Positions 1 through 64,000 of a stretch of DNA of 64,000 bases are shown one piece after another. Under the pieces are notes generated by a model, which was not told where the DNA came from, made no database searches, and was given only the letters and a program-made list of their open reading frames with translations. A program made the translations under genes and the position numbers. The DNA comes from Paenibacillus sp. FSL H8-0537 (lineage in GTDB: Bacteria > Bacillota > Bacilli > Paenibacillales > Paenibacillaceae), in the NCBI RefSeq assembly GCF_038051995.1, contig NZ_CP150290.1:5322001-5386000 (forward strand), given 5' to 3'. Within the stretch, counting starts at the first letter, position 1. The number at the start of each line of letters is the position of its first letter.

Positions 1-1364
1 TGCTCTTTACGCTGCTTTTCGAGTCCTTCATTTGCTAGCTCCTGCTGACGCTTGGCAATAATAGTACCTGGCTGAACATACAGACCTGCATATTGTCCAG
101 ACTGCATAATCATTTTCGCTAATCCAGTATGGAGTATGGTTGAGTAACGATCTACTAGATCAAGCAGCACCGTAAATGCTGAGGTGAATCCACTTGCTTC
201 GTTATGAAAAGCTGTATACGACTGAGCCTGATCATCCAGTTCAGCTCCATATTCAGTGAACCAAGCGTCGGGTAAAATCAGCTGGTCCGCTGTCTTTTGT
301 ATATCCTGCAGTTCAGAGACCGCTCCGGACGGCAAAGATTGCAAATCCGAGCCTACGACTTGTTTGCCAGATACGCGGTCATATCCGCTATAGGCGGGAG
401 ACTGTTTCGCCTTGCTTTCAACCCGCCGCATTTCCTCATTCAACAGCCTTGCTTGCTCCAGCTCGTCCTTCGCCGTGCTTTGCAGCTCTACATGCTCGCG
501 CATCACCTTAGCGCTCAGTTTCTTGAGCTCATTAATCAGCGTAATTGCTTCTGATTTATATTCCGCTCTTTCCTGCGTATATTTTGGTGCTTTGCCTGCG
601 GCTATTAATTGCTCGTCAACGATGACCCAGCCGGCATATTCCTCATAACGCCGACTAAGCGATGCTGCTGTCCCATCTCCTGCTCTTGAGATATCCAGCT
701 CCCCATACGGCAGAAGCGCCTTCAAGCCGCTTGTTCCCACTGCATCAGAAGCCTGCTTTTGCAAGGCTAATATACGAGCGATACTCGCTTGGCGATTGTC
801 ATACAGCTTGCGCAGCTGCTCCAGCAGGTCCACTGTCACAGCCGACTCCTTCATCGCCTCCGACATAGGAGTAAACTTGGAAGCCAGCTCCAGTGTAAAA
901 TCAATCGGTGCTTTATATTTCATCTCTTCCAGCACCTGTCTTTCAAACACCTTATGGCTGCCCAATACCGCTGCCTGATCCGTATGTGAATGGACTACAT
1001 TGGCATCAATTGGCCGAGAAAAAGCAGCGGATGATGCACTACGCTCCACATTCGCTTTTACAACCTCGCTATAAATCGTATCTGCACTTGTCCCGCCTCG
1101 CCCAAATAATCCGTATTGCTCATAAAGCTGACTATCGAAGGCAGATAATACGGATCGTATACCTGCTCTAGCTGCATCCTCGGTTATTTTATGGAGAGCT
1201 GCTATTCTGGCGTAATCAATAAGGATGGACATGAACAGCAAAAGCGACGATAGCACCATAGCGGAAAATATAGTAACTGCACCTTCACGCCGCCACAGCC
1301 ATTTGCGTAAGCAGCTTTTTCTGGCTACATACTGACTCAGCCTTTCAGATCGGCTTGCTTTCAT
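1..1364 (-). CDS. Tad-locus pilus assembly protein, C-terminus cut by window edge
   Basis: Reading leftward from an ATG at 1364 the frame stays open to base 1, giving about 454 residues without a stop. A GGAGGTG ribosome site lies just upstream, and the start overlaps the preceding stop as ATGA. The N-terminus is basic, followed by a hydrophobic segment at about residues 29-52, so the protein is probably anchored with one membrane helix and the rest outside the membrane. The long remainder is rich in Lys, Glu and Gln and looks partly coiled-coil. Being last in a Tad operon after a TadE-like gene, it may be a minor pilin-like or pilus-assembly protein of the type annotated DUF5702 in Bacillales; that family name is recalled and not tested. 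Confidence 0.6.
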   Translation of the reverse strand, partial: MKASRSERLSQYVARKSCLRKWLWRREGAVTIFSAMVLSSLLLFMSILIDYARIAALHKITEDAARAGIRSVLSAFDSQLYEQYGLFGRGGTSADTIYSEVVKANVERSASSAAFSRPIDANVVHSHTDQAAVLGSHKVFERQVLEEMKYKAPIDFTLELASKFTPMSEAMKESAVTVDLLEQLRKLYDNRQASIARILALQKQASDAVGTSGLKALLPYGELDISRAGDGTAASLSRRYEEYAGWVIVDEQLIAAGKAPKYTQERAEYKSEAITLINELKKLSAKVMREHVELQSTAKDELEQARLLNEEMRRVESKAKQSPAYSGYDRVSGKQVVGSDLQSLPSGAVSELQDIQKTADQLILPDAWFTEYGAELDDQAQSYTAFHNEASGFTSAFTVLLDLVDRYSTILHTGLAKMIMQSGQYAGLYVQPGTIIAKRQQELANEGLEKQRKE

Positions 1365-2110
1365 TTTTCACCTCCATTTAATGATCCTTTGGCGTTACTC
1401 TTACTGTCTTGTTTGCTATAGGTGGATAGCACCTGACTAGCCTGTTCCTTCCCGCTGCCCTGAGGACTGCCAGCAAATTTAGCCGTATAATATCTAACCA
1501 AATCAACGCCACGAATAAAATCGACAGGATCGGTAACCGGGCTGGAAGCAACCGTCTTAGGCTCCCGAATGCCTAAGATACGCTCAAGCGGCTGCATAGA
1601 CACAGGCTGTAAAAGCTTTGTCTCAATATGGCGCTGAATGACCGTACGATGGTAGCCAATGCTCCCCTCAAAAGGAAGCCCTCGCTCAGCATCCATCCAC
1701 CCTGCAGCCGCTGCCATTTTTTGTTCAGGCAAGCTATCCCCAGCAGCCCCTTCCAAAGGCAAAACTAACTGGAAATCCGTTGACTCGGTGCCTAAGCCGA
1801 ACAAAGAGCTGAGCATCCGCTCCTCATTCATTCGCCAGTATAGGCTATCGTATTCACCTTCCGGCAGTAGGCCCGTCCGCGGATTACGGAAGCTGTTATC
1901 CCAACCGAAGGCCGTACGCTCCGTCGTAACGGAAGCCGAATAATAAAGCACTGTCTTCTGGTACATGTACATCCCAAGCAGGAGAAACAACAAAATAACA
2001 GTGAGCAGCAGCGGGAAAACGAGCGTTGATTCCAGCGTAAAGCTGCCCTGCTCCCCGTGCAGCCACTTGCGAACCAGCGGCCTAAGAGAAAATTTTGTCT
2101 GCTTGGTCAT
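1361..2110 (-). CDS. TadE-like minor pseudopilin
   Basis: A 249-residue protein with a class III (type IVb) pilin-like N-terminus: a basic leader, then GSFTLES with Glu27 at +5 after Gly22, then a hydrophobic helix at about 29-48. This is the signature of TadE/TadF pseudopilins, which are processed by a prepilin peptidase and help assemble Flp pili. The rest is a soluble domain presumably exposed outside the membrane. The start codon overlaps the 3' end of the flp gene by 29 bases, so translation is probably coupled; no strong ribosome site of its own is visible. Confidence 0.65.
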   Translation of the reverse strand: MTKQTKFSLRPLVRKWLHGEQGSFTLESTLVFPLLLTVILLFLLLGMYMYQKTVLYYSASVTTERTAFGWDNSFRNPRTGLLPEGEYDSLYWRMNEERMLSSLFGLGTESTDFQLVLPLEGAAGDSLPEQKMAAAAGWMDAERGLPFEGSIGYHRTVIQRHIETKLLQPVSMQPLERILGIREPKTVASSPVTDPVDFIRGVDLVRYYTAKFAGSPQGSGKEQASQVLSTYSKQDSKSNAKGSLNGGEK

Positions 2111-2267
2111 CGGCCTTGCCCATTAAACGCTCAATGAGTTCTATAATCCAATCCTTGAACAGCAATGCAATAATGATAACAACGGCAATGATTAAAATAA
2201 TTTCCAGCGTACCTAAGCCGCTCTCCGATTTCCAAAATCTTTTCCATGCTTTTTTTACTGTTGTCAT
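2082..2267 (-). CDS. flp: Flp1-type pilin
   Basis: A 61-residue pilin. The ATG at 2267 is preferred over longer upstream starts because AGAGGAA lies about ten bases before it and because the protein then has the right shape: a short basic leader, GLGTLE with Glu22 at +5 after Gly17, a hydrophobic helix at about 21-37, and a short charged tail. Flp1-family pilins polymerise into thin adhesive pili after cleavage by a prepilin peptidase. It sits between tadC and the TadE-like gene. It is probably the major subunit, as it is the only small Flp-like gene in view. Confidence 0.8.
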   Translation of the reverse strand: MTTVKKAWKRFWKSESGLGTLEIILIIAVVIIIALLFKDWIIELIERLMGKADDQADKIFS

Positions 2268-2308
2268 CGTTCCAGCTTCCTCTCTATTTTCAATTGCCCC
2301 GTTAAGGC

Positions 2309-3175
2309 TTAAGACATTAACAGCATGGCAGGAGCAGCGATAAACACCATCAACACGAGCAAAATGCCAACCAGCGGGAAAACAAGCTTCGAGGATGCCT
2401 CCTCGCCGCGCGCCCGCGCAACAGCCTTGCGCTTCTCCCACAACGTATAAGACAGCTCCCGCAGCGCCAGCACAAAATGCTCCCCGCCTCGGCGATAATT
2501 CAGCAGCAGCACTGTCGTAAAAATCGAAACCTCCTGCACCGCGCAGCTGCGATTGAATTTCTCCGCTGCTGTACTAAACGACTCGCCATTGTGCAGCGAA
2601 TATACGACTTTGTTCCATTCTTTATACAGCGGATGCTGCGTAATGTCCTTGCCTTCAAGGCAGCGCCCCAGCGCCTGCAAGACGGTTTCGCCCGCTCCGA
2701 CCAGAAGCATTAGCTTGCTGATCATTTCCGGCAGCTCCAAAATAATTTCCTGCTTGCGCTGCTTAATCAGCTTCCCTGCTTCCAGAAGCTGGCGAACAGG
2801 CAGCAGCAAGCCAAGCAGTGCCCCCATTGCCAGCAGCAGCGGTTCGCCTGCTGCACAAGCCAGTAAGGCGCAGCCTATCATGGCGCCATATCCGTAACCA
2901 GCAGCACCGCCAAGCTGCTCTTTCGTCTGCTGCAGCTGCCACCGGATTCCCCGTAAAATAACGAGCTTAGCGTGATAGCTGCTAAGTGAAAGTGCCATGT
3001 ACTCATACAAGCGGCTTCTTTCCAATAGCTCGCTGAACGGCTCAATGAAAAGCAAATGCTTTAAAGCATCCTGCTTGCGTTGTTTTTGGCGGGATACAGC
3101 CAAGATCATTCGAAGACGCTTTCCACCGATAATGAACAGCCATGACGCCATGAGCACAATCGGAATTGCTATCAT
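2309..3175 (-). CDS. tadC: TadC-like inner membrane platform protein
   Basis: A 288-residue type II secretion F-domain protein. It has hydrophobic segments near residues 1-18, 95-130 and 265-288 around a cytoplasmic helical domain (about 140-260) with the motif L-PEMISKLMLLVGAGE typical of GspF/TadC. With TadB it would form the membrane platform that couples the TadA ATPase to pilin assembly. It follows tadB by 12 bases and precedes flp, the usual order in a tad operon. Confidence 0.85.
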   Translation of the reverse strand: MIAIPIVLMASWLFIIGGKRLRMILAVSRQKQRKQDALKHLLFIEPFSELLERSRLYEYMALSLSSYHAKLVILRGIRWQLQQTKEQLGGAAGYGYGAMIGCALLACAAGEPLLLAMGALLGLLLPVRQLLEAGKLIKQRKQEIILELPEMISKLMLLVGAGETVLQALGRCLEGKDITQHPLYKEWNKVVYSLHNGESFSTAAEKFNRSCAVQEVSIFTTVLLLNYRRGGEHFVLALRELSYTLWEKRKAVARARGEEASSKLVFPLVGILLVLMVFIAAPAMLLMS

Positions 3176-3187
3176 TTGCGCTCGCTC

Positions 3188-4168
3188 CTATACACGAATA
3201 CTCATTATTTTATGGATAAACCAAAAGCATACTAACAATGCCCCAAGGCCAATCGTCAGCAGCAAATAGCCCATTCCTCCATATAGAGGAGCCATATAAT
3301 CCGGAGCCATTAGATTCAAAAGGCCAAGAAATATAAAGGGAATCGCCATCATAATGCGTGCCTCAAAGCGTTTTTGTGCCAGCAGCACCATAATATCCTG
3401 CTGGATTTCCAGCTTTTCGCCAATCGTCTGCGCCGTACGCTTCATCACCTCTACCAAATCGCCTCCAGTGCGCTTGCAGGCAGCAAACACATCAACGAAT
3501 TGTACGATATCCTCTACATGAGCGCGGGCTGCTAGGCTTCGCAGCGCATGCTCCAGCGGCTCCGCATGCTCAAGACGGTGCTTAACGATTTGAAACTCCA
3601 GCAGCAGCTCCGTTCTTGGGTCAGGATAAAGCAGCTTTAAATCATCCAACGTCGCAATAAAGGCATTTTCCACCGATCTTCCTGCCGCAAGACAGGAGGT
3701 CAGCGAATAAAGCGCCTCCTTGAATTGCAGCTTCAACCGCTCCTTGCGACGCGAAATTAATGAAGCCTTGTAATAACGTGGTGCGCATAATCCCAATCCG
3801 GCTGCGATGAGACAAACCAGAAGGGAATGGTACACCGTATACAGAGCAGTAAAAACAGCTGCATAACCGATAATTGCTGCCACTGCGAACTCGCGATAAG
3901 ACAGCACATACCTATCATAATTCGTTAAATATCCGGTCTTGGACGGCTGCCAGCTGGTATTACTCCCGTTCCCGTCTTCACCTTCACTTCTGTCACCTTC
4001 GTGCTCAAGGCCACACCAGGAGAGCGCTCTATTGAGCAGCCGTTGCCCGACTATCCCTGTGTTCTTGGCTTTCTTGGCTTTCTTGGCTTTCTTGGCTTTC
4101 TTGGCTTTCTCCGCTTTCTCCGCTTTCTCGGCTTTCTCCGCTCTCATCGCATTCCCCAATATCTTCAA
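3188..4168 (-). CDS. tadB: TadB-like inner membrane platform protein with repetitive N-terminus
   Basis: A 326-residue F-domain protein: membrane segments at about 95-130, a cytoplasmic domain with SLTSCLAAGRSVENAF, and two C-terminal helices. The first 40 residues are a run of E-K-A and K-K-A triplets encoded by nine-base repeats. The start is a TTG at 4168 with a strong GGAGGAGGAG site just upstream, inside the tadA coding sequence, so the 140-base overlap with tadA looks real. The lysine-rich arm should lie in the cytoplasm. Homologous TadB proteins are not expected to need this arm, so its role is unknown. Confidence 0.82.
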   Translation of the reverse strand: MKILGNAMRAEKAEKAEKAEKAKKAKKAKKAKKAKNTGIVGQRLLNRALSWCGLEHEGDRSEGEDGNGSNTSWQPSKTGYLTNYDRYVLSYREFAVAAIIGYAAVFTALYTVYHSLLVCLIAAGLGLCAPRYYKASLISRRKERLKLQFKEALYSLTSCLAAGRSVENAFIATLDDLKLLYPDPRTELLLEFQIVKHRLEHAEPLEHALRSLAARAHVEDIVQFVDVFAACKRTGGDLVEVMKRTAQTIGEKLEIQQDIMVLLAQKRFEARIMMAIPFIFLGLLNLMAPDYMAPLYGGMGYLLLTIGLGALLVCFWFIHKIMSIRV

Positions 4169-5402
4169 AACGCTCCTCCTCCAGTGTTAGTCCTGCCATT
4201 TGCAGCTTGTTCCGGTGAAGAAGTGAATGAACGGTACGCTTTAAAGCTCCTAGCACCTTGCCGTCTTTCTCTCCCTCCTCCTCAAAACGGAACAAGGGGC
4301 GAAGCTCGATTTCCCCACCATCTATGCCGACAATTTCAGCTATTTCTGTTACACGGCGCGTACGGTCGCGAAACCGCGATAGATGAATGACAATGTCCAA
4401 TGCGGAGACGATTTGCTGCCGAATGACCTGAACGGGCAAATCAGCTGCACCAAGTGCCATCGTCTCGAGCCTTGCCATCATGTCGCGCGCACCGTTGCTA
4501 TGACCAGTGGACATGCTGCCTGAATGCCCGGTATTCATCGCTTGCAGCATATCCAGCGTTTCCGGCCCCCTTACCTCGCCGACGATGATTCGATTAGGAC
4601 GCATCCGCAGCGATGCGCGAATAAGATCGCGAACCGTAATTTCACCTTTGCCCTCGGTGTTGGCATTGCGCGTCTCCAGCGATACTAGATTGGCAACGCT
4701 GCGAATTTGCAGTTCAGCAGAATCTTCAATGGTTACAACTCGCTCATCAGCAGGAATAAACTGGGACAACGCATTCAGGAAAGTTGTCTTGCCCGTCCCT
4801 GTCCCTCCGCTAATAAAAATATTGTATTGCGCTGCGGTCAGCTGCTGCAGAAAGCCTGCTGCCTCTGCGGTTAAAGCTCCCGCCGCAACGAGCAGCTCCA
4901 TCGTCATTGGGCGCTCAGGAAATTTGCGAATCGTCATCGCTGGTCCGCGCAAGGCTACAGGCGGCAGTACAACGTGGACGCGAGAGCCATCCTTAAGACG
5001 GGCATCAACAATAGGCGAAGACTCGTTCACGACACGATTGACACCTGCAACGACAGCTTGAATCAAGTCCTCCAGCCGCTCCTTGCTTTCAAAGGCAGCT
5101 GGCAGTTGTGTCATCGTTCCGCTTCGTTCAATAAAAATTTCGCCGTGATGATTGATCATAATTTCAGTAACTGCCTGATCATCCATCAGCGGCTGTAAAA
5201 TATCCAAACCCCGAAAGGAATGAAACAGCCTCCGAACCAACTGGACCTTCTCTGCCGCCGTAAGCGGACTTCCACTATTGCAATAGTCAAATACCGTCTG
5301 CTCCACGTTTCGCGTCAGCTCTTCATCCGTTACAGCGCCGCTGAAATCAAGCTGCGACCTAATCTGGTTTCTTAATGCAAGTACCAGCTCATCGGTTAGC
5401 AA
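4029..5402 (-). CDS. tadA: TadA/CpaF secretion ATPase
   Basis: A 457-residue hexameric secretion ATPase of the GspE family that powers Flp pilus assembly. Seen directly: Walker A GGTGTGKTT at 199-207, Walker B RIIVGEVRG at 271-279 and the His box TGHSGSMSTGHSN at 291-303. The C-terminus beyond about residue 400 is an unusual acidic tail of S-Q-E and S-G-E triplets, encoded by the same nine-base repeats that encode the TadB arm in another frame. The start at 5402 overlaps tadZ by 14 bases, indicating translational coupling. Confidence 0.92.
   Translation of the reverse strand: MLTDELVLALRNQIRSQLDFSGAVTDEELTRNVEQTVFDYCNSGSPLTAAEKVQLVRRLFHSFRGLDILQPLMDDQAVTEIMINHHGEIFIERSGTMTQLPAAFESKERLEDLIQAVVAGVNRVVNESSPIVDARLKDGSRVHVVLPPVALRGPAMTIRKFPERPMTMELLVAAGALTAEAAGFLQQLTAAQYNIFISGGTGTGKTTFLNALSQFIPADERVVTIEDSAELQIRSVANLVSLETRNANTEGKGEITVRDLIRASLRMRPNRIIVGEVRGPETLDMLQAMNTGHSGSMSTGHSNGARDMMARLETMALGAADLPVQVIRQQIVSALDIVIHLSRFRDRTRRVTEIAEIVGIDGGEIELRPLFRFEEEGEKDGKVLGALKRTVHSLLHRNKLQMAGLTLEEERFEDIGECDESGESRESGESGESQESQESQESQESQEHRDSRATAAQ
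4062..4142. repeat. Nine 9-base tandem repeats in the tadA/tadB overlap
   Basis: Nine consecutive 9-base units: five copies of ttcttggct, then ttctccgct twice, ttctcggct and ttctccgct. They lie where the 3' end of tadA and the 5' end of tadB overlap and are translated in two frames on the minus strand, as SQE/SGE in TadA and AKK/AEK in TadB. Because the unit is a multiple of three, gain or loss of copies changes both proteins in length without breaking either frame. Confidence 0.95.
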
Positions 5403-6564
5403 TCCGAATACCTCCCTCGCTTACCAATTGCTGAAACAACCGCTCTACGGCTGCTTTATACAATGGCGACGCAGCAACTACAACCGGTGATGGACTCCCT
5501 TCAGCAGCTTCAGGCAGCGCTGCGGCAATCGAACGGCTTCCATTTCGCAGCTTAATCGTAAACATATCTGGAGGCCTCCCCTCTGCTTCATCACCTCCGG
5601 CTGGCGTAATACGGCGATTAACAACAAGTCGGATGCGGCGGCTAAGCGACTGAAAATCTTCTTTCCACCTGCGTTCGGCGCAGCCAAACGCCAGCTCTGC
5701 CTTCCGCTGAATGGATAGGTCATCGGTAACCAGCCACAAAACCAAGCTGCTTTTCCTCAAAATCGACAGCTCAAGCTCGCCCATCCCATCCTGCAAATCG
5801 ATTAAAATGAGATCATATTGCCTTGTAGCTCGGAGCAGTTCTACCATCGCCACTGCATCCACTGGCAATAGGCTGTAACGATCCTCCTCATTGTCGCAGG
5901 GCAAAATAAAATCGGCTTTCAGCGCCGGGTGGCGCTTGCGATGCTGCGCAAGCCATGCCCCTGCCTTATCTGGCTCAGCCTTCAGGTGATAAAGCAGCTG
6001 TGACATGCCTTCTCCCTCGGGCAGCACGCGCTGGTCTCCCGCTCCCAGCCACACCTCAAGGGCGCTCCAGCGCTCCAGCGTCAAATAAAAAACGCGGCAG
6101 CCATGCTTGGCAGCTGTATTCGCCAGCTTGAGCGCAAGTGCTGTCTTGCCAACTCCGCCAGAGGCCGAGCCGATAGCAATAACTGACGCTCCGCCCTCAC
6201 TGCCTGCATTAACTGCGCTCGACCGGACTGCTCCATGCAGAGCCGCCAAGCTCTGCAATAATTCCGGGAGCGGCTGATATTGCAGCAGCTCCGCATCATA
6301 CTGAGCATCTTGCCCCTTAGCAGCTACGAATGCCGCCACTGGCACACCAGCGGGCAGGTGTGGAGCAGCGGCAGCGAGAATAGCAGGCTGGGCCGCGATT
6401 AAATCAACGGCATAGCCTCCCTTGAGAAACTGGATGAGCGAGGCCGGGTTTGTAAAAGCTGTTAGCTGCCAATGCTCACCGAAGGAACTATCCCTCACGT
6501 ATTCTGCAAGTCTTCTTGCATACTCCAGCTCACTTACTGCAACAGCTAATTGATAACGCACCAT
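5389..6564 (-). CDS. tadZ: TadZ/CpaE-like pilus localisation ATPase
   Basis: A 391-residue protein with an N-terminal receiver-like domain (about 1-115) and a C-terminal MinD/ParA-type ATPase domain. The nucleotide loop SASGGVGKT at 133-141 lacks the usual first lysine of the deviant Walker A, as is common in TadZ. TadZ/CpaE proteins place the Tad secretion machine at a cell site. It is the first gene of the operon. The start at 6564 has an AAAGGAGG site four bases upstream. Confidence 0.82.
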   Translation of the reverse strand: MVRYQLAVAVSELEYARRLAEYVRDSSFGEHWQLTAFTNPASLIQFLKGGYAVDLIAAQPAILAAAAPHLPAGVPVAAFVAAKGQDAQYDAELLQYQPLPELLQSLAALHGAVRSSAVNAGSEGGASVIAIGSASGGVGKTALALKLANTAAKHGCRVFYLTLERWSALEVWLGAGDQRVLPEGEGMSQLLYHLKAEPDKAGAWLAQHRKRHPALKADFILPCDNEEDRYSLLPVDAVAMVELLRATRQYDLILIDLQDGMGELELSILRKSSLVLWLVTDDLSIQRKAELAFGCAERRWKEDFQSLSRRIRLVVNRRITPAGGDEAEGRPPDMFTIKLRNGSRSIAAALPEAAEGSPSPVVVAASPLYKAAVERLFQQLVSEGGIRIANR

Positions 6565-6617
6565 TCATCCTCCTTTCGAAGCAAAGCTACAACCAGCAAT
6601 CTGAGTTCAGACAACGC

Positions 6618-6666
6618 AAAAAAGCACCGTAAAGGCGCAGTTTACCTGCGGTCCTTTACGGTGCTT
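6618..6666 (-). terminator. Strong hairpin terminator in the tad leader
   Basis: On the minus strand a 14-base perfect stem (AAGCACCGTAAAGG paired with CCTTTACGGTGCTT) is extended by a CGCAG/CTGCG inner stem and followed by TTTTTT. It lies between the candidate promoter at 6696-6725 and the tadZ start, so it could attenuate the tad operon. Confidence 0.75.
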
Positions 6667-6695
6667 CCGTAGTCATCCAATTTAAGATTGAGAAA

Positions 6696-6725
6696 AATTT
6701 ATCACGACGATATGTATCCTGTCAA
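6696..6725 (-). promoter_or_regulatory. Candidate promoter of the tad operon
   Basis: On the minus strand a consensus -35 TTGACA (6720-6725) is followed at 18 bases by TAAATT (6696-6701). Transcription would start about 20 bases before the leader hairpin. The stretch from here to 6935 is AT-rich, and nothing else was recognised in it. Confidence 0.45.
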
Positions 6726-6935
6726 CTGCTTTTTTTCTTTTGCAAGTTCATTTCTAGTTTTAGACTTAAAATAGGATTAGATTTTAATTATATTTATTTT
6801 TCATAAAATGGAAATATGCCGCTTATACCTATTTCCCTTAGCCCTCTTCCATTAGCCTCCTCCATTCGCTGATTTAATTGTAGGTCCTTAACTTTCTCAA
6901 ACTGCAGCTAGATAAACATAGTTAAAAACAATTAC

Positions 6936-6979
6936 ACCGTAAAAGACCATAATTACATATGACCTTTTACGGTTTTTTA
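6936..6979. terminator. Hairpin downstream of the beta-helix gene
   Basis: ACCGTAAAAG pairs with CTTTTACGGT across an 18-base loop. A run of six T follows on the plus strand, and GTAATTGTTTTT on the minus strand. It probably ends the beta-helix transcript; it could work both ways. Confidence 0.5.
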
Positions 6980-7020
6980 TCAGTAGATACAAGCAAAATT
7001 AGTATTTATAAAACTTACAT

Positions 7021-8691
7021 TTACCCGATATATTCAATTAAACATAGGGCAGACGGATTCGACTGTTTAACACCATTACTTGATGAAATGATAATATTGC
7101 ATTTGTCATCGGTATCACATACGAAAAAAAGCTCGGCCGTAACATTAAAACCAAATTTATGACGAGCTACATCTGCTACTGCTAATATAGTTGGATTTGC
7201 TTCCGCGGTTTTAAGCGTGAATGTTGCAGGGGTATCTTCCGTTACAGCGTTGGCAGGGGAATAGAGCCTTACTTGCGTAATAATCGAATTAATAGGTAAT
7301 ATAATTTCTAAATTTTGATTCCCCAAATAAGGAAATCTCCCGTTCGGTCCCTTTACAGATATAATCTTCTTTTGCACAATTCCAACATTTGCCCTCTCGT
7401 ATCCAAGCGTACATTCCCATATATTTTTAGGGCTGTCATTTAAACCACGACAATTTCTAAATTTAATTTGGGGCTGCCCTCCAAGATTCCCAAGCGAATT
7501 TGTACTTACATACGAAATAAAATCCTTCGGTCTAGTATGCTTGGCAATCTGGCAATTCTCATAAATAATATTATGAGGGAATGCCCATGAATTACCCGTG
7601 TAATAATATTGATGTTGCCCCATAAGCGTACAGCCATCGAATTTAATAATGGGCATTTTCACATTCGTTGATTTAAATAAGGCGGTAACCCACTGATGGC
7701 TCCCATTATTGTATTGCTGAGAATCACTATCACAGCTTATGAATGAAACAGCACCATCAGCCCATTCACATTCAATTAGCTTCGCTAAACCATATTTTGT
7801 TTCAAATCTAGCCCCTATACATAAAAATCTCTGTACACCGCTTACATGTGAAGCTCCTAGCAATTTAAAAAAAGTAGTGTTGCCACCATTACTATCCGTA
7901 TTTATGAAGCTTCCACCCCAGATATTGATATTTCCACCTTTTTCGAAATGCAGAAAGTCCCCTCTAGAAGCCTCATATTGACAAGCAAAAAAATTATAAT
8001 TTAGGAATTGGTCATTTGCTGTTGTACTTTCCGAAAATATCGTTTTATTCCATTTTCCATAAAAACCACAGTGAAACCACGTAAATTCACTATTTGTATT
8101 TAACCCTTCTAGCTTCCAACCATAATTAAAATTAATAAAATCACATTTATCAAACGTATAGTTTTGAGCCCCGCCTTTCGAATACGAATACATAAAATTG
8201 GTTTGTTTTTCGTAATCACCGACAAATGTAATTCCTTCAAAATGAATGTGCAGCCATTTGTCATTATTGTAAAACAAATAACCGTTCGTACCTGAATTTG
8301 GTTTAAATAAAATCCTTGTAATTCCTCTTCCAGACCCTCGGAAAGCTAAGCCACGAGCCCTCTTTGTATTGGAATTCCCTAAAATTTTCGGATTACTGCT
8401 TGAAACGACATAGGTACCAGCAGGCAAATCAATGACCGTATTTCCTTGTGGATTCGTTATTTCACTTACATTATTAGTAATTCGTGATTGAATAAAGGCT
8501 TCAAGATCAATAAATGCCTGAGTCGAATTGGTCATTCCGGTTTTATCAGCACTAAACCATTCAATATTGGAACCACGACTTTCAAATTCCTTATCAATTT
8601 TCTGAAAATTATTTTTTATTTCATTAATTTTTAAGCTTTCATCTCCAGCATTAACACTCATTTTGAGATTATCTGTTTCATTAGATGCCAC
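7021..8691 (-). CDS. Right-handed beta-helix (pectate lyase/tailspike-like) protein
   Basis: A 556-residue protein. Residues 45-75 (IEWFSADKTGMTNSTQAF) resemble the start of the pectate-lyase-3 fold found in phage tailspikes and polysaccharide lyases, and the middle has short repeating strands with G-x-x-I/F-x-x-C patterns. There is no signal peptide or transmembrane helix. The N-terminal 40 residues look helical and could be an attachment segment. The start is GTG at 8691, eight bases after AGGAGG. The gene is much more AT-rich than both neighbours, which suggests recent transfer. It could act on an exopolysaccharide, but no catalytic residues can be assigned. The 305-base gap to its right holds only a terminator. 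Confidence 0.6.
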   Translation of the reverse strand: MASNETDNLKMSVNAGDESLKINEIKNNFQKIDKEFESRGSNIEWFSADKTGMTNSTQAFIDLEAFIQSRITNNVSEITNPQGNTVIDLPAGTYVVSSSNPKILGNSNTKRARGLAFRGSGRGITRILFKPNSGTNGYLFYNNDKWLHIHFEGITFVGDYEKQTNFMYSYSKGGAQNYTFDKCDFINFNYGWKLEGLNTNSEFTWFHCGFYGKWNKTIFSESTTANDQFLNYNFFACQYEASRGDFLHFEKGGNINIWGGSFINTDSNGGNTTFFKLLGASHVSGVQRFLCIGARFETKYGLAKLIECEWADGAVSFISCDSDSQQYNNGSHQWVTALFKSTNVKMPIIKFDGCTLMGQHQYYYTGNSWAFPHNIIYENCQIAKHTRPKDFISYVSTNSLGNLGGQPQIKFRNCRGLNDSPKNIWECTLGYERANVGIVQKKIISVKGPNGRFPYLGNQNLEIILPINSIITQVRLYSPANAVTEDTPATFTLKTAEANPTILAVADVARHKFGFNVTAELFFVCDTDDKCNIIISSSNGVKQSNPSALCLIEYIG

Positions 8692-8920
8692 ATGCCTCTC
8701 CTCCTATTGACTATACATTTTTACTTCCTCTCTTTATCTAAATAGCGTTTTATTTAAAAATTCATCTCATTAGCCTGTTTACAGATGATTACGAACTTCA
8801 ATCAATGGAGGATAAAAGCTTTGATACAAATAAAATATTCTGCTTGGCTCCATTGTGTGTGTAAGCTTTTGCAATGAGTGTACATTCCTGCTTTAGTACA
8901 TAAATAATCTCTATAAACTA

Positions 8921-8970
8921 AAAAAAAGCAAGAGAGCACAGGCAATTCTGCTGCACTCTCTTGCTTTTTT
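8921..8970. terminator. Bidirectional-looking terminator after the lasso operon
   Basis: AAGCAAGAGAG pairs with CTCTCTTGCTT, with T runs on both strands. It lies 27 bases beyond the last lasso gene and would end that leftward operon. Confidence 0.85.
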
Positions 8971-8996
8971 CACTTTCCCGTTGCTTATCCCAGTAC

Positions 8997-10832
8997 TTAT
9001 CCCGGCCCGCCCGCCTGATACTCCAGCAGCTTGCTGAACATCCCCTTGGACTCGCGATACAGCTGATTATAGCCGCCTTGCTGGATGATTCTGCCCTCTT
9101 CCAAGACGATAACCTGATCGGCGTCACGAATCGTTGACAGTCGGTGGGCAATGACAATAATCGTTAGTTTGCCCTTCAGCTGCTCAAGTGCCTGCTGAAT
9201 TTTCAGCTCATTTTCGCTGTCGAGTGAGCTGGTTGCCTCATCCAGTACAAGGATCGACGGCTTCCTAAGCATCGCTCGCGCCAATACAATGCGCTGCCGT
9301 TCACCGCCAGACAGCCTTACCCCGCGATCGCCCACGATCGTGTCCAGTCCCTGCGGCAGCGCGCGAACGAAGGCATCAGACGCCGAAAAAGCGAGCGCCT
9401 CCCACAATTGCTCCTCCGTCGCTCCCGGCAGTACGAGCTTTAAATTTTCACGAATGCTGACATTAAAAAGAAAGGGGTCCTGCGAGACATAACTCACCGC
9501 GCTGCGGTAAGCAAAGCGATTGCTATCGTCCAGCGGAGCACCATCGAGCAGCACCGCTCCGTGCTGGGGTACGATTAGCCCGATTAACGTATCGATCAGC
9601 GTACTTTTTCCCGCCCCGGACTTGCCGACAATTGCCGTCATGCTGTTCGCCGGGATACGCAAATTAATATGCTTCAGCGCATACGTCTCATCCTGCTCCC
9701 GGTAGCGATAATACACATCCTGGCAGACCAGCTCATGCACAAGCTTCAGCGCAGCAGGCTCTGCCTGCTCTGCCTGCTTTGTTCGCTCTGTTGGGTCAGC
9801 AGGCTTATTCAGCTGCATTTCCTCAGCAGCGCCACATTCCTTCATCAAGTCATTCAAGCTCTTGAATGCCGGGAGCGTCAGCACGATTTGCTCCATAGAG
9901 GTTTGAATGAGCGTCAGCTTCGGCCACAGCCTTGTAAAAATCAGCACAATTAATGTAAGCTGCGCTACCCCAACCTGCAGAACCTGCACCGATAAAAATA
10001 CGCAGCCCGCAATCATCAACGCTGAGATACTTTTAAATAGGAGCTGGCTATTGGATTGCAGCTTCACAAACTGCACATTATTGTGCTCCATTTGCTGCGT
10101 CAGCTTGCTGAACCAGGACAGATGACTTTCCTCCAGCCGATTGCTTTTGATCTCCTTAATGCCATTGAAATGATCGGTTATGCCCGCCACATAGCTCTGC
10201 GACAGCTCTGTCAGCCGGGTGCCAAGCGACCTTGCTCCTCGCGTGTATTTACGTGAGAACAAGCTGATTAGGCCACCGCAAATTAAAATAAGCAACGTCA
10301 GCTGATACGACAGATAGAAGGCTAGCCCGATTTGTACAAGCGTAAATATTCCCGTCGTAACTAAACGAAGTGAGAGCTGCACACCCTGATTAACCCGAGA
10401 TAGCTCGGAAGACAAAATATGATTGAAGTCCGACTTGCGCTTGCCAAGAAAAAAAGCCCAGTTCGATTGCAGCAGCGCCTGATAAATATCCATCCGCAAT
10501 TTCGTTACAAAGCTTTGAAGCAGGGCAAAGCCCTGATTCGTCTGCTGTCTTTGCAGCAGGCCCTGCCCAACATTAATGCCGATGAAAATAGCCAGTACAG
10601 CTGCAAGCAGCAGCTCCTGCGGCAGCTCGCCAAGCCAGACGCTGACCTGCGGTACGACTGGCAAGCTTGCGCTTTGCACATCAAATAAACCGATGATGCC
10701 CAGCAGCGGTATTAAGACGAGCAGCCCTACGCCCTCAAGCGAGCTGACAATCATAATACCCAGCATGTTCAAGTAAAGCTTCTTTCCTGCAAACTGATGC
10801 AGCTTTTTCATATATAGCAAAATCGGTTTCAT
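8997..10832 (-). CDS. Lasso peptide ABC exporter (D protein)
   Basis: A 611-residue half-transporter with an N-terminal six-helix exporter domain (about 20-320) and a C-terminal ATPase: Walker A GKSGAGKST at 403-411, signature LSGGERQR at 507-514, Walker B ILVLDEA at 527-533. No peptidase C39 domain is present, as expected for lasso exporters, whose leader is removed by the B protein. It should export the mature lasso peptide and give self-immunity. The linker near 345-360 carries a small duplicated Q-A-E motif. The start overlaps the nucleotidyltransferase stop as ATGA. Confidence 0.9.
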   Translation of the reverse strand: MKPILLYMKKLHQFAGKKLYLNMLGIMIVSSLEGVGLLVLIPLLGIIGLFDVQSASLPVVPQVSVWLGELPQELLLAAVLAIFIGINVGQGLLQRQQTNQGFALLQSFVTKLRMDIYQALLQSNWAFFLGKRKSDFNHILSSELSRVNQGVQLSLRLVTTGIFTLVQIGLAFYLSYQLTLLILICGGLISLFSRKYTRGARSLGTRLTELSQSYVAGITDHFNGIKEIKSNRLEESHLSWFSKLTQQMEHNNVQFVKLQSNSQLLFKSISALMIAGCVFLSVQVLQVGVAQLTLIVLIFTRLWPKLTLIQTSMEQIVLTLPAFKSLNDLMKECGAAEEMQLNKPADPTERTKQAEQAEPAALKLVHELVCQDVYYRYREQDETYALKHINLRIPANSMTAIVGKSGAGKSTLIDTLIGLIVPQHGAVLLDGAPLDDSNRFAYRSAVSYVSQDPFLFNVSIRENLKLVLPGATEEQLWEALAFSASDAFVRALPQGLDTIVGDRGVRLSGGERQRIVLARAMLRKPSILVLDEATSSLDSENELKIQQALEQLKGKLTIIVIAHRLSTIRDADQVIVLEEGRIIQQGGYNQLYRESKGMFSKLLEYQAGGPG

Positions 10833-12025
10833 ATACTCACCCTTTTGCGAGGCTGCTTGAGCCTTCGATAAAAATACAGAAACGGCCGCAGCGGAAAATA
10901 TAGAAAATGCAGTCCCTTAGGCAAAGGCAAAGTCTGCGCATCCCAGGCGCTTGGATAAAGCTTGCCGATGAAATGGGTCAGCTTCTCCCGGCTTGTCAGC
11001 AGCATAAAGGTATAACGCTTATAAAGCAGCGCCATCTTCTTCTCCTCTGGAATCGGGCTGATCGTAACCGTCTCCTGAATAAATGGAAAAATGCAGCGTA
11101 CAAGCCTATGCACGAGGGGGCTGTCGGTCAACGGCAGCAGTGTCTCGGGAAGCTTTACACCGAATAGCTCTCGCGCCAAAACAAGCGCCTGCCCTATGGC
11201 CGCCGCTCCTCCGTTTCTCCGTGTTTCCTCTATCAGCGATTCGCCGCCGTCCTCGCAGGCAGAAGCAAGCTGGGCAATATCATGCAGCCAGCGCAGCCGG
11301 AACCAGCCATGTCTTGCGCCATGGCTGGCGAGATAATGAAACAGATGCTCCGGCCCTAAATAAGGGATCGGACTTCCCGTCTGCTCATAGATTCTGCGCT
11401 GCGCCCATAATTGCTCGAAGGACACTTCCTTCACCGCATCAGGGCTGAGTCGCCAGTGCAGCTCAATTTGCGTCTGATTGATCGTATGCTCGAAGCAGCT
11501 ATGATGCGTTTTCCACTTTAAATCATTAAACAAACGCGGCGCCGGGTCCCGATCATAATAACCAAGCTCTTCAAGCAACGCCTCGGCTCGGTCAACATCC
11601 TCTATTGGCACTAAAATATCCAGGTCCTTGCTTGTGCGCTGGGAAATATCGCCGTAAAGCTCATGTGCAATAACTGGCCCTTTCAATTGCAAGGAGCGTA
11701 TGCCGCGCTCTGCCAAAGCCGCTACAATCCGCTGCATCTCGGCGCTGAGCCTCAGCATCATCAGCGTATTGGCGTAATAATCCTGCTGGAGCGTCAGCAG
11801 CACCGACTTCGGCAGCACCGGCTTCACAAGCTGCTTCAGCTTCAAATAGAGGCTTGGATATACACGGTGATGGCGCGCCAATTCGATAATCTTCTCCCCG
11901 TTCAGCCTGCTGCCGGCCCAGCGGCGGCCAATGACTGCCGGATCGGCATTTGGCCGCAGGCACTCGAGAATAAATTGCAATTCAAGCGGAAGGTTAGCCA
12001 CTTCCCATTCATACGTTTTATCCAT
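10829..12025 (-). CDS. Nucleotidyltransferase-family protein of the lasso cluster
   Basis: A 398-residue protein of the NTP_transf_5 type: KGPVIAHELYG followed by the metal-binding pair D-L-D in RTSKDLDILV. In HPr-kinase-containing lasso clusters of Bacillales a gene of this family often accompanies the modification genes; its substrate is not settled. The ATG at 12025 is chosen because it overlaps the B2 stop and starts a conserved-looking sequence; a longer frame upstream runs inside B2. Coupled to B2 before it and the exporter after it. Confidence 0.8.
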   Translation of the reverse strand: MDKTYEWEVANLPLELQFILECLRPNADPAVIGRRWAGSRLNGEKIIELARHHRVYPSLYLKLKQLVKPVLPKSVLLTLQQDYYANTLMMLRLSAEMQRIVAALAERGIRSLQLKGPVIAHELYGDISQRTSKDLDILVPIEDVDRAEALLEELGYYDRDPAPRLFNDLKWKTHHSCFEHTINQTQIELHWRLSPDAVKEVSFEQLWAQRRIYEQTGSPIPYLGPEHLFHYLASHGARHGWFRLRWLHDIAQLASACEDGGESLIEETRRNGGAAAIGQALVLARELFGVKLPETLLPLTDSPLVHRLVRCIFPFIQETVTISPIPEEKKMALLYKRYTFMLLTSREKLTHFIGKLYPSAWDAQTLPLPKGLHFLYFPLRPFLYFYRRLKQPRKRVSI

Positions 12026-12488
12026 AGCGTTGCTCCTTCTTCCGCTTAATCTGATTACCGAACAAGCCAACGACGGTGAAACGACCCATTTCTTCGACAC
12101 CTGTTATGTAGTAGGGGCCGCTGCGAAGCCAGGCATGGGCAATCATTTTGCCTGATTCGTCCTTGGCTGTGCCCAAATAGAGCGTGCTCGCTATTTTTCT
12201 GCGTTTCAGCAGCTTCATCGCGGCGATTCCCTTAACGAGACATTCGCTTTCCCACCAAGTATAGCGGCTCATCTGCCGTATCGCTTTCGCCACCTCACTG
12301 AGCATCTGCTCATGCTCCGCTACCCGCTCATAGGGCGTCTCCTTCATAGGAACACCTAGAGTAGGGGCAACTTTAGCGAAAGGAATCAGTTTGAGAAGAC
12401 GCGCCCAGGCGAGCAGCATATAGGCTTCGAACAGAAGAAGCTTGCTGCGAAGCGGCAGCAAGGTGAACTGGCTCCATTTTTTAAGCAA
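12018..12488 (-). CDS. Lasso peptide leader protease (B2, transglutaminase-like)
   Basis: A 156-residue protein with the fold signature of lasso B2 proteases: catalytic Cys83 in SECLVKGIAAM and His118 in AHAWL. The usual third acidic residue is not obvious after HAWL, where the sequence reads RSGPYY. B2 cuts the leader from the precursor bound by B1. The only sensible start is TTG at 12488, about ten bases after AAGGAAAGGGCGG; the ATG next to it is out of frame. Confidence 0.9.
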   Translation of the reverse strand: MLKKWSQFTLLPLRSKLLLFEAYMLLAWARLLKLIPFAKVAPTLGVPMKETPYERVAEHEQMLSEVAKAIRQMSRYTWWESECLVKGIAAMKLLKRRKIASTLYLGTAKDESGKMIAHAWLRSGPYYITGVEEMGRFTVVGLFGNQIKRKKEQRYG

Positions 12489-12521
12489 GACAATCGAACC
12501 GCCCTTTCCTTGAACTATTCG

Positions 12522-12863
12522 CTAATCTGCCGTAGCTCCTGCTCCGCCATTCTGTGCGCCTGCATTCGAGACAGGCTCAAGCAGCCCTTCCGCATACAGA
12601 TCCTGTAAAAAATCTGCCACCTGCTGGTCGCATGCCGCTGGCTCCACTTCATACTCTTTGAGCAACTGGGCCACAATGTCGCGGCGTGTCACGGGCGACG
12701 CCGTCCGCTCCCAAATGATGCCGCCCAGCTTGCCCATGTTGTAATATTTGCCCGAAGACAGGCTTAACAGCACTTTATCGCCATCCATATCAGTAGCCAA
12801 ATGACCTTCTGTCCGCTGGATTATCTGTTCAGGCTGCAGAAGCGGTCTAGCTTGTTTAGACAT
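12522..12863 (-). CDS. Lasso precursor recognition protein (B1, PqqD-like RRE)
   Basis: A 113-residue PqqD-like protein (DGDKVLLSLSSGKYYNMGKLGGIIWE, of which the core is the RRE strand-helix pattern). B1 binds the precursor leader and hands it to protease and cyclase. ATG 12863 is preferred to the GTG nine bases upstream because the latter sits directly on the AAAGGA site. It overlaps the end of the kinase gene, and 33 bases separate it from B2. Confidence 0.88.
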   Translation of the reverse strand: MSKQARPLLQPEQIIQRTEGHLATDMDGDKVLLSLSSGKYYNMGKLGGIIWERTASPVTRRDIVAQLLKEYEVEPAACDQQVADFLQDLYAEGLLEPVSNAGAQNGGAGATAD

Positions 12864-13806
12864 TTGCCTCACGTCCTTTCTGAGTCGCTGCTAGTATTAG
12901 ATCAACCATTTCATAAGCGGAAAATGCTCCTTCTGCGGGACGCTGCAATTGATAAGCCTGCACGCTTGCTGCAAGCCGAACAACAGCAGAAAAATGCCAA
13001 TTTTGCAGCCTTAAAGGCGCAATTAGAAAATGTCGGAAGGTGTGGTTCAGCAATACAGGCAGCTTCGCTAGTGAATGCAGCTGTGATAGCGATACCGCAT
13101 TTGCTTCTGTGCGCGAAAGCTCAAATACGGCGGCGAGTGGAAGTGGAGAGGCTAGGAAGCTGGCAGATAACGGAACAGCGAATTTGGATACGGAATAGGC
13201 AAGCGGCTTATAAAGCTGACTCGTTCTTCCGAGCTGCTCGACGCTTTGCTGCCACAGCTTTTGCTGCGGATAGGAGGGCATGACAATTGACGAGCCATTT
13301 GCACCAGCCTCCGGTTCCTTTAAGGCAATGACATCATCACTAAGCAGGGGATAGCCACGGTCTATAAAAGCTGCGGCCAGCGTCGACTTTCCTGCCCCAG
13401 AGTCCCCTACGAAAGCATAGGCCTTGCCGTCTATGGCTATAGCGCTCCCATGCAGCGGCAGCTGCTTTCTCTGCAGGAGCAGCGCGCCTAGGCATGTTCC
13501 AAGCAGGTAAAGCCGGAGCCTGCCCTCATCCATGTTTTCGCATGGCTCCACAATAATCCGTTTGCCCTCTTGAATGCAGAAGCTTGCGACCTCGTGAATA
13601 TAAAAAAACAATTTTGCGCCGTGAACAACGTAATGATCCTGCGTTTGCTCCAAAATCGGCCACGTAAATTCTGGCTTAGCCAGCTCTATTTCAACATCTG
13701 CAAACGCTTTCGAATTTTCCGCCTCAAGCAGCTCAGGCAGCTCAATTTCACTGCTGATACATAAGCCGAAAGCGTCGTAGATTGCTTTTTTCCCAGTTAC
13801 TATCAT
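12856..13806 (-). CDS. HPr kinase-like lasso peptide kinase
   Basis: A 316-residue HPr-kinase/phosphorylase-like protein: Walker A GDSGAGKST at 134-142, preceded by LHGSAIAI with His119, and an Asp pair at 157-158. In the related paeninodin cluster of Paenibacillus such a kinase phosphorylates the C-terminal Ser of the precursor peptide. The precursor here also ends in Ser, which fits. ATG 13806 is chosen for its AAGGGTG site six bases upstream; the longer frame would need a TTG without a ribosome site. Confidence 0.87.
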   Translation of the reverse strand: MIVTGKKAIYDAFGLCISSEIELPELLEAENSKAFADVEIELAKPEFTWPILEQTQDHYVVHGAKLFFYIHEVASFCIQEGKRIIVEPCENMDEGRLRLYLLGTCLGALLLQRKQLPLHGSAIAIDGKAYAFVGDSGAGKSTLAAAFIDRGYPLLSDDVIALKEPEAGANGSSIVMPSYPQQKLWQQSVEQLGRTSQLYKPLAYSVSKFAVPLSASFLASPLPLAAVFELSRTEANAVSLSQLHSLAKLPVLLNHTFRHFLIAPLRLQNWHFSAVVRLAASVQAYQLQRPAEGAFSAYEMVDLILAATQKGREANV

Positions 13807-13878
13807 CGCGTTCACCCTTATATGAATAAAATCGCGTTGCTTCAAGCCATCAAAAGTAATCGTTTCGCGGTGAAACCT

Positions 13879-13897
13879 GTACTTCCCTATATTTGAA
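13879..13897. repeat. Single arm of a palindromic repeat also found in the EPS operon
   Basis: The stretch from gtacttcc to atatttgaa matches the right arm of the hairpin repeats at 31860-31907 and 25985-26030 at 17 of 19 positions. Only one arm is recognisable here. Confidence 0.4.
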
Positions 13898-13901
13898 CAA
13901 A

Positions 13902-13953
13902 ATCAACAAAGTCCTTGTACAAGGATATCCTGCTGTATAAGGACCTTGTTGAT
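13902..13953 (-). terminator. Hairpin between precursor and kinase genes
   Basis: ATCAACAA-GTCCTT pairs with AAGGAC-TTGTTGAT, with one mismatch inside the stem; on the minus strand it is followed by TTTGTTC. This weak U-tract suggests partial termination or mRNA protection, giving more precursor message than downstream enzyme message. Confidence 0.55.
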
Positions 13954-13986
13954 CACTTTTACTGCATAAGTATAATGGATTTATTT

Positions 13987-14151
13987 CTAGGAAAAGGAAG
14001 TGCCTGGATCGATAGGGAACGGAGTTGGGTCATCAGTGACGTCAAAGTCCCCCGCTTTTACAAAATCAATGTAACGTGTACCTACGCCAGCCATCGTCTC
14101 GCTCACTTGCAGCGTTTCGAGAACCGGAGCTTGCCATTGTTGTTTCTCCAT
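13987..14151 (-). CDS. Lasso peptide precursor (A), 54 residues
   Basis: A small gene directly after the cyclase gene, with GGAGGTG in the last cyclase codons and ATG at 14151. The leader (1-20) has W6-x-x-P9-x-L11, matching the YxxPxL leader motif read by B1, and Thr19 at the -2 position. Cleavage after Met20 gives a core starting AGVGTRYID, so Ala21 can close a nine-residue ring on Asp29. Paeninodin also begins Ala-Gly-x-Gly-Thr and closes on residue 9, as recalled. The predicted core is 34 residues and ends PGTSFS; the C-terminal Ser54 is the likely kinase target. Core length is well above the roughly 15-25 usual for the class. Confidence 0.9.
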   Translation of the reverse strand: MEKQQWQAPVLETLQVSETMAGVGTRYIDFVKAGDFDVTDDPTPFPIDPGTSFS

Positions 14152-14153
14152 GC

Positions 14154-16109
14154 TTATTCACCTCCCTTCAAATTAAACTGCCGGACAAACCGGCAGGCTA
14201 CGAGGCAATGCAATAAATAACGGCTGTTTAAATCAACCGCGTATTCCGGCTTCGGCACTAAGCCGACCTGTTCCAGCGAAGTCCTCATCTGCTCTACATT
14301 GAAAAACTGTGCAAGATACGAATCGTTGCAATATTGCCGCAGCTCCTCTACAAATGCAGACCAAACCGGCGTCATTCGATGAACCCAATCCGCTGCTTGA
14401 ATGCCGCGCACCCGCTGGTTTAACCGAATTTGATCGGGCAAATAGTTGGCCGTTGACTCGCGGATTAAAGCACGGTCGTAACCGTCATGAACGTATTGCT
14501 CAATCGGAACAGACAAGCAAAACTTCACAACCCGCGGATCGCTGGTCGGGTCTCGTTCCCACAGCGCATAGCTTAGCGATAGCTTGGTGCGCTGCGTACC
14601 GCTCATATTGGTCATCGCCATATCCTGAAAAGGCCCCGGCTGCGCTTTAATCGCATCTTTTTCAAAAACGCTGCCTGCCCCTGCCTGCCGCTCCTTCAAT
14701 CTGGCAAAGACGTTCATCCGCTTGGCAAAAGCCGGATTGATCATGAGCGGCATCTCCTGCTGCCCATGATCCTGGTCCCGAGGAAACAGCTTCGGATAGG
14801 CGTTTTTCCCAACATAATACATAAGCCGTTTCCGCCCGACTGCCTTACGCTTGCCAAACATCGTCACTTCCCGGTACAGCCGCAGCCATTGCAGCCGCTT
14901 GAGGAGCAACGAATAATAATCGATGGCAGGCCCCCACGAGATCGAATGGTTTCCCATTGCTCCCGTAAGCAAAATGCCCATTCCCTGCTGCTGCGACTGC
15001 TCGTAAACCCCTTTAATCCAAAATGAATTTTCTGCAAATTTAAAGGGGATCTCCAGCATTTCCAGCCATTCATCCGCTTCCGACAGCGGGCTGCGGCCCT
15101 GCAAATCCAAATATTGATCGGCAATATTGCCAACAAACTCGACAGTTTTCTTTATAAAGGGACGTTCATCCGCCATATGCCGCCTGGACGTCCAATCCTG
15201 AAAATTCGGTTCTGGCACATAACTGAAGGTATGCAGCTGCTTTTGCTGCGCCTGTAGTGATTTTGCCGCGAAGCTGACGACCGAGCCAGAATCGAGGCCG
15301 CCGCTAAGCGTTGCGCCTACCTTCCGAAACGTCCTCATCCGGGCATTGACCGCTTCCTGAAAAATCTCCTGGAAAGCTTCCGTGTACTCCTCACGTCGCT
15401 TCAGCCTCAGCTGCTCGGGGGACTCCACCTTGCTGTGCTGCCAAAAATCAAGCTTGCCGTCCTTGATGCGAAAAGCATGCCCCGGCGGCACTTGCCGAAT
15501 ATGCTCATAGGGCGTTGCGAACAGGTCACTCGACTCATGAACAATAGCAACCGCCAAATAATCAGCGAGCCAGCTTTCATTCAGCTTTTTCTCCACATGA
15601 TGGGCGGCAAGCAGCGGCGCAATGGTGGTGCAAAAGGAGCTTTGCCGAGCATCAGAGTAGATATAAAGCGTACGGCTGCCGAACAAATCGGTCGTACCGA
15701 ACAGCTCGGATTTGCGCTGATTCCAAATGATGAACGCATAGTCGCCAATTAAATAACGCGGCGCTTCCTCTCCCCATTTGGCATAGGCCAGCATAATCAG
15801 CTCGCTATCCGGCATGCTGGCTCGCCGCTCGCGATCGATGAGCAGCTGCTCCCATAGAAATGGACGATTATCGATCATGGCATCAGCCGTAATCGTTAGT
15901 CCCAGCTCAGCTGCGTGAAAGGGCTGCGGCTGTCCGACCGATTCAGGCGTAATCCACTGGGCATGGCAGCCTAGGAAAACGCGTCCGTCATGCCAAGTAT
16001 CGACGGCATCCGCTGGATATTTTTGCAAGGCTTGCATTAGGCGCAACCCCGCTTCTACGGAAACGGGAGCTTCGGAATCCTTCTGATAAATAGCGGCGAT
16101 TGCGCTCAT
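14154..16109 (-). CDS. Lasso cyclase (C, asparagine synthetase-like)
   Basis: A 651-residue protein with an N-terminal glutaminase-like domain lacking the catalytic Cys2 (it reads MSAI), and a synthetase domain with the ATP pyrophosphatase loop SGGLDSGS at 269-276. Lasso cyclases use ATP to adenylate the ring-acceptor side chain and form the macrolactam; loss of Cys2 fits, since no glutamine is needed. It is the first gene of the operon. GGAGG lies six bases before the ATG. Confidence 0.92.
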   Translation of the reverse strand: MSAIAAIYQKDSEAPVSVEAGLRLMQALQKYPADAVDTWHDGRVFLGCHAQWITPESVGQPQPFHAAELGLTITADAMIDNRPFLWEQLLIDRERRASMPDSELIMLAYAKWGEEAPRYLIGDYAFIIWNQRKSELFGTTDLFGSRTLYIYSDARQSSFCTTIAPLLAAHHVEKKLNESWLADYLAVAIVHESSDLFATPYEHIRQVPPGHAFRIKDGKLDFWQHSKVESPEQLRLKRREEYTEAFQEIFQEAVNARMRTFRKVGATLSGGLDSGSVVSFAAKSLQAQQKQLHTFSYVPEPNFQDWTSRRHMADERPFIKKTVEFVGNIADQYLDLQGRSPLSEADEWLEMLEIPFKFAENSFWIKGVYEQSQQQGMGILLTGAMGNHSISWGPAIDYYSLLLKRLQWLRLYREVTMFGKRKAVGRKRLMYYVGKNAYPKLFPRDQDHGQQEMPLMINPAFAKRMNVFARLKERQAGAGSVFEKDAIKAQPGPFQDMAMTNMSGTQRTKLSLSYALWERDPTSDPRVVKFCLSVPIEQYVHDGYDRALIRESTANYLPDQIRLNQRVRGIQAADWVHRMTPVWSAFVEELRQYCNDSYLAQFFNVEQMRTSLEQVGLVPKPEYAVDLNSRYLLHCLVACRFVRQFNLKGGE

Positions 16110-16144
16110 GCTGTGCCTCCTTCTTTTTGATACTAACTGTATTT

Positions 16145-16174
16145 ATTATAGCACATAAAGATACAATTTGTATC
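16145..16174 (-). promoter_or_regulatory. Lasso operon promoter with GATACA dyad
   Basis: On the minus strand a consensus -10 TATAAT (16145-16150) lies 35 bases before the cyclase start. The -35 region (about 16167-16173) is poor and is covered by a perfect dyad GATACAATTTGTATC (16160-16174). A protein bound there would contact the -35 region. The same dyad family is found in the exopolysaccharide promoter. Confidence 0.7.
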
Positions 16175-16221
16175 ATTTTTACCGAAACAATTATTCGTTT
16201 TAACCTATGCTTCACCATTTT

Positions 16222-17559
16222 TCATAGCGATAATAATGGTTTTTGTTCTTTTACTCCATGGTTCATATTGGGACGGCCAACCGAATAATAAATGAGCTGT
16301 GTATTGACTAGTTCATGCTCACTATAAATGTTGCGCCCATCAATGAGATTAGGCGTTCGCAGCCAGGATTGAATACTTAATGGTTTAATATCGCGGAATT
16401 CCTTCCATTCGGTCAAAATGCACAGCGCATCCGCCTGAATTGCCGCTTCCTCCGGATTATCACAGTATACGACACCCGATTCGCCAAATTGCTGGCGAAA
16501 ATTAGCCGTCGCTATCGGATCGTAGGCTTTGACTTTTGCGCCTCGCTTTACTAACGCTTCAATAATTTCAAAGGCTGGTGCATCGCGAACATCATCCGTT
16601 TCCGGCTTGAAGGCCAGGCCCCAAATGGCAACGGTCCGGCCTCCCAAATCGCCAAGCGAAGCTTCCAGCTTGCGAATGACGTTAAAGCGCTGGTCGCGAT
16701 TCACATCGACGACTGATTTAAGCAGCTTGAAATCATAATCCATTTGTCCGGCAATTTGAATAAGCGCCTGCGTATCCTTCGGGAAGCAGGAGCCCCCATA
16801 ACCTATTCCCGCTTTCAAGAAAGAGGAACCGATTCGCTGATCATAGCCCATTCCTTCCGCTACCTCCGTCACATCGGCGCCTACCTTTTCGCAAATGTTG
16901 GCTATTTCATTAATGAAGGATATTTTGGCTGCAAGGAAAGCGTTGGATGCATATTTAATCATTTCGGCGCTGCGAATATCGGTGCTCATGATGTGCTTGG
17001 TGAGCGGCCTATGCAGTTCCGTCAAACACTTGCGCGCCGTATCGCCCGATGTGCCAATGACAATGCGGTCTGGGTGCAGCGTATCCTGAACCGCTGTGCC
17101 TTCCCGGAGAAATTCTGGTACGGATGCGACCTCAAACGGATATGCCGTCTGGCTAGCTATAATCGCTTGAATATGTTCATTCGTGCCAACTGGCACCGTG
17201 CTTTTCGTAGCAATAATTTTAAATCCATTCATTGCCAAGCCGATTTCGCGGGCTGCCTGTTCAATATAGCTCAAATTCGCTTTGCCGCTTGGCAGCGATG
17301 GCGTCCCTACCGCAATGATAATCATATCGGATTGCCTCACCGCTTCTGGCAAATCCGTAGTAAATTGCAAGCGTCCCTCCGCTTTATTGCTCGCTATAAG
17401 CTCTTTCAAGCCCGGCTCATAAATCGGCACCTCGCCTTTATTCAGCAAGGCAATCTTCTCCTCCAGGTGGTCAACGCAGATGACATCGTTGCCCAGCTCG
17501 GAGAAGCATACGCCTGATACAAGCCCCACATAACCCGTTCCAATTACAGCAAGCTTCAT
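16222..17559 (-). CDS. ugd: UDP-glucose 6-dehydrogenase
   Basis: A 445-residue UDP-sugar dehydrogenase that oxidises UDP-glucose to UDP-glucuronate. Visible: NAD-binding GTGYVGL at 7-13, SVPEFLREGTAV, and the catalytic Cys258 in GGSCFPKD. ATG 17559 is chosen because it begins directly at the Rossmann strand and follows GGAGAGGAG. It is the last gene of the exopolysaccharide operon and supplies an acidic sugar donor; GalU upstream makes its substrate. No clear terminator separates it from the lasso operon. Confidence 0.92.
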   Translation of the reverse strand: MKLAVIGTGYVGLVSGVCFSELGNDVICVDHLEEKIALLNKGEVPIYEPGLKELIASNKAEGRLQFTTDLPEAVRQSDMIIIAVGTPSLPSGKANLSYIEQAAREIGLAMNGFKIIATKSTVPVGTNEHIQAIIASQTAYPFEVASVPEFLREGTAVQDTLHPDRIVIGTSGDTARKCLTELHRPLTKHIMSTDIRSAEMIKYASNAFLAAKISFINEIANICEKVGADVTEVAEGMGYDQRIGSSFLKAGIGYGGSCFPKDTQALIQIAGQMDYDFKLLKSVVDVNRDQRFNVIRKLEASLGDLGGRTVAIWGLAFKPETDDVRDAPAFEIIEALVKRGAKVKAYDPIATANFRQQFGESGVVYCDNPEEAAIQADALCILTEWKEFRDIKPLSIQSWLRTPNLIDGRNIYSEHELVNTQLIYYSVGRPNMNHGVKEQKPLLSL

Positions 17560-17675
17560 GCTGCCCACTCCTCTCCATATGCAGCAAGGGTGCCTAATCG
17601 CAGGCCGCTGCTTTATATACCATCCCACTAACCCTTTGCATCCTTATACAAAGCCTTCATAACCAACTCTACAAA

Positions 17676-18872
17676 CTAAACCGAGGAGCGATAGGCACGA
17701 ATGGCATTCGTTTCATCAGCAATCCGCTCAATCCATTGGATAATTTGGTATTTACACCGCTCATTCCTAGCGATAGAAGCGCGCTCGCTCCATCCTGCCA
17801 TTGCTAGCTGCGATAAGCTTTGCTGCACGTCAAGCTCCCTTAGTGCCTGCCAAGTTACCAGCATATGCGGATGCTTGCCCTGCAATGCTTGAAGCGTATT
17901 CCGATCCTCCGTCATGGACGATCTGACCAGCATAATCAAAGGCTTGCCAAGTGTTACCGCCTCCCCAACTACACCCCAGCCCGGCTTCGAAATGATAATA
18001 TCAGCTGCTGCCGCATAATTTTGCGACTCGGTGTAGCCTTGCGGAATTTGAGCAATATTCGGCCCGCTCACCTGCATATTTTGCGATACGATAAACACAC
18101 AAGAATGATCGTTCCACAGCGAAAACGAGTCTAGCGCTTCCGTCTCCATTCCCATGCCTAGAGCAAAATAAACGATCGTTTTGCTGCCGTCCGGATTAAG
18201 CTCCTGCACGATGCGCTGCACTTCAGCAGCTTGCGGCGTTCGGCAATAAAAGTCTGTCTCTGGCTCGCTGCCCGTTGTCCATTTCCGTTCCCCAAAATCC
18301 GACCCAGCCAGCGGAATGAAATAATCCAGTTGTTCGTACGCCTGATGCAGTGGAGCCAGCTGCTCCTGCTGCAGAAAAGCCCCATAGGCGGTATGCCAGG
18401 TGAAGTTGGATATGCCCACCGATTTCACTCCCGCAATCGCGGCGGCAGCTATCGGAATTGGAGAAATATCCGAAATGACCATATCCATCCGTTCACTCAT
18501 CATAAAATCGGCTTCTCGCCTTATCTCAGCTGAAAATCCTGCCATATATTGCTCATAACCAAGCTTGAACCCTTCCTGATCAGGCTCAACCGAGCCTGTG
18601 CCTCCGCCAAGCACATAGCCAAGATCCGATGAACAGCTGCGAAACTCTAACCGTTCCGGGCTATATTCAGCGCTGTAATCCGCTAATGAAGCCTGGATAA
18701 AGGGAAGTGTTTTGCCCGAGCAGATCATAAGCCGGTAACGCCACGGCGAATAAAGCAGCAGCGTTCGAATAAGCGCAATGCTGCGCGTTGCATGGCCATA
18801 GCCATAATCTGAAATATAGTATCCAATCGTTGTTAAACGGCCGTTCGTATCCCGAGCACCAAGCATGGTCAT
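17676..18872 (-). CDS. MurG-like (GT28/GT1) glycosyltransferase
   Basis: A 398-residue protein with the GT-B pattern: GYGHATRS near the N-terminus, similar to the glycine-rich loop of MurG-type enzymes, and the C-terminal nucleotide-sugar site SKPGWGVVGEAVTLGKP. It probably adds one sugar to the repeat unit; donor and acceptor are unknown. The start at 18872 overlaps the manC stop as ATGA; a second ATG six bases on is better spaced from AAGGT and may be used. Confidence 0.65.
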   Translation of the reverse strand: MTMLGARDTNGRLTTIGYYISDYGYGHATRSIALIRTLLLYSPWRYRLMICSGKTLPFIQASLADYSAEYSPERLEFRSCSSDLGYVLGGGTGSVEPDQEGFKLGYEQYMAGFSAEIRREADFMMSERMDMVISDISPIPIAAAAIAGVKSVGISNFTWHTAYGAFLQQEQLAPLHQAYEQLDYFIPLAGSDFGERKWTTGSEPETDFYCRTPQAAEVQRIVQELNPDGSKTIVYFALGMGMETEALDSFSLWNDHSCVFIVSQNMQVSGPNIAQIPQGYTESQNYAAAADIIISKPGWGVVGEAVTLGKPLIMLVRSSMTEDRNTLQALQGKHPHMLVTWQALRELDVQQSLSQLAMAGWSERASIARNERCKYQIIQWIERIADETNAIRAYRSSV

Positions 18873-20272
18873 ACCTTAATGCAATGCTCGGACACTTCGT
18901 CCCAGGTATGATAAATTTCCACAACCTGATTGCGCTCCTCGGCCATGCCGCTTTGCACGACTATAATTTCAAGCTCCGTCAATGCACGGATGCTGTGCAG
19001 CATCTTCATCGGTATATGCAGCACATTGCCTGCTCCGACGCGCATAAAATTGCCATTTTGAATAAACTCCCCGCTGCCTTTGACGATGGTCCACACTTCC
19101 TCACGCGCCGAATGCAGGCGATAACTGAGGTTTTTGCCGAGCTGAATGCCTACGCGCTTCGTAGACACGCAGCGGCCATCCTCATAGGTGCGATCGTCAA
19201 GCACTCTGATCCAGCCCCATTGGCGCTCGATATACATTGGCCCCTGATCGGAGCTGATAAAATCCTTAATGCGCGGACTCGCGCTTTTATCCGTCACCAA
19301 GATGCCATCGGGGCTTAGCGCAACTACGATATTCGACAAGCCGAGAATAGAAACGGGAATATCGATTTCATTAATGAGATGCGTGTTAATGCAATCCTCG
19401 CTGATGATGCCTCTGCCTATTTGTTTGTTCTTCATTTCTTCGGTCAGCGTATTCCACGTGCCAAGGTCTTTCCAGCAGCCCTCATAAGGCAGAACGACGA
19501 TGCTCGACGCCTTCTCGACTACTTCATAATCAAAGCTGATTTTCGGCAGCAGCTGGTATTGCTTTGAAAGCTCCTCATATTGAATCGGCAGCCCTCTGCT
19601 CGCCAGCAGCTCAATCACATAACCCAGCTTGAAGGCAAAAACGCCGCAATTCCAGTAGGCATTGTCTGCAATAAGCCGCTCAGCGATTTCCTCAGTCGGT
19701 TTTTCCCGAAAGTGGCTGACCGCAACATATTCCCTGTCAGTCTTACTTGCCATCGCTGTACCCGCTGCTGCTGAAGCAGCCTTTTCCGGTATAATATAGC
19801 CGTATTTGGACGATGGATAAGTTGGTTTCACGCCTATGAGCGCAATCTCGGCATCAGAGCGGTTCAGCACATCCTCCAGCTGCTTAACCGCTTCAAAAAA
19901 ATGACTTTCCACATAAGGATCAACGGGCAAAATAGCCACTGCCTCATCCAGCCCTACTCCCGCATGGGAATATAAATAGGTGGCGGCAAGCGATATAGCC
20001 GCGAACGTATCTCGCCGATCCGGCTCAATAATGAGCGGAACCTCCGGTGAAATTTGGGTCTGCATCATTTCGATCTGGGCCTGGCTCGTGGCAATATAAC
20101 TGGAATCGCCTAGGCCATTTTCATTAATTTGCCCCCATACACGCTGCACCATGGAAACCATTTCCCGGTTCTCATTTTCCAGCACCTTCAGAAATTGCTT
20201 CGATCTCGCATCATTCGATAACGGCCATAGCCGCTTGCCTGAACCTCCGGACAATAATACCAGCTTCATCAT
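18869..20272 (-). CDS. manC: Mannose-1-phosphate guanylyltransferase
   Basis: A 467-residue bifunctional-type ManC: the N-terminal nucleotidyltransferase has GGSGKRLWPLS and FREKPTEE, and the C-terminal cupin has EEVWTIVKGSGEF. It makes GDP-mannose, the substrate of the Gmd and Fcl enzymes encoded upstream in the same operon, so its product is probably GDP-L-fucose precursor. ATG 20272 follows GGAGGG. Confidence 0.9.
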   Translation of the reverse strand: MMKLVLLSGGSGKRLWPLSNDARSKQFLKVLENENREMVSMVQRVWGQINENGLGDSSYIATSQAQIEMMQTQISPEVPLIIEPDRRDTFAAISLAATYLYSHAGVGLDEAVAILPVDPYVESHFFEAVKQLEDVLNRSDAEIALIGVKPTYPSSKYGYIIPEKAASAAAGTAMASKTDREYVAVSHFREKPTEEIAERLIADNAYWNCGVFAFKLGYVIELLASRGLPIQYEELSKQYQLLPKISFDYEVVEKASSIVVLPYEGCWKDLGTWNTLTEEMKNKQIGRGIISEDCINTHLINEIDIPVSILGLSNIVVALSPDGILVTDKSASPRIKDFISSDQGPMYIERQWGWIRVLDDRTYEDGRCVSTKRVGIQLGKNLSYRLHSAREEVWTIVKGSGEFIQNGNFMRVGAGNVLHIPMKMLHSIRALTELEIIVVQSGMAEERNQVVEIYHTWDEVSEHCIKV

Positions 20273-20287
20273 GGATCCCTCCCCTTC

Positions 20288-21532
20288 TTATATGGAAAGC
20301 AGCAGCTTGCGATACTTATTAAGAGATATTTCCTTGCGCAAATGAGCCTCTAAATAATCCCGTCCACAAAGGCCAAGCTCCTCCAGCTCCACTCCTCCAA
20401 GCTCAATCATCGCATTCAGCTTTCGCGCAATCTCCGTATACTGCTGAGGCTCCGCCACGATGCCGCAGCCGCTCTCTTCAATAATCCGGTACGCCTCGCT
20501 GCCCTGCTCCAATACCCCTAGAACCGGCTTGCCTGCTGCCATGACGCCATAAATTTTGCTTGGCACCGACACGCCCTTAATGCCCTTCTGGTTCACGACG
20601 AGATGCACATCCGCCGCATTAAGCGAATAACGAAGCTGCTCCTTCGGCTGAAAAGGTAAAAAAGCTACGTTCGCAAGCCGCTCCCGCTGCACATAATCCT
20701 GCATCTGCTTCTTCACAGCGCCTTCCCCGATGAAGGCGAAAATCACATCCGGGTAATCACGAAACCGGCTCGCAAGCTCAACCAGCTTTTCCAGATCGTA
20801 ATAAAGGCCTAAATTTCCGGAATACATAATAACGAATTTATTTTGCCAATGATGCTCGCGAAGAAACGCTTGAACCTGTGGATGCTCCTTGGACAGCGGA
20901 ATAATTTCCTCTTCATTCGTCCAGTTGTTGATGACCGTATTGTCCGTCACCCTCCGGCTGGCAAAACGCTTAAGAAGGGTATCCTGCATGTCATAACCAA
21001 CGGTAATAATATGATCGGCGTATTTGCAATTCAGCGTATCCACCCAGCGCGCCAATCCCAGCACCGCTTTATTGTTCATATAGCCTGCGGCTGCGGCCTG
21101 CTCAGGGTTGAAATCCTGAATATTGTAAATATGCTTGGAGCGCTTAAGCGTCTTGCCTATGGTTCCAATCAACCCGCCCAAAATTGGCGGCTGCGATATC
21201 GTATAAATGAAATGAACCTTTTTCTGCTTCAGCAGCTGAATATTGGCATGAAAAAAGTAGGATGCAATATAACGCAGCCTACTTGCTTTGCTCCGCTTAT
21301 CCACCTTGGGCAGGCGGATGCGGATAATTTGAATGTCCTCCAAACGATCATAAACGATGCGACTTTTATCCCCCTTTGCTTCCGCTTCCTTCTCGCCCTG
21401 CTCGGACTGTGCCGCGATGACCGTAATGTTGAAATCATCCTGCAAATATAAGCAAAGCTCCGTCAGCAGCTGCCCTGTAGAAGCAAAATCAGGATAAAAA
21501 TAATTTATTACGAATACGATATTAGGCTTCAT
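20288..21532 (-). CDS. Glycosyltransferase family 4 (WbuB-like)
   Basis: A 414-residue GT-B enzyme. The N-terminus VINYFYPDFASTGQL is typical of WbuB/WcaI-like GT4 enzymes, and the C-terminal half has YSGNLGLYYDLEKLV and the donor site V-PSKIYGVMAAGKPVLG. It transfers one sugar of the exopolysaccharide repeat. It overlaps the acetyltransferase gene stop by four bases. Confidence 0.85.
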   Translation of the reverse strand: MKPNIVFVINYFYPDFASTGQLLTELCLYLQDDFNITVIAAQSEQGEKEAEAKGDKSRIVYDRLEDIQIIRIRLPKVDKRSKASRLRYIASYFFHANIQLLKQKKVHFIYTISQPPILGGLIGTIGKTLKRSKHIYNIQDFNPEQAAAAGYMNNKAVLGLARWVDTLNCKYADHIITVGYDMQDTLLKRFASRRVTDNTVINNWTNEEEIIPLSKEHPQVQAFLREHHWQNKFVIMYSGNLGLYYDLEKLVELASRFRDYPDVIFAFIGEGAVKKQMQDYVQRERLANVAFLPFQPKEQLRYSLNAADVHLVVNQKGIKGVSVPSKIYGVMAAGKPVLGVLEQGSEAYRIIEESGCGIVAEPQQYTEIARKLNAMIELGGVELEELGLCGRDYLEAHLRKEISLNKYRKLLLSI

Positions 21533-22095
21533 GCCATGACCTCTTTCGCGAATCGCTCTCTTAAATATTGCGCCGGATAACCGGCATGAATTTCATTGGC
21601 CGGGATGCTTTTCAACACCGTGCTTCTTGCTGCCGCAACGGCCATTTCATGCAAGGTGACGCCGGGATAAACGAATACATCGCTCGCCACCCAAGCGCCG
21701 TCTTTAATGACAATCGGCCGAACCTCCAGCGAAAAAGCAGGATCATTGATTTTATGGCTGCCTGTGCATAAATAAGCATTTTGGGAAATAACGCAGTGGC
21801 TGCCCACTACAATTTCATCCAAGCTATAAAACTGGACATGATCACCGATCCAGGAGAAGTCGCCAATGCTGACCTTCCAAGGATACGTGAACTTCGCCGT
21901 TGAACGAATTAATACGTCTTTGCCGATATTCGCACCAAACAGACGAAGCAGAAAGCTTCGCCACGCGTACATATTGTGCAGGGAGAACCGGAACAGCGTG
22001 CCTTGTATGAGCCACCATAACAGAACATACGCGCCGCTTCTGCCCCTTGAATAGCCAGCCTGCTCATACTGGTCCAAACGTATGAGATTTTTCAT
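21529..22095 (-). CDS. WcaF-like O-acetyltransferase
   Basis: A 188-residue left-handed beta-helix acyltransferase with hexapeptide repeats (I-G-D-F-S-W-I, VVGSHCVIS) and the GSHKINDP motif of WcaF/NodL-type enzymes. It probably acetylates a sugar of the repeat unit using acetyl-CoA. It overlaps both neighbours by ATGA, so the three genes are translationally coupled. Confidence 0.82.
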   Translation of the reverse strand: MKNLIRLDQYEQAGYSRGRSGAYVLLWWLIQGTLFRFSLHNMYAWRSFLLRLFGANIGKDVLIRSTAKFTYPWKVSIGDFSWIGDHVQFYSLDEIVVGSHCVISQNAYLCTGSHKINDPAFSLEVRPIVIKDGAWVASDVFVYPGVTLHEMAVAAARSTVLKSIPANEIHAGYPAQYLRERFAKEVMA

Positions 22096-23252
22096 CCGAT
22101 GTTCAACAACTCCTCATAAACCTCCGTCGTTCGTTTCACATATTGCTCCCGGGTGAAGGATTGCTGGAGCAGCGAATAGCCTTCTTCCCCCATCAGCTTG
22201 TAATTTTGTTCAAAAATGCTCGTTATCGCCTTTTGAAGCGCTAGCTCATCCTGCGGCGGAACGAGCAGTCCATTCGCCCCATTCAGCATTTCTGGCACGC
22301 CGCCTACATCCGTCGCTACTATCGGCAGTGAAGCCGCCATCGCCTCCAGCAGCACCGTCGGAAAAATATCATAGACCGACGGAAGCACGAACAAATCCGC
22401 CTGCTGCAGTAAATCGGCAACATCCCTGCGCATGCCGAGGAAATGGACATTGCCTAGCTTGTATTGCTGAGCCATGGCGAGCAAGCCCTGCTTATACTCC
22501 TGATCCGTATCAAAGGCAACATCGCCTACGATGACAAAATGCAGGTTTTGCTCGACTTTTTTCCTCTTCATCAAGTGCGCAGCCTTGAGCAAATATTCGA
22601 TGCCTTTCATCGGCGACAGCCTTGCCACCGTAATGACGATGCGGTCTGTCTCGGCCAAATTCAGCTCCTGGCGCAGCAGGCTGCTGGCCGTTTCACTAAG
22701 CGCGGAGGGCGCGGCCACCTCAATGCCATTATGTATTTTAATCAGCTTCTTTGACGTATGGCCGCCCCACTGAAACATGATTTTGCTGCGTTCGCATAAG
22801 ACGATAATGCGGTCATTAAACAGATGGTCCAAATAGCCGACAAATTTATAGGCGATCAGCGGCTTTCTTGGCAGCTCATGGACGGTTTGCAGCGTCGGAA
22901 TACCGAGCATTTTACCGACAATATTGCCGCCAATGACTTCCATTTTATGCGAATGAATGAGCTTAATATGATATTGCTTGACGATTTTTCGCAGTGCCCG
23001 CATGGATTTGACCAATTTAACCGTATTGCGAAAATAATAAAGCGCATCGGTCGGCTTGCCAAAGACGGCAAGGGCTGCGAACAGCACCGTTGCTCCGCTC
23101 GCCTCATATTTTTCCACATAAGGGCTCCATTCCGGCAGCACCACATAGGGCTTGTATTTCGCCTGATCCAGACCTTGAACCAGCTGCAGCAGCACCGTAT
23201 CCACACCGCCGACATGGCTTGCATACGGCTGAATATAAAGAATATTTTCCAC
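22092..23252 (-). CDS. Glycosyltransferase family 4
   Basis: A 386-residue GT-B enzyme with an N-terminal acceptor domain (HVGGVDTVLLQLV) and the C-terminal E-x7-E donor region (LPSVYDIFPTVLLEAMAASLP). It adds a sugar in exopolysaccharide assembly. It is separated from the upstream glycosyltransferase gene by three bases. The specific linkage cannot be read from sequence. Confidence 0.88.
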   Translation of the reverse strand: MENILYIQPYASHVGGVDTVLLQLVQGLDQAKYKPYVVLPEWSPYVEKYEASGATVLFAALAVFGKPTDALYYFRNTVKLVKSMRALRKIVKQYHIKLIHSHKMEVIGGNIVGKMLGIPTLQTVHELPRKPLIAYKFVGYLDHLFNDRIIVLCERSKIMFQWGGHTSKKLIKIHNGIEVAAPSALSETASSLLRQELNLAETDRIVITVARLSPMKGIEYLLKAAHLMKRKKVEQNLHFVIVGDVAFDTDQEYKQGLLAMAQQYKLGNVHFLGMRRDVADLLQQADLFVLPSVYDIFPTVLLEAMAASLPIVATDVGGVPEMLNGANGLLVPPQDELALQKAITSIFEQNYKLMGEEGYSLLQQSFTREQYVKRTTEVYEELLNIG

Positions 23253-23255
23253 TTG

Positions 23256-24392
23256 CTATCCCTCCGTTGACAAAGCCCGGTTTACGGCTGATGATACCGC
23301 TCTGGCATAATAATTCGGGTGCATTTTGCGCCACAGCCCAAACTTCAGCTTCCAGCTCGACTGAATATACCGTTTGTTTGCGAACACCCAGTCCATCGAT
23401 TCCTTTAAGTTTTGCGGATCAAGCGGATCAATAATGAGACCATTTTGCTTATCGACGATAATGTCCTTCGTTGCTCCCGCGTATTTGGATGCCAGTACAA
23501 ACGTATTCGTGCTTAACGCTTCGTTGACGACGAGCCCCCACACCTCGATTAGGGAAGGGAAAATCAGGCAATCGGCTTCCACCAAATAACCAATCAGCTC
23601 ATCCTTCTGCTTATAGCCTTCGAAGCTGATCTGCCCCGTTAGCCCATACTGCTCCACACGTGCCTTCAGCTTCTGCTCATCCGGGCCCGAGCCGACAATG
23701 GTCAACTGCCAGGCCGCATCGCTATGCGTTTGCTGGATAGCGTCAATAATTTGTGCGAGCCCTTTGCGTTCAATCAACTGTCCGATGAAAAGCAGCTTGA
23801 TCGGCCCCTCATCGCTGCGCAGCTTGCTCTGCTTATGCTCGGTATATTTTTTATGGAAAAATCGAATGTCCACCGTATTGTAGCCAATTACGATTTTATC
23901 CTTGCTGACGCCGTAATACTCCAGGCATTCCGCTGACTGTGTACCGTATGTAATAAAGGAATCGGTTAGCTTGAAAAACACTCTGCGCACCGTGTTCACC
24001 AGTTTATTTTGTACCCGGCTGCTTTCCAGCGTGCTGCCCCACCAAATGATAAATTTTTTCCTAAACAGCTTGCTGTACAGCAGTGCCGACCAATAACCAA
24101 GCGAATCGTAGCCTGAGGTAATGACCACATCGGGATTATGCTTCATCAGCCGCAAAAAAATGCCGGGATTAAGATGAATGCCCATATCCAATTTTTGAAT
24201 AAAAGCATGCATGCCCGGCAGACATTTGTACGCATATTCGATTTCGCCATAATCAATATCCCACTTGCGATTCTGCTCCTTCTCCTCCAAATACCAGACC
24301 GTCAGGCTCGTATTGTCATCACGGTGCAGCTTATTTAATACGGGTATGCGATAGGGCGCAATTGTATTGGTTAGAAGAAGTACCTTATTCAT
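23256..24392 (-). CDS. Glycosyltransferase family 4
   Basis: A 378-residue GT-B enzyme starting NTIAPYRIPVLNKL, typical of one GT4 branch, with IGQLIERKGLAQIIDA and the donor site FPSLIEVWGLVVNEALST. It belongs to the same repeat-unit assembly line as its neighbours. It is preceded by a 29-base gap to the polymerase gene. Confidence 0.88.
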   Translation of the reverse strand: MNKVLLLTNTIAPYRIPVLNKLHRDDNTSLTVWYLEEKEQNRKWDIDYGEIEYAYKCLPGMHAFIQKLDMGIHLNPGIFLRLMKHNPDVVITSGYDSLGYWSALLYSKLFRKKFIIWWGSTLESSRVQNKLVNTVRRVFFKLTDSFITYGTQSAECLEYYGVSKDKIVIGYNTVDIRFFHKKYTEHKQSKLRSDEGPIKLLFIGQLIERKGLAQIIDAIQQTHSDAAWQLTIVGSGPDEQKLKARVEQYGLTGQISFEGYKQKDELIGYLVEADCLIFPSLIEVWGLVVNEALSTNTFVLASKYAGATKDIIVDKQNGLIIDPLDPQNLKESMDWVFANKRYIQSSWKLKFGLWRKMHPNYYARAVSSAVNRALSTEG

Positions 24393-24421
24393 AGGCTTGC
24401 TCCAATCATTTTAATATTCAT

Positions 24422-25915
24422 TTAACTCGAGACACTTTTGAAGTCTGGATATGCCTGATTCAATGGCTCCTGCTTTTGCTTAAAAAACCAATATCCGATT
24501 AAAGCAAAGAAAAGATAAGCCGTTAAATAGGAGGTTCCGCTCATCAGCTCTCCTCTTAGCAAAAAAATTTGAAACGGAGCATAATAAGGCACACATAATC
24601 TCGCCAGTGAAATTTCATTCGATGTAACCGCTCGTTCATAAGCCTTCTGTGCCTTCTGAGTAAAATAACCATACAATATAAATAGAAGCACAACTCCAGG
24701 CAAACCAAAGTCAATGTAAAACTCTGCCCATAGCGGACATGATAAATTCGTAAAGTCGTATCCGAGGGCATCCGCTACTGTCGTTCCTGAGCCAAATGGT
24801 TTATCTGCCCAAATAGATCTTGGCACCCAGAAAAGAAAAGCAACTAGTAACTGCTCCCCATGCGTATGACCAAACAGATCAACATATTTAACGGTGTTAA
24901 GCGTCATTTGAAAGGCATCATAATCCCCATCTGTCGCCATATTACTTTGGGTAGTAAGGCTTTGAACAATTTTCTCCGTATCTGTTGTATGCCTAAACAT
25001 ATCTGACTTAGGAAATATAAATAGCAATAAACATAAAAGCGTAATGACCCATTTATAAAAGGACCGTTTCCCCCATGGCAATAATAAAAAGCATAGGGTT
25101 AATAACATGGAGCCTATCCAGTATCTAGCTCCCGAAATAGGATTATTGATCATAAAATTAACGATACCAATAAAGAGGATCCATAGCTTTGTTCCTAAGG
25201 AAAGCTTCATTTTTGAATGCTTATAATAAATAACGCCAAGTACAAGACATACGAATATGGATACCTTTAAAAAACTGGATAACACAAGAAACTCAATTTT
25301 CCCACCAAACTGAGCATTAAAGATTTGCCTATTGAGAAATAAAGCACTTACGCCACCAATTTTCAAAATAATAATGGCACATATAAACAGCGCTATCAGC
25401 GTAAAAATAATAAATTTTTTCTCGTTTACTTGTATTTTGTCGATTGCAAACACATTTATATTTGATCCTGCATCATCATCGGCTGCTCTATCCCGTCTCT
25501 TGTTCAAGCTATTATGAAGAAAACCACCAAGGTCGAAGGAAAGAATACCCGCTATTACAAGAAACAACGCAAAGCGAATATCATCACTGGAGTAAGCTCC
25601 CGACAAAGCAAAACGCTCCGTAAGGACTTGTTGGAGAGGAACATACCCCATCCAAATGTATACAAAAATCCAGAAAAAAAGCTCAATTAATCTTCTTGTA
25701 TCGCTCATCATAAGCAAAGAAAGCCTTCCAATTGCATAAAACATAATAAACCAGCTCAAGCCCAGATTAAGATAATTAAATGACGCAGCTAGCAATACCG
25801 TTTTATAAAGCTCCAGTAAAGGAATTAGAATAGCTGTATAGCAAAAGAAAATGAAATAAAACCCTACCATATAATCAATTGAAATGTTTTTATGCACAGC
25901 TAATTTAGGTTCCAT
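24422..25915 (-). CDS. O-antigen polymerase-like (Wzy) membrane protein
   Basis: A 497-residue integral membrane protein with roughly ten to twelve hydrophobic segments and a large loop before the last ones, like oligosaccharide repeat-unit polymerases. It would polymerise repeat units on the outer face of the membrane. ATG 25915 is chosen with AAAAGGA eight bases before it rather than the TTG 21 bases upstream. The gene is notably AT-rich compared with its neighbours, common for wzy genes. Confidence 0.75.
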   Translation of the reverse strand: MEPKLAVHKNISIDYMVGFYFIFFCYTAILIPLLELYKTVLLAASFNYLNLGLSWFIMFYAIGRLSLLMMSDTRRLIELFFWIFVYIWMGYVPLQQVLTERFALSGAYSSDDIRFALFLVIAGILSFDLGGFLHNSLNKRRDRAADDDAGSNINVFAIDKIQVNEKKFIIFTLIALFICAIIILKIGGVSALFLNRQIFNAQFGGKIEFLVLSSFLKVSIFVCLVLGVIYYKHSKMKLSLGTKLWILFIGIVNFMINNPISGARYWIGSMLLTLCFLLLPWGKRSFYKWVITLLCLLLFIFPKSDMFRHTTDTEKIVQSLTTQSNMATDGDYDAFQMTLNTVKYVDLFGHTHGEQLLVAFLFWVPRSIWADKPFGSGTTVADALGYDFTNLSCPLWAEFYIDFGLPGVVLLFILYGYFTQKAQKAYERAVTSNEISLARLCVPYYAPFQIFLLRGELMSGTSYLTAYLFFALIGYWFFKQKQEPLNQAYPDFKSVSS

Positions 25916-25984
25916 AAGCACGTTCCTTTTGCGCAATTAAATTTTTACAGGTACGCTTATTTCATCAATCGCCTGCACTTTTTT

Positions 25985-26030
25985 AAAATATAGGAAAGTA
26001 TATGAATTTTTCATACTTTCTCTCTATTTC
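25985..26030. repeat. Palindromic repeat, copy 1
   Basis: A hairpin of ATATAGGAAAGTAT and ATACTTTCTCTAT arms. It is nearly identical, in inverted orientation, to 31860-31907. It overlaps the end of the flippase gene and lies before the polymerase gene. There is no U-tract, so it is not an obvious terminator. Confidence 0.7.
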
Positions 26031-27481
26031 TCGGACTGAAACGCGCCGTCAAAGGACGGCGACAGCCGTTTCACCTTGACTTTTAGCTTCGCTGCTAGCC
26101 TGTATGCAAATATTAGATATAAGAATGTTGACATAATAAAGGTCAGTTGATTTCCAGCTGTAATTGAAATCATAAACATAATAATGACAAATAAGAGGTT
26201 AGCAAAAACCCCTCTTAAATAAACGAGCTCACCCCATAGATTCATTCTTTTAAAACAGGAAATAAACAATAAGACCGTGGTGGTGGTTGCTCCTATAATA
26301 CTGGCGTAAATCAGCCCATAAACTTGATAATAGAAAACGCCAGCTATAGCGAGTGGCAAATAAATACCCAACTGAATATAAGAAGTAATGGTTACTACCC
26401 GTGGCTTACCTATGGCACGCAAGGCAACAACAAAAACATTCATAATGCCAGCAATACTTGCGTTAAGCAGCATTAGACCGAGCAACGGACTTAACTCCAT
26501 CCATTCATTACCCAATAATAAAACAATAAATGTTTCTGCGTTGAATAACACATAGCCCGAAGTAACAATTGAAAACGAGAAGATAATAAACAGCATTTGC
26601 ATAAACTGCACCTTCAGCTGGCTATGATCCTCCCGATTAAGCTTGGAAAGCACCGGAAAAAAATATTGCCCGAGCGCATAAGACGCATCGCTGATGCTCA
26701 TTTGGCTGAGCTTCTGCGACGTCTGATACAGTCCGAGCACCGTCGTTCCCAGAAAGCGGGAGGCAATGACCTTATCCAATTGATAAAGCACAAGTGTCGA
26801 AATGCTGTTCGCCCAAATCCATTTGCCATATTTGCGAATATCGGCAATGCTGCCCATATCGCGGCTCAGCTTCGGCTTATCTTTGAACCAGACGAAGGAA
26901 GCCGTACAGCGGAACAACTGGGCGATAAGCTGACCGGCAATGACGCCGATTGGCGAATTCAGCACTACGACGAGCATGACGGATAAGCTTAAATCGAGCA
27001 TAATCGTAATCAGCTGCAAAATGCCCGTCGAGCGAAAATCCTTATGGCGCATTCGCTCATACCACTTAATGCTGACCGCATTAGTTGCGAGTGGAACGCC
27101 CGCTGCCAGCAGCAGCAAGGACGTCGCCCGTCCCTCGCCGAACAGCTGCGCAATATAAGGCGCGGTTACGAGCAGTACAAGGCTGATGCCTACGCCTCTC
27201 GCAAGCATCATCGTCCAAAGCGCATTTTTCTGCTCATTGTTCAAGTCTTCTTTTCTCTGAATGATGCCCTCCATGACGCCAAGCTGCGTGAGCAGCTCAA
27301 TAATGGACAGGCTCACGAGCGCAATGCTGACCAGCCCCATCTCGGCCGGCCCGAGCATGCGAGCGATAATGAGAAACTTGACGCCCGTCAGCACCTTCGT
27401 CACGAACTGCTGGACAATGACCCAGAACGGGTGGTCCTTTGCTTGCAAGATTTGCTTTACTTTGCCCATAAGCCTACCCAT
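26024..27481 (-). CDS. Wzx-type oligosaccharide flippase
   Basis: A 485-residue MOP-superfamily transporter with about 12-14 hydrophobic segments and the N-terminal pattern FVTKVLTGVKFLIIARML-GP-EMG characteristic of Wzx/RfbX proteins. It flips lipid-linked repeat units across the membrane for the Wzy polymerase. The start overlaps the upstream gene by eight bases; an ATG four codons later is also possible. Confidence 0.88.
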   Translation of the reverse strand: MGRLMGKVKQILQAKDHPFWVIVQQFVTKVLTGVKFLIIARMLGPAEMGLVSIALVSLSIIELLTQLGVMEGIIQRKEDLNNEQKNALWTMMLARGVGISLVLLVTAPYIAQLFGEGRATSLLLLAAGVPLATNAVSIKWYERMRHKDFRSTGILQLITIMLDLSLSVMLVVVLNSPIGVIAGQLIAQLFRCTASFVWFKDKPKLSRDMGSIADIRKYGKWIWANSISTLVLYQLDKVIASRFLGTTVLGLYQTSQKLSQMSISDASYALGQYFFPVLSKLNREDHSQLKVQFMQMLFIIFSFSIVTSGYVLFNAETFIVLLLGNEWMELSPLLGLMLLNASIAGIMNVFVVALRAIGKPRVVTITSYIQLGIYLPLAIAGVFYYQVYGLIYASIIGATTTTVLLFISCFKRMNLWGELVYLRGVFANLLFVIIMFMISITAGNQLTFIMSTFLYLIFAYRLAAKLKVKVKRLSPSFDGAFQSEK

Positions 27482-28712
27482 TCCTACTCATCATAATGTC
27501 TTCCTTCATTTGATCGTGATAATGCGTGAAGCCGGAAATTTGGCTGGAAATGATTTTGCCCAGCACCTTGATTTTCGTCTCCAATGGCAGAAAACGGTAC
27601 ATATAAGCCGAAATGCGGTTATTCTCTTCCGTGAACAAAATATCCTGGGCGAAATTGCCCCATTTGTCCGCGGGCATTAAATTAACAACCATACCGCCAA
27701 GCGCCGAGGGCAGCAGCATATTGGAGCCATGCACCCCGACAATGACCGCGCTGGAGGCGTAAATCTCGCAAGCCATCAGCTCCGCTTCCAGATTGAATTT
27801 GCTTACACGGCAATCATCAATCCAATCGGGGAAAGCGAAGGAGCGGCCAAGTCCGACTACGCTGAACTTAATGTCCTTCTCCTGCTTTCTAATCTTGCTA
27901 AAAAGCTTGACGATCTTGTTGCGCTGCGACCAAATAATCGGCTTAAGCAGCATCCGCAGCAGCTTATAGCGCTTCGCCGCTTTAATGACATAAGGATTAT
28001 CGAGCCATACCCGATCCTCACGCCAAATAAAAGTAATCCGCGTCGGCCCAGGCTGGGGCTCCTCCATCTGGAATGGGCGCATTTTCGTAAAATGCTCAAT
28101 ATTGAATCGGCTCGGATGCGAATAGGCCCTGCTGACGAAAACCTGTTCAAAACGCTCGCACTGCGCTGAAATTTGCTCATCCAGCTGCGGATAGAACCGC
28201 TGCGCCTTGGAGAGCGGCACATTGACCGTCCACACCTCCGCCGCATAATCCGGTACCATCCATTTCATAAACGATTGCACGAGGACGATAATGCCGATAT
28301 CCGGGTTTTCGGTACGTTCACGTTCAGCGTTCAGCAGCTTGAGCAGGGAATGACCGTAAAGAAAGTCGATGCAGTTAATGATAACTACATCGCGGCAAGC
28401 CTCGCGTATCTCTACCTCAAGCCTGACCTGTTCATCAGCAGTTGGATGCTGTAGGCTATGAAGCAGCGGATTCCCGAGCCAGCCTCTGGATTCCTCATGA
28501 CCACTAAGCGTGTATGACGAAAGGTCAATCAAATACGGATAGGTCGTTGCATGCCCGACCTTCAAATCCTCCACGTATTCGCCGCCGCAGGCCGGGCAGC
28601 ACGCTTCCACGCATACATGAATGCCCTGCCACAGCACTCGTTCATTGGCAAGAACAACGCCGCAGTGCCGGCAAATGCCTTCATGCTCGATTACCGGTTT
28701 AATTTTAATCAT
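27474..28712 (-). CDS. Putative GT61-like glycosyltransferase with zinc ribbon
   Basis: A 412-residue protein. The N-terminus carries two C-x2-C pairs (Cys14/17 and Cys39/42), likely a zinc ribbon. The C-terminal half has IVGVHGSNMLLPSALG, resembling the GxHG-x-x-L-x-N motif of the DUF563/GT61 family. It is probably a glycosyltransferase of the cluster, but the match is partial and the zinc ribbon is not a standard part of that family. It starts 69 bases after the gmd stop. Confidence 0.45.
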   Translation of the reverse strand: MIKIKPVIEHEGICRHCGVVLANERVLWQGIHVCVEACCPACGGEYVEDLKVGHATTYPYLIDLSSYTLSGHEESRGWLGNPLLHSLQHPTADEQVRLEVEIREACRDVVIINCIDFLYGHSLLKLLNAERERTENPDIGIIVLVQSFMKWMVPDYAAEVWTVNVPLSKAQRFYPQLDEQISAQCERFEQVFVSRAYSHPSRFNIEHFTKMRPFQMEEPQPGPTRITFIWREDRVWLDNPYVIKAAKRYKLLRMLLKPIIWSQRNKIVKLFSKIRKQEKDIKFSVVGLGRSFAFPDWIDDCRVSKFNLEAELMACEIYASSAVIVGVHGSNMLLPSALGGMVVNLMPADKWGNFAQDILFTEENNRISAYMYRFLPLETKIKVLGKIISSQISGFTHYHDQMKEDIMMSRNG

Positions 28713-28743
28713 CGCTCACTCCAGCTTTCTTCAAAAATAAAGA

Positions 28744-28764
28744 GCGGCAGAATTGCTCTGCCGC
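28744..28764 (-). terminator. Internal hairpin after gmd
   Basis: GCGGCAGA and TCTGCCGC form an 8-base stem, followed on the minus strand by TCTTTATTTTTG. It is a plausible weak intrinsic terminator inside the operon. Confidence 0.5.
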
Positions 28765-28781
28765 CCTGTTCTGCTTTTTAA

Positions 28782-29822
<1,041 letters not shown>

Positions 29823-29877
29823 TTAAAAGCATGCTGAAAAAGAAGCTGCGCTTTTTTTCATGACACTTTTATCTGCA

Positions 29878-30816
29878 TTAGTGGTTGACTAGAGCTTCCT
29901 TCTGATACGCGGCATATACCGCTTTCAGACCTTCTTCAAGCGTAATGCTGGATTTCCAGCCGAGCCTGTTCAGCTTCGTTACATCGACGAGCTTGCGCGG
30001 CGTTCCATCAGCAACGGTGGTGTTGAATGTAATTTCCCCTTCATACCCCACGATAGAACCGATTAGCTCTGCGAGCTCTTTAATTGAAATATCTTCGCCT
30101 ACGCCAATATTGACGATGTCATTGCCATCATAATGGCGCATTAAGTAGATGCAGGCATCCGCCAAATCATCGGAGTGCAGGAACTCGCGCTTTGGATTGC
30201 CGGAGCCCCATACTTCCACTGATGGCTGGCCGGATTGCTTAGCTTCATGAAATTTACGAATAAGGGCGGGCAGCACATGCGAAGTTTTTAGATCGAAGTT
30301 GTCATTAGGCCCATAGAGGTTAGTTGGCATAGCGGAAATGAAGGTTGTACCGTATTGCCGGTTATACGATTGGCACATTTGAATGCCGGCGATTTTGGCA
30401 ATTGCATAAGGCGCATTTGTCGGCTCCAGCTCGCCCGTCAGCAAATATTCCTCTTTCAGCGGCTGCGGAGCAAATTTAGGATAAATGCAGGTTGAGCCCA
30501 AAAATAATAGTTTGCCAACACGCGTCTGATAAGCGGCATCTATGACATTCGTTTGAATGAGCAAATTATCTCGAATAAAGTCGGCTGGGTAATCGTTGTT
30601 TGCCACGATGCCACCCACTTTAGCCGCAGCGAGAAACACATAATCGAAAGCTTCTTGCTCAAAAAAAGCGAGCACCTCATCCTTTTTGCGTAAATCCAGC
30701 TCCGCGCTAGTGCGATATACAAGATTTTGATAGCCTTGCTCTTGAAGGGCTCTGACGATAGCCGAGCCAACAAGCCCCCGGTGTCCCGCCACATAAATTT
30801 TAGCTCCTATTTCCAT
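29878..30816 (-). CDS. fcl: GDP-L-fucose synthase
   Basis: A 312-residue epimerase/reductase: Rossmann [11 protein letters not shown], substrate motif [14 protein letters not shown], and YAIAK catalytic Tyr/Lys. It carries out epimerisation and NADPH reduction to GDP-L-fucose. ATG 30816 follows GAGAGGAATAAAGGG; the longer frame upstream has no domain. Its presence with gmd and manC predicts a fucose-containing polymer. The 258-base gap upstream of it holds no gene. Confidence 0.92.
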
Positions 30817-31074
30817 CCCTTTATTCCTCTCCCTTTTAGCGGGCTGTGCTTTTAAAATCTTTTCTTGTTTAAAGGTAAAGTGAATAAGACGTAGCGGAAT
30901 GAAAAGCTTGGACTGGAGAAGCGTCAGCGTTCGCTTTTGGCCCACAATTTCCACCGCAGATGCGGTTTAATTGAAGAAATTGAAGGTCAATGGCGATCGG
31001 AAGCCGGGCTTTTCATGCAGCGAAGCTTCTTTTTCACGCCACCTTTTCACAATAAAGGTTTCGAAGCCCCGCCC

Positions 31075-31764
31075 CTAATATGCATCCTTTGAACCGAACA
31101 TCACCTTAACGGTCAATAAAATAATTTTTATATCAAAAATAATGCTTCTTTGCTTAATATATTGGAGGTCGAGCTCCACCATTTCATGAAAATTCAGCTC
31201 ATTACGACCGCTCACCTGCCATAGGCCCGTGCAGCCAGGCGTTACGCGCAGTCGCAGCTTGTCATAGCTGCTGTAGGTTTCCACTTCCCGGGGCACCGGT
31301 GGACGGGGACCGACGAGCGACATATCGCCAAGCAGCACGTTCCAAAACTGCGGCAGCTCATCAATGCTCGTTTTTCGTATAAATCGGCCGATCTTTGTAA
31401 TGCGCGGGTCTTCCTTCATTTTGAACATCGCGCCTTCTACCTCATTTTTGCTAAGCAAATCTTCCAGCATATCTTCGGCATTGGAAACCATGGAGCGGAA
31501 TTTGTACATTTTAAACGTCCGCTCATTACGTCCAACCCTCGTCTGGTAAAAGAAGATTTTGCCGCGCGGGTCCTCCAGCTTGATGAGAGTAGCCACGAGA
31601 ATAAAAATCGGCGATAAAATCATAATGCCTGTAGCTGCCCCGATAATATCCACTGCCCGCTTTGCCATTAAATAGAGACGTAGCGACCTTCTTTTCTCAA
31701 AGCTTGCATTAAAACCGCCTTCCAATACGGCCCTGGCATCATTGCGCTGCGGGGATGGGGGCAT
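31075..31764 (-). CDS. Initiating sugar-phosphate transferase (undecaprenyl-phosphate)
   Basis: A 229-residue short-form polyprenyl-phosphate hexose-1-phosphate transferase: one hydrophobic segment at about 38-62, KMYKFRSM, DELPQFWNVLLGDMSLVGPR and TPGCTGLWQVSGRN. It starts repeat-unit synthesis by loading the first sugar phosphate onto undecaprenyl phosphate at the cytoplasmic face. ATG 31764 follows GAGGTG at seven bases; the TTG two codons earlier is less well placed. Confidence 0.9.
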   Translation of the reverse strand: MPPSPQRNDARAVLEGGFNASFEKRRSLRLYLMAKRAVDIIGAATGIMILSPIFILVATLIKLEDPRGKIFFYQTRVGRNERTFKMYKFRSMVSNAEDMLEDLLSKNEVEGAMFKMKEDPRITKIGRFIRKTSIDELPQFWNVLLGDMSLVGPRPPVPREVETYSSYDKLRLRVTPGCTGLWQVSGRNELNFHEMVELDLQYIKQRSIIFDIKIILLTVKVMFGSKDAY

Positions 31765-31859
31765 TCGCAATCACCTCAATTAAATAGTAGAATAACGATT
31801 TCAATACTCCAAGCAAAAACGACTTCGTCGTCCTTCTGGGACGTGCGAAGAGCTTTGTC

Positions 31860-31907
31860 GAGAAATATAGAGAAAGTATGACGAAATCATATACTTTCCT
31901 ATATTTG
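31860..31907. repeat. Palindromic repeat, copy 2
   Basis: A 16-base-arm hairpin (AAATATAG-x-GAAAGTAT and ATACTTTCCTATATTT). It is the inverted near-copy of 25985-26030 and lies between galU and the sugar transferase gene. Confidence 0.7.
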
Positions 31908-31930
31908 AAAAAACAGCGGGGTGCGCTGCG

Positions 31931-32821
31931 CTAGTTTGCTTTAATCAGTTGCTCTCTGACCAAAATTTCCTCAAGAACCGATAGCAGTTGGCCGCGAAGC
32001 TCTTGATTTTGCAAGGCGAAATCGAGTGTCGTTTTAATAAAGCCGAGCTTTTCACCAACATCGTACCGAATGCCTTCGAAATCATAAGCAAATACGCCCT
32101 GATGCTCATTCAGCTTCTGAATCGCGTCGGTGAGCTGAATTTCGCCGCTGACGCCCTCTTCCTGCTTTTCCAGAAAGCCAAATATTTCAGGGGTTAATAT
32201 GTATCGCCCCATAATAGCCAAGTTCGACGGCGCCTGGCCTCTCGCCGGCTTTTCCACGAAATGGTTCACCTCATAGAGGCGGTCAAATTTTTCTAATATA
32301 TCTACGATGCCGTAACGATCCGTCTGATCATCCGCCACCGTCTGGACGCCAATAACTGATTTTTGCGTTTTTTCATATTGCTCAATCAGCTGCTTCACGC
32401 AAGGCACTTCCGCTTGGACGATGTCATCTCCGAGCAGTACCGCAAACGGCTCATTGCCGATAAAATTGCGTGCACACCATACGGCGTGGCCAAGCCCCTT
32501 CGCTTCCTTCTGCCGGATATAATGAATATCTACATTGGAGGAGCGTCTGACTTCGTCCAGCAGATCGAATTTCCCTTTGCTGAACAGATTGTTCTCCAAC
32601 TCGAAGGCATGGTCAAAATGGTCTTCAATCGCCCGCTTGCCCTTGCCCGTTACAATAATAATATCTTCAATTCCTGATGCCACCGCTTCTTCAACGATAT
32701 ACTGGATCGTCGGCTTATCCACGATAGGCAGCATTTCCTTCGGCATTGCTTTCGTCGCTGGCAGGAAACGTGTTCCGAGCCCTGCAGCAGGTATAATTGC
32801 TTTTTTGACCTTCTTCATCAT
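31931..32821 (-). CDS. galU: UTP-glucose-1-phosphate uridylyltransferase
   Basis: A 296-residue Gal[21 protein letters not shown] at the N-terminus, [13 protein letters not shown], and LGDDIV. It makes UDP-glucose, needed for glucosyl units and for Ugd downstream. Two adjacent ATG codons follow GGTGATGG; the first is taken. It is separated from the tyrosine kinase gene by 280 bases that hold a terminator-like hairpin and a structured RNA. Confidence 0.94.
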
Positions 32822-32883
32822 CCATCACCCTATCCCTATTTATTCTTTATCTATGGCTGCCATTCTTAGAAGTTAAAAATGCT

Positions 32884-32920
32884 AGTTATTGCCTCTTGCC
32901 TATAACAAAAGGCAATAACT
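32884..32920 (-). terminator. Terminator-like hairpin before galU
   Basis: AGTTATTGCCT pairs perfectly with AGGCAATAACT over a 15-base loop, and on the minus strand AGCATTTTTAAC follows. It lies inside the operon just after the structured RNA, so it would need to be read through. Confidence 0.65.
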
Positions 32921-32947
32921 ATTATTTTTAACAGGGCATTTAACCCT

Positions 32948-33065
32948 TCCTCACATCACACCCTCGACAATCATGTCTAAGGTCGCTTAACCCACAGCGT
33001 GACCGAGTGCCTACCCTGATAAAGGTGTTATAGGCATGACCTGAGCCGTTTGGCTCCGTAATTCG
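32948..33065 (-). ncRNA. Structured leader RNA, candidate EAR (eps-associated antitermination RNA)
   Basis: About 118 bases with several well-formed helices. GAGCC/GGCTC forms a hairpin at 33043-33056; TGCCTA/TAGGCA pairs at 33008-33036; GGTCGC/GCG-T-GACC pairs at 32981-33004; GACA/TGTC forms a hairpin at 32966-32977; and CTCG/CGAG (32963-32966 with 33004-33007) can close them. The place, after an epsB-like kinase gene and ahead of sugar genes, is that of the EAR (epsC) RNA of Bacillales exopolysaccharide operons, which promotes processive antitermination. Assignment rests on position and structure, as the consensus was not compared. Confidence 0.55.
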
Positions 33066-33101
33066 TTTCTTTTTTCTGAAAATCAAGCTATGGCAGACCG
33101 C

Positions 33102-33794
33102 TTAGGATTTAGCTGTTTCATAATATTGCAGCTGAATATCCTCGCTGTCCTTCGGATTGATTTTATTCATGACGACTCCGACGATTTGCGCCTGGACGCG
33201 GTCCAGATTCGCCTTCATCTTTTTGACCATTTCCTTCTTCACCTTGCCTGCCAGCACAACCAGCACAACGCCATCGCAAAACGCGCTTACGATTAGGGCA
33301 TCCGTTACAGCAAGCACGGGCGGGGTATCAAACAAAATAACGTCATAATGCTCTTTCCACTCCTGCACGAGCGATTTCATCTTATTAGAGCCCAGCATCT
33401 CGGAGGGATTCGGTGGAATCGGGCCGGAGGTAATGACCGATAAATGCTCGACCATCGTATCCATTACCGCCTCCTGCCACGAAAATTGATTGGATATGGC
33501 GCTGCTGAGACCGATGCGATTCGGCTTGTCAAACACTTGATGCAAGGACGGCTTGCGCATATCAGCATCAACCAGCAGCACCTTGCGTTCCTCTTGGGCA
33601 ATCGTGACCGCCAGATTGGTGATCGTCGTCGTCTTGCCTTCATCCGGCTGTGAGGAGGCGATCATTAAAATTTGCTTGGGCGTATCGATTTCGGCATATT
33701 GGATGTTGGTGCGAAGCGTTCGGTAAACTTCCGAAATGGGAGAATTGGGATTCGTTAACGCTACTAAATTCGTCTCACTGGTTAATCGTCGCAT
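33102..33794 (-). CDS. Bacterial tyrosine kinase (CpsD/CapB/EpsB family)
   Basis: A 230-residue BY-kinase: Walker A SSQPDEGKTTT near 47-57, Walker A' LLVDADMRKP at 73-82, Walker B VILFDTPP. The C-terminal tyrosine cluster is reduced to one Tyr pair (QYYETAKS). It works with the membrane modulator encoded just upstream to control polymer length and export. ATG 33794 overlaps the modulator gene by 20 bases. No cognate phosphatase gene is in this operon. Confidence 0.9.
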   Translation of the reverse strand: MRRLTSETNLVALTNPNSPISEVYRTLRTNIQYAEIDTPKQILMIASSQPDEGKTTTITNLAVTIAQEERKVLLVDADMRKPSLHQVFDKPNRIGLSSAISNQFSWQEAVMDTMVEHLSVITSGPIPPNPSEMLGSNKMKSLVQEWKEHYDVILFDTPPVLAVTDALIVSAFCDGVVLVVLAGKVKKEMVKKMKANLDRVQAQIVGVVMNKINPKDSEDIQLQYYETAKS

Positions 33795-34527
33795 GCTGCC
33801 CTTCACCTACCCCTTGGTTATTCAATACACGCTTGCGGGAAGGACGGACATCTTCCTTCGTCATCTTCGGTACAGAGGCAATGACCGGAATACCCAGCAC
33901 CGCTTCAACCTCGGACTCCATCTTAAACGTGTCATCCAAATACTCAATCAGAAACACAAGTCCAATCGCCAGCATAAGCGCTGCAATAAAGCTAACCAGA
34001 ATGACGAAAATGGGATTGTTGTTTATGGGATACGCAGCGGCCGTTTCATTCGCTTTATCCAGGACTGTAACGTTGTCGACCTTCATAATGAGGGGAATTT
34101 GTTCCTTGAAGACTGTGGATACCGCATTGACCATTTTCGCAGCCCGTACATACGATTGATCTCGAATCAGCAAATCCATAACCTGCGAATTTTCGGCAGA
34201 GGAGACGGATATGCGTCCAGCCAGCTGCGTCGGTGTAATGTTCAACTCGGGATAACGCTCGGTCACCAGACTAAGTATCGTCTCTGATTTTATAATGACC
34301 TTGTAAGAATTTATCATCATAATATTCGTTTGCAGCGTTCCTACGCTTGGGGAAAACTGGCCGTCAGGCAGGGCGGTTTGATTGACGAGCAGCCGGGCAT
34401 GAGCTTGATAGATGGGGGTCGTAAAAAAGAAGCTTTTTACCGCTGCTGCCACACAGGCGATAAGAACAATGACCGCAACCAGCCCTATTTTTTTTCGGAC
34501 GATTTTCATATATTGTTTCAACTCCAC
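33775..34527 (-). CDS. Wzz/CapA-type polysaccharide co-polymerase (kinase modulator)
   Basis: A 250-residue protein with two membrane helices (about 16-36 and 174-196) flanking an extracytoplasmic domain and a short cytoplasmic tail, the layout of CapA/YveK modulators. It activates the tyrosine kinase and sets chain length. The start is GTG at 34527, six bases after GGAGGG. It is the first gene of the exopolysaccharide operon. Confidence 0.9.
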   Translation of the reverse strand: MELKQYMKIVRKKIGLVAVIVLIACVAAAVKSFFFTTPIYQAHARLLVNQTALPDGQFSPSVGTLQTNIMMINSYKVIIKSETILSLVTERYPELNITPTQLAGRISVSSAENSQVMDLLIRDQSYVRAAKMVNAVSTVFKEQIPLIMKVDNVTVLDKANETAAAYPINNNPIFVILVSFIAALMLAIGLVFLIEYLDDTFKMESEVEAVLGIPVIASVPKMTKEDVRPSRKRVLNNQGVGEGQHATINQ

Positions 34528-34724
34528 TGTTATCCCTCCACAGGCTATCCGTATTTCTATGTCTATTTCGAAAAAGCTGAAACTTGTCTCTTAGAGTCGA
34601 GCCTTCTCAGCAGCTGACATAATGACGTCACTCATCCACCCTTTCATTCTGATATTCTTTTTTCTTCTGACAAATACGGATGCTTTTAGCGCCATTTTCC
34701 ATAAGCGTCTGCCGCCTGTTGATT

Positions 34725-34780
34725 GATACATTATGTATTTTTATAACCCTAACTTTACGATACAATACGTATCATGTCAA
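34725..34780 (-). promoter_or_regulatory. Exopolysaccharide operon promoter with two GATAC dyads
   Basis: On the minus strand TTGACA (34775-34780), a 17-base spacer and TAAAGT (34752-34757) form a good promoter about 225 bases before the first gene. The spacer is filled by GATACAATACGTATC (34759-34773). A second copy, GATACATTATGTATT, lies at 34725-34739, past the start of transcription. This arrangement fits repression. Confidence 0.65.
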
Positions 34781-34999
34781 TAGATTTTTCACATATTTTC
34801 ATAAAAATGCGTCAGAATGTAACTGAAAGCGCAATCCTAAAAAAGAGAGCGTTTTCACTGAAAAACTCCGTATTCTCTAGGGAAAATGGGACTTTTTTAT
34901 AATTCAAACTAACTTATATGTAGAAAACGCGTGTTTATTCTTAGAGGATAGGCGAGGAACAGCCTGTAATATGGCGAGGTAGATTTATAGACAAAATTT

Positions 35000-35014
35000 G
35001 ATACATTTTGTATA
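35000..35014. promoter_or_regulatory. Further GATACA dyad
   Basis: GATACATTTTGTATA matches the GATACA-N3-TGTATC pattern except the last base. It lies 220 bases beyond the exopolysaccharide -35 and about 200 bases ahead of the first island gene. Confidence 0.45.
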
Positions 35015-35144
35015 CAAAACTAGATAGAAGGTCCTGAGGCTGATGGCTTCGGCCAAAGTAGGTAGATGGGATGCTCCGTGTTGAAGCAGTGCGAGCCATA
35101 TCTATTGTTCGGTGAAAATAAAGTATTAGGCTCGTAACGTATCA

Positions 35145-35168
35145 TTAAGCTAACGGACAGTTTAGTTC
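35145..35168. repeat. 24-base island element, copy 1
   Basis: It reads from TTAAGCTAACGGACAG to TTTAGTTC and is the same as 35954-35977 at 20 of 24 positions. It is located before the first small island gene. Confidence 0.65.
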
Positions 35169-35216
35169 CCGTAAATGTAGTAAAATAAGGATAATATTTT
35201 TCGTCGGAGGTGTAGG

Positions 35217-35462
35217 TTGAAAATAAAAATATTGAGTAAGGAGCGGCTTATTATTATTGACGATTACTTTAAAATTGGTGGAGCCCCAGAGCCTAATAGT
35301 TTTTGTGTCACCTGTAATAATGGACTCTTTTATTACGATAGATATGATGCTACCTTCTGTGCGTATTGTGTTGAATGGATAACCCCAAATTGCGGTAAAA
35401 TCGACTGCTTTTATTGCAATACAAGACCCTATATTCCACTTAAGATAAAAACCTTAGGTTAA
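35217..35462 (+). CDS. Small Cys-rich hypothetical protein
   Basis: An 81-residue protein starting with TTG six bases after GGAGG. Cysteines are spaced C30-x2-C33, C48-x2-C51 and C59-x4-C64-x2-C67, which suggests one or two zinc-binding knuckles. There is no signal peptide or membrane segment. It is AT-rich and first in a row of small orphan genes; I do not recognise the family. Such rows often hold immunity or antitoxin genes, but no toxin partner is visible here. Confidence 0.55.
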   Translation: MKIKILSKERLIIIDDYFKIGGAPEPNSFCVTCNNGLFYYDRYDATFCAYCVEWITPNCGKIDCFYCNTRPYIPLKIKTLG

Positions 35463-35488
35463 GACCAATTATTAATGGGGGCACTTTA

Positions 35489-35950
35489 ATGAACAAAATA
35501 GAGTGTAAAACAAAGATCAGACACGGGTATGTAGATAGATATGTTGATGGGATAATCACTAAATGCGAGAAAAATACTGAGTTTTTTGATTTTAATATTG
35601 ATGGAAACTCACTTTACGATCGATTTCAGTCATACGATTTCATTTCGGTACTCCAGCATAAGGAAGAGTCGGCACAACGAGAAGAAATAGAAAAGTTATT
35701 ACTGAAGAGAACTTCTGAATTGGACAGTAGGAGATATTTTCTCTATGTATGCCCTATGTGTGCTGATTTAGGTTGTGGAGCAATTACAGTTTCCATAAGG
35801 CTTGAAGGAGAGAATATTATCTGGAGTGATTTTAGTTATGAAGATGGCGAGACAACAAAAACATTGAAAATCGGTACTTTTATGTTTGATTGGTTGGAGT
35901 ATTCGGACAGTATCTTGTCTTCAATATTCGATAATCATAAATCCATGTAA
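35489..35950 (+). CDS. Hypothetical protein, possible immunity-type
   Basis: A 153-residue soluble protein with the conspicuous motif YVCPMCADLGCGAITVSI followed by IIWSDFSYEDG. A similar C-P-x-C-x-D-x-G-C-G-A-I-T pattern occurs in small orphan proteins of many bacteria, whose role I cannot state. ATG 35489 follows GGGGGCAC. It lies 26 bases after the Cys-rich gene, probably in the same transcript, and is followed by the second 24-base element. Confidence 0.6.
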   Translation: MNKIECKTKIRHGYVDRYVDGIITKCEKNTEFFDFNIDGNSLYDRFQSYDFISVLQHKEESAQREEIEKLLLKRTSELDSRRYFLYVCPMCADLGCGAITVSIRLEGENIIWSDFSYEDGETTKTLKIGTFMFDWLEYSDSILSSIFDNHKSM

Positions 35951-35953
35951 TTA

Positions 35954-35977
35954 TTAAGCTAACGAAGAATTTAGTTC
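35954..35977. repeat. 24-base island element, copy 2
   Basis: It reads from TTAAGCTAACGAAGAA to TTTAGTTC and lies four bases after the stop of the preceding gene. It marks the border between two small-gene units. Confidence 0.65.
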
Positions 35978-36070
35978 AGTGCATCATCGTGCATATTACC
36001 TTCAGACAGCTACACAATCTAAAGAGCAATATAATTCCAATAGCTGATTCTAAAAAAGGGGGATAAATAG

Positions 36071-36322
36071 GTGAATATTGACTTGTTGGTTTTAACTAAA
36101 GTAATAAATAACTGGGATCCTGTTGGTCTTTTAGAAGGAGGAGCCCCAGAAGATGAATACAGTATTGAAATAAGGAAAATTGTAGCACAATGCTCCTTGT
36201 GCAAGTCTGAAACAGACTTAGCGAAACTCATTTATACAGTATTCAACGACAAAATGAGTGTAAAACTAAATCATCTTGCTTGTTTAAATCAGGCATTTAA
36301 AATAACTGAACAAGTGAAATAA
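36071..36322 (+). CDS. DUF1871-like small protein
   Basis: An 83-residue protein with NNWDPVGLLEGGAPEDEYSIEI near the N-terminus, the typical W-D-P-x-G-L...A-P-x-D-E-Y motif of DUF1871 proteins, followed by a helical second half. The function is unknown; the family is common as short stand-alone genes in Bacillales islands. The start is GTG at 36071 after GGGGGA. Confidence 0.65.
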   Translation: MNIDLLVLTKVINNWDPVGLLEGGAPEDEYSIEIRKIVAQCSLCKSETDLAKLIYTVFNDKMSVKLNHLACLNQAFKITEQVK

Positions 36323-36389
36323 CAGAAACAGTTATTCAACACTAACGAGGAAAGATAGTCAGGGTAATGATAATATCCTGGCGAACTAG

Positions 36390-36566
36390 AAACGGATCGC
36401 ACTAGTTATTAATTTTCGATTTGATTCTCTGATTGAATTTGTACAAACCGTACGCTATAAAGAATCTTTGATTGCCCGGTACCACTACACGCAAGATTTT
36501 GATGGAGAGGTTATAAATGATGTGCTAAGTTTTGAGAAGTATTTAATACTTGCGAAAGAAGGTTAA
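36390..36566 (+). pseudogene. Gene fragment lacking a start
   Basis: A 58-codon open frame with a protein-like sequence (for example FDSLIEFVQTVRYKESLIAR and DGEVINDVLSFEKYLILAKE) begins directly after an in-frame TAG and has no usable start codon. It ends in TAA inside a third copy of the TTAAGCTA element. It looks like the 3' remnant of a small island gene. Confidence 0.45.
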
Positions 36567-36570
36567 GCTA

Positions 36571-36671
36571 CGGGAATCGTTAGTTTAATGACAACAGCGG
36601 CAGTCTACAAATTATTTTTCCAAAGCTGACGATTCTTCATTACAAAAATCACATTAAATCAACGATTCCCG
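36571..36671. repeat. 101-base element with 20-base terminal inverted repeats
   Basis: The left arm 36571-36590 (CGGGAATCGTTAGTTTAATG) and the right arm 36652-36671 match as inverted repeats at 18 of 20 positions, enclosing 61 non-coding bases. This could be a miniature mobile element or a large cruciform. No clear target-site duplication is seen. Confidence 0.6.
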
Positions 36672-36695
36672 TCTAATACTTTATTTCGTATTATC

Positions 36696-36728
36696 AGGCC
36701 AACCAGAGATTTATGGTTGGCCTTTTTT
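36696..36728 (+). terminator. Terminator of the small-gene island
   Basis: AGGCCAACC pairs with GGTTGGCCT, followed by TTTTTT on the plus strand. It ends rightward transcription from the island. Confidence 0.9.
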
Positions 36729-36807
36729 CTTTCGACACCTACATACTGCCCTCTGTTTCAATCGCCACGTCTCCTATTTATTAATGAAGGCTTATAAATA
36801 TCCATAT

Positions 36808-36851
36808 CAAAAAACAGGGCATGGGAACGAATAACGTCCCATACCCTGTTT
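36808..36851 (-). terminator. Terminator of the acetyltransferase gene
   Basis: AAACAGGG-x-ATGGGA pairs with TCCCAT-x-CCCTGTTT, followed by six T on the minus strand. It lies 37 bases beyond the stop. Confidence 0.85.
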
Positions 36852-36887
36852 GCTGCCCTAACTATTGCAAATGCTGTGGCACTCCGC

Positions 36888-38084
36888 TTAAAAAAAGTCC
36901 ATCAAAAACGTCTTATGCTGCGGTATCCGGCGTTCGAGCAGTGCAGCCGCTTCCGCATCGCCCGTTATTCGTCCCGCTTCTGCAAGCCAGGAGGCTTTAC
37001 GGCCACCAAGCAGCAGCGCTGACAGGGTCTGGATATCCAAGGCAAGCTGAGGAGCAGCAGGCGCTTGCTTCATATCCGACTGTTCTTCTTCTATTCTCGT
37101 CAAACGTGCCGTCCCATCTGCATCGAATACTAACCGGAATTGGCCGTTGTTCCACTCAGCGTGCGCATCTGTAATCACAAGCTCTAATGCCTCTTCCTGA
37201 TCACCAGCAGCAAAAGGATACTGGCTCACGAAAGCTTCCGCATCTACAATCCGCGTCATAAAATAAGACTGCAGCTCCTGCTTGATTCTCGGGTCTGGCA
37301 GCAGGAATGGCAGTGGATCATCATTTGCCACCGTCACAGTAACTTCATCCAGCATGGAGTCATGGTTGCTAATGAAGGTCCAAATTGCAGTGCGAGCCTC
37401 CTCTGTTGGCACAGCCAGCTCGTGAATCGTCATTTTACGGTTTTCAATTTGATAGCTCACATATCCTGCCACCTCATCGTCCGCATTATAATATACAGCT
37501 GTGTGACCGGGCTTGCTGAGTACACGCTGAGCCCACCACTCGGATGTTCTAACAAGCGTTCCCGTATACCGCGATACAAACTTGGCATACACCTCATCCA
37601 GCAGCGCACTATCCACCTCTGCCAGCCGCTGCATTCGGCCGCTTGTCACTTTACGCAGAGGAAGCTGGCCCGCTGCAATCGTATACGCCTTGCGCTCCAC
37701 CGTCATCTCCCAGCCGAATTTCCGATAGAAGGCAAACGCAAACGGATGAAGCATGCTTACCGTCTGCCCTGCGCCCTTCATTAACTCAAGCGACCGTTTT
37801 AATAACTCGCTTACACAGCCAAGTCTTCTTGCCTCCGGCCATGTCGCAACCCCCGCAAGCCCGCCCATCGCGAACGGCTTGCCTTGCACCCAAATTTCGA
37901 GCGGCAGCAAAGTAAGCGCCGAGAGTAGCTCCCCCTGCTCATCGAATGCGCCAAGCTCCTGCTCCGGGCGGAATTTTTGCTCATTCTGCTCCCGCTGGCT
38001 TGGTGTAAGTTTAAATTGAAAGGCATATTCGGACAGCTTCAATCTTTCCTCAAAATGTTTGGCTTCCAGCGCTCTGATCTCCAT
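36888..38084 (-). CDS. Eis-like GNAT N-acetyltransferase
   Basis: A 398-residue enzyme with the Eis layout: an N-terminal GNAT domain (GLAGVATWPEARRLGCVSEL is the acetyl-CoA loop region; HPFAFAFYRKFGWE follows), a second GNAT-like domain and a C-terminal sterol-carrier-like domain ending in Phe-Phe. In Eis the C-terminal carboxylate is catalytic, which fits an intact Phe end. Substrates may be amines such as aminoglycosides or lysine, but this cannot be read here. ATG 38084 is chosen with AAGGAGG nine bases upstream. It is monocistronic between two terminators. Confidence 0.85.
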   Translation of the reverse strand: MEIRALEAKHFEERLKLSEYAFQFKLTPSQREQNEQKFRPEQELGAFDEQGELLSALTLLPLEIWVQGKPFAMGGLAGVATWPEARRLGCVSELLKRSLELMKGAGQTVSMLHPFAFAFYRKFGWEMTVERKAYTIAAGQLPLRKVTSGRMQRLAEVDSALLDEVYAKFVSRYTGTLVRTSEWWAQRVLSKPGHTAVYYNADDEVAGYVSYQIENRKMTIHELAVPTEEARTAIWTFISNHDSMLDEVTVTVANDDPLPFLLPDPRIKQELQSYFMTRIVDAEAFVSQYPFAAGDQEEALELVITDAHAEWNNGQFRLVFDADGTARLTRIEEEQSDMKQAPAAPQLALDIQTLSALLLGGRKASWLAEAGRITGDAEAAALLERRIPQHKTFLMDFF

Positions 38085-38188
38085 CTCCAATAGCCTCCTT
38101 GTTGTCCCCTTTTGCTCTAGTCGCTCAGCTTGCAAGCGTACCTTAGTCCATCTGCTTCTATCATACCTTAGGGAGCAGCCTAGCGGCA

Positions 38189-38228
38189 AAAGAAAAGCCG
38201 CCAGGCCATGAGCCATGACCGGCGGCTT
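38189..38228 (-). terminator. Terminator of the ndk operon
   Basis: AAGCCGCC pairs with GGCGGCTT across an 18-base loop, followed on the minus strand by TTCTTTT. It separates ndk from the acetyltransferase gene. Confidence 0.8.
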
Positions 38229-38294
38229 GAAGCAATAAAAGAACAGCGAGCAGCTCATTTCGCTTGCGAGCTCCACCCTCCTGATTGCCGATCT

Positions 38295-38696
38295 CTATTG
38301 TTGAAAAAATAATTTAATTTCGCGAGCAGCGCTTTCATCTGAGTCTGAACCATGTACGATGTTGCTTTCAACGGATAACGCATAATCGCCGCGAATCGAT
38401 CCGGGCTGAGCTTCCTTCGGATTGGTTTTGCCAATGATGTTTCTTGCATTTTGCACCGCATCGGGCCCTTCCAAAATCATCGCAAACACCTTGCCGGAAG
38501 TAATGAAATCTACCAATTCGCCGAAAAATGGTTTTTCCACATGCTCCACATAATGCTGCTTAGCAAGCGCTACATCTACATTCATCAGCTTGGCTTGTAC
38601 AAGCTCAAACCCTTTTTCCTCAAACCTTGCTACGATATTGCCAATTAGGCCGCGTTTAACCCCATCCGGTTTCACCATTACAAAAGTACGACTCAT
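38295..38696 (-). CDS. ndk: Nucleoside diphosphate kinase
   Basis: A 133-residue NDK that balances nucleoside triphosphate pools through a phospho-His intermediate. The active site NIVHGSDS has His115, and [11 protein letters not shown] is at the N-terminus. It stops at REIKLFFQQ, about 10-15 residues before the end of most family members, which retain a short C-terminal tail. The core is complete, so it should be active. It probably shares a transcript with the SUFU and glpX genes. Confidence 0.93.
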
Positions 38697-38766
38697 ACGC
38701 TAACTTCCTCTCTTCTATTCTAAACTGTTATTATCCATTTCATTTCCTGTCAAATCTAATGCTAGA

Positions 38767-39366
38767 TTACGGACGGCAAGGATCAATTATAGAATAATCA
38801 GACTTTTCAAAGATTTCGTCGAAATCCTCAATTCCTTTTTCCAAAATAATCGCCGCTTCTTTTTCGGTAATCGGAACTGCCCATAAGAGTGGAAAAACCT
38901 CATCGCCCACCTTCAGCTCCTCCAAGCTATCGCTTTCGCCGCGCAGCTCATCGATCAACAAAGCTTTCGCATTCCAGTTGTCTGGTGCTAAAGCACTTGA
39001 GCCCATGACGAGAGGAACAGACGAGCTGGAGGCTTTTTCGATATGGTGTGCAATTAAATCGGCAAAATAATGAAAGATTCGCTCTTGCTTCTCTCCTCCC
39101 AAATCAGAAGGAAGCGCCAGCATCCATTCAGAGGCTACGGGTTGCCCAGACTTGTGAAACGTATTGGACAAGCCAATCGTCACAAACCTTGAAACGCCTC
39201 CCCGATCGGGAAAAAGATACATTTCAATATAGACGCCGCTCTCCGCCCTAGACAGCACTACCCGATATTCCGGCATGCCCCACTGTGCCATATACGCGCC
39301 AAGCAAAATGCTTCTGCGAACATCGAAGGTAAACCTCTCATTTTCATTTAAAAATTCGATTTTCAT
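38767..39366 (-). CDS. Suppressor-of-fused domain protein
   Basis: A 199-residue SUFU-domain protein (PEYRVVLSRAESGVYIEMYL and VVEDEVFPLLWAVPIT-like region GDEVFPLLWAVPITEKE). Bacterial SUFU proteins are small cytoplasmic proteins of unclear function, some acting as immunity proteins of polymorphic toxins; no toxin is nearby here. The gap to glpX is nine bases, so they are probably cotranscribed. Confidence 0.75.
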   Translation of the reverse strand: MKIEFLNENERFTFDVRRSILLGAYMAQWGMPEYRVVLSRAESGVYIEMYLFPDRGGVSRFVTIGLSNTFHKSGQPVASEWMLALPSDLGGEKQERIFHYFADLIAHHIEKASSSSVPLVMGSSALAPDNWNAKALLIDELRGESDSLEELKVGDEVFPLLWAVPITEKEAAIILEKGIEDFDEIFEKSDYSIIDPCRP

Positions 39367-39375
39367 AAAAGCACC

Positions 39376-40341
39376 CTATCGCAACAGCGGTTTGTTCGGC
39401 AAGTAATGGAGCGATTTCACGTAACGAATCGTACGGGTTTTGGCCCGCATAACGATCGAATGTGTCTCAGCCCGCTGATCGGGCAAATAACGAACACCGC
39501 CCATAAACTCGCCTGGCGTAACGCCAGTCGCAGCGAAAATCACATCATCCGTGCCGACCATATCGTTGATATACAAAATTTTGCGAGGGTCGGACAGCCC
39601 CATAGAAATGCAGCGCTCGTACTGCTCTTCATTTTCCGGCATGAGGCGTCCTTGAATTTCTCCGCCTAGACATTTAAGTGCAGCAGCTGCCAGCACACCT
39701 TCAGGCGCACCGCCAGAGCCTACATACAAATCAATGCCCGCTTCTGGGAAGGAAGGTGCCATCGCGCCCGCTACGTCTCCGTCTGACAGAAACTTGATTC
39801 GGACACCTGCTTTGCGCAGCTCTAGAATGGTATCTGCATGACGCTCTCGATCGAGAATCATGACGGTGAGATCAGATACTGGCTTATCAAGGGCGAGGGC
39901 CGCTTTTTCAAGCGTTGTCACAATCGGGTCGCGCAGCGACAGCTTCCCGGCAAGCGCAGGGCCCACTGCAAGCTTCTCCATATACATGTCAGGGGCATGC
40001 AGCAATTGGCCTTTCGGCGCTACAGCAAGGACAGCCATAGCATTATTTAGCCCCTTGGCAACGATCTCAGTACCCTCAAGCGGGTCTACTGCCACGTCAA
40101 CCTCAGGACCATTCATGCTGCCGACCTGCTCTCCGATATACAGCATCGGCGCCTCATCCATCTCGCCTTCGCCAATTACAACGGTTCCACGAATGGAAAC
40201 GGTGTCGAACATGCTGCGCATCGCTTCCGTTGCCGCACCGTCTGCGCTATGCTTGTCGCCGCGTCCCATCCATGGAGAAGCCGCAAGTGCGGCAAGCTCC
40301 GTTACTCGTATAAGCTCCAAAGATAATTCGCGTTCCAGCAT
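39376..40341 (-). CDS. glpX: Fructose-1,6-bisphosphatase class II
   Basis: A 321-residue GlpX enzyme of gluconeogenesis. Metal and catalytic residues are visible in WMGRGDKHSADGAATEAMR (Lys30, Asp34), GEGEMDEAPML and DPLEGT (Thr91). Its place beside ccpN and the PPDK regulatory gene makes a small gluconeogenesis-control neighbourhood. A ribosome site GGAGAGGGAG precedes the ATG. Confidence 0.93.
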   Translation of the reverse strand: MLERELSLELIRVTELAALAASPWMGRGDKHSADGAATEAMRSMFDTVSIRGTVVIGEGEMDEAPMLYIGEQVGSMNGPEVDVAVDPLEGTEIVAKGLNNAMAVLAVAPKGQLLHAPDMYMEKLAVGPALAGKLSLRDPIVTTLEKAALALDKPVSDLTVMILDRERHADTILELRKAGVRIKFLSDGDVAGAMAPSFPEAGIDLYVGSGGAPEGVLAAAALKCLGGEIQGRLMPENEEQYERCISMGLSDPRKILYINDMVGTDDVIFAATGVTPGEFMGGVRYLPDQRAETHSIVMRAKTRTIRYVKSLHYLPNKPLLR

Positions 40342-40405
40342 CTGTTATCTCCCTCTCCTTCGTATTGCCAACTTTTCGCCTTCTATACCTTCTTGTCCAG
40401 CAATT

Positions 40406-41206
40406 CTAGCTGTTCATCATTTCTATAATAATGCCAGCCGTTTCCTCAATCGCCCGGCTCGTCACATCAATGACAGGGCAGCCCAGCTCCTCCATAACGC
40501 GCGATGCATGATTAAGCTCCTCCATGATGCGTTCCATGGAAGCGTATTGGGCCGAACCCGGCAAGCCTAGCGTCTTCAAACGCTCGGACCTTATGTGCAG
40601 CAGTTGCTCCGGCTGCATCGTCAAGCCAACAATAAGCCGGCCTGGCAATGGGTACAGCTCAGCTGGCGGCTTTACCTCTGGCATCAGCGGCAAATTCGCC
40701 GCTTTAATGCCTTTGTGGGACAAGAACACGCTAAGCGGCGTCTTCGACGTCCGCGATGCGCCGATCAGCACCACTTGGGCCTGCATAAAACCTCTCGCAT
40801 CTTTTCCATCATCATATTTAACCGCGAACTCAATCGCTTCCATTCGGCGATAATATTCATCATCCATCGAATGCAGCAAGCCGGGCTTGCGTTTGGGAAA
40901 GCTGCCAAAGGTATCCACGTAGGCTTGCATCATCGGACCCATCACATCGACTGCGCGAACACCCCAGCGTAAAGCTTCTTGCTTCATAAGCTCGCGCAAT
41001 TCCGGCTGGACGAGCGTATAGCTGATGAAGCCGCCAGTGCGTGCTGCCTCGGCAACAAGCTGAATAACCTCGTCCTCCGTCTTCATGTGACCATAACGCT
41101 TAATTTTGACATGCTCCGAAGAAAACTGCCGCAGCGTTGCTTTCGCCACTGCCTCAGCTGTTTCGCCTACGGCATCGGAGCACACGTATATGATTTCTTC
41201 TGTCAT
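40406..41206 (-). CDS. PPDK regulatory protein / YqfL family
   Basis: A 266-residue DUF299-family kinase/phosphorylase with the ADP-binding loop GASRTSKTP at 149-157 and the N-terminus YVCSDAVGETAE. Family members control pyruvate phosphate dikinase or, as YqfL in Bacillus subtilis, modulate CcpN. Here it overlaps the ccpN stop by four bases, as in Bacillus, favouring the YqfL role. ATG 41206 is chosen since the domain begins there and GGGGGAAC lies upstream; the longer frame runs into ccpN. Confidence 0.9.
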   Translation of the reverse strand: MTEEIIYVCSDAVGETAEAVAKATLRQFSSEHVKIKRYGHMKTEDEVIQLVAEAARTGGFISYTLVQPELRELMKQEALRWGVRAVDVMGPMMQAYVDTFGSFPKRKPGLLHSMDDEYYRRMEAIEFAVKYDDGKDARGFMQAQVVLIGASRTSKTPLSVFLSHKGIKAANLPLMPEVKPPAELYPLPGRLIVGLTMQPEQLLHIRSERLKTLGLPGSAQYASMERIMEELNHASRVMEELGCPVIDVTSRAIEETAGIIIEMMNS

Positions 41207-41865
41207 AAACCCTGTTCCCCCAGTTCCTCTGCTGCTGCGATGTCCGACATCAGACGAATTATATTGGATTTGGACACCCAACCGGTAACCTCGGGACCTT
41301 GACCGGACTCGTCCACCGACGTAATAACCGGCAAACAGTCCACTTGATGTAAAATCATTTTGCGAATCGCATCCGCCACCGAATCATCGCTGGAAAGCGT
41401 CACGATATTCGGGAAGCGCGTCATGACCATGCTTACTGGAATGGATGCAGCTCCCGCATTGCCTAGCGTAATTTTCAGCAAGTCCTTGGGCGTAACGATG
41501 CCGACAAATTTTTTATCTTCATTAACAATCAGCAGCGTATCCGCATTTTCGGTAAACAAAGTGATAACAGCATCATGAACGGAAAGGGTATCCGGTATGT
41601 TCACTGGCACGCCTTGTATTTCAGCAACCTTCATATGATCAAAGCGCTGCCTCGTTTCCGAGTTGTCGATGCCGAGGTAAGCATTGCCTAGGAAATAACC
41701 GACTTTAGGCTTGGCATCAAGAAGCCCCAGCATCACGAGCAGCGAAAAATCCGAGCGCAGAGTAGGACGACTCACGCCTATATAATCTGCAAGTTGCTCT
41801 CCGGTAACAGGCGCATGCTTCTTTACCAGCTCAATAAGCTCTAACTGCCTGGATGATAGCTGTAT
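41203..41865 (-). CDS. ccpN: CcpN-like gluconeogenesis repressor, probable AUA start
   Basis: A DNA-binding repressor with an N-terminal winged helix and two CBS domains (IPDTLSVHDAVITLF and TLSSDDSVADAIRKM). CcpN represses gapB- and pckA-type genes when glucose is present. The first canonical start, GTG at 41775, would delete half of the helix-turn-helix. The frame continues upstream as IQLSSRQLELIELVKKHAP, closely resembling the CcpN N-terminus, and the only initiator allowed there is ATA at 41865, nine bases after GGGGGAG. Either AUA initiation or a sequence error is implied. From 41866 to 42137 nothing else is recognised. Confidence 0.7.
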   Translation of the reverse strand: MQLSSRQLELIELVKKHAPVTGEQLADYIGVSRPTLRSDFSLLVMLGLLDAKPKVGYFLGNAYLGIDNSETRQRFDHMKVAEIQGVPVNIPDTLSVHDAVITLFTENADTLLIVNEDKKFVGIVTPKDLLKITLGNAGAASIPVSMVMTRFPNIVTLSSDDSVADAIRKMILHQVDCLPVITSVDESGQGPEVTGWVSKSNIIRLMSDIAAAEELGEQGL

Positions 41866-42137
41866 GACCGTTCTCTCCCCCTCTCGACCATATCTATCTA
41901 TAAGATAGTCATCATATTAAATGGTCATTATCCGCAATTAATATAACACATATAAATATAATGCACAATATATAAGACGACATAATGCTATTAGTGTTTC
42001 TGATAGCGGATTAAAGAGAACGATATAATGCTTATTCATGACCTTTTCGAAAAAAATGACCGCTATATGACGCTTGGTCTCCTTAAGGCGCGAGTCATAT
42101 CCCACATTTATGGGATGGTGCATTCTCCTCCACCCTC

Positions 42138-42158
42138 TATAATTGAGAATGATTCTTA
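42138..42158 (+). promoter_or_regulatory. -10 element and Fur-like box of the ABC importer
   Basis: TATAAT (42138-42143) is followed by TGAGAATGATTCTTA (42144-42158), a 7-1-7 inverted repeat close to the Fur box TGATAATnATTATCA. No good -35 is seen. A repressor here would block transcription start. Confidence 0.55.
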
Positions 42159-42196
42159 ACGAAACCACACAAACACTTAAGGAGTTGGACAAACAA

Positions 42197-43258
42197 ATGG
42201 GTACATTTCGTCACCAGATCAGCAGACTGCTAATGGCAGGCACACTTGCTGCAGCCATGATTATTGCCGGCTGCTCCAGCAGCGAGCAGGAGCCGCAGGC
42301 TTCAAGCCCCGCTTCGAATGCGACGGCAGCAGCAGAGACAACGGCCGAAGCTGCGGCACAGCAGCAGGCCACTGAAGCACCTGCACAGGAAGCGCAAGCT
42401 GTCACTTTGCTAACGCCAAAAGCGCCTTCGCTCATTCCGGCACTTCTTGCGGCGGACAAGCCTGCCGATACCATTGCGCTTAAAATCGAAACTTGGGATA
42501 CGATTGAGCAATTGCTTGCCCGCATCCAAAACGGCGATGCCGCCTTTATTGCAGCACCGCTTAATGTAGGCAGCAATCTTTATGCCAAAGGCTTGCCGGT
42601 GCAGCTCATTCAAGTTAATACATGGGGCTCTATGTACCTCATATCGACGGATACGGAAAAACAAACGCTCGCCGATCTCGCAGGCGAAACCGTATATATT
42701 CCCGGCCAAGGCGGCCCTCCTGACACCCTGACGAAATATTTGATAAAAGAAGCCGCACTTGCTTCGGACATCGAGCTCGCCTATTCGACAATTCCGGATA
42801 TGATGCAGCAGCTTGCTGCGGGAACGATCAAGCATGCTGTGCTGCCGGAGCCAGTTCTTAGCGGACTGCGCATAAAGCTGGAAGGCAAGCTGTCCCAAGT
42901 GGTCGATTATGATGCAGCGTGGCAAAAAGCATTTGGCGAAAGCTTGCCGCAAACAGGCATATTCGTCAATAGCGAATGGGCCAAAACCAATAAAGAGGCG
43001 ATTGCCGCTTTCCAAAGCCAGTATAAAACAGCGCTGGAGGAAGCCATTCAGCCAGGAGCGGATCTAACGGCAGCCGCCGAAGCCTTCGGCATGCCGGAAG
43101 CTGTGCTGACGCAGGCCATGGGCAAAATCATGCTCACTTTCAAAACCGCCGCAGAGGCAAGGCAAGAGACCGATCGCTACTTTGATATATTGCTGAAACT
43201 GGCGCCAGAGTCAGTCGGGGGCAAGCTGCCGGATGATGGCTTCTACTACGCGCCGTAA
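42197..43258 (+). CDS. NitT/TauT-type ABC substrate-binding lipoprotein
   Basis: A 353-residue protein with a lipoprotein signal (lipobox IIAGC, Cys26), then an Ala/Glu-rich linker and a periplasmic-binding fold of the NMT1/SsuA type (FIAAPLNVGSNLYAKGLPV). It would capture a small organic or sulfonate-like ligand outside the cell. ATG 42197 is chosen because it starts the signal peptide, though GGAG is 12 bases away. It overlaps the permease gene by 26 bases. Confidence 0.82.
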   Translation: MGTFRHQISRLLMAGTLAAAMIIAGCSSSEQEPQASSPASNATAAAETTAEAAAQQQATEAPAQEAQAVTLLTPKAPSLIPALLAADKPADTIALKIETWDTIEQLLARIQNGDAAFIAAPLNVGSNLYAKGLPVQLIQVNTWGSMYLISTDTEKQTLADLAGETVYIPGQGGPPDTLTKYLIKEAALASDIELAYSTIPDMMQQLAAGTIKHAVLPEPVLSGLRIKLEGKLSQVVDYDAAWQKAFGESLPQTGIFVNSEWAKTNKEAIAAFQSQYKTALEEAIQPGADLTAAAEAFGMPEAVLTQAMGKIMLTFKTAAEARQETDRYFDILLKLAPESVGGKLPDDGFYYAP

Positions 43259-43991
43259 TCGCTTGCAGCCAATAAGTACTGCGCTGCTTCTGCTGCTGGC
43301 TTGGGCGGGAGCGGCGCGTTTGTATCCGCCGGTCATTTTGCCCGGCCCCGTCGAAACGCTGCAAGCATTAGCAGCACTCATTGCCGAAGGTCAGCTGTGG
43401 GAGCCGCTTAAGCGTACTATCGCCCGTTTTGCCACAGGCTTCGCTCTCGCCTTCCTGCTTGGAGCCGGTATAGGTGCAGCCGCCGGCTGGCGGGAAAGCG
43501 TACATGCGTTTATTCGTCCCGCCATTTCACTGCTTCAGGCGGTGCCACCGGTGTCTTGGATGCTGCTGGCCATCATGTGGTTTGGCACGAACGGTGGTGC
43601 GCAGGTGCTCATTGTAATGATAGCGCTTATGCCTGTTTTCTTTTTCAATACGGTAGAAGGGGTTAGACAAGCGCCCCATGAGCTGCTGGAAATGGCCGCC
43701 GTGTACCAAGTAAGCACTGGTAAACGGATTACTGGGATTTACATGCCCGCATTAAAGCCCTTCTGGTCAGCAGCTATTATGGTCAATCTAGGTATGGGCT
43801 GGAAAACGGTGGTCATGGCGGAGCTTATTAGCGGACATACGGGGATTGGCGCGTCGATGAATACGGCGCGGATTTACTTGGAAATGCCGGACGTTATGGC
43901 ATGGACGCTCGTCATTGCCCTGCTCGGCCTATCGATGGAGCAGCTCGCACGAAAGCTGCTCCATCGCAAAGGGCCAGCAGGTGCCGAATAA
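43233..43991 (+). CDS. ABC permease, SsuC/TauC type
   Basis: A 252-residue BPD-type permease with about six hydrophobic segments and the coupling motif ELLEMAAVYQVSTGKRITGIYMPALKP. It forms the membrane channel of the importer. It starts inside the 3' end of the binding-protein gene, so translation is coupled. Confidence 0.88.
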   Translation: MMASTTRRNRLQPISTALLLLLAWAGAARLYPPVILPGPVETLQALAALIAEGQLWEPLKRTIARFATGFALAFLLGAGIGAAAGWRESVHAFIRPAISLLQAVPPVSWMLLAIMWFGTNGGAQVLIVMIALMPVFFFNTVEGVRQAPHELLEMAAVYQVSTGKRITGIYMPALKPFWSAAIMVNLGMGWKTVVMAELISGHTGIGASMNTARIYLEMPDVMAWTLVIALLGLSMEQLARKLLHRKGPAGAE

Positions 43992-44015
43992 CATGATCTT
44001 GAAGGAGAATCGCTG

Positions 44016-44861
44016 ATGCAGTTCGACAACATCAAGCTGAGCTTTGGCGGCAAAACGATATTCCATGATTTTTTCTTGCAATTGGGCGAGGGAAAAATCA
44101 CCTGCCTAATGGGCGCCTCCGGCATTGGCAAAACATCGCTTCTTCGCTGTGCAGCAGGCTTGGAGAAGCCCGAGCAAGGCCGGGTGACTCGCAACAGCAA
44201 TTGCAATTGCACTAGCACTAGCACTAGCACTAGCACTAATTTCAGCAACAACATCAGTAAAGGCAATAGCAGCAGCATCAAGCATCGCATCAGCTGCGTT
44301 TTCCAAGAGCCACGCTTGCTGCCCGGCAAAACCGTGCTGGATAATGTACTGTGGGTGCTGGGCCAAAGCAGCTCCAAGTCTGCAAAAAACAGCATCGCTC
44401 GCGATAGGGTCATTGAGCTGCTCCGCGAAGCAGGACTTGCCTCTGCCATCCATCACTTCCCCCACCAGCTCAGTGGCGGCATGCGGCAGCGTGTTTCGCT
44501 CGTGCGGGCATTCGCCGCAAGCCCTGAATGGCTGCTGATGGATGAGCCATTTCAAAGTCTTGATCCGGCCACACGGCTAAACATGCATCAGCTGCTGCTT
44601 AATCTATGGGAGAAGGACAAGCCTACCGTACTCCTCGTCACCCATGACTGCGATGAAGCATTAAGGCTTGGTTCGAGAATTGTTCTGCTTGCAGGCTCCC
44701 CCGCCTCCATAGCTTTGGACATTCATGAAGAGCAGCAGCGGATTAAAGTCAGCGACGAATACCAAATGAGCATCACGCACCCAGTGGAGACCAGCCTTGG
44801 GTCCGCTTTTAACGAAGCAGATCATAAGCGGCTAAAACAGCTCATTGGCGCGGAAACTTAA
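44016..44861 (+). CDS. ABC ATPase, SsuB/TauB type, with Ser/Thr/Asn insertion
   Basis: A 281-residue ATPase: Walker A GASGIGKT, signature LSGGMRQR, Walker B WLLMDEPF. Between Walker A and the Q-loop is a low-complexity insertion rich in Asn, Ser, Thr and Cys (about residues 60-88), encoded partly by six-base repeats and absent from normal SsuB proteins. AAGGAG precedes the ATG. It energises the importer encoded just upstream. Confidence 0.88.
   Translation: MQFDNIKLSFGGKTIFHDFFLQLGEGKITCLMGASGIGKTSLLRCAAGLEKPEQGRVTRNSNCNCTSTSTSTSTNFSNNISKGNSSSIKHRISCVFQEPRLLPGKTVLDNVLWVLGQSSSKSAKNSIARDRVIELLREAGLASAIHHFPHQLSGGMRQRVSLVRAFAASPEWLLMDEPFQSLDPATRLNMHQLLLNLWEKDKPTVLLVTHDCDEALRLGSRIVLLAGSPASIALDIHEEQQRIKVSDEYQMSITHPVETSLGSAFNEADHKRLKQLIGAET
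44211..44234. repeat. Six-base tandem repeat inside the ABC ATPase gene
   Basis: Four perfect copies of ACTAGC, flanked by AATTGC-like units. It encodes alternating Thr-Ser, and copy changes stay in frame. Confidence 0.9.
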
Positions 44862-44877
44862 ATTTAAGCCTACACCT

Positions 44878-44930
44878 AAGAAGCCAGCAGGGCTCGGGAA
44901 GCTTTTCCCGGCTCTGCTGGCTTCTTTTTC
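44878..44930 (+). terminator. Terminator of the ABC importer operon
   Basis: AAGAAGCCAGCAG pairs with CTGCTGGCTTCTT, with an inner CGGGAA/TTCCCG stem, followed by TTTTTC on the plus strand. It lies between convergent genes. Confidence 0.9.
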
Positions 44931-44951
44931 TTCAATCATAAGCGAACTGCG

Positions 44952-46736
44952 TTATTCCTCCGTCATCTCCAGGAACAGCTTTACATCGGCAGTCGTCAAA
45001 GCGACCGCTTCACGCCAGAAATCCGGTTCCTCCAAGTTGACGCCCAAATGCTTTTGCGCTAAATCCTCAACTGTCATGCGGCCGGTATCTTGCAGCAGCG
45101 CCACATAGCGGTCAGCAAAAGCTGCTCCTTCCTTCACTGCCCGTGCGTAAATGCCCGCGCTGAACAAGTAGCCGAACGTATACGGGAAGTTGTAGAAAGG
45201 CACATCCGTAAAGTAGAAATGCAGCTTCGATGCCCAGAACAACGGATGCACCTGTCCGAATGCGCCGCAGAATGCTTCATGCTGCGCTTCCTCCATCAGC
45301 TTGTTCAGCTCTTCCACGGTCAGCATGCCTTCGGCACGACGCTCATAGAAACGCGTCTCGAATAAAAACCGCGCATGAATATCCATGAAAAAGGACACCG
45401 CGCTGCTCAATTTTTCTTCCAGCAGAGCGATTTTCTCATCTTTGTCCGTAGCAGCCTTGAGCGCGGAATCCGATACGATCAGCTCTGCGAACGTCGAGGC
45501 TGTTTCTGCCACATTCATCGCATATTCCTGCGAATAGGCTGGCAAATCATTCATGACATGCTGATGGTAAGCATGTCCAAGCTCATGCGCGAGTGTCGAC
45601 ACATTCGATGCTGTACCCGAATACGTCATAAAAATTCTTGTCTCTTTGCTTTTCGGCAAAGAAGTACAGAAGCCTCCAGGACGTTTGCCCGGACGATCCT
45701 CAACCTCGATCCATTTATCTACAAATGCTTTTTCCGAAAAAGCGGCCAGCTCCGGGCTGAACTTCGCAAACTGCTCCAAAATTTGCGCCGCGCCCTCGTC
45801 GTAGCTGACAACCTTCTCCGCCGTACCGATGGACGCATACATGTCGTGCCAATCCATCTGCTCGACACCAAGCAGCTTCGCTTTGCGCTGCATATATTTG
45901 ACCAGCTCCGGCTTGCCCTCATTGATCGCCGACCACATGGCCCCGATCGTCTTCTCGCTCATCCGGTTCATTTGCAGCGGCTCCTTGAGCGCCGAATCCC
46001 AGCCGCGCTTGCCATACAATTTCAGGCGGAAGCCCGATATTCGGTTCAAGGCGTCTGCGCACAGATCAGCCTGTTCGCCCCATTCCCGTTCCCACTCGGC
46101 AAAAGCCGCCTGCCGCACCGTACGGTCGCTAGCTGACAGCTTATTAAACATCTGTCCTGCCGAAAGCTCGCGCTTCTCGCCATCTGCATCGACATCATTA
46201 AATTTCGCCCGCGATACGACGAGATTGTACAAATCTCCCCAGCCATGATAGCCGTCCACCGCCATATCTTCGATTAAAGACTCCAGCTCCGGAGACAGCT
46301 TCTCCTTCGCCTGCTCGCGGCGCTCCGTCAAGCTGAATGCAATCTCAGCCGCTGGCCCTTCGCTGATCCACGCTGCCCAGCTGGCATCGTCCACACTCCG
46401 CAGCACATTATCGTAGCGCGTCAGCGCGCCCTGAAAAGCCGCATTCAATGTTTTAATGCGATCATTCAGAGCAGTTGCCGCCTTGTCCTTCATATTTTGC
46501 GCGGTCAAGCAAGCTACGAATGAATCCGACTGGCGCATCCGCAGCAAAACCGACTGTACAAGCTCCGTTGCCTTGTTTAAATATGTAGCTCCCTCCTGCG
46601 GTGCTGCCAGCAGCTCCTCTAGCTCCGACAGTTCCTGCTGCACCGCAGCCAGCTCCGCTGCAAAAGCCTCCGAGCCCGCTCCTCCTGCATAAATAGAGTC
46701 CAAATTCCATGTTAATGAATAATGACCAACTGACAT
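44952..46736 (-). CDS. pepF: Oligoendopeptidase F (M3 family)
   Basis: A 594-residue cytoplasmic zinc peptidase with the HELGH motif at 384-388 and the downstream metal-ligand region. It degrades short peptides. Length and architecture are normal for the M3B clan. It is a single gene between a terminator and a divergent YycC-like gene; the 163 bases upstream hold the two promoters. Confidence 0.93.
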   Translation of the reverse strand: MSVGHYSLTWNLDSIYAGGAGSEAFAAELAAVQQELSELEELLAAPQEGATYLNKATELVQSVLLRMRQSDSFVACLTAQNMKDKAATALNDRIKTLNAAFQGALTRYDNVLRSVDDASWAAWISEGPAAEIAFSLTERREQAKEKLSPELESLIEDMAVDGYHGWGDLYNLVVSRAKFNDVDADGEKRELSAGQMFNKLSASDRTVRQAAFAEWEREWGEQADLCADALNRISGFRLKLYGKRGWDSALKEPLQMNRMSEKTIGAMWSAINEGKPELVKYMQRKAKLLGVEQMDWHDMYASIGTAEKVVSYDEGAAQILEQFAKFSPELAAFSEKAFVDKWIEVEDRPGKRPGGFCTSLPKSKETRIFMTYSGTASNVSTLAHELGHAYHQHVMNDLPAYSQEYAMNVAETASTFAELIVSDSALKAATDKDEKIALLEEKLSSAVSFFMDIHARFLFETRFYERRAEGMLTVEELNKLMEEAQHEAFCGAFGQVHPLFWASKLHFYFTDVPFYNFPYTFGYLFSAGIYARAVKEGAAFADRYVALLQDTGRMTVEDLAQKHLGVNLEEPDFWREAVALTTADVKLFLEMTEE

Positions 46737-46899
46737 TCGCCTATCTCCTCTCCTTGCCCAATCATCAGCCTATTAATAGGTGTGAAACTTATAATTGCTT
46801 CTATTTCACTAAAAACCGCCCGCAAGATTCGCTTTTCATTTGCGCATTCTCCGGAGGCGGTGTATAACTTAATTATATACAGATTGGAGGATTTCTACC

Positions 46900-47100
46900 A
46901 TGTCCCAGCCTTTACAAATTTCAGCGGATACCGCAATCAAGCTGTCTAAGCAGCTCGGCATACCGATTGAACACTTAATGCATATGCCAAAGCACATTTT
47001 GCTGCAAAAGCTCGGGGAGCTCGCCAAAGCCGAAGCACAGGCGAGCGCAGCCGCTGCGAACCCTTCTGAAGATGAAGCTTCAGGAGACAAGCCTGTATGA
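46900..47100 (+). CDS. YycC-like protein
   Basis: A 66-residue protein whose first 45 residues (LQISADTAIKLSKQLGIPIE, then HLMHMPKHILLQKL) match the pattern of YycC of Bacillus. The function is unknown; the C-terminal third is low-complexity Ala/Glu. GGAGG is nine bases before the ATG. Its stop overlaps the next start as ATGA. Confidence 0.82.
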   Translation: MSQPLQISADTAIKLSKQLGIPIEHLMHMPKHILLQKLGELAKAEAQASAAAANPSEDEASGDKPV

Positions 47101-47339
47101 TTCCGTTTGAGAACACCTGGCCCTACGACATCATCATGAATGATATCTATGTACATGCTTGTCCATTTTGCCAGGCCAGCAATGTGTTACTCCCGATTCG
47201 TCCCAAGGAAATTCCGCTCATTCAGCAAGGCAAAAAAAAGCTGCTGGTCTTTCCCTGCTGCCACAACCGAGTAACGATCATCGATGTAGATGGCGACTAT
47301 TTGCTGGCAACTGAGCGCTTGCGCAAGCTAGGCAGCTAA
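47097..47339 (+). CDS. Small zinc-ribbon-like hypothetical protein
   Basis: An 80-residue protein with C22-P-F-C25 and C54-C55-H, a likely zinc site. The family is not recognised. It is translationally coupled to the YycC-like gene, suggesting a joint role. The 213 bases after it hold only a terminator hairpin. Confidence 0.65.
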   Translation: MIPFENTWPYDIIMNDIYVHACPFCQASNVLLPIRPKEIPLIQQGKKKLLVFPCCHNRVTIIDVDGDYLLATERLRKLGS

Positions 47340-47470
47340 CCAGGCAGCGCGGACAAGCCCTCCAAGCCTTTTATGAAAAATAGAGCGCCTGTCCCTTGTC
47401 TGAAGCCTCCTGCTCCCGTTCAACTAAATCAGGCTAGCAGGCAATTGCCCGCTGGCCTCACAGCAAAAAC

Positions 47471-47519
47471 AAGAAGCTTCCGCACCCGCTGCTTACAGCG
47501 GAAATGCGAAAGCTTCTTT
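47471..47519. terminator. Terminator between convergent genes
   Basis: GAAGCTT-CCGC and GCGA-AAGCTTC arms pair around a CCGCTG/CAGCGG inner stem. T-rich stretches lie on both sides. It serves the DUF2225 gene on the minus strand and may serve the plus-strand pair. Confidence 0.75.
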
Positions 47520-47552
47520 ATTTGTACCAGACTGCTTCATGCCTGATTCGTA

Positions 47553-48260
47553 TTAAGCAGATGTCAGTTCGCCATGCGGCTCTTGCTCCAGCATTCTGCT
47601 CGTTTCCTGCTCCTCGCGAATGAGCTGCCATTGCTCGCGGCTTGCCCGTATCATCGCGGCATCCATAATGCGCTTGTCATTCACGATGCGCGAGAACCAG
47701 CGCACAGCCTCAGCACGTTCGCCGATGCGTCTGTTCAGCTCGCCAATCAAATACATCAGCTTAGCGCCATTAAGCTCCGCGCCTTCCCCTTCAAAAACTC
47801 TTAAATAGGCTTGCAGCGCAAATCTCAGAAACCGCTGCTCTTCGGCGTGGTTGCCTTCATAGCGGTACAACCATGCAATGTGATGCAAAATGCCAGCGAT
47901 AACACGTTGGGACTCGCTCACCGATTGGGCCGACAACAGCGCCAGCTTGTACGTAGCCATAGCCTGTTGAAGTGTGCGCTCTCCGCTAAACTCACGTGCA
48001 GCCCAGCGCGAGCCAATATTTTCATAATAGCTCATCTTCTGTTTATCGCTCAGCCGTTCCGTTCCATTCTCCGTCGACGCATAGCCGCATGTTGGGCATA
48101 CGCGAACGACATAATAATCGGGATTTATATCCGCTTTATAATATCCGCAGAAGTCTGTGTCTGACTTCACCGCTTTCTTAAAACTAGGACGCACGCGCGA
48201 GGTTATAAAGCTTGTCTCACAGCAAATGCATTGTACTTTCGTTTCGTATAGCGGTTCCAT
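47553..48260 (-). CDS. DUF2225 protein
   Basis: A 235-residue protein with Cys clusters at 11-14 and 55-58 (VCPTCGYA) and a helical C-terminal part that may form TPR-like repeats, the layout of DUF2225. Function unknown. ATG 48260 is favoured; GTG three codons upstream sits too near the GGAGAT site. It follows the haemoglobin gene by 14 bases and is probably cotranscribed. Confidence 0.82.
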   Translation of the reverse strand: MEPLYETKVQCICCETSFITSRVRPSFKKAVKSDTDFCGYYKADINPDYYVVRVCPTCGYASTENGTERLSDKQKMSYYENIGSRWAAREFSGERTLQQAMATYKLALLSAQSVSESQRVIAGILHHIAWLYRYEGNHAEEQRFLRFALQAYLRVFEGEGAELNGAKLMYLIGELNRRIGERAEAVRWFSRIVNDKRIMDAAMIRASREQWQLIREEQETSRMLEQEPHGELTSA

Positions 48261-48274
48261 ACAGACCACATCTC

Positions 48275-48661
48275 CTATTCCGGTGTGTTTACAAAATGAT
48301 GGGCAGGTCCTGATAGTCGTTCAATTACAAATTGTCTTAGCTCGTCCTCAATGCCTACTTCCTGTAGCGCTCTGTTCATACAATCGAGCCAAGCCTCAGC
48401 ACGCTGTGGCGTAATCTCGAAAGGCATATGCCGAGCACGCATCATCGGATGGCCGAAAGCATCAGAAAACAGCGTTGGCCCTCCAAAAAACTGGGTGAGA
48501 AACATGTGCTGCTTCTCCATAACCGGATTAATATCTTCCGGAAACAGCGGACCAAGAAGGGGATGAGCTTGTACCTTCGGGTAAAATGCTTCCACAATAA
48601 GTCTTAAAGACCTATCTCCTCCAAGTGCTTCATAGAGGCTTATATTCCTATTCATCGTCAT
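48275..48661 (-). CDS. Group II truncated haemoglobin
   Basis: A 128-residue 2-on-2 globin with proximal His78 in RARHMPF, Trp91 at G8 and FFGGPTLFSDAFG. It binds oxygen or detoxifies peroxide and nitric oxide, as for YjbI in Bacillus. ATG 48661 has GGAG six bases upstream. Here it heads a two-gene transcript with DUF2225. Confidence 0.92.
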   Translation of the reverse strand: MTMNRNISLYEALGGDRSLRLIVEAFYPKVQAHPLLGPLFPEDINPVMEKQHMFLTQFFGGPTLFSDAFGHPMMRARHMPFEITPQRAEAWLDCMNRALQEVGIEDELRQFVIERLSGPAHHFVNTPE

Positions 48662-48923
48662 TTTCAGCTCCAATTAGTAGGTATTTAGTATTATATCACA
48701 GAAAAATTTGGCTGTCTCAACAATTTTGCCTCGTATCACCCTCCTTCCGGCCCCTTTGTCCCGGTTCGTTCTGGGCCATAAGCCTATTATAATATAATTA
48801 AGCTTGCTTTTAATTTCTATTCCCATCTAAAAGCGGCGAATTCGTGATTAATCAGACGTTATTTGAACAGCTTGCTTGCTCATTTTTACGAGCTTCACTA
48901 CAAGGTCAATGAGGCAGGCAGCA

Positions 48924-48966
48924 CAAAAAAAGACGGCACAGCGCTTAACTAGCAGCTGTACCGCCT
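48924..48966 (-). terminator. Terminator downstream of the TetR gene
   Basis: AAGGCGG-x-ACAGC pairs with GCTGT-x-CCG-x-CTT, followed by seven T on the minus strand, 150 bases past the regulator stop. The rest of 48662-49112 shows no gene. Confidence 0.8.
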
Positions 48967-49112
48967 TAATTTTCAAGCTTACAAGCCTTATTCTGCGTAT
49001 CTGCTTTAAAAAAATCGGGCAGAAACATGTCATGTTTTCCGTCCAACTTTTTTATTCTTTCGCTTTGCATTTGCATAGGTGCCATTCGACATGAAGCTCT
49101 CGCCTCGCAACT

Positions 49113-49700
49113 TTAAAGAGCTTGCAATATACTTCTAATTACTTGTTTGGCCTGCTCCCGGGCACGCGCCGGATCGTCTGATTCGGCAATGCCGATCCCC
49201 GCTTCCGTTACCGCGCCAAACAGCATATAGGCGGGCATGTCCAAAGGCTGCCTCTTCATAAGTCCCGCTTCCATTAATTGCTCCAGCAGCAAAGTCGACA
49301 AACCAACCACGCTTTGCCGCTCCTTCTCCCGCCATTCCGTCCAGCCCAGCACTACCGGTGCGTCCCTCAATACGATTTGCCGATACTCCTTGTCAAGGCA
49401 TCCCTCCAAATACGTATCGATGGCGGTCAACGCTTTTTCCCACGGGTCGCTCTTTTGTGCAATGGTCGTTGCGATTTGCTGCACCATACGATTTAGAAGC
49501 CGATCCACCACCTGGGCAAACAAATCTTTTTTATCCTTGAAATAGTAGTAGACTGCTCCTTTCGTCAGTTGTTCCCGTCTTACAACTTCATCAATTGAAG
49601 TTCCCGCATAGCCGTATTCGGCAAATTGCAATTGCGCCTGCTGCAGCAATGCTTCCTTCGTCCATTCGGCATCTTGTTTTTTTCGTCGTTTTTCGCTCAT
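49113..49700 (-). CDS. TetR-family repressor
   Basis: A 195-residue regulator: the N-terminal helix-turn-helix (YGYAGTSIDEVVRREQLTKG, then AVYYYFKDKKDLF) is classic TetR, followed by a ligand-binding domain. It is divergent from the hydrolase gene with a long dyad between them, so it probably represses both. ATG 49700 begins the usual N-terminal arm; the longer frame crosses the operator. Confidence 0.92.
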   Translation of the reverse strand: MSEKRRKKQDAEWTKEALLQQAQLQFAEYGYAGTSIDEVVRREQLTKGAVYYYFKDKKDLFAQVVDRLLNRMVQQIATTIAQKSDPWEKALTAIDTYLEGCLDKEYRQIVLRDAPVVLGWTEWREKERQSVVGLSTLLLEQLMEAGLMKRQPLDMPAYMLFGAVTEAGIGIAESDDPARAREQAKQVIRSILQAL

Positions 49701-49749
49701 ACCTGTATTATAACTGCTGAACCGCCTATTTGGAAAAGCTTTAGCCCGC

Positions 49750-49788
49750 AACATACTCTTGGTATGTATAACATACCGAGAGTATGTT
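49750..49788. promoter_or_regulatory. Operator dyad between TetR and hydrolase genes
   Basis: AACATACTCTTGGTATGT and its inverted copy ACATACCGAGAGTATGTT match at 17 of 18 positions around a three-base centre. Each arm also has an internal CATAC/GTATG dyad, so two dimers could bind, as for QacR-type repressors. Confidence 0.85.
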
Positions 49789-49819
49789 ATACTTTCTGCA
49801 CAACCAAATGGGGAGGCTG

Positions 49820-50677
49820 ATGCGATTGAAAACATTAACCATTGAGGCAGGCACCATTCGCTACCGGGATGAGGGCTGCGGCAGAACCATCATTTTTTTG
49901 CACGGAGCTTTGAGCAACGGACATACATGGCGGAAAGTTGTTCCACTCTTGTCGAGCGAATTTCGCTGCATCGTTCCCGACCTTCCGCTTGGCGGTCATG
50001 CCATTCCGCTTGCCCACAAGGCGGATCTTTCGCCGCACGGCGTTGCGCTCATTCTAGAACAGTTTATCGAAGCCCTGAAGCTTGACAACATCGTTCTTGT
50101 CGGCAATGACACGGGAGGCGCTTACGGGCAAGTTTTTGCATCGCTTTATCCGGATCGTGTTTCTCATCTTCTTCTGTGCAACACCGATGCATTTGAGGTT
50201 TTCCCTCCCAAGGCGTTTGCCTCGCTGAAAGCCGGTGTCCGCATTCCCGGCTTTACGTGGCTCATGGCCCAATTATTCCGTTGCAAAGCTTTGCTTACAA
50301 CGCCTCTCGTGCTTGGCCTCCTCTCTCATCGCCTGACCAAGCATGAGGCGTCCACGCTCTATATTTCATCGTTTATTAGGCAACGCGGCATTCGGGCCGA
50401 CTTCAGGAAGGTTGTAAAGGGATGGTCTCCCCGCATCACGCTACAGGCTGCCGAGCAGCTTCGCCAATTTCGCCAACCGGTGCTTGTCCTATGGGGAGCC
50501 GACGACGACAAGCTGTTTCCGCAGCAATTGGGGCTGCGGGTCGACGCTATTTTTCAACAGTCCACCTTCAAGCTGATACAAAACTCGCGTACATATGTCC
50601 AAGAGGATCAGCCAGAGGCCTTTGCAACTGAGCTCGCACATTGGCTAAACAACGCCTCTTCCGAACTCGTCCGTTAG
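49820..50677 (+). CDS. Alpha/beta hydrolase with Asp nucleophile and altered His site
   Basis: A 285-residue alpha/beta hydrolase: oxyanion-hole HGALSNG (about 28-34), nucleophile elbow GNDTGG with Asp97 as in haloalkane dehalogenases and epoxide hydrolases, and an acid region VLWGADDDKLFP. The catalytic His, expected as G-H-F before QEDQPE, reads R-T-Y, so the triad seems broken. ATG 49820 follows GGGGAGG closely; TTG 49826 is possible. It is controlled by the divergent TetR repressor. Confidence 0.85.
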   Translation: MRLKTLTIEAGTIRYRDEGCGRTIIFLHGALSNGHTWRKVVPLLSSEFRCIVPDLPLGGHAIPLAHKADLSPHGVALILEQFIEALKLDNIVLVGNDTGGAYGQVFASLYPDRVSHLLLCNTDAFEVFPPKAFASLKAGVRIPGFTWLMAQLFRCKALLTTPLVLGLLSHRLTKHEASTLYISSFIRQRGIRADFRKVVKGWSPRITLQAAEQLRQFRQPVLVLWGADDDKLFPQQLGLRVDAIFQQSTFKLIQNSRTYVQEDQPEAFATELAHWLNNASSELVR

Positions 50678-50701
50678 TTGCCATAGAACCCCTTAGACTG
50701 A

Positions 50702-51209
50702 CCAAATTGACAAAATCGGGAAAGCTGCTGCCCGTCGCTTCTGTAATCAGGCGGCTCAAGTAAGGCGGACTAATCGTCAGCTTCTCTGCAAGACCATTCA
50801 AGGAAAGCGTCTGGTCACCGAAATGGTTGCGGATATATGCGATGGCTTCGCTGGCCAAATTTCGGGTTTGCACCGTATTTAAATCGTTCAGCTTCCCAAA
50901 TGCATCAAAACACAGCTTCTCCAGCCAGGCCCGCAGCTCAGCGTGACTGCGTATACGCCAAATGCGCTGATAATGATCGAGGAAATCCGCATGCCGCGTT
51001 ATGCTCTCGGCAAGACCGGTTTTCGCTATTTTCTGAAGATCGGAGGCCAGCTTGGACAACGCAACCGTCGCTTGCTCTACTTTGTAGCTGCATGCTGCTG
51101 CAAGCATACGCTCGACCGCTTTGGGCAGCAGCTCCCGGTCCTGGCTTCTGACCGCTTGAAGCACAAATTCAAGCGTGCTGTCAGGTACGGAGCTGCTGTT
51201 CAAATGCAT
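50702..51209 (-). pseudogene. AraC-family regulator remnant, truncated
   Basis: An open frame of about 169 codons resembling the linker and first helix-turn-helix of a YesN/AraC-type regulator (IRNHFGDQTLSLNGLAEKLT, then ISPPYLSRLITEATG). Homology ends at FPDFVNL, where the second helix-turn-helix should follow; the frame runs on into sequence antisense to the hydrolase. The N-terminal part is also shorter than in such proteins. It looks like a broken gene cut by arrival of the TetR/hydrolase pair. Confidence 0.7.
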
Positions 51210-51235
51210 GATGTCATCTGCAAAGCCGTTATATG

Positions 51236-51266
51236 AAAAAAGGCCCGCATATCCATATGCGGGCTT
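51236..51266 (-). terminator. Terminator after the small membrane peptide gene
   Basis: A perfect 10-base stem GCCCGCATAT/ATATGCGGGC followed by six T on the minus strand, 22 bases past the stop of the 32-residue gene. Confidence 0.85.
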
Positions 51267-51287
51267 TGTGAAAGTATAAGGTTTATT

Positions 51288-51386
51288 TTAGTGGTAGCCT
51301 TCGTAGTCCTCTTCTCCTGGTGCTGTAAGCGATTCCCTAATTACATAGACGAAAGCACAGACGAGGATGCCAGCGATTATACTCAT
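51288..51386 (-). CDS. Small membrane peptide, 32 residues
   Basis: ATG 51386 follows GGAG at eight bases. The product begins MSIIAGILVCAFVYVIRESL, a single hydrophobic helix, and ends in an acidic tail with GEEDYEGYH. A strong terminator follows at once, which supports a real gene. It resembles the tiny membrane proteins common in sporulating Bacillales, but no family is recognised. An ATG two codons upstream is less well spaced. Confidence 0.65.
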   Translation of the reverse strand: MSIIAGILVCAFVYVIRESLTAPGEEDYEGYH

Positions 51387-51639
51387 TCCCATCACTCCAA
51401 GCATTCAAAGGTAATTCTATTGTACCATAAAATAATCCCGCGTCCACCCTTTTTGCAAGCGTTTTCTTTCTGGGACTAAAAATATTTTTATAGGCTTTTC
51501 CTCCTTTGCAAGTGATGGATGTCCTAGTTTGTGCATAAAGATGATAAAAGGACTTCTGCCGGGCCTACGGGCTGCTTGCCTATTTACCGGGACAAGTCCC
51601 TTTGACTGTGAAGCGCCATTTTGAGGGGAGGACTTGACC

Positions 51640-52812
51640 ATGCTGCGCACGCTCTCGCATCCCGCTGCCTTAACAGGATTAGCCGCTGTGTTCCTTACCC
51701 TGTTAATGGCCGTATTTCCGAATGAAGCGCTGGAATCTGCCCTGCGAGGCTTATCGATATGGTGGCAGGTGCTGTTTCCTGCCCTTTTCCCCTTCTTCGT
51801 CATTTCCGAGCTGCTGCTTGGCTTCGGCATCGTCCATTTTTTCGGCAAGCTGCTGGACCCGCTCATGCGCCCGCTGTTCAAGCTCCCGGGTATTGGCAGC
51901 TTCGTTGTGGCAATGGGCTATATATCAGGCTACCCGGTTGGCGCCAGACTGACAGCCAAGCTCTATGAGCAGCAGCTCATCAACCGTACAGAGGGAGAAC
52001 GGCTTGTCGCCTTTACGACGACATCCGATCCCATCTTCCTAATCGGCGCCGTATCCGTGGGCTTCTTCCACAATGCTGCTTTGGCGCCTGTGCTAGCCGC
52101 CGCCCATTATGGCGGCGCGCTCATCATCGGCCTGCTCATGCGCTTCCACGACCCGCATGCGCCGATTACCGAAGCCCGGCGCAGCAGCAGCCTGTCCGAT
52201 TCTGGCACAAAGCCCGGCTCGGCAGGCCATCAGCCGCTGAATACGACAACATCTTCGCAGCACTTGCAGCACTCACAACATTCACAGCACTTGCAGCACC
52301 CACGCTCGCTGCGCCGTTCTCGCCTTGCGGAAGCGCTGAAGGCGATGCATGAGGCACGCCTGCTTGACAGGCGAGGCCTCGGCCAGCTGCTGCAGGAGGC
52401 GATTCAATCCGCGCTGCGGCTAATGATCGTCGTCGGCGGCCTCGTTGTTTTTTTCTCCGTCATTATGGAGATGCTGACATCAGCCGGCCTGATTACCGTG
52501 CTTGCTGCTATGCTGCGGCAGCTGTTCGAGCTGGTTGGGCTTCCGCCCGCCCTCGCTGATGCCGCCATCTTCGGCCTGTTCGAAGTAACGCTCGGCGCCC
52601 GCGCCGCAGGTGAAGCTGGCACAGGCCTGCTGCATCAAACGGCAATCGCAGCCTGGGTGCTGTCATGGGGAGGCTTATCCGTCCACGCCCAGGTGGCCAG
52701 CCTCGTCAGCAAAACCGATATGCGCTACAAGCCGCTTATGCTCGCAAGGCTGCTGCACGGCTTTATCGCATTTGGGCTCGTTTATGCGTTATGGGGATGG
52801 CTCGGGCCCTAA
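51640..52812 (+). CDS. ylbJ: Sporulation integral membrane protein YlbJ
   Basis: A 390-residue nucleoside-recognition (gate) domain membrane protein with about eight hydrophobic segments and GYISGYPVGARLTAKLYE, typical of YlbJ, which is needed for spore formation in Bacillus. The central loop carries a His/Gln-rich insertion encoded by nine-base repeats (52258-52302). ATG 51640 has GGAGG eight bases upstream. Confidence 0.87.
   Translation: MLRTLSHPAALTGLAAVFLTLLMAVFPNEALESALRGLSIWWQVLFPALFPFFVISELLLGFGIVHFFGKLLDPLMRPLFKLPGIGSFVVAMGYISGYPVGARLTAKLYEQQLINRTEGERLVAFTTTSDPIFLIGAVSVGFFHNAALAPVLAAAHYGGALIIGLLMRFHDPHAPITEARRSSSLSDSGTKPGSAGHQPLNTTTSSQHLQHSQHSQHLQHPRSLRRSRLAEALKAMHEARLLDRRGLGQLLQEAIQSALRLMIVVGGLVVFFSVIMEMLTSAGLITVLAAMLRQLFELVGLPPALADAAIFGLFEVTLGARAAGEAGTGLLHQTAIAAWVLSWGGLSVHAQVASLVSKTDMRYKPLMLARLLHGFIAFGLVYALWGWLGP
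52258..52302. repeat. Five 9-base repeats inside ylbJ
   Basis: Units CAGCACTTG, CAGCACTCA, CAACATTCA, CAGCACTTG and CAGCACCCA encode repeated Gln-His-Leu/Ser/Pro in a loop between membrane segments. They remain in frame on gain or loss. Confidence 0.85.
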
Positions 52813-52919
52813 TACCCAGATTTCTCGGATGAAATGTGCTGCGCACATTGAATTTACGGCTGTATTCCGATATCATTTAAGGGAACGTAACCAGAAGATT
52901 TGAAAAGGGGCTGCATTCC

Positions 52920-53717
52920 TTGAAATATGCCGTTATCGACAGAGGCGATTCCATATCCCAGTCACTGGCGGAACAGTTCCATACGCTCGCAGCGGAGCGC
53001 GGCTTCAACCGAAATGACGACGCGCCTGAAATTGTCGTATCCATAGGTGGAGACGGCACGCTGCTGCAGGCTTTTCACAAATATGTTGATCGCATTATGG
53101 ATGTCGCCTTTGTAGGGGTACATACCGGACATTTGGGCTTTTATGCCGACTGGCAAAAAAATGAGCTTCCCGAGCTCGTCGCTTTAATGGCCGAGAAGGA
53201 GCTTAGCATCGTCCGCTATCCGCTCGCGGAAATCGAGGTCGAGACGACCGAGGGAAAATTTCATTATATGGCGCTGAACGAGTTCACGCTTAAAGGGGTA
53301 GACGGCACGCTCGTCGCTCAAATCAATGTCAATGATGAGCCCTTCGAAATGTTCCGTGGCGATGGTATCGTTATTTCGACGCCTTCAGGCAGTACCGCCT
53401 ATAATAAAAGCGTCGGGGGCGCTATCGTCCATCCGTCCATTGCCTCAATACAAATTGCCGAGATTGCTTCTATTAACAATCGCGTTTTCCGGACGCTGGG
53501 CTCTTCGCTGCTGCTGCCGCAGCATCACCACTGCGACATTATCTCGAAGAAAAACCAGCGGATGCTGTTGACTATCGACCAGCTCAGCATATTGCGCAGC
53601 GACATTTTATCCATACGCTGCAATGTGTCCAGCCGCAAGGTCAGCTTCGCCCGCTATCGCCCATTCCCGTTCTGGAATCGCGTCCGCGATGCCTTCGTGG
53701 ATATGCACGAAGTCTAA
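52920..53717 (+). CDS. nadK: NAD kinase
   Basis: A 265-residue NAD kinase (NAD to NADP) with GGDGT at 43-47 and the N-E-F-T and TPSGSTAYNKSVGG motifs. Normal family length. The start is TTG at 52920, nine bases after AAGGGG. It is monocistronic and ends at a strong terminator. Confidence 0.94.
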   Translation: MKYAVIDRGDSISQSLAEQFHTLAAERGFNRNDDAPEIVVSIGGDGTLLQAFHKYVDRIMDVAFVGVHTGHLGFYADWQKNELPELVALMAEKELSIVRYPLAEIEVETTEGKFHYMALNEFTLKGVDGTLVAQINVNDEPFEMFRGDGIVISTPSGSTAYNKSVGGAIVHPSIASIQIAEIASINNRVFRTLGSSLLLPQHHHCDIISKKNQRMLLTIDQLSILRSDILSIRCNVSSRKVSFARYRPFPFWNRVRDAFVDMHEV

Positions 53718-53737
53718 ATCTGAGCAAGCGCCGAATA

Positions 53738-53786
53738 AAGAAGCTGCCCCTCAGGCAATTAGCCTGCAGGGCAGCTTCTTTTTTTT
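53738..53786. terminator. Terminator between nadK and the AraC gene
   Basis: AAGAAGCTGCCC pairs with GGGCAGCTTCTT, with an inner GGC/GCC stem and eight T on the plus strand. It touches the AraC stop and can end both transcripts. Confidence 0.9.
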
Positions 53787-54177
53787 AATGAATAAACAGC
53801 TCCTCGTTCATCACACTGCCTTCTTCCTTGCCCATCTCCTTCTGCTTTCCATAACGGGATGGTGGTATTCCCACCATACGGTGGAAGATGCGGCTAAAAT
53901 AAAATTCATCGCCATAGCCAACTGCGGCAGACACTTCCTTAACCGGACCTGCATTATGGTAAAGCAGGCGCTTGGCCCGCTCAATGCGCAATCTCGTTAA
54001 ATATTTTATTGGCGGCTCCTTCATCGTTTGTTTAAACAGCCGGGAGTATGAGCTTGTAGTCAGTCCCGCCATTGAGGATAACGTAACCATATCGATTTTG
54101 TCATGAAAATGAGTTTGCATGTAGTGTATCGTCTTCTCAATCAGTTTCTTCGATCCATTCAACGATGTTTCTCCCAT
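53785..54177 (-). CDS. Single-domain AraC-type regulator
   Basis: A 130-residue protein made of little more than an AraC DNA-binding domain with both helix-turn-helix motifs (LSSMAGLTTSSYSRLFKQTM and VSAAVGYGDEFYFSRIFHRM). It lacks a ligand-binding domain, unlike most family members. ATG 54177 has GGAG eight bases upstream. It lies 27 bases after the last monooxygenase gene and probably shares that transcript, so it may be the pathway regulator. Confidence 0.88.
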   Translation of the reverse strand: MGETSLNGSKKLIEKTIHYMQTHFHDKIDMVTLSSMAGLTTSSYSRLFKQTMKEPPIKYLTRLRIERAKRLLYHNAGPVKEVSAAVGYGDEFYFSRIFHRMVGIPPSRYGKQKEMGKEEGSVMNEELFIH

Positions 54178-54204
54178 AGCGCTCACTCCTCTGGCTAATT
54201 AACC

Positions 54205-55494
54205 TTAGACCTTGCAGTGCTGAGCTGGCGCCTTAAGCCCCAAACGCTCACGCAATGATGCTCCTTCATAGGCTGTTCGAAACAGCCCTCTATTTTGCAG
54301 CTCAGGAATGACTTTTTCCACAAAAGCCTCCAGCCCGCTCGGGAAAATTTGCGGCATCACATTAAACCCATCCGCCGCTCCGCCGTGAAACCATTTTTCC
54401 ATTTCATCTGCAAGCTGCACTGCCGTTCCCGTAAAAGCATAGTGGCCGCGCCCATTCGCAAAGCGATGGACAAACTGGCGAATCGTCATCTGCTCCTCTT
54501 CGATAAGCTCAAGCAGCAGCGATTGGCGGCTTTTCAGCGAATTAATTTCACCAGACGATTTTGCCAAATGCAGCGGTACCGGGCCATCGAGCGGGTACGA
54601 GGACAAATCTGCGGCAAATCGCCGCGATAACCGCCTCAGCGCATCCTCCATATGAACGAGCTGATTCAGCTCTTCTTCCAGCTCCCGTGCTTCCCCAAGC
54701 GTATCCGCTACGATCGGACATAGCCCAGGCATAATCAACAGCTCGCCAGCCTTTCTTCCGTATGCCGGAAGACGACCCTTGACGTCTGTATAAAAAGTAC
54801 ATGCTGCTTCAAAGGTTTGCTGGGCTGTAAAAATAACGTCGGCCATTTCTGCGCCCATCGCTTTGCCGCTTTCCGAGGAGCCCGCCTGGACGAGCACCGG
54901 ATAGCCCTGGGGCAGACGAGGAGCATGGAGCGGCCCTTTCACCGCATAATGTCGAGCAGTTCCAACACCGTTAGTAGAGCCAGCGGTATGAACAGCGATT
55001 CCTTCCTCACAGCTGTCCCACAGCTGCTTCGCAACCTCAACAAATTCCTTCGCCAGCTGGTAGCGCTGTCCATGCTCGGGATGGGCTGCTCGGCCAAAAT
55101 TAAAGGCCGTCTCATCGGCGCTTCCCGTCACAATATTCCAACCTGCCCTACCGCCGCTAATATGATCAAGCGTTGCCGCTTGCCGGGCGAGATGATACGG
55201 CTCATAGTAGGTCGTACCAACCGTGGCAATGAGGCCGATATGCCTTGTAGCAGCAGCCAGCGCCCCCAGCAGCGTAGTCGCTTCCAGCTTATTGATTTTT
55301 CCAAAATAGGCATCGCTGACAAAAATAGAATCCATCATTCCGCGCTCGGCCACCTCCGCAAGATGGCGGTAATAGACGATATCCAGCGTCTGGCGCGGCT
55401 GCATGCCGGGATGCCGCCAAGCTGCCTCATGATGACCCGTTCCGTGTACAAATACATTTAAGCGTATTTTGCGATTGTCCTCATTCAGTTGCAA
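54205..55494 (-). CDS. NtaA/DszA-type flavin monooxygenase 5
   Basis: A 429-residue luciferase-like monooxygenase of the NtaA/SnaA/DszA family: LNVFVHGTGHHEAAWRHPG at the N-terminus, HISGGRAGWNIVTGS, QGYPVLVQAGSSESGK and VIPELQNRGLFRT at the end. Such enzymes use FMNH2 and oxygen to cleave C-N or C-S bonds in chelators, sulfur compounds or xenobiotics. The start is TTG at 55494 after AAAGGGGG. It is the last of five paralogues in the operon. Confidence 0.85.
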   Translation of the reverse strand: MQLNEDNRKIRLNVFVHGTGHHEAAWRHPGMQPRQTLDIVYYRHLAEVAERGMMDSIFVSDAYFGKINKLEATTLLGALAAATRHIGLIATVGTTYYEPYHLARQAATLDHISGGRAGWNIVTGSADETAFNFGRAAHPEHGQRYQLAKEFVEVAKQLWDSCEEGIAVHTAGSTNGVGTARHYAVKGPLHAPRLPQGYPVLVQAGSSESGKAMGAEMADVIFTAQQTFEAACTFYTDVKGRLPAYGRKAGELLIMPGLCPIVADTLGEARELEEELNQLVHMEDALRRLSRRFAADLSSYPLDGPVPLHLAKSSGEINSLKSRQSLLLELIEEEQMTIRQFVHRFANGRGHYAFTGTAVQLADEMEKWFHGGAADGFNVMPQIFPSGLEAFVEKVIPELQNRGLFRTAYEGASLRERLGLKAPAQHCKV

Positions 55495-55503
55495 CGTCCC
55501 CCT

Positions 55504-56664
55504 TTACCGCATGGCGTGAAATGAATTAATCGGCCTTGGAAGCGCCAGTTGATCCCGCAGCGTCCCGCCATCAATCGCTGCCTGGCGAAATATCCCTCTT
55601 TTCTGCAGCTCTGGAATGAGCCGTTCTTCAACATACCTGAAGCTGTCAAGCGCAGCATGCGGCAGCAGCTCCATATGAAAACCGTCAACTGCCCCTGAAA
55701 GCTGCCACTTCCGCATCCATTCTGCTAATTGCTGTACATTTCCCTCACGGGAATGCTGAACCTCTATTGCCCCGCCTTCAAAGCCGCCACCCATTTGCAA
55801 TGAGCATTCCGCATGGTTGTTGGCACTGCTTTGTACAAGCGGCGTCACACTGGCCAAAATCCGGCATTGCTCCGGCTGCCTTCCCTGCTGGCGCAGCAGC
55901 TCTCGCAGCTCGCATCCTAGCTCGGCGGCTTCCTCCAGCGATTGCGGCTCAATAATGATGACGTCTGCCCCGCTGGCTGCAGCAAGCTTGTCCGCCTGCT
56001 CCCTGATTCGAGCTACCAGTGGCGGGTAGCCTTGCGGGGGACGAGCAATATTCAGCGGGCCACGCGTACTGTAATAGCGTCCTGCATAATGGACCTCGCG
56101 CACCTTCGCTTCATCAAATTGCAGCCCTGCCTGCTTATCATACATAAGCGCATCGTCATCCCAGCTGTCCCACAATTGCCGCAAGGCTTCACCAAACTCC
56201 GCAGCGGCGGCAGCCTCGTAGCAGGGCTGGCGCATTTGCAGCTGATCGGTTCGAGCGAAATTTGCAGCGGCATTTTCCTGCCCCGGCAGCACAAGACAGC
56301 CTGCTCTGCCGCCGCTCATATAATCCAGTGCAGCCAGTTTGCGCGCCGCGTGAAAAGGTTCATGGAAGGCGGTATGGATTTCCGCAATGAGGCCAATCGT
56401 ACTCGTCGAAGCCGACAAGGCCGCCAGCAAAGTAAATGGCTCCAGCACGGCAGAAGACGCGGCATCACCATTGGCCGAGCCCCTTTGACCGATAAGTCCC
56501 GTTGCGTCCAGCGGCTTCGGACTCATGCTGCTGTCCGGAACAAGGATAGCGTGCAGACAAGCACGCTCTGCCGCTTCCGCAAGCTGCACGCACTCCAGGT
56601 AATCAAGGCCATCTATTGCAACGCTCATGTACAGCTGGCGATTCTCGCTTCCACCGCCCATCAT
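55504..56664 (-). CDS. Divergent luciferase-like monooxygenase 4
   Basis: A 386-residue member of the same superfamily that has diverged: the usual HHEA-WR segment after the first strand is missing (LYMSVAIDGLDYLECV instead), but YMSGGRAGCLVL and LIPELQKRGIFRQ remain. It may use another substrate or act as a partner subunit. ATG 56664 overlaps the preceding stop and has GGAGG seven bases upstream. Confidence 0.8.
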   Translation of the reverse strand: MMGGGSENRQLYMSVAIDGLDYLECVQLAEAAERACLHAILVPDSSMSPKPLDATGLIGQRGSANGDAASSAVLEPFTLLAALSASTSTIGLIAEIHTAFHEPFHAARKLAALDYMSGGRAGCLVLPGQENAAANFARTDQLQMRQPCYEAAAAAEFGEALRQLWDSWDDDALMYDKQAGLQFDEAKVREVHYAGRYYSTRGPLNIARPPQGYPPLVARIREQADKLAAASGADVIIIEPQSLEEAAELGCELRELLRQQGRQPEQCRILASVTPLVQSSANNHAECSLQMGGGFEGGAIEVQHSREGNVQQLAEWMRKWQLSGAVDGFHMELLPHAALDSFRYVEERLIPELQKRGIFRQAAIDGGTLRDQLALPRPINSFHAMR

Positions 56665-58004
56665 ATATGAGCCTCCAGTTTATGCCTGCTGGCAGGACGA
56701 CTGAACCCGTAATGCTCTCTTAATGTATTTCCCGTATATTCGGTACGGAACAAGCCCCTGTTTTGCAGCTCGGGAATGACCTTGTCGACGAAATCGCTCA
56801 GTCCATCTGGCATATGCGAAGGCATTAAATTAAAACCGTCCGCCGCCCTGCCGACAAACCACCGCTCCAGCTCGTCCGCAATTTGCAGCGGCGTACCCGT
56901 AAGCGATGCATGTCCGCGTGATCCTGCGGTGCGCATAATCAACTGCCTGAGCGTCAGCTTTTCCTTGCGGGCCATACCTTCAACGAGCTCATAGCGCCCT
57001 CGATTGCCGTTGATTTCCTCATGACGCGGCAGCAGATGGAGCGGTACTGGCTCATCGAGCGGACAATCCGTCAAATCGATCTTGAACAGTGTCGACAGCC
57101 GCTTCAGCCCATATGCAACAATCGTCAATTCATCCAGCTCACGCTGCTTGTCCTGCGCCTCAGCTAGCGTATCGCCGATAATCGGGAAAAAACCCGGCAA
57201 AATGCACAGCTCGTCCGGGCTCCGCCCAAACTCCTGCATACGCGACTTGATGTCTGCGTAGAAGGCCTGTCCACTCTCGAAGGTAGGCTGAGCAGTGAAT
57301 ACCGCTTCCGCCACCCTTGCAGCGAATGATTTGCCATCCTCGGATGACCCCGCCTGTACGAGCAGCGGGTGGCCTTGAGGGGAGCGCGGCATATTAAGCG
57401 GGCCGCTCACCGCGAAATGCTCGCCCTTATGATTCAGCGGATGGATTTTCGCCATATCGGCGTATAAGCCGCTTTCCTTATCGGCAACGAGCGCATCATC
57501 CTCCCAGCTGTCCCACAGCGCCTTCACTACCTCTACGAATTCGCCTGCCTTGCGATAGCGCTTGTCATGCGGCGGCAAAGCCGCATCCGTAAAGTTATAA
57601 GCTGCGCTTTCGCTTGCCGTTGTCACAATGTTCCAGCCAGCCCGTCCTGCGCTGATCCAGTCCAGTGAGGCAAATTTGCGGGCAATATGGAAGGGATCGT
57701 TAAAGGTGGTTGAGGCTGTGCCAATCAGCCCAATCTTATCGGTAACGGCGGCGATGGCTGACAGCAGTGTGAACGGCTCCAGTCCATGCAGCACTTTATG
57801 CTCAACTGTCGGAGGCAGCACTAAGGTGTCCGCGAGAAACAACGAGTCCAGCTTTCCCCGTTCAGCAATTCGTCCAAGCTCACGATAATAATTCAAATCG
57901 GTAATGCGGCGGGGATCTGTTGCCGGATGGCGCCATGACGCCTCATGATGCCCGGTGTTCATCAGAAATAAATTAATATGCATGCTCCGCTTCGCTGAAA
58001 TCAT
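56661..58004 (-). CDS. NtaA/DszA-type flavin monooxygenase 3
   Basis: A 447-residue paralogue with MNTGHHEASWRHPATDPRR, WISAGRAGWNIVTTASESAA and IPELQNRGLFRTEYTG. FMNH2-dependent oxygenation is expected; no reductase lies inside the operon, so the flavin must come from elsewhere. ATG 58004 follows AAAGGAATGAAGG; the longer frame has no domain. Confidence 0.87.
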   Translation of the reverse strand: MISAKRSMHINLFLMNTGHHEASWRHPATDPRRITDLNYYRELGRIAERGKLDSLFLADTLVLPPTVEHKVLHGLEPFTLLSAIAAVTDKIGLIGTASTTFNDPFHIARKFASLDWISAGRAGWNIVTTASESAAYNFTDAALPPHDKRYRKAGEFVEVVKALWDSWEDDALVADKESGLYADMAKIHPLNHKGEHFAVSGPLNMPRSPQGHPLLVQAGSSEDGKSFAARVAEAVFTAQPTFESGQAFYADIKSRMQEFGRSPDELCILPGFFPIIGDTLAEAQDKQRELDELTIVAYGLKRLSTLFKIDLTDCPLDEPVPLHLLPRHEEINGNRGRYELVEGMARKEKLTLRQLIMRTAGSRGHASLTGTPLQIADELERWFVGRAADGFNLMPSHMPDGLSDFVDKVIPELQNRGLFRTEYTGNTLREHYGFSRPASRHKLEAHI

Positions 58005-58047
58005 TCCTTCATTCCTTTCGACATAGCATGTTAGGGCATCACTGCCG

Positions 58048-59403
58048 TTATCTCTTGGCTGCCAATTGCCCCGTCCGCCCATAGATGCTGGCAGGGCGCT
58101 GCAGGCCATAATGCTCCCTTAAAGTTGTTCCTGTATATTCACTGCGAAAAATACCGCGGTTTTGCAGCTCCGGCACCACCTTGTCCACGAACAGCTCCAG
58201 CCCCTCCGGCAAATATGGAGGCATGACATTAAAGCCGTCTGCCGCTCCGCCGCGCCACCATTTTTCCATTTCATCGGCAATTTGCACTGGCGTGCCTACC
58301 ATCGAATAATGTCCGCGCGAGGCGGCCGTTTTGATAATCAGCTGACGCATCGTCAGCTTTTCCCGGCGGGCAAGCTCCACATAAAGCTGGTAGCGTCCGC
58401 GGTGGCCATTCACTTCGCTTTGCTGCGCCAGAAAATCGACGGGTACCGGTCCATCCAGCTCAAACCCGGTCATGTCGGTGCTGAACAAATTAGAGAGACG
58501 CAGCAGACCGTAATCAAATTGGATGTGGTCATGAAGCGCGGCCTCCCTATCCCTAGCTTCAGCTTCCGTATCGCCGATAATCGGGCAAAACCCCGGCAAT
58601 ATTTTCAGCTCATCCTGCTGCCTTCCATATTTCTTCATTCGCGATTTCAAATCCGTATAAAAGAGGCAGCCGTCCGCGAAGCTGTTTTGTGCCGTAAACA
58701 CGACCTCCGCTGCATGCGCCGCGAATTCCTTGCCCGTCTCCGAAGCGCCGGCCTGCACCCGTACGGGCTGCCCTTGCGGGGGCCTCGGCAAATTCAGTGC
58801 GCCTCGCACCGAAAAATAGCTGCCTTCATGGCGTATCTCGTGTATGCTGCCAGGATCAGCGTAAATGCCGCTCTCCTTATCCTGTACAAGCGCATCGTCC
58901 TCCCAGCTGTCCCACAGCCGCTGCACCACTTCCAAAAACTCTGCAGCGCGCTTATAACGCTCCCCATGCTCCGGAAGCTTCTCATCAGCAAAGTTGTGGG
59001 CAGTGGCATCATTGGTTGATGTCACAATGTTCCAAGCGGCACGGCCGCCGCTAATAAAATCAAGCGAAGCAAACTGCCGCGCCACATGATACGGATGGCT
59101 GTAAGTCGTCGAAGCCGTACCGATTAATCCAATCCGACTAGTCAGCATAGCAAGCGCAGAAAGCAGCGTAAACGGCTCCAAGCTTTGCAGCACCTTGTAT
59201 CGGATAGTCGGGGGCAGCGCATACGAATCAGCCAAAAATAAGGAATCGAGCTTGCCACGCTCCGCCGTTTGCAGCAGCTTGACGTAATAGCGGGCATTTG
59301 TAACATCCTGCGGGCTGCTTCCCGGCAGCCGCCAAGCGGCCTCATGATGGCCATTGCCCATAAGAAACACATTCAGGTGAAGCTGCCTGTCGGTCGCCTT
59401 CAT
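58048..59403 (-). CDS. NtaA/DszA-type flavin monooxygenase 2
   Basis: A 451-residue paralogue with LMGNGHHEAAWRLPGSSPQ, FISGGRAAWNIVTSTNDATA and VPELQNRGIFRSEYTGT. It is very similar in layout to its two neighbours, suggesting tandem duplication. ATG 59403 follows GGGGAGGAAGG. Gaps to the adjacent genes are 25 and 43 bases. Confidence 0.87.
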   Translation of the reverse strand: MKATDRQLHLNVFLMGNGHHEAAWRLPGSSPQDVTNARYYVKLLQTAERGKLDSLFLADSYALPPTIRYKVLQSLEPFTLLSALAMLTSRIGLIGTASTTYSHPYHVARQFASLDFISGGRAAWNIVTSTNDATAHNFADEKLPEHGERYKRAAEFLEVVQRLWDSWEDDALVQDKESGIYADPGSIHEIRHEGSYFSVRGALNLPRPPQGQPVRVQAGASETGKEFAAHAAEVVFTAQNSFADGCLFYTDLKSRMKKYGRQQDELKILPGFCPIIGDTEAEARDREAALHDHIQFDYGLLRLSNLFSTDMTGFELDGPVPVDFLAQQSEVNGHRGRYQLYVELARREKLTMRQLIIKTAASRGHYSMVGTPVQIADEMEKWWRGGAADGFNVMPPYLPEGLELFVDKVVPELQNRGIFRSEYTGTTLREHYGLQRPASIYGRTGQLAAKR

Positions 59404-59428
59404 TCCTTCCTCCCCTTCCACTGCCCTT

Positions 59429-60781
59429 TTATTGGGCGGAAATAACCGACTGCCTGGATGAAGAGCGCTCTGGCCGCTCCAGCCCGTAATGCTCCCGCAG
59501 CGTCGTGCCTTCATAATCGGTGCGGAACAGACCGCGATTTTGCAGCTCGGGAATGACCTTATCGACAAATTCCTCTAGTCCGCTCGGGAAGTAAGGCGGC
59601 ATCAAATTAAAGCCATCTGCTGCCCCCTGCTTTATCCAGCGCTCCATCTCATCGGCAATTTCAATCGGCGTGCCTGACATCGAATAATGTCCACGCGACG
59701 TTGCTGTCCGCAATATAAGCTGCCGGATCGTCAGGTTTTCCCGCTGCGCCAGCTCCAGATACAGCTGATGCCGTGCTTTTTGCGAATTGATTTCATGATT
59801 TTTCGCCAGCTCTGCGAAAGGCAGCGGACCATCGAGCGGATAACCGCGCAAGTCCATCTTCAGTAAATTGGATAAACGGTACACCCCGTATTCCGGCTGG
59901 GTCAGCTCATTCAGCTCGCGCTCCTTCTCCTTCGCCTCCGCCGATGTATCGCCGATGACCGGACAAAAGCCCGGCAAAATTTTAATTTGCTCTGGCGAGC
60001 GGCCATATTTCGCCATCCGTCCTTTCACATCCGCATAAAAGCTCCGTCCATCCTCAAGCGTATTTTGCGCGGTAAAAACAGCCTCCGCCATACGAGAGGC
60101 AAACTCTCTGCCGGTATCCGATGCTCCCGCTTGTACCAGCACGGGATGTCCTTGTGGCGACCTCGGCAAATTTAACGGCCCCAACACACAGAAATGGCGG
60201 CCAACATGGTTGATTTCATGCAGCTTATCCGGGTCCACATAAAGTCCCTGCGCCTTATCGGCAACGACCGCGTCCTCTTCCCAGCTGTCCCATAGCCCCT
60301 TCGCCACCTCCATAAACTCGCCAGCCCGCTCATAACGGTCGGTATGCTCCGGCAGCGGAGCCGCGCCAAAGTTGAAGGCCGTCGCATTGCCCGTCGAGGT
60401 TACAATGTTAAAGCCCGCCCGGCCCCGGCTAATATGATCCAGCGAATTGAATTTGCGGGCGACATGGAAGGGCTCATTATAGGTTGTCGAAGCCGTCCCG
60501 ATCAATCCGATGCGGCCTGTCGCAATCGCGAGTGCCGATAGCAGTGTGAACGGCTCCAGCGCCTGCTGCACCAGAAACTGCATCGTTGGCGGCAGGCCGT
60601 AGGAATCGGCGAGAAATAGCGAATCCAGCTTGCCCGCTTCGGCAATTTTCGCCAGCTTTATATAATAGTCGATATCCGTCACCCCATTCGGGTCGCTGCC
60701 CGGATGGCGCCATGACGCTTCGTGATGCCCTGTATTTCGCAGAAACAAGTTCAAATGCATCTTCTTTTTGCCATAACTCAT
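59429..60781 (-). CDS. NtaA/DszA-type flavin monooxygenase 1
   Basis: A 450-residue paralogue, first in the operon: LRNTGHHEASWRHPGSDPN, HISRGRAGFNIVTSTGNATA, IPELQNRGLFRTDYEGTTL. GAGGAG lies nine bases before ATG 60781. A Fur-like box lies 69 bases upstream, so the array may respond to iron. Confidence 0.87.
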   Translation of the reverse strand: MSYGKKKMHLNLFLRNTGHHEASWRHPGSDPNGVTDIDYYIKLAKIAEAGKLDSLFLADSYGLPPTMQFLVQQALEPFTLLSALAIATGRIGLIGTASTTYNEPFHVARKFNSLDHISRGRAGFNIVTSTGNATAFNFGAAPLPEHTDRYERAGEFMEVAKGLWDSWEEDAVVADKAQGLYVDPDKLHEINHVGRHFCVLGPLNLPRSPQGHPVLVQAGASDTGREFASRMAEAVFTAQNTLEDGRSFYADVKGRMAKYGRSPEQIKILPGFCPVIGDTSAEAKEKERELNELTQPEYGVYRLSNLLKMDLRGYPLDGPLPFAELAKNHEINSQKARHQLYLELAQRENLTIRQLILRTATSRGHYSMSGTPIEIADEMERWIKQGAADGFNLMPPYFPSGLEEFVDKVIPELQNRGLFRTDYEGTTLREHYGLERPERSSSRQSVISAQ

Positions 60782-60849
60782 CTTCTACCACTCCTCAAAA
60801 GGATATAGGGTCACCCTGGAACGGGATGGCGACTCTGCGTTCTAATATT

Positions 60850-60864
60850 GATAACGATTTTCAT
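60850..60864. promoter_or_regulatory. Fur-like box ahead of the monooxygenase array
   Basis: TGATAACGATTTTCA, a 7-1-7 near-dyad close to the Fur consensus. On the minus strand it lies just after a possible promoter (TTAACT, 16-17 bases, TAAAAT) and before monooxygenase 1. Confidence 0.5.
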
Positions 60865-60936
60865 TTACGATTTTAACGAAATACTTAAAGTTAATCCATG
60901 TACATTTTTGCCCTATTTTTCTATATTAAAATTATT

Positions 60937-60969
60937 AAAAAACTCTTAGAATCATTAGATTCCAAGAGT
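60937..60969 (-). terminator. Terminator of the nitroreductase gene
   Basis: ACTCTT-x-GAATC pairs with GATTC-x-AAGAGT over a four-base loop, followed by six T on the minus strand. Confidence 0.85.
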
Positions 60970-61009
60970 CTTCGGATTTTATAGAAAATTAAACTAAATT
61001 TAATGTAAA

Positions 61010-61591
61010 TTATTTGTTAACAATTGTAAGAAGCTCACGCGCTGGAGTACGCGGGGCAGCATGGGGAATCACTCGCGGATAGCCAATATGGAGCACGGCG
61101 ACAATTTTTTCACCCGGCTGTACGCCTACACCAGACTCATCGCGAAATTTCGGATTATACATGTAAGGATTCGACTTCCACACCATGCCAATTCCCTTCT
61201 CCCAGGCGGCAAGCTGAAGATTTTGAATGAGACAGCATACGGCCGAAAAATCCTCATCCCACTGCTTTTGACGCGGGTCCTCCTTGAGCACGACCATTAA
61301 ATGCAGCGGGGTAAGCATGTACTCCTTCATCCGGTGCTCGCCATACTTTGCCAGCTCCTCCGGCGAGAAGGTGGACAGCACCGCATCTGCGAAAATTTTG
61401 CGCCCCTCCCCTTCATACACGATAAAACGCCAAGGCTCGCGCAAATTATGATTAGGGGCCCAGACCGCTACATCGAGCAGCTCCGTCAATGTCTCCACGG
61501 ATACCGGATCTTCCTTGAAAACCCTCACCGTGCGCCTTTCCTTTATGAGTTGCGATACCGTATTCGGCAGAGCGGACTTGTCCGTATGCAT
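61010..61591 (-). CDS. Nitroreductase-family oxidoreductase
   Basis: A 193-residue FMN-binding nitroreductase fold: RRTVRVFKEDPVSVETL, WAPNHNLREPWRFIVYEG and a C-terminal GYPR. It reduces quinones, nitro compounds or flavins with NAD(P)H. It lies between iron-uptake permeases and the monooxygenase array; it could feed reduced flavin to the latter or help release iron. Both are inference. It is 23 bases after the permease stop. Confidence 0.87.
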   Translation of the reverse strand: MHTDKSALPNTVSQLIKERRTVRVFKEDPVSVETLTELLDVAVWAPNHNLREPWRFIVYEGEGRKIFADAVLSTFSPEELAKYGEHRMKEYMLTPLHLMVVLKEDPRQKQWDEDFSAVCCLIQNLQLAAWEKGIGMVWKSNPYMYNPKFRDESGVGVQPGEKIVAVLHIGYPRVIPHAAPRTPARELLTIVNK

Positions 61592-61614
61592 CGTTTTCTC
61601 CTCCTTGTGTCCAG

Positions 61615-62625
61615 TTATGGACGATTGCGATTGCGGTACAGCAAATAGATTAAATAGGGCGCTCCAATAGCTGTCGTTATAATGCCTGTAGGGATTTCAA
61701 TAGGCGGCAGCAGCGCACGTCCCAGCAGGTCGGCAGACATCACGATCAAGCCGCCAACTAAAGCCGATACGCTTAGCAGCCTGCGGCTCGTCTGGCCCAC
61801 CAATTGCCTCGCAATATGCGGTCCCATCAAGCCAATAAACCCAATGGTGCCGGCCATCGCGACAGAAGCGCCAGCCAAGCTTACGCTGATGAGCAGTAAA
61901 AGGCCGCGTGAACGCTCAACCGAGCTGCCAAGCCCGATGGATAGCTCATCGCCAAGCTTCAAAATATCCAAGGTCCGCGACATAAGAAGCGCTGTCGGAA
62001 ACAAAATGAGCAGCCAAGGAAGCAGCGGCCAAAAATGATCCCATGTTCTTCCATATGTACTTCCCATCAGCCAGATCATCGCCTGCTTAATGTTCTGAAC
62101 GTGACGCGTCGTCATCCAAAAGGTAATATATGCGTGTGAGGCCGCGCCCACCCCTACGCCGACAAGCAGCAGCCGCATTGGTGCAGCTCCACGTCGCCAA
62201 GCAAGAAAATACGTAAGCGCAGCCGCTCCAAGCGCCCCGCTAAACGCAATAAAAGGCAGCAGCGCAATCGGCACCGATGGCAGGGCAATAATGGCGGTAA
62301 CCGCCATTAAGGCAGCACCTCCGTTAATGCCAATAACACCTGGGGCAGCCAGCGGATTGCGGGTAATCCCTTGTAAAATGGCACCTGACAGCGCCAGCCC
62401 GCAGCCGACTAGAAAGGCTACCAGCGACCTTGGAAAGCGCAGCTGATTGACGACAAACTCATATTCAGGCTCGCCAATGCCGATGATCGTTTTCCACGCT
62501 TGTGACAGCGGTACAGGATATTCTCCGATCATAATGCTCATCGAGAGAACGATAAAATTGGCGGCAATCAGGACAACTATGACGGGCCACAAAGGGGCGG
62601 AGGCGGATAAAGTGAAACGGGACAT
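61615..62625 (-). CDS. Ferric-siderophore ABC permease (FecCD family), second subunit
   Basis: A 336-residue permease with about nine to ten hydrophobic segments and the FecCD patterns RFPRSLVAFLVGCGLALSGA and GTIGFIGLMGPHIARQLVG. With the next gene it forms the heterodimeric channel for a siderophore or haem. TAATG overlap by one base with the upstream permease gene shows coupling. Confidence 0.9.
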   Translation of the reverse strand: MSRFTLSASAPLWPVIVVLIAANFIVLSMSIMIGEYPVPLSQAWKTIIGIGEPEYEFVVNQLRFPRSLVAFLVGCGLALSGAILQGITRNPLAAPGVIGINGGAALMAVTAIIALPSVPIALLPFIAFSGALGAAALTYFLAWRRGAAPMRLLLVGVGVGAASHAYITFWMTTRHVQNIKQAMIWLMGSTYGRTWDHFWPLLPWLLILFPTALLMSRTLDILKLGDELSIGLGSSVERSRGLLLLISVSLAGASVAMAGTIGFIGLMGPHIARQLVGQTSRRLLSVSALVGGLIVMSADLLGRALLPPIEIPTGIITTAIGAPYLIYLLYRNRNRP

Positions 62626-63611
62626 TATCGCTTCTCCCTCCTTTGAGCCAAATAAATGAGGAAGGGAGCGCCTGCCATCGCCGTCACTACACCTGCCGGA
62701 AGCTCCTGATAGGGAAAAATAAAGCGAGCGGCGATATCCGCCAGCAGCAGCAAGCCCGCTCCAAACAGCGCAGAATAAGGAATAATCCAGCGATAATCCA
62801 GTCCGACCATAAATCTGACGATATGCGGAACCGCAAGACCAATGAAGCCGATTGGCCCAGCAATAGCGACAGAGCCTCCCATAAGGAACATGACGATGAA
62901 CAGCGCCGCCGTCTTCATTAGGCCGATTTTCAGCCCCAGCCCCTGAGCAACCTCATCGCCGAGACTAAGCAAATTGATTTGCCGGCTGAGCGCCAGAGCG
63001 CCCGTGATCCCGACCAGCATGTATGGCAGCACGCGCACGAACATTTCCATACTGCCACCGGTTAATGAACCCGCCATCCAGAAGCGCATTTCATCCAGCG
63101 ACTCCTCGCTGAAAATAAGAATGCCCTGCACCATGGAGGCAAGCAGCATATTGATTGTGGCGCCCGCCAAAATCAGCTTAATGGACGTAAGGCCTCCCCG
63201 GCCCAGCGAGCCAAGCATAAAAACTACGAGACAGGCAAGCCCAGCCCCGAGCAGTGCCGCCCACATATGGACAAGCGAAGACGTAAAGCCAAATACAAAC
63301 ATGGAAATGACGAGCAGCAGCGCCGCCCCATAGTTGCTTCCGAGCATCTCGGGGCCCGCCAGCGGATTGCGGCTAATCGCCTGCATAATGCTTCCCGCCA
63401 TCCCGAGCGATGCTCCGACCATCATCGCCATTAGCGCGCGCGGCACACGGACCGTGCGAACGATCAGATGCTCCCTTGAGCCGTCAAATGAGGTAAACGC
63501 ATCGATGACCGTATGAAGCGGAACCATTGATTTTCCTACAGCGATGCTGGCTGCAAGGCCAAGGATGACAAATACAATACCGAGCACAATGCCCATAAGC
63601 CGAATATTCAA
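62625..63611 (-). CDS. Ferric-siderophore ABC permease (FecCD family), first subunit
   Basis: A 328-residue permease: VRVPRALMAMMVGASLGMAG and GPIGFIGLAVPHIVRFMVG. The start is TTG at 63611, seven bases after GGAGG; an ATG five codons on lacks such a site. It follows the binding-protein gene by about 100 bases. No ATPase gene is seen in this operon; a shared FhuC-type ATPase elsewhere is likely. Confidence 0.9.
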   Translation of the reverse strand: MNIRLMGIVLGIVFVILGLAASIAVGKSMVPLHTVIDAFTSFDGSREHLIVRTVRVPRALMAMMVGASLGMAGSIMQAISRNPLAGPEMLGSNYGAALLLVISMFVFGFTSSLVHMWAALLGAGLACLVVFMLGSLGRGGLTSIKLILAGATINMLLASMVQGILIFSEESLDEMRFWMAGSLTGGSMEMFVRVLPYMLVGITGALALSRQINLLSLGDEVAQGLGLKIGLMKTAALFIVMFLMGGSVAIAGPIGFIGLAVPHIVRFMVGLDYRWIIPYSALFGAGLLLLADIAARFIFPYQELPAGVVTAMAGAPFLIYLAQRREKR

Positions 63612-63714
63612 ATCCGTTCCTCCCTAAAAGCGTGGCGGCAGAGCGCCAGCTCTGCCGCAGCAGGGACACTCTGCCTACTCACCACGCTTCCAATCCCTTG
63701 AACGCAAGCGCTGA

Positions 63715-64000
63715 TTACGCTTTGACCAGGAACTTAGCCAAATCGTCAATCATAAGATTGACGGCCTGTATGCCATGCCCGCTGAGCCAAACTTCCCAGC
63801 TCGCTACGTAGACGCGATCATTTTGCACACCTTTGAGCGTATTCCATAGCGGATTGCTTTTAATTTTTTGCTCAAAATATTCCTGCTCGCTTTCGCGTCC
63901 GAACAAAATAATGACATCGCCGTCCAGATCGGCAATTTGTTCCTCTGTCGCATTAAAGTTAAAATCGTCATCGCCGCTTTGTACAGCTGGACGCTTAATG
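63715..64000 (-). CDS. Iron-siderophore substrate-binding protein, C-terminal part
   Basis: The frame is open to the right edge, giving the last 94 residues of a class III periplasmic-binding protein: GDVIILFGRESEQEYFEQKI, then NPLWNTLKGVQNDRVY, then a C-terminal helix. This matches FhuD/FecB-like proteins that deliver ferric siderophores to FecCD permeases. The N-terminus and lipobox are beyond the window. Confidence 0.85.
   Translation of the reverse strand, partial: IKRPAVQSGDDDFNFNATEEQIADLDGDVIILFGRESEQEYFEQKIKSNPLWNTLKGVQNDRVYVASWEVWLSGHGIQAVNLMIDDLAKFLVKA

Follow-up and report, generated by a model that had tools for sequence, protein, structure and literature searches.

A paeninodin-type lasso peptide operon of Paenibacillus with a predicted 34-residue core ending in serine

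Paeninodin carries its macrolactam ring between Ala1 and Asp9 of a 23-residue core. Its cluster, pade from Paenibacillus dendritiformis C454, combines a precursor of the NF033524 family with an HPr-like kinase, PadeK, which according to a review acts on the precursor, at its C-terminal Ser. In the pseudomycoidin (psm) system of Bacillus pseudomycoides DSM 12442, knock-outs summarised in a review make PsmK responsible for phosphorylation and PsmN for adding hexose; reviews describe PsmK as (poly)phosphorylating the terminal Ser and PsmN as needed for one or two hexoses. On the account of one review, PsmN could still be a nucleotidyltransferase, with the sugar supplied by an E. coli enzyme. For the pba cluster of P. 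alginolyticus, PMC13381572 describes a leader of the form WxxPxL in PbaA. According to the same paper, what paeninodins do biologically is still unknown.

The window analysed here is a 64,000-nucleotide stretch from a bacterium close to Paenibacillus algorifonticola, and it contains a complete lasso gene set of paeninodin type, with A, B1, B2 and C together in one operon. ORF translations and family-model scans place seven genes on the minus strand, from 16109 to 8997, in the order C-A-K-B1-B2-N-D, which bears out the set and arrangement proposed by an earlier sequence-only reading. The same order is found in five related loci (L032, L038, L044, L051, and L055).

14154..16109, minus strand: C, lasso macrolactam synthetase (asparagine-synthetase homologue), 651 aa, with an SGGLDS ATP motif (PF00733, E 2.3e-24)
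13987..14151, minus strand: A, precursor, 54 aa, leader 20 + core 34 (AGVGTRYIDFVKAGDFDVTDDPTPFPIDPGTSFS) (NF033524)
12856..13806, minus strand: K, HPr-kinase-like precursor kinase (TIGR04352 and PF07475, both below cut-off; catalytic residues)
12522..12872, minus strand: B1, RRE / PqqD-like leader-binding protein, 116 aa (NF033536)
12018..12488, minus strand: B2, transglutaminase-like leader peptidase, 156 aa (NF033537)
10829..12025, minus strand: N, NTP_transf_5 nucleotidyltransferase homologue (PF14907)
8997..10832, minus strand: D, ABC exporter, 611 aa (PF00005 and PF00664, over cut-off)

Next to the operon lies a polysaccharide locus, which extends from 16222 to about 33800.

Family models are passed at their cut-offs by A, B1, B2, N, and both domains of D. 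B1 scores 110 bits against NF033536 (cut-off 80) and matches the PqqD-family chain of structure 9x90, which is PbaB1, with an E-value of 5.4e-22. B2 attains 100 bits against NF033537 (cut-off 33), and its Cys83 and His118 are kept in 73/73 aligned proteins; N reaches 194.5 bits against PF14907 (cut-off 31.2), with its D-x-D motif kept in 60/60. The other two enzymes score lower. C yields 356.5 bits against the curated lasso cyclase model NF033535, below its cut-off of 525. Cyclases from five other kinase-linked clusters also fall short (5/5, 357-374 bits), so this cut-off does not define the paeninodin-type family. K matches TIGR04352 with 36.8 bits (E 2.2e-9, cut-off 200) and PF07475 with 32 bits (cut-off 33.3), and all five kinases compared from other such clusters are likewise below the TIGR04352 cut-off. 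With five cyclases and five kinases elsewhere scoring alike, we reject the idea that low model scores mark this cluster as odd. The catalytic residues are intact: Ser269 and Asp273 of SGGLDS are kept in 71/71 aligned C proteins, and His132, Lys153, Asp170, and Asp171 of K (numbered on the 329-aa ORF) in 104/104 kinases. According to PMC9266682, mutation has shown a His-Lys-Asp-Asp set to be essential; its correspondence to the residues of K was assigned here from HPr-kinase motifs.

Two start codons deserve comment. The K reading frame can be extended to a TTG at 13845, and the ATG at 13806 is the more likely start because, in the comparison with 79 related loci, most alignments start no earlier than residue 9 of the long ORF. 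The N frame can be extended to a GTG at 12100; here too we infer that an ATG, at 12025, is the likelier start.

The precursor match is more than a chance similarity, given that A scores 49 bits against NF033524 (lasso_PadeA_fam; E 3.6e-13, cut-off 27). Its leader contains the W-x-x-P-x-L motif in the register W-15, P-12, L-10, E-9, and L-7, with Thr at -2, and the core begins AGVGTRYID and runs for 34 residues, with no Cys, to a terminal Ser. Translation confirms the frame, the motif, Thr at -2, the start of the core, and its length to the terminal Ser as read earlier from the DNA. The gene had also been called easily missed; the ORF is indeed short, but a protein from Paenibacillus sp. KS-LC4 with 91% identity already bears the NCBI name paeninodin family lasso peptide. 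The same core is also encoded by P. algorifonticola XJ259. Two parts of the core matter for what follows.

14065..14091, minus strand: predicted macrolactam ring from Ala1 to Asp9, core residues 1-9 (coordinates checked; position 9 of relatives)
13990..14031, minus strand: core residues 21-34, Pro-containing tail extension and terminal Ser (alignment with short-cored relatives)

Since a whole-precursor protein search matched only one relative, relatives were taken from kinase loci. The frequency sample comprises 79 kinase-anchored loci, the best 79 of 271 relatives of K, and frequencies of long cores hold for that sample. It yields 97 precursors anywhere in 77 loci and 88 distinct cores, 77 of which lie no more than 700 bases from the kinase match; L064, cut by the locus end, was left out, and L074 is without a precursor. 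A precursor profile search gave 131 precursors in 108/109 loci. A profile overran a stop codon in some short relatives, which could hint at tails arising from stop-codon loss; an overrun this short may be due to chance. Loci L141-L169, chosen mostly for long tails, stand outside the frequency count and inside the kinase tree and the Pro count. A plasmid search returned a single partial match.

Among the 88 cores from the best 79 of 271 loci, position 9 is Asp or Glu in 83, which supports the paeninodin-like Ala1-Asp9 ring that had been proposed. The last residue is Ser in 87 of these 88 cores, which span 20-42 aa, and in 76 of the 77 close to the kinase. This fits phosphorylation of an untrimmed precursor and makes the terminal Ser, already suggested as the kinase target, a likely one.

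We conclude, with a probability of about 0.8, that the locus is a complete operon of the paeninodin/pseudomycoidin type, in which K phosphorylates Ser34, N probably leads to addition of a sugar, B1, B2, and C form the lasso, D exports it, and the extension is a longer tail. The genes and their order, the leader register, the catalytic residues, the conserved frame, and the terminal Ser of relatives are observed directly; every chemical step is modelled on characterised homologues, as are the lasso topology, what N does, and the part of the tail as a spacer. Computed monoisotopic masses are 3585.694 for the lasso core, 3665.660 with one phosphate, and 3827.713 and 3989.766 with one and two hexoses on that phosphate; cyclised residues 1-20 alone would give about 2127.03. 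B1 would bind the WxxPxL leader, and K would phosphorylate the C-terminal Ser34, at its hydroxyl, on the linear precursor. B2 is then expected to cleave after Met-1, and C to link the Ala1 amino group to the Asp9 side chain around the threaded tail. N, as a PsmN-like NTP_transf_5 protein, would probably bring about attachment of a sugar to the phosphate, and D would export the product. Core residues 1 to about 20 would be the equivalent of the entire core in short relatives, which end near residue 22 in the alignment; the extension starts beyond that point. Residues 21-34 would form a longer tail below the ring, retained at least until phosphorylation and setting the modified Ser at a greater distance from the knot. 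By the same analogy, the threaded tail probably has its spacer in this Pro-rich end.

Three other Paenibacillus species carry the operon with a 34-aa core. Their precursor genes are in frame and of the same length and differ from the window at 1, 7, and 18 nucleotides, and none of the differences in the leader is non-synonymous. Relative to L158, the tail shows five non-synonymous and six synonymous codons, as opposed to none and two in the leader and none of either kind in the ring; L160 has one non-synonymous change in the ring. The tail is therefore more variable than the leader and ring, and its exact sequence appears to matter less. These comparisons also bear on whether a stop codon or frame was misread, the true core being shorter, or whether the gene has decayed. 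The ORF is short and the protein search found a single relative, which speaks for such a reading, but the length, stop, and terminal Ser are the same in four species, the leader and ring are almost without amino-acid change, and cores of 30-42 aa occur in other genera too. A misread stop or frame, or a decayed gene, is hardly credible; the sequence-only reading had named a misassigned frame or cleavage site as something that homologous precursors could expose.

How unusual is the length? Among the 88 distinct cores from the best 79 of 271 kinase loci, 20 have at least 30 residues and 11 at least 34, with a maximum of 42. A two-Cys type accounts for 11 of the former and 8 of the latter, and only three Cys-free cores reach 34 aa, one of them identical to that of the window. 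Cores of 30-42 aa are encoded in other genera as well, and we reject a long core confined to Paenibacillus, given that 20/88 cores around related kinases attain 30 residues or more. The description of the core as unusually long is thus correct relative to the extremes named in a 2026 review, but 11/88 predicted relatives equal or exceed it, though only three are Cys-free. Homologues with cores of equal length do exist in the three other species, and elsewhere in the sample cores run to as many as 42 residues. The suggestion of a new subclass fails if a single clade is meant. In a tree of 104 kinases (108 rows, with five loci dropped as repeats of genomes or stretches already included), which serves as a proxy for the cluster, the 32 long-core rows, two-Cys type included, are scattered and need 14 parsimony changes, at least six of them forced by well supported (starred) branches.

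The same data address the earlier proposal that the tail is trimmed after export, whereby the 34-aa core would be phosphorylated, a host or secreted carboxypeptidase would then cut off the extension, and a product of about 20-22 residues would act. In favour, relatives with short cores of the same sequence type stop near residue 22, variation is higher in the tail than in the ring, and a review mentions that endogenous carboxypeptidases gave truncated lasso products during expression. Against this, B2 is the only protease that family-model scans find in the seven-gene operon, and the phosphate for whose installation K and N are kept would be lost with the trimmed end. In 21 long cores that lack the two Cys, Pro makes up 23% of the residues past position 20, and Pro would slow many carboxypeptidases. 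Because long tails retain the terminal Ser, as cores of any length do in all but one of 88 cases, we regard trimming as unlikely and retain the reading of a full-length, Ser-modified tail.

Tail length does not appear to be tied to N. No N was found near the long-cored clusters L080, L146, and L149, and L146 also gave no match to B1 or B2. This is also a difficulty for a scheme in which the Ser-modified long tail is joined, through an N-dependent step, to the cell-surface polysaccharide of the neighbouring locus rather than released as a free antibiotic. The position of that locus invites such a scheme, PMC13381572 places paeninodins and linear polyphosphorylated peptides (LPPs) often beside capsular loci and raises a biofilm role as speculation, and a review has the hexose on phospho-Ser requiring PsmN. 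No enzyme was identified for transfer to a polymer, however, and heterologous expression of the psm cluster yielded phosphoglycosylated pseudomycoidin, according to a review. We consider a surface tag of this kind very unlikely. More tentatively, and with well under even odds, kinase-tagged lasso peptides of Bacillota may repeatedly have evolved extended tails, Pro-rich or with a Cys pair, in cores of 30-42 aa, some longer than the characterised lasso peptide with the longest tail, while keeping the terminal Ser; the threaded tail would serve as a spacer that offers phospho- or glycophospho-Ser to a binding partner, for instance a surface polysaccharide.

Two noncoding elements accompany the genes.

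13880..13986, minus strand: A-K intergenic hairpin followed by a U-rich stretch (-32.7 kcal/mol, z -4.7, 0/200 shuffles as stable)
16110..16174, minus strand: operon promoter region, with the palindrome GATACAAATTGTATC, then TATAAT, then a GTATC half site (read directly)

The hairpin stem also folds in the three other species, with changes in the loop and one change to G-U in L158, and 53/100 A-K gaps, the window's included, have a z of -3 or lower. It is a probable attenuating terminator or processing structure. Upstream of the operon, GATACAAA(T/A)TGTATC, TATAAT, and GTATCA are kept in the three other species; the sigma-70 scan did not list this promoter region.

Compared with described systems, the operon shares with pade its precursor family, the HPr-like kinase, and the C-terminal Ser. 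It differs in core sequence, in the presence of N, and in core length (34 aa instead of 23). In gene content it is likened to psm, which has both K and N. The leader register is the same as that of PbaA bound to PbaB1 in PMC13381572. Of the 12 PbaB1 residues that the paper names around the WxxPxL side chains, nine are identical in B1, two are conservatively replaced (L41 to Met, I44 to Leu), and one differs (E75 to Ala), as counted on an ungapped alignment; E75 and Q79 are described there as not strongly conserved. The pba cluster adjoins an LPP cluster, whereas here only two HprK-like genes were found in the genome, one a strong full-length HprK match and the other K. PMC13381572 characterises LPP systems by a SipW-like signal peptidase, no cyclase, and a YxxP leader. 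We reject an LPP identity for this locus, which has a cyclase, B2, and a leader with W, and in whose seven genes the scans showed no signal peptidase.

The wide range of core lengths, together with the almost invariant terminal Ser, leads to a testable question, namely whether the end of the peptide is all that the kinase requires, and raises the further question of the purpose of the phosphate and sugar at the C-terminus. In the 2026 review, achromonodin-1 (30 aa) is named for the largest loop and pandonodin (33 aa in all) for the longest tail. Pandonodin resembles the present peptide in its long tail but is proteobacterial and of class IV, with a tail-tail disulfide, whereas the core described here has no Cys and ends in Ser. 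At 34 aa, it is one residue longer; should the product be made at full length, it would surpass pandonodin and show that a stretch of 25 residues beyond the ring can be assembled and modified at its last residue.

Profile searches name every gene of the cyclase-precursor-kinase-B1-B2-nucleotidyltransferase-exporter set proposed in the sequence-only reading, which was also correct as to the kind of operon. The operon belongs with those of the paeninodin/pseudomycoidin kind.

16109-8997, minus strand: lasso operon of seven genes, listed here in operon order (C-A-K-B1-B2-N-D)
C: asparagine-synthetase-like cyclase (profile search; 356.5 bits, under the curated NCBIfam cut-off)
A: paeninodin-family precursor (NF033524, 49 bits, cut-off 27)
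K: HPr-kinase-like protein (profile match under the curated NCBIfam cut-off)
B1: PqqD-like RRE (NF033536, 110 bits, cut-off 80)
B2: leader peptidase (NF033537, 100 bits, cut-off 33)
N: NTP_transf_5 protein (PF14907, 194.5 bits, cut-off 31.2)
D: ABC exporter (profile search)

As a control for the low C and K scores, the cyclases and kinases of five further kinase-linked clusters (L038, L044, L055, L156, and L163) were scanned. All 10 of 10 fall under the same cut-offs with similar scores, the cyclases at 357-374 bits versus 356.5 in the window. The motifs that we assigned as catalytic are invariant among the relatives: His-Lys-Asp-Asp in 104/104 kinases, Cys and His in 73/73 B2 proteins, the Ser and Asp of SGGLDS in 71/71 cyclases, and D-x-D in 60/60 N proteins. 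The host genome, a single 7.0 Mb contig, yields one B2 and one precursor match in profile searches. A second NTP_transf_5 (PF14907) gene lies far from the operon (locus L171, 6.836 Mb), and the only HprK-like gene besides K is a strong full-length HprK match.

The precursor frame (14151-13987) encodes 54 residues, a 20-residue leader followed by the 34-residue core AGVGTRYID FVKAGDFDVTDDPTPFPIDPGTSFS. A Shine-Dalgarno-like GGAGG, read from the sequence, sits within the last codons of C, directly before the start codon of A. The operon is present in three further genomes of the genus: P. algorifonticola (L032), L158, and L160. The P. algorifonticola precursor gene carries a single silent substitution in its 165 bases, within an aligned stretch of ~2.7 kb with mean column identity of 96%; L158 and L160 differ at 18 and 7 bases. 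Non-synonymous/synonymous codon changes between the window and L158 number 0/2 in the leader, 0/0 in the ring, and 5/6 in the tail; for L160 the values are 0/3, 1/0, and 2/1. All four copies share the reading frame, the length, the stop, and the Ser at the end, which upholds the frame and 34-residue length read initially. The L158 gene encodes a sequence identical to that of a protein already named "paeninodin family lasso peptide" by NCBI.

In a profile search, 239 of 394 genomes from the family contain a match to the paeninodin precursor model. Core lengths were taken from 79 loci around relatives of K (the best 79 of 271) by profile search and parsing, which gave 97 precursors in 77 loci and 88 distinct cores of 20-42 residues (median 24). 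An acidic residue occupies position 9, the predicted ring acceptor, in 83 of the 88. Twenty cores have at least 30 residues, 11 being a Bacillus type with two Cys and nine of other types; at least 34 residues are reached by 11, eight of them Cys type and the others being the window core (in P. algorifonticola), L055 (36), and L080 (40). A length of 34 is rare among sample cores without two Cys, because only 3 of 77 attain it, the window core counted. A directed search outside the sample recovered ten more such cores of 34-41 residues in nine loci (L141-L149). Among its predicted relatives, the window core is therefore uncommon in length, and far from alone. A text search of the available literature with four core strings gave no match, though published lasso precursor sets may contain such sequences as predictions. 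In several short-cored relatives, L117 and L118 among them, the long-core profile extends a few codons beyond the stop, which may be a sign of core extension through loss of a stop codon or a chance effect.

The eleven distinct Bacillus-type cores, NG(P/N)GNA(N/V)(A/P)DCFDV...SNASC...S, span 32-42 residues with a terminal Ser, and come from loci with the precursor upstream of the kinase (L036, L059, L072, L077, L083, L084, L087, L088, L089, L100, and L105). They are predicted kinase-tagged lasso peptides, possibly with a tail disulfide as in class IV; the available literature gave no match to the strings searched. In a tree built from 104 kinases, the long-core state requires 14 changes versus 27.4 in shuffles, at least six of them forced by well supported branches; long cores are therefore clustered, but do not form one clade, and the suggested new subclass is not borne out as a single clade. 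The window's group of four lies beside L044 (30 residues) with support of 92, below the 95 mark. Another 34-residue-core cluster, L146 (G007:C20), has cyclase, kinase, and exporter; B1, B2, and N gave no tblastn match within its 14 kb locus.

Among relatives of this sequence type, the short cores (L038, L067) stop near residue 22, straight after a D-x-D-[IV]-x-D stretch, and the window frame continues past that point to residue 34. Across 21 long cores without two Cys, loci picked for long tails included, Pro makes up 23% of residues after position 20 versus 5% in positions 10-20; in 83 short cores its share after position 9 is 11%. Read most simply, the first ~20 residues would form the knot itself and the remainder a flexible tail ending in Ser. 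The last residue is Ser in 87 of the 88 distinct cores and Cys in one, in keeping with the proposed fit between terminal Ser and encoded kinase. Ser stays at the very end whatever the core length, which suggests that K acts on a peptide still carrying its tail. A review (PMC9266682) describes PadeK as phosphorylating the C-terminal Ser of the linear precursor; K would likewise modify Ser while the tail is still attached. For pseudomycoidin, review accounts of knock-outs assign phosphorylation to PsmK and hexose addition to PsmN, which may be a nucleotidyltransferase, the sugar then perhaps coming from an E. coli enzyme.

The A-K gap (13880-13986, minus strand) contains a hairpin with a folding energy of -32.7 kcal/mol and a z of -4.7; 0 of 200 shuffles are equally stable. 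Its substitutions in P. algorifonticola are confined to the loop, one altered stem base in L158 gives a G-U pair, and the stem folds in 4/4 copies. Of 100 A-K gaps, the window included, 53 have z <= -3 and 78 z <= -2 (60 shuffles each). The hairpin probably allows more precursor than enzyme to be made, as happens in other peptide operons. The promoter region (16110-16174) features a palindrome, GATACAAATTGTATC (GATACAAA(T/A)TGTATC in four species), nine bases upstream of TATAAT, and a further GTATC. Palindrome, TATAAT, and GTATC are common to the four species, and the palindrome is a possible operator for a regulator. The promoter is unlisted in a sigma-70 scan and may thus be a regulated one.

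Upstream of C, 16222-33806 resembles a gene cluster for exopolysaccharide or capsule. It encodes a sugar-nucleotide dehydrogenase, two NTP_transferase proteins (one with a mannose-6-phosphate isomerase domain), three glycosyltransferases, a hexapeptide protein, a flippase-like protein, a GDP-mannose dehydratase, an epimerase, a bacterial sugar transferase, and an AAA_31/ParA-type ATPase; 3 of 15 scanned proteins lack a Pfam match. On the opposite side of the operon, 2309-5402 encodes an apparatus for pili or secretion, with two T2SSF proteins and a T2SSE ATPase.

This setting fits a trend described in PMC13381572, where paeninodins and linear polyphosphorylated peptides are often near capsular loci and their roles are given as unknown. 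The same paper describes the P. alginolyticus PbaA leader in its solved complex with PbaB1. Counted from the cut site, the window leader has W-15, P-12, L-10, E-9, and L-7, and PbaA places W, P, L, E, and L identically. The gap-free alignment of window B1 with PbaB1 covers 87 residues; by our count, the 12 PbaB1 residues named there near the WxxPxL side chains are identical at nine positions, conservative at two, and changed at one. As to length, a 2026 review names pandonodin, with 33 residues overall, as the peptide with the longest tail and achromonodin-1, with 30 residues, as that with the largest loop, and gives no explicit statement that 33 residues is the longest core. The core's claimed unusual length holds less strongly against relatives without the Cys pair and fails as a class of one; it stands against these characterised peptides, beside which the predicted 34-residue product is remarkable.
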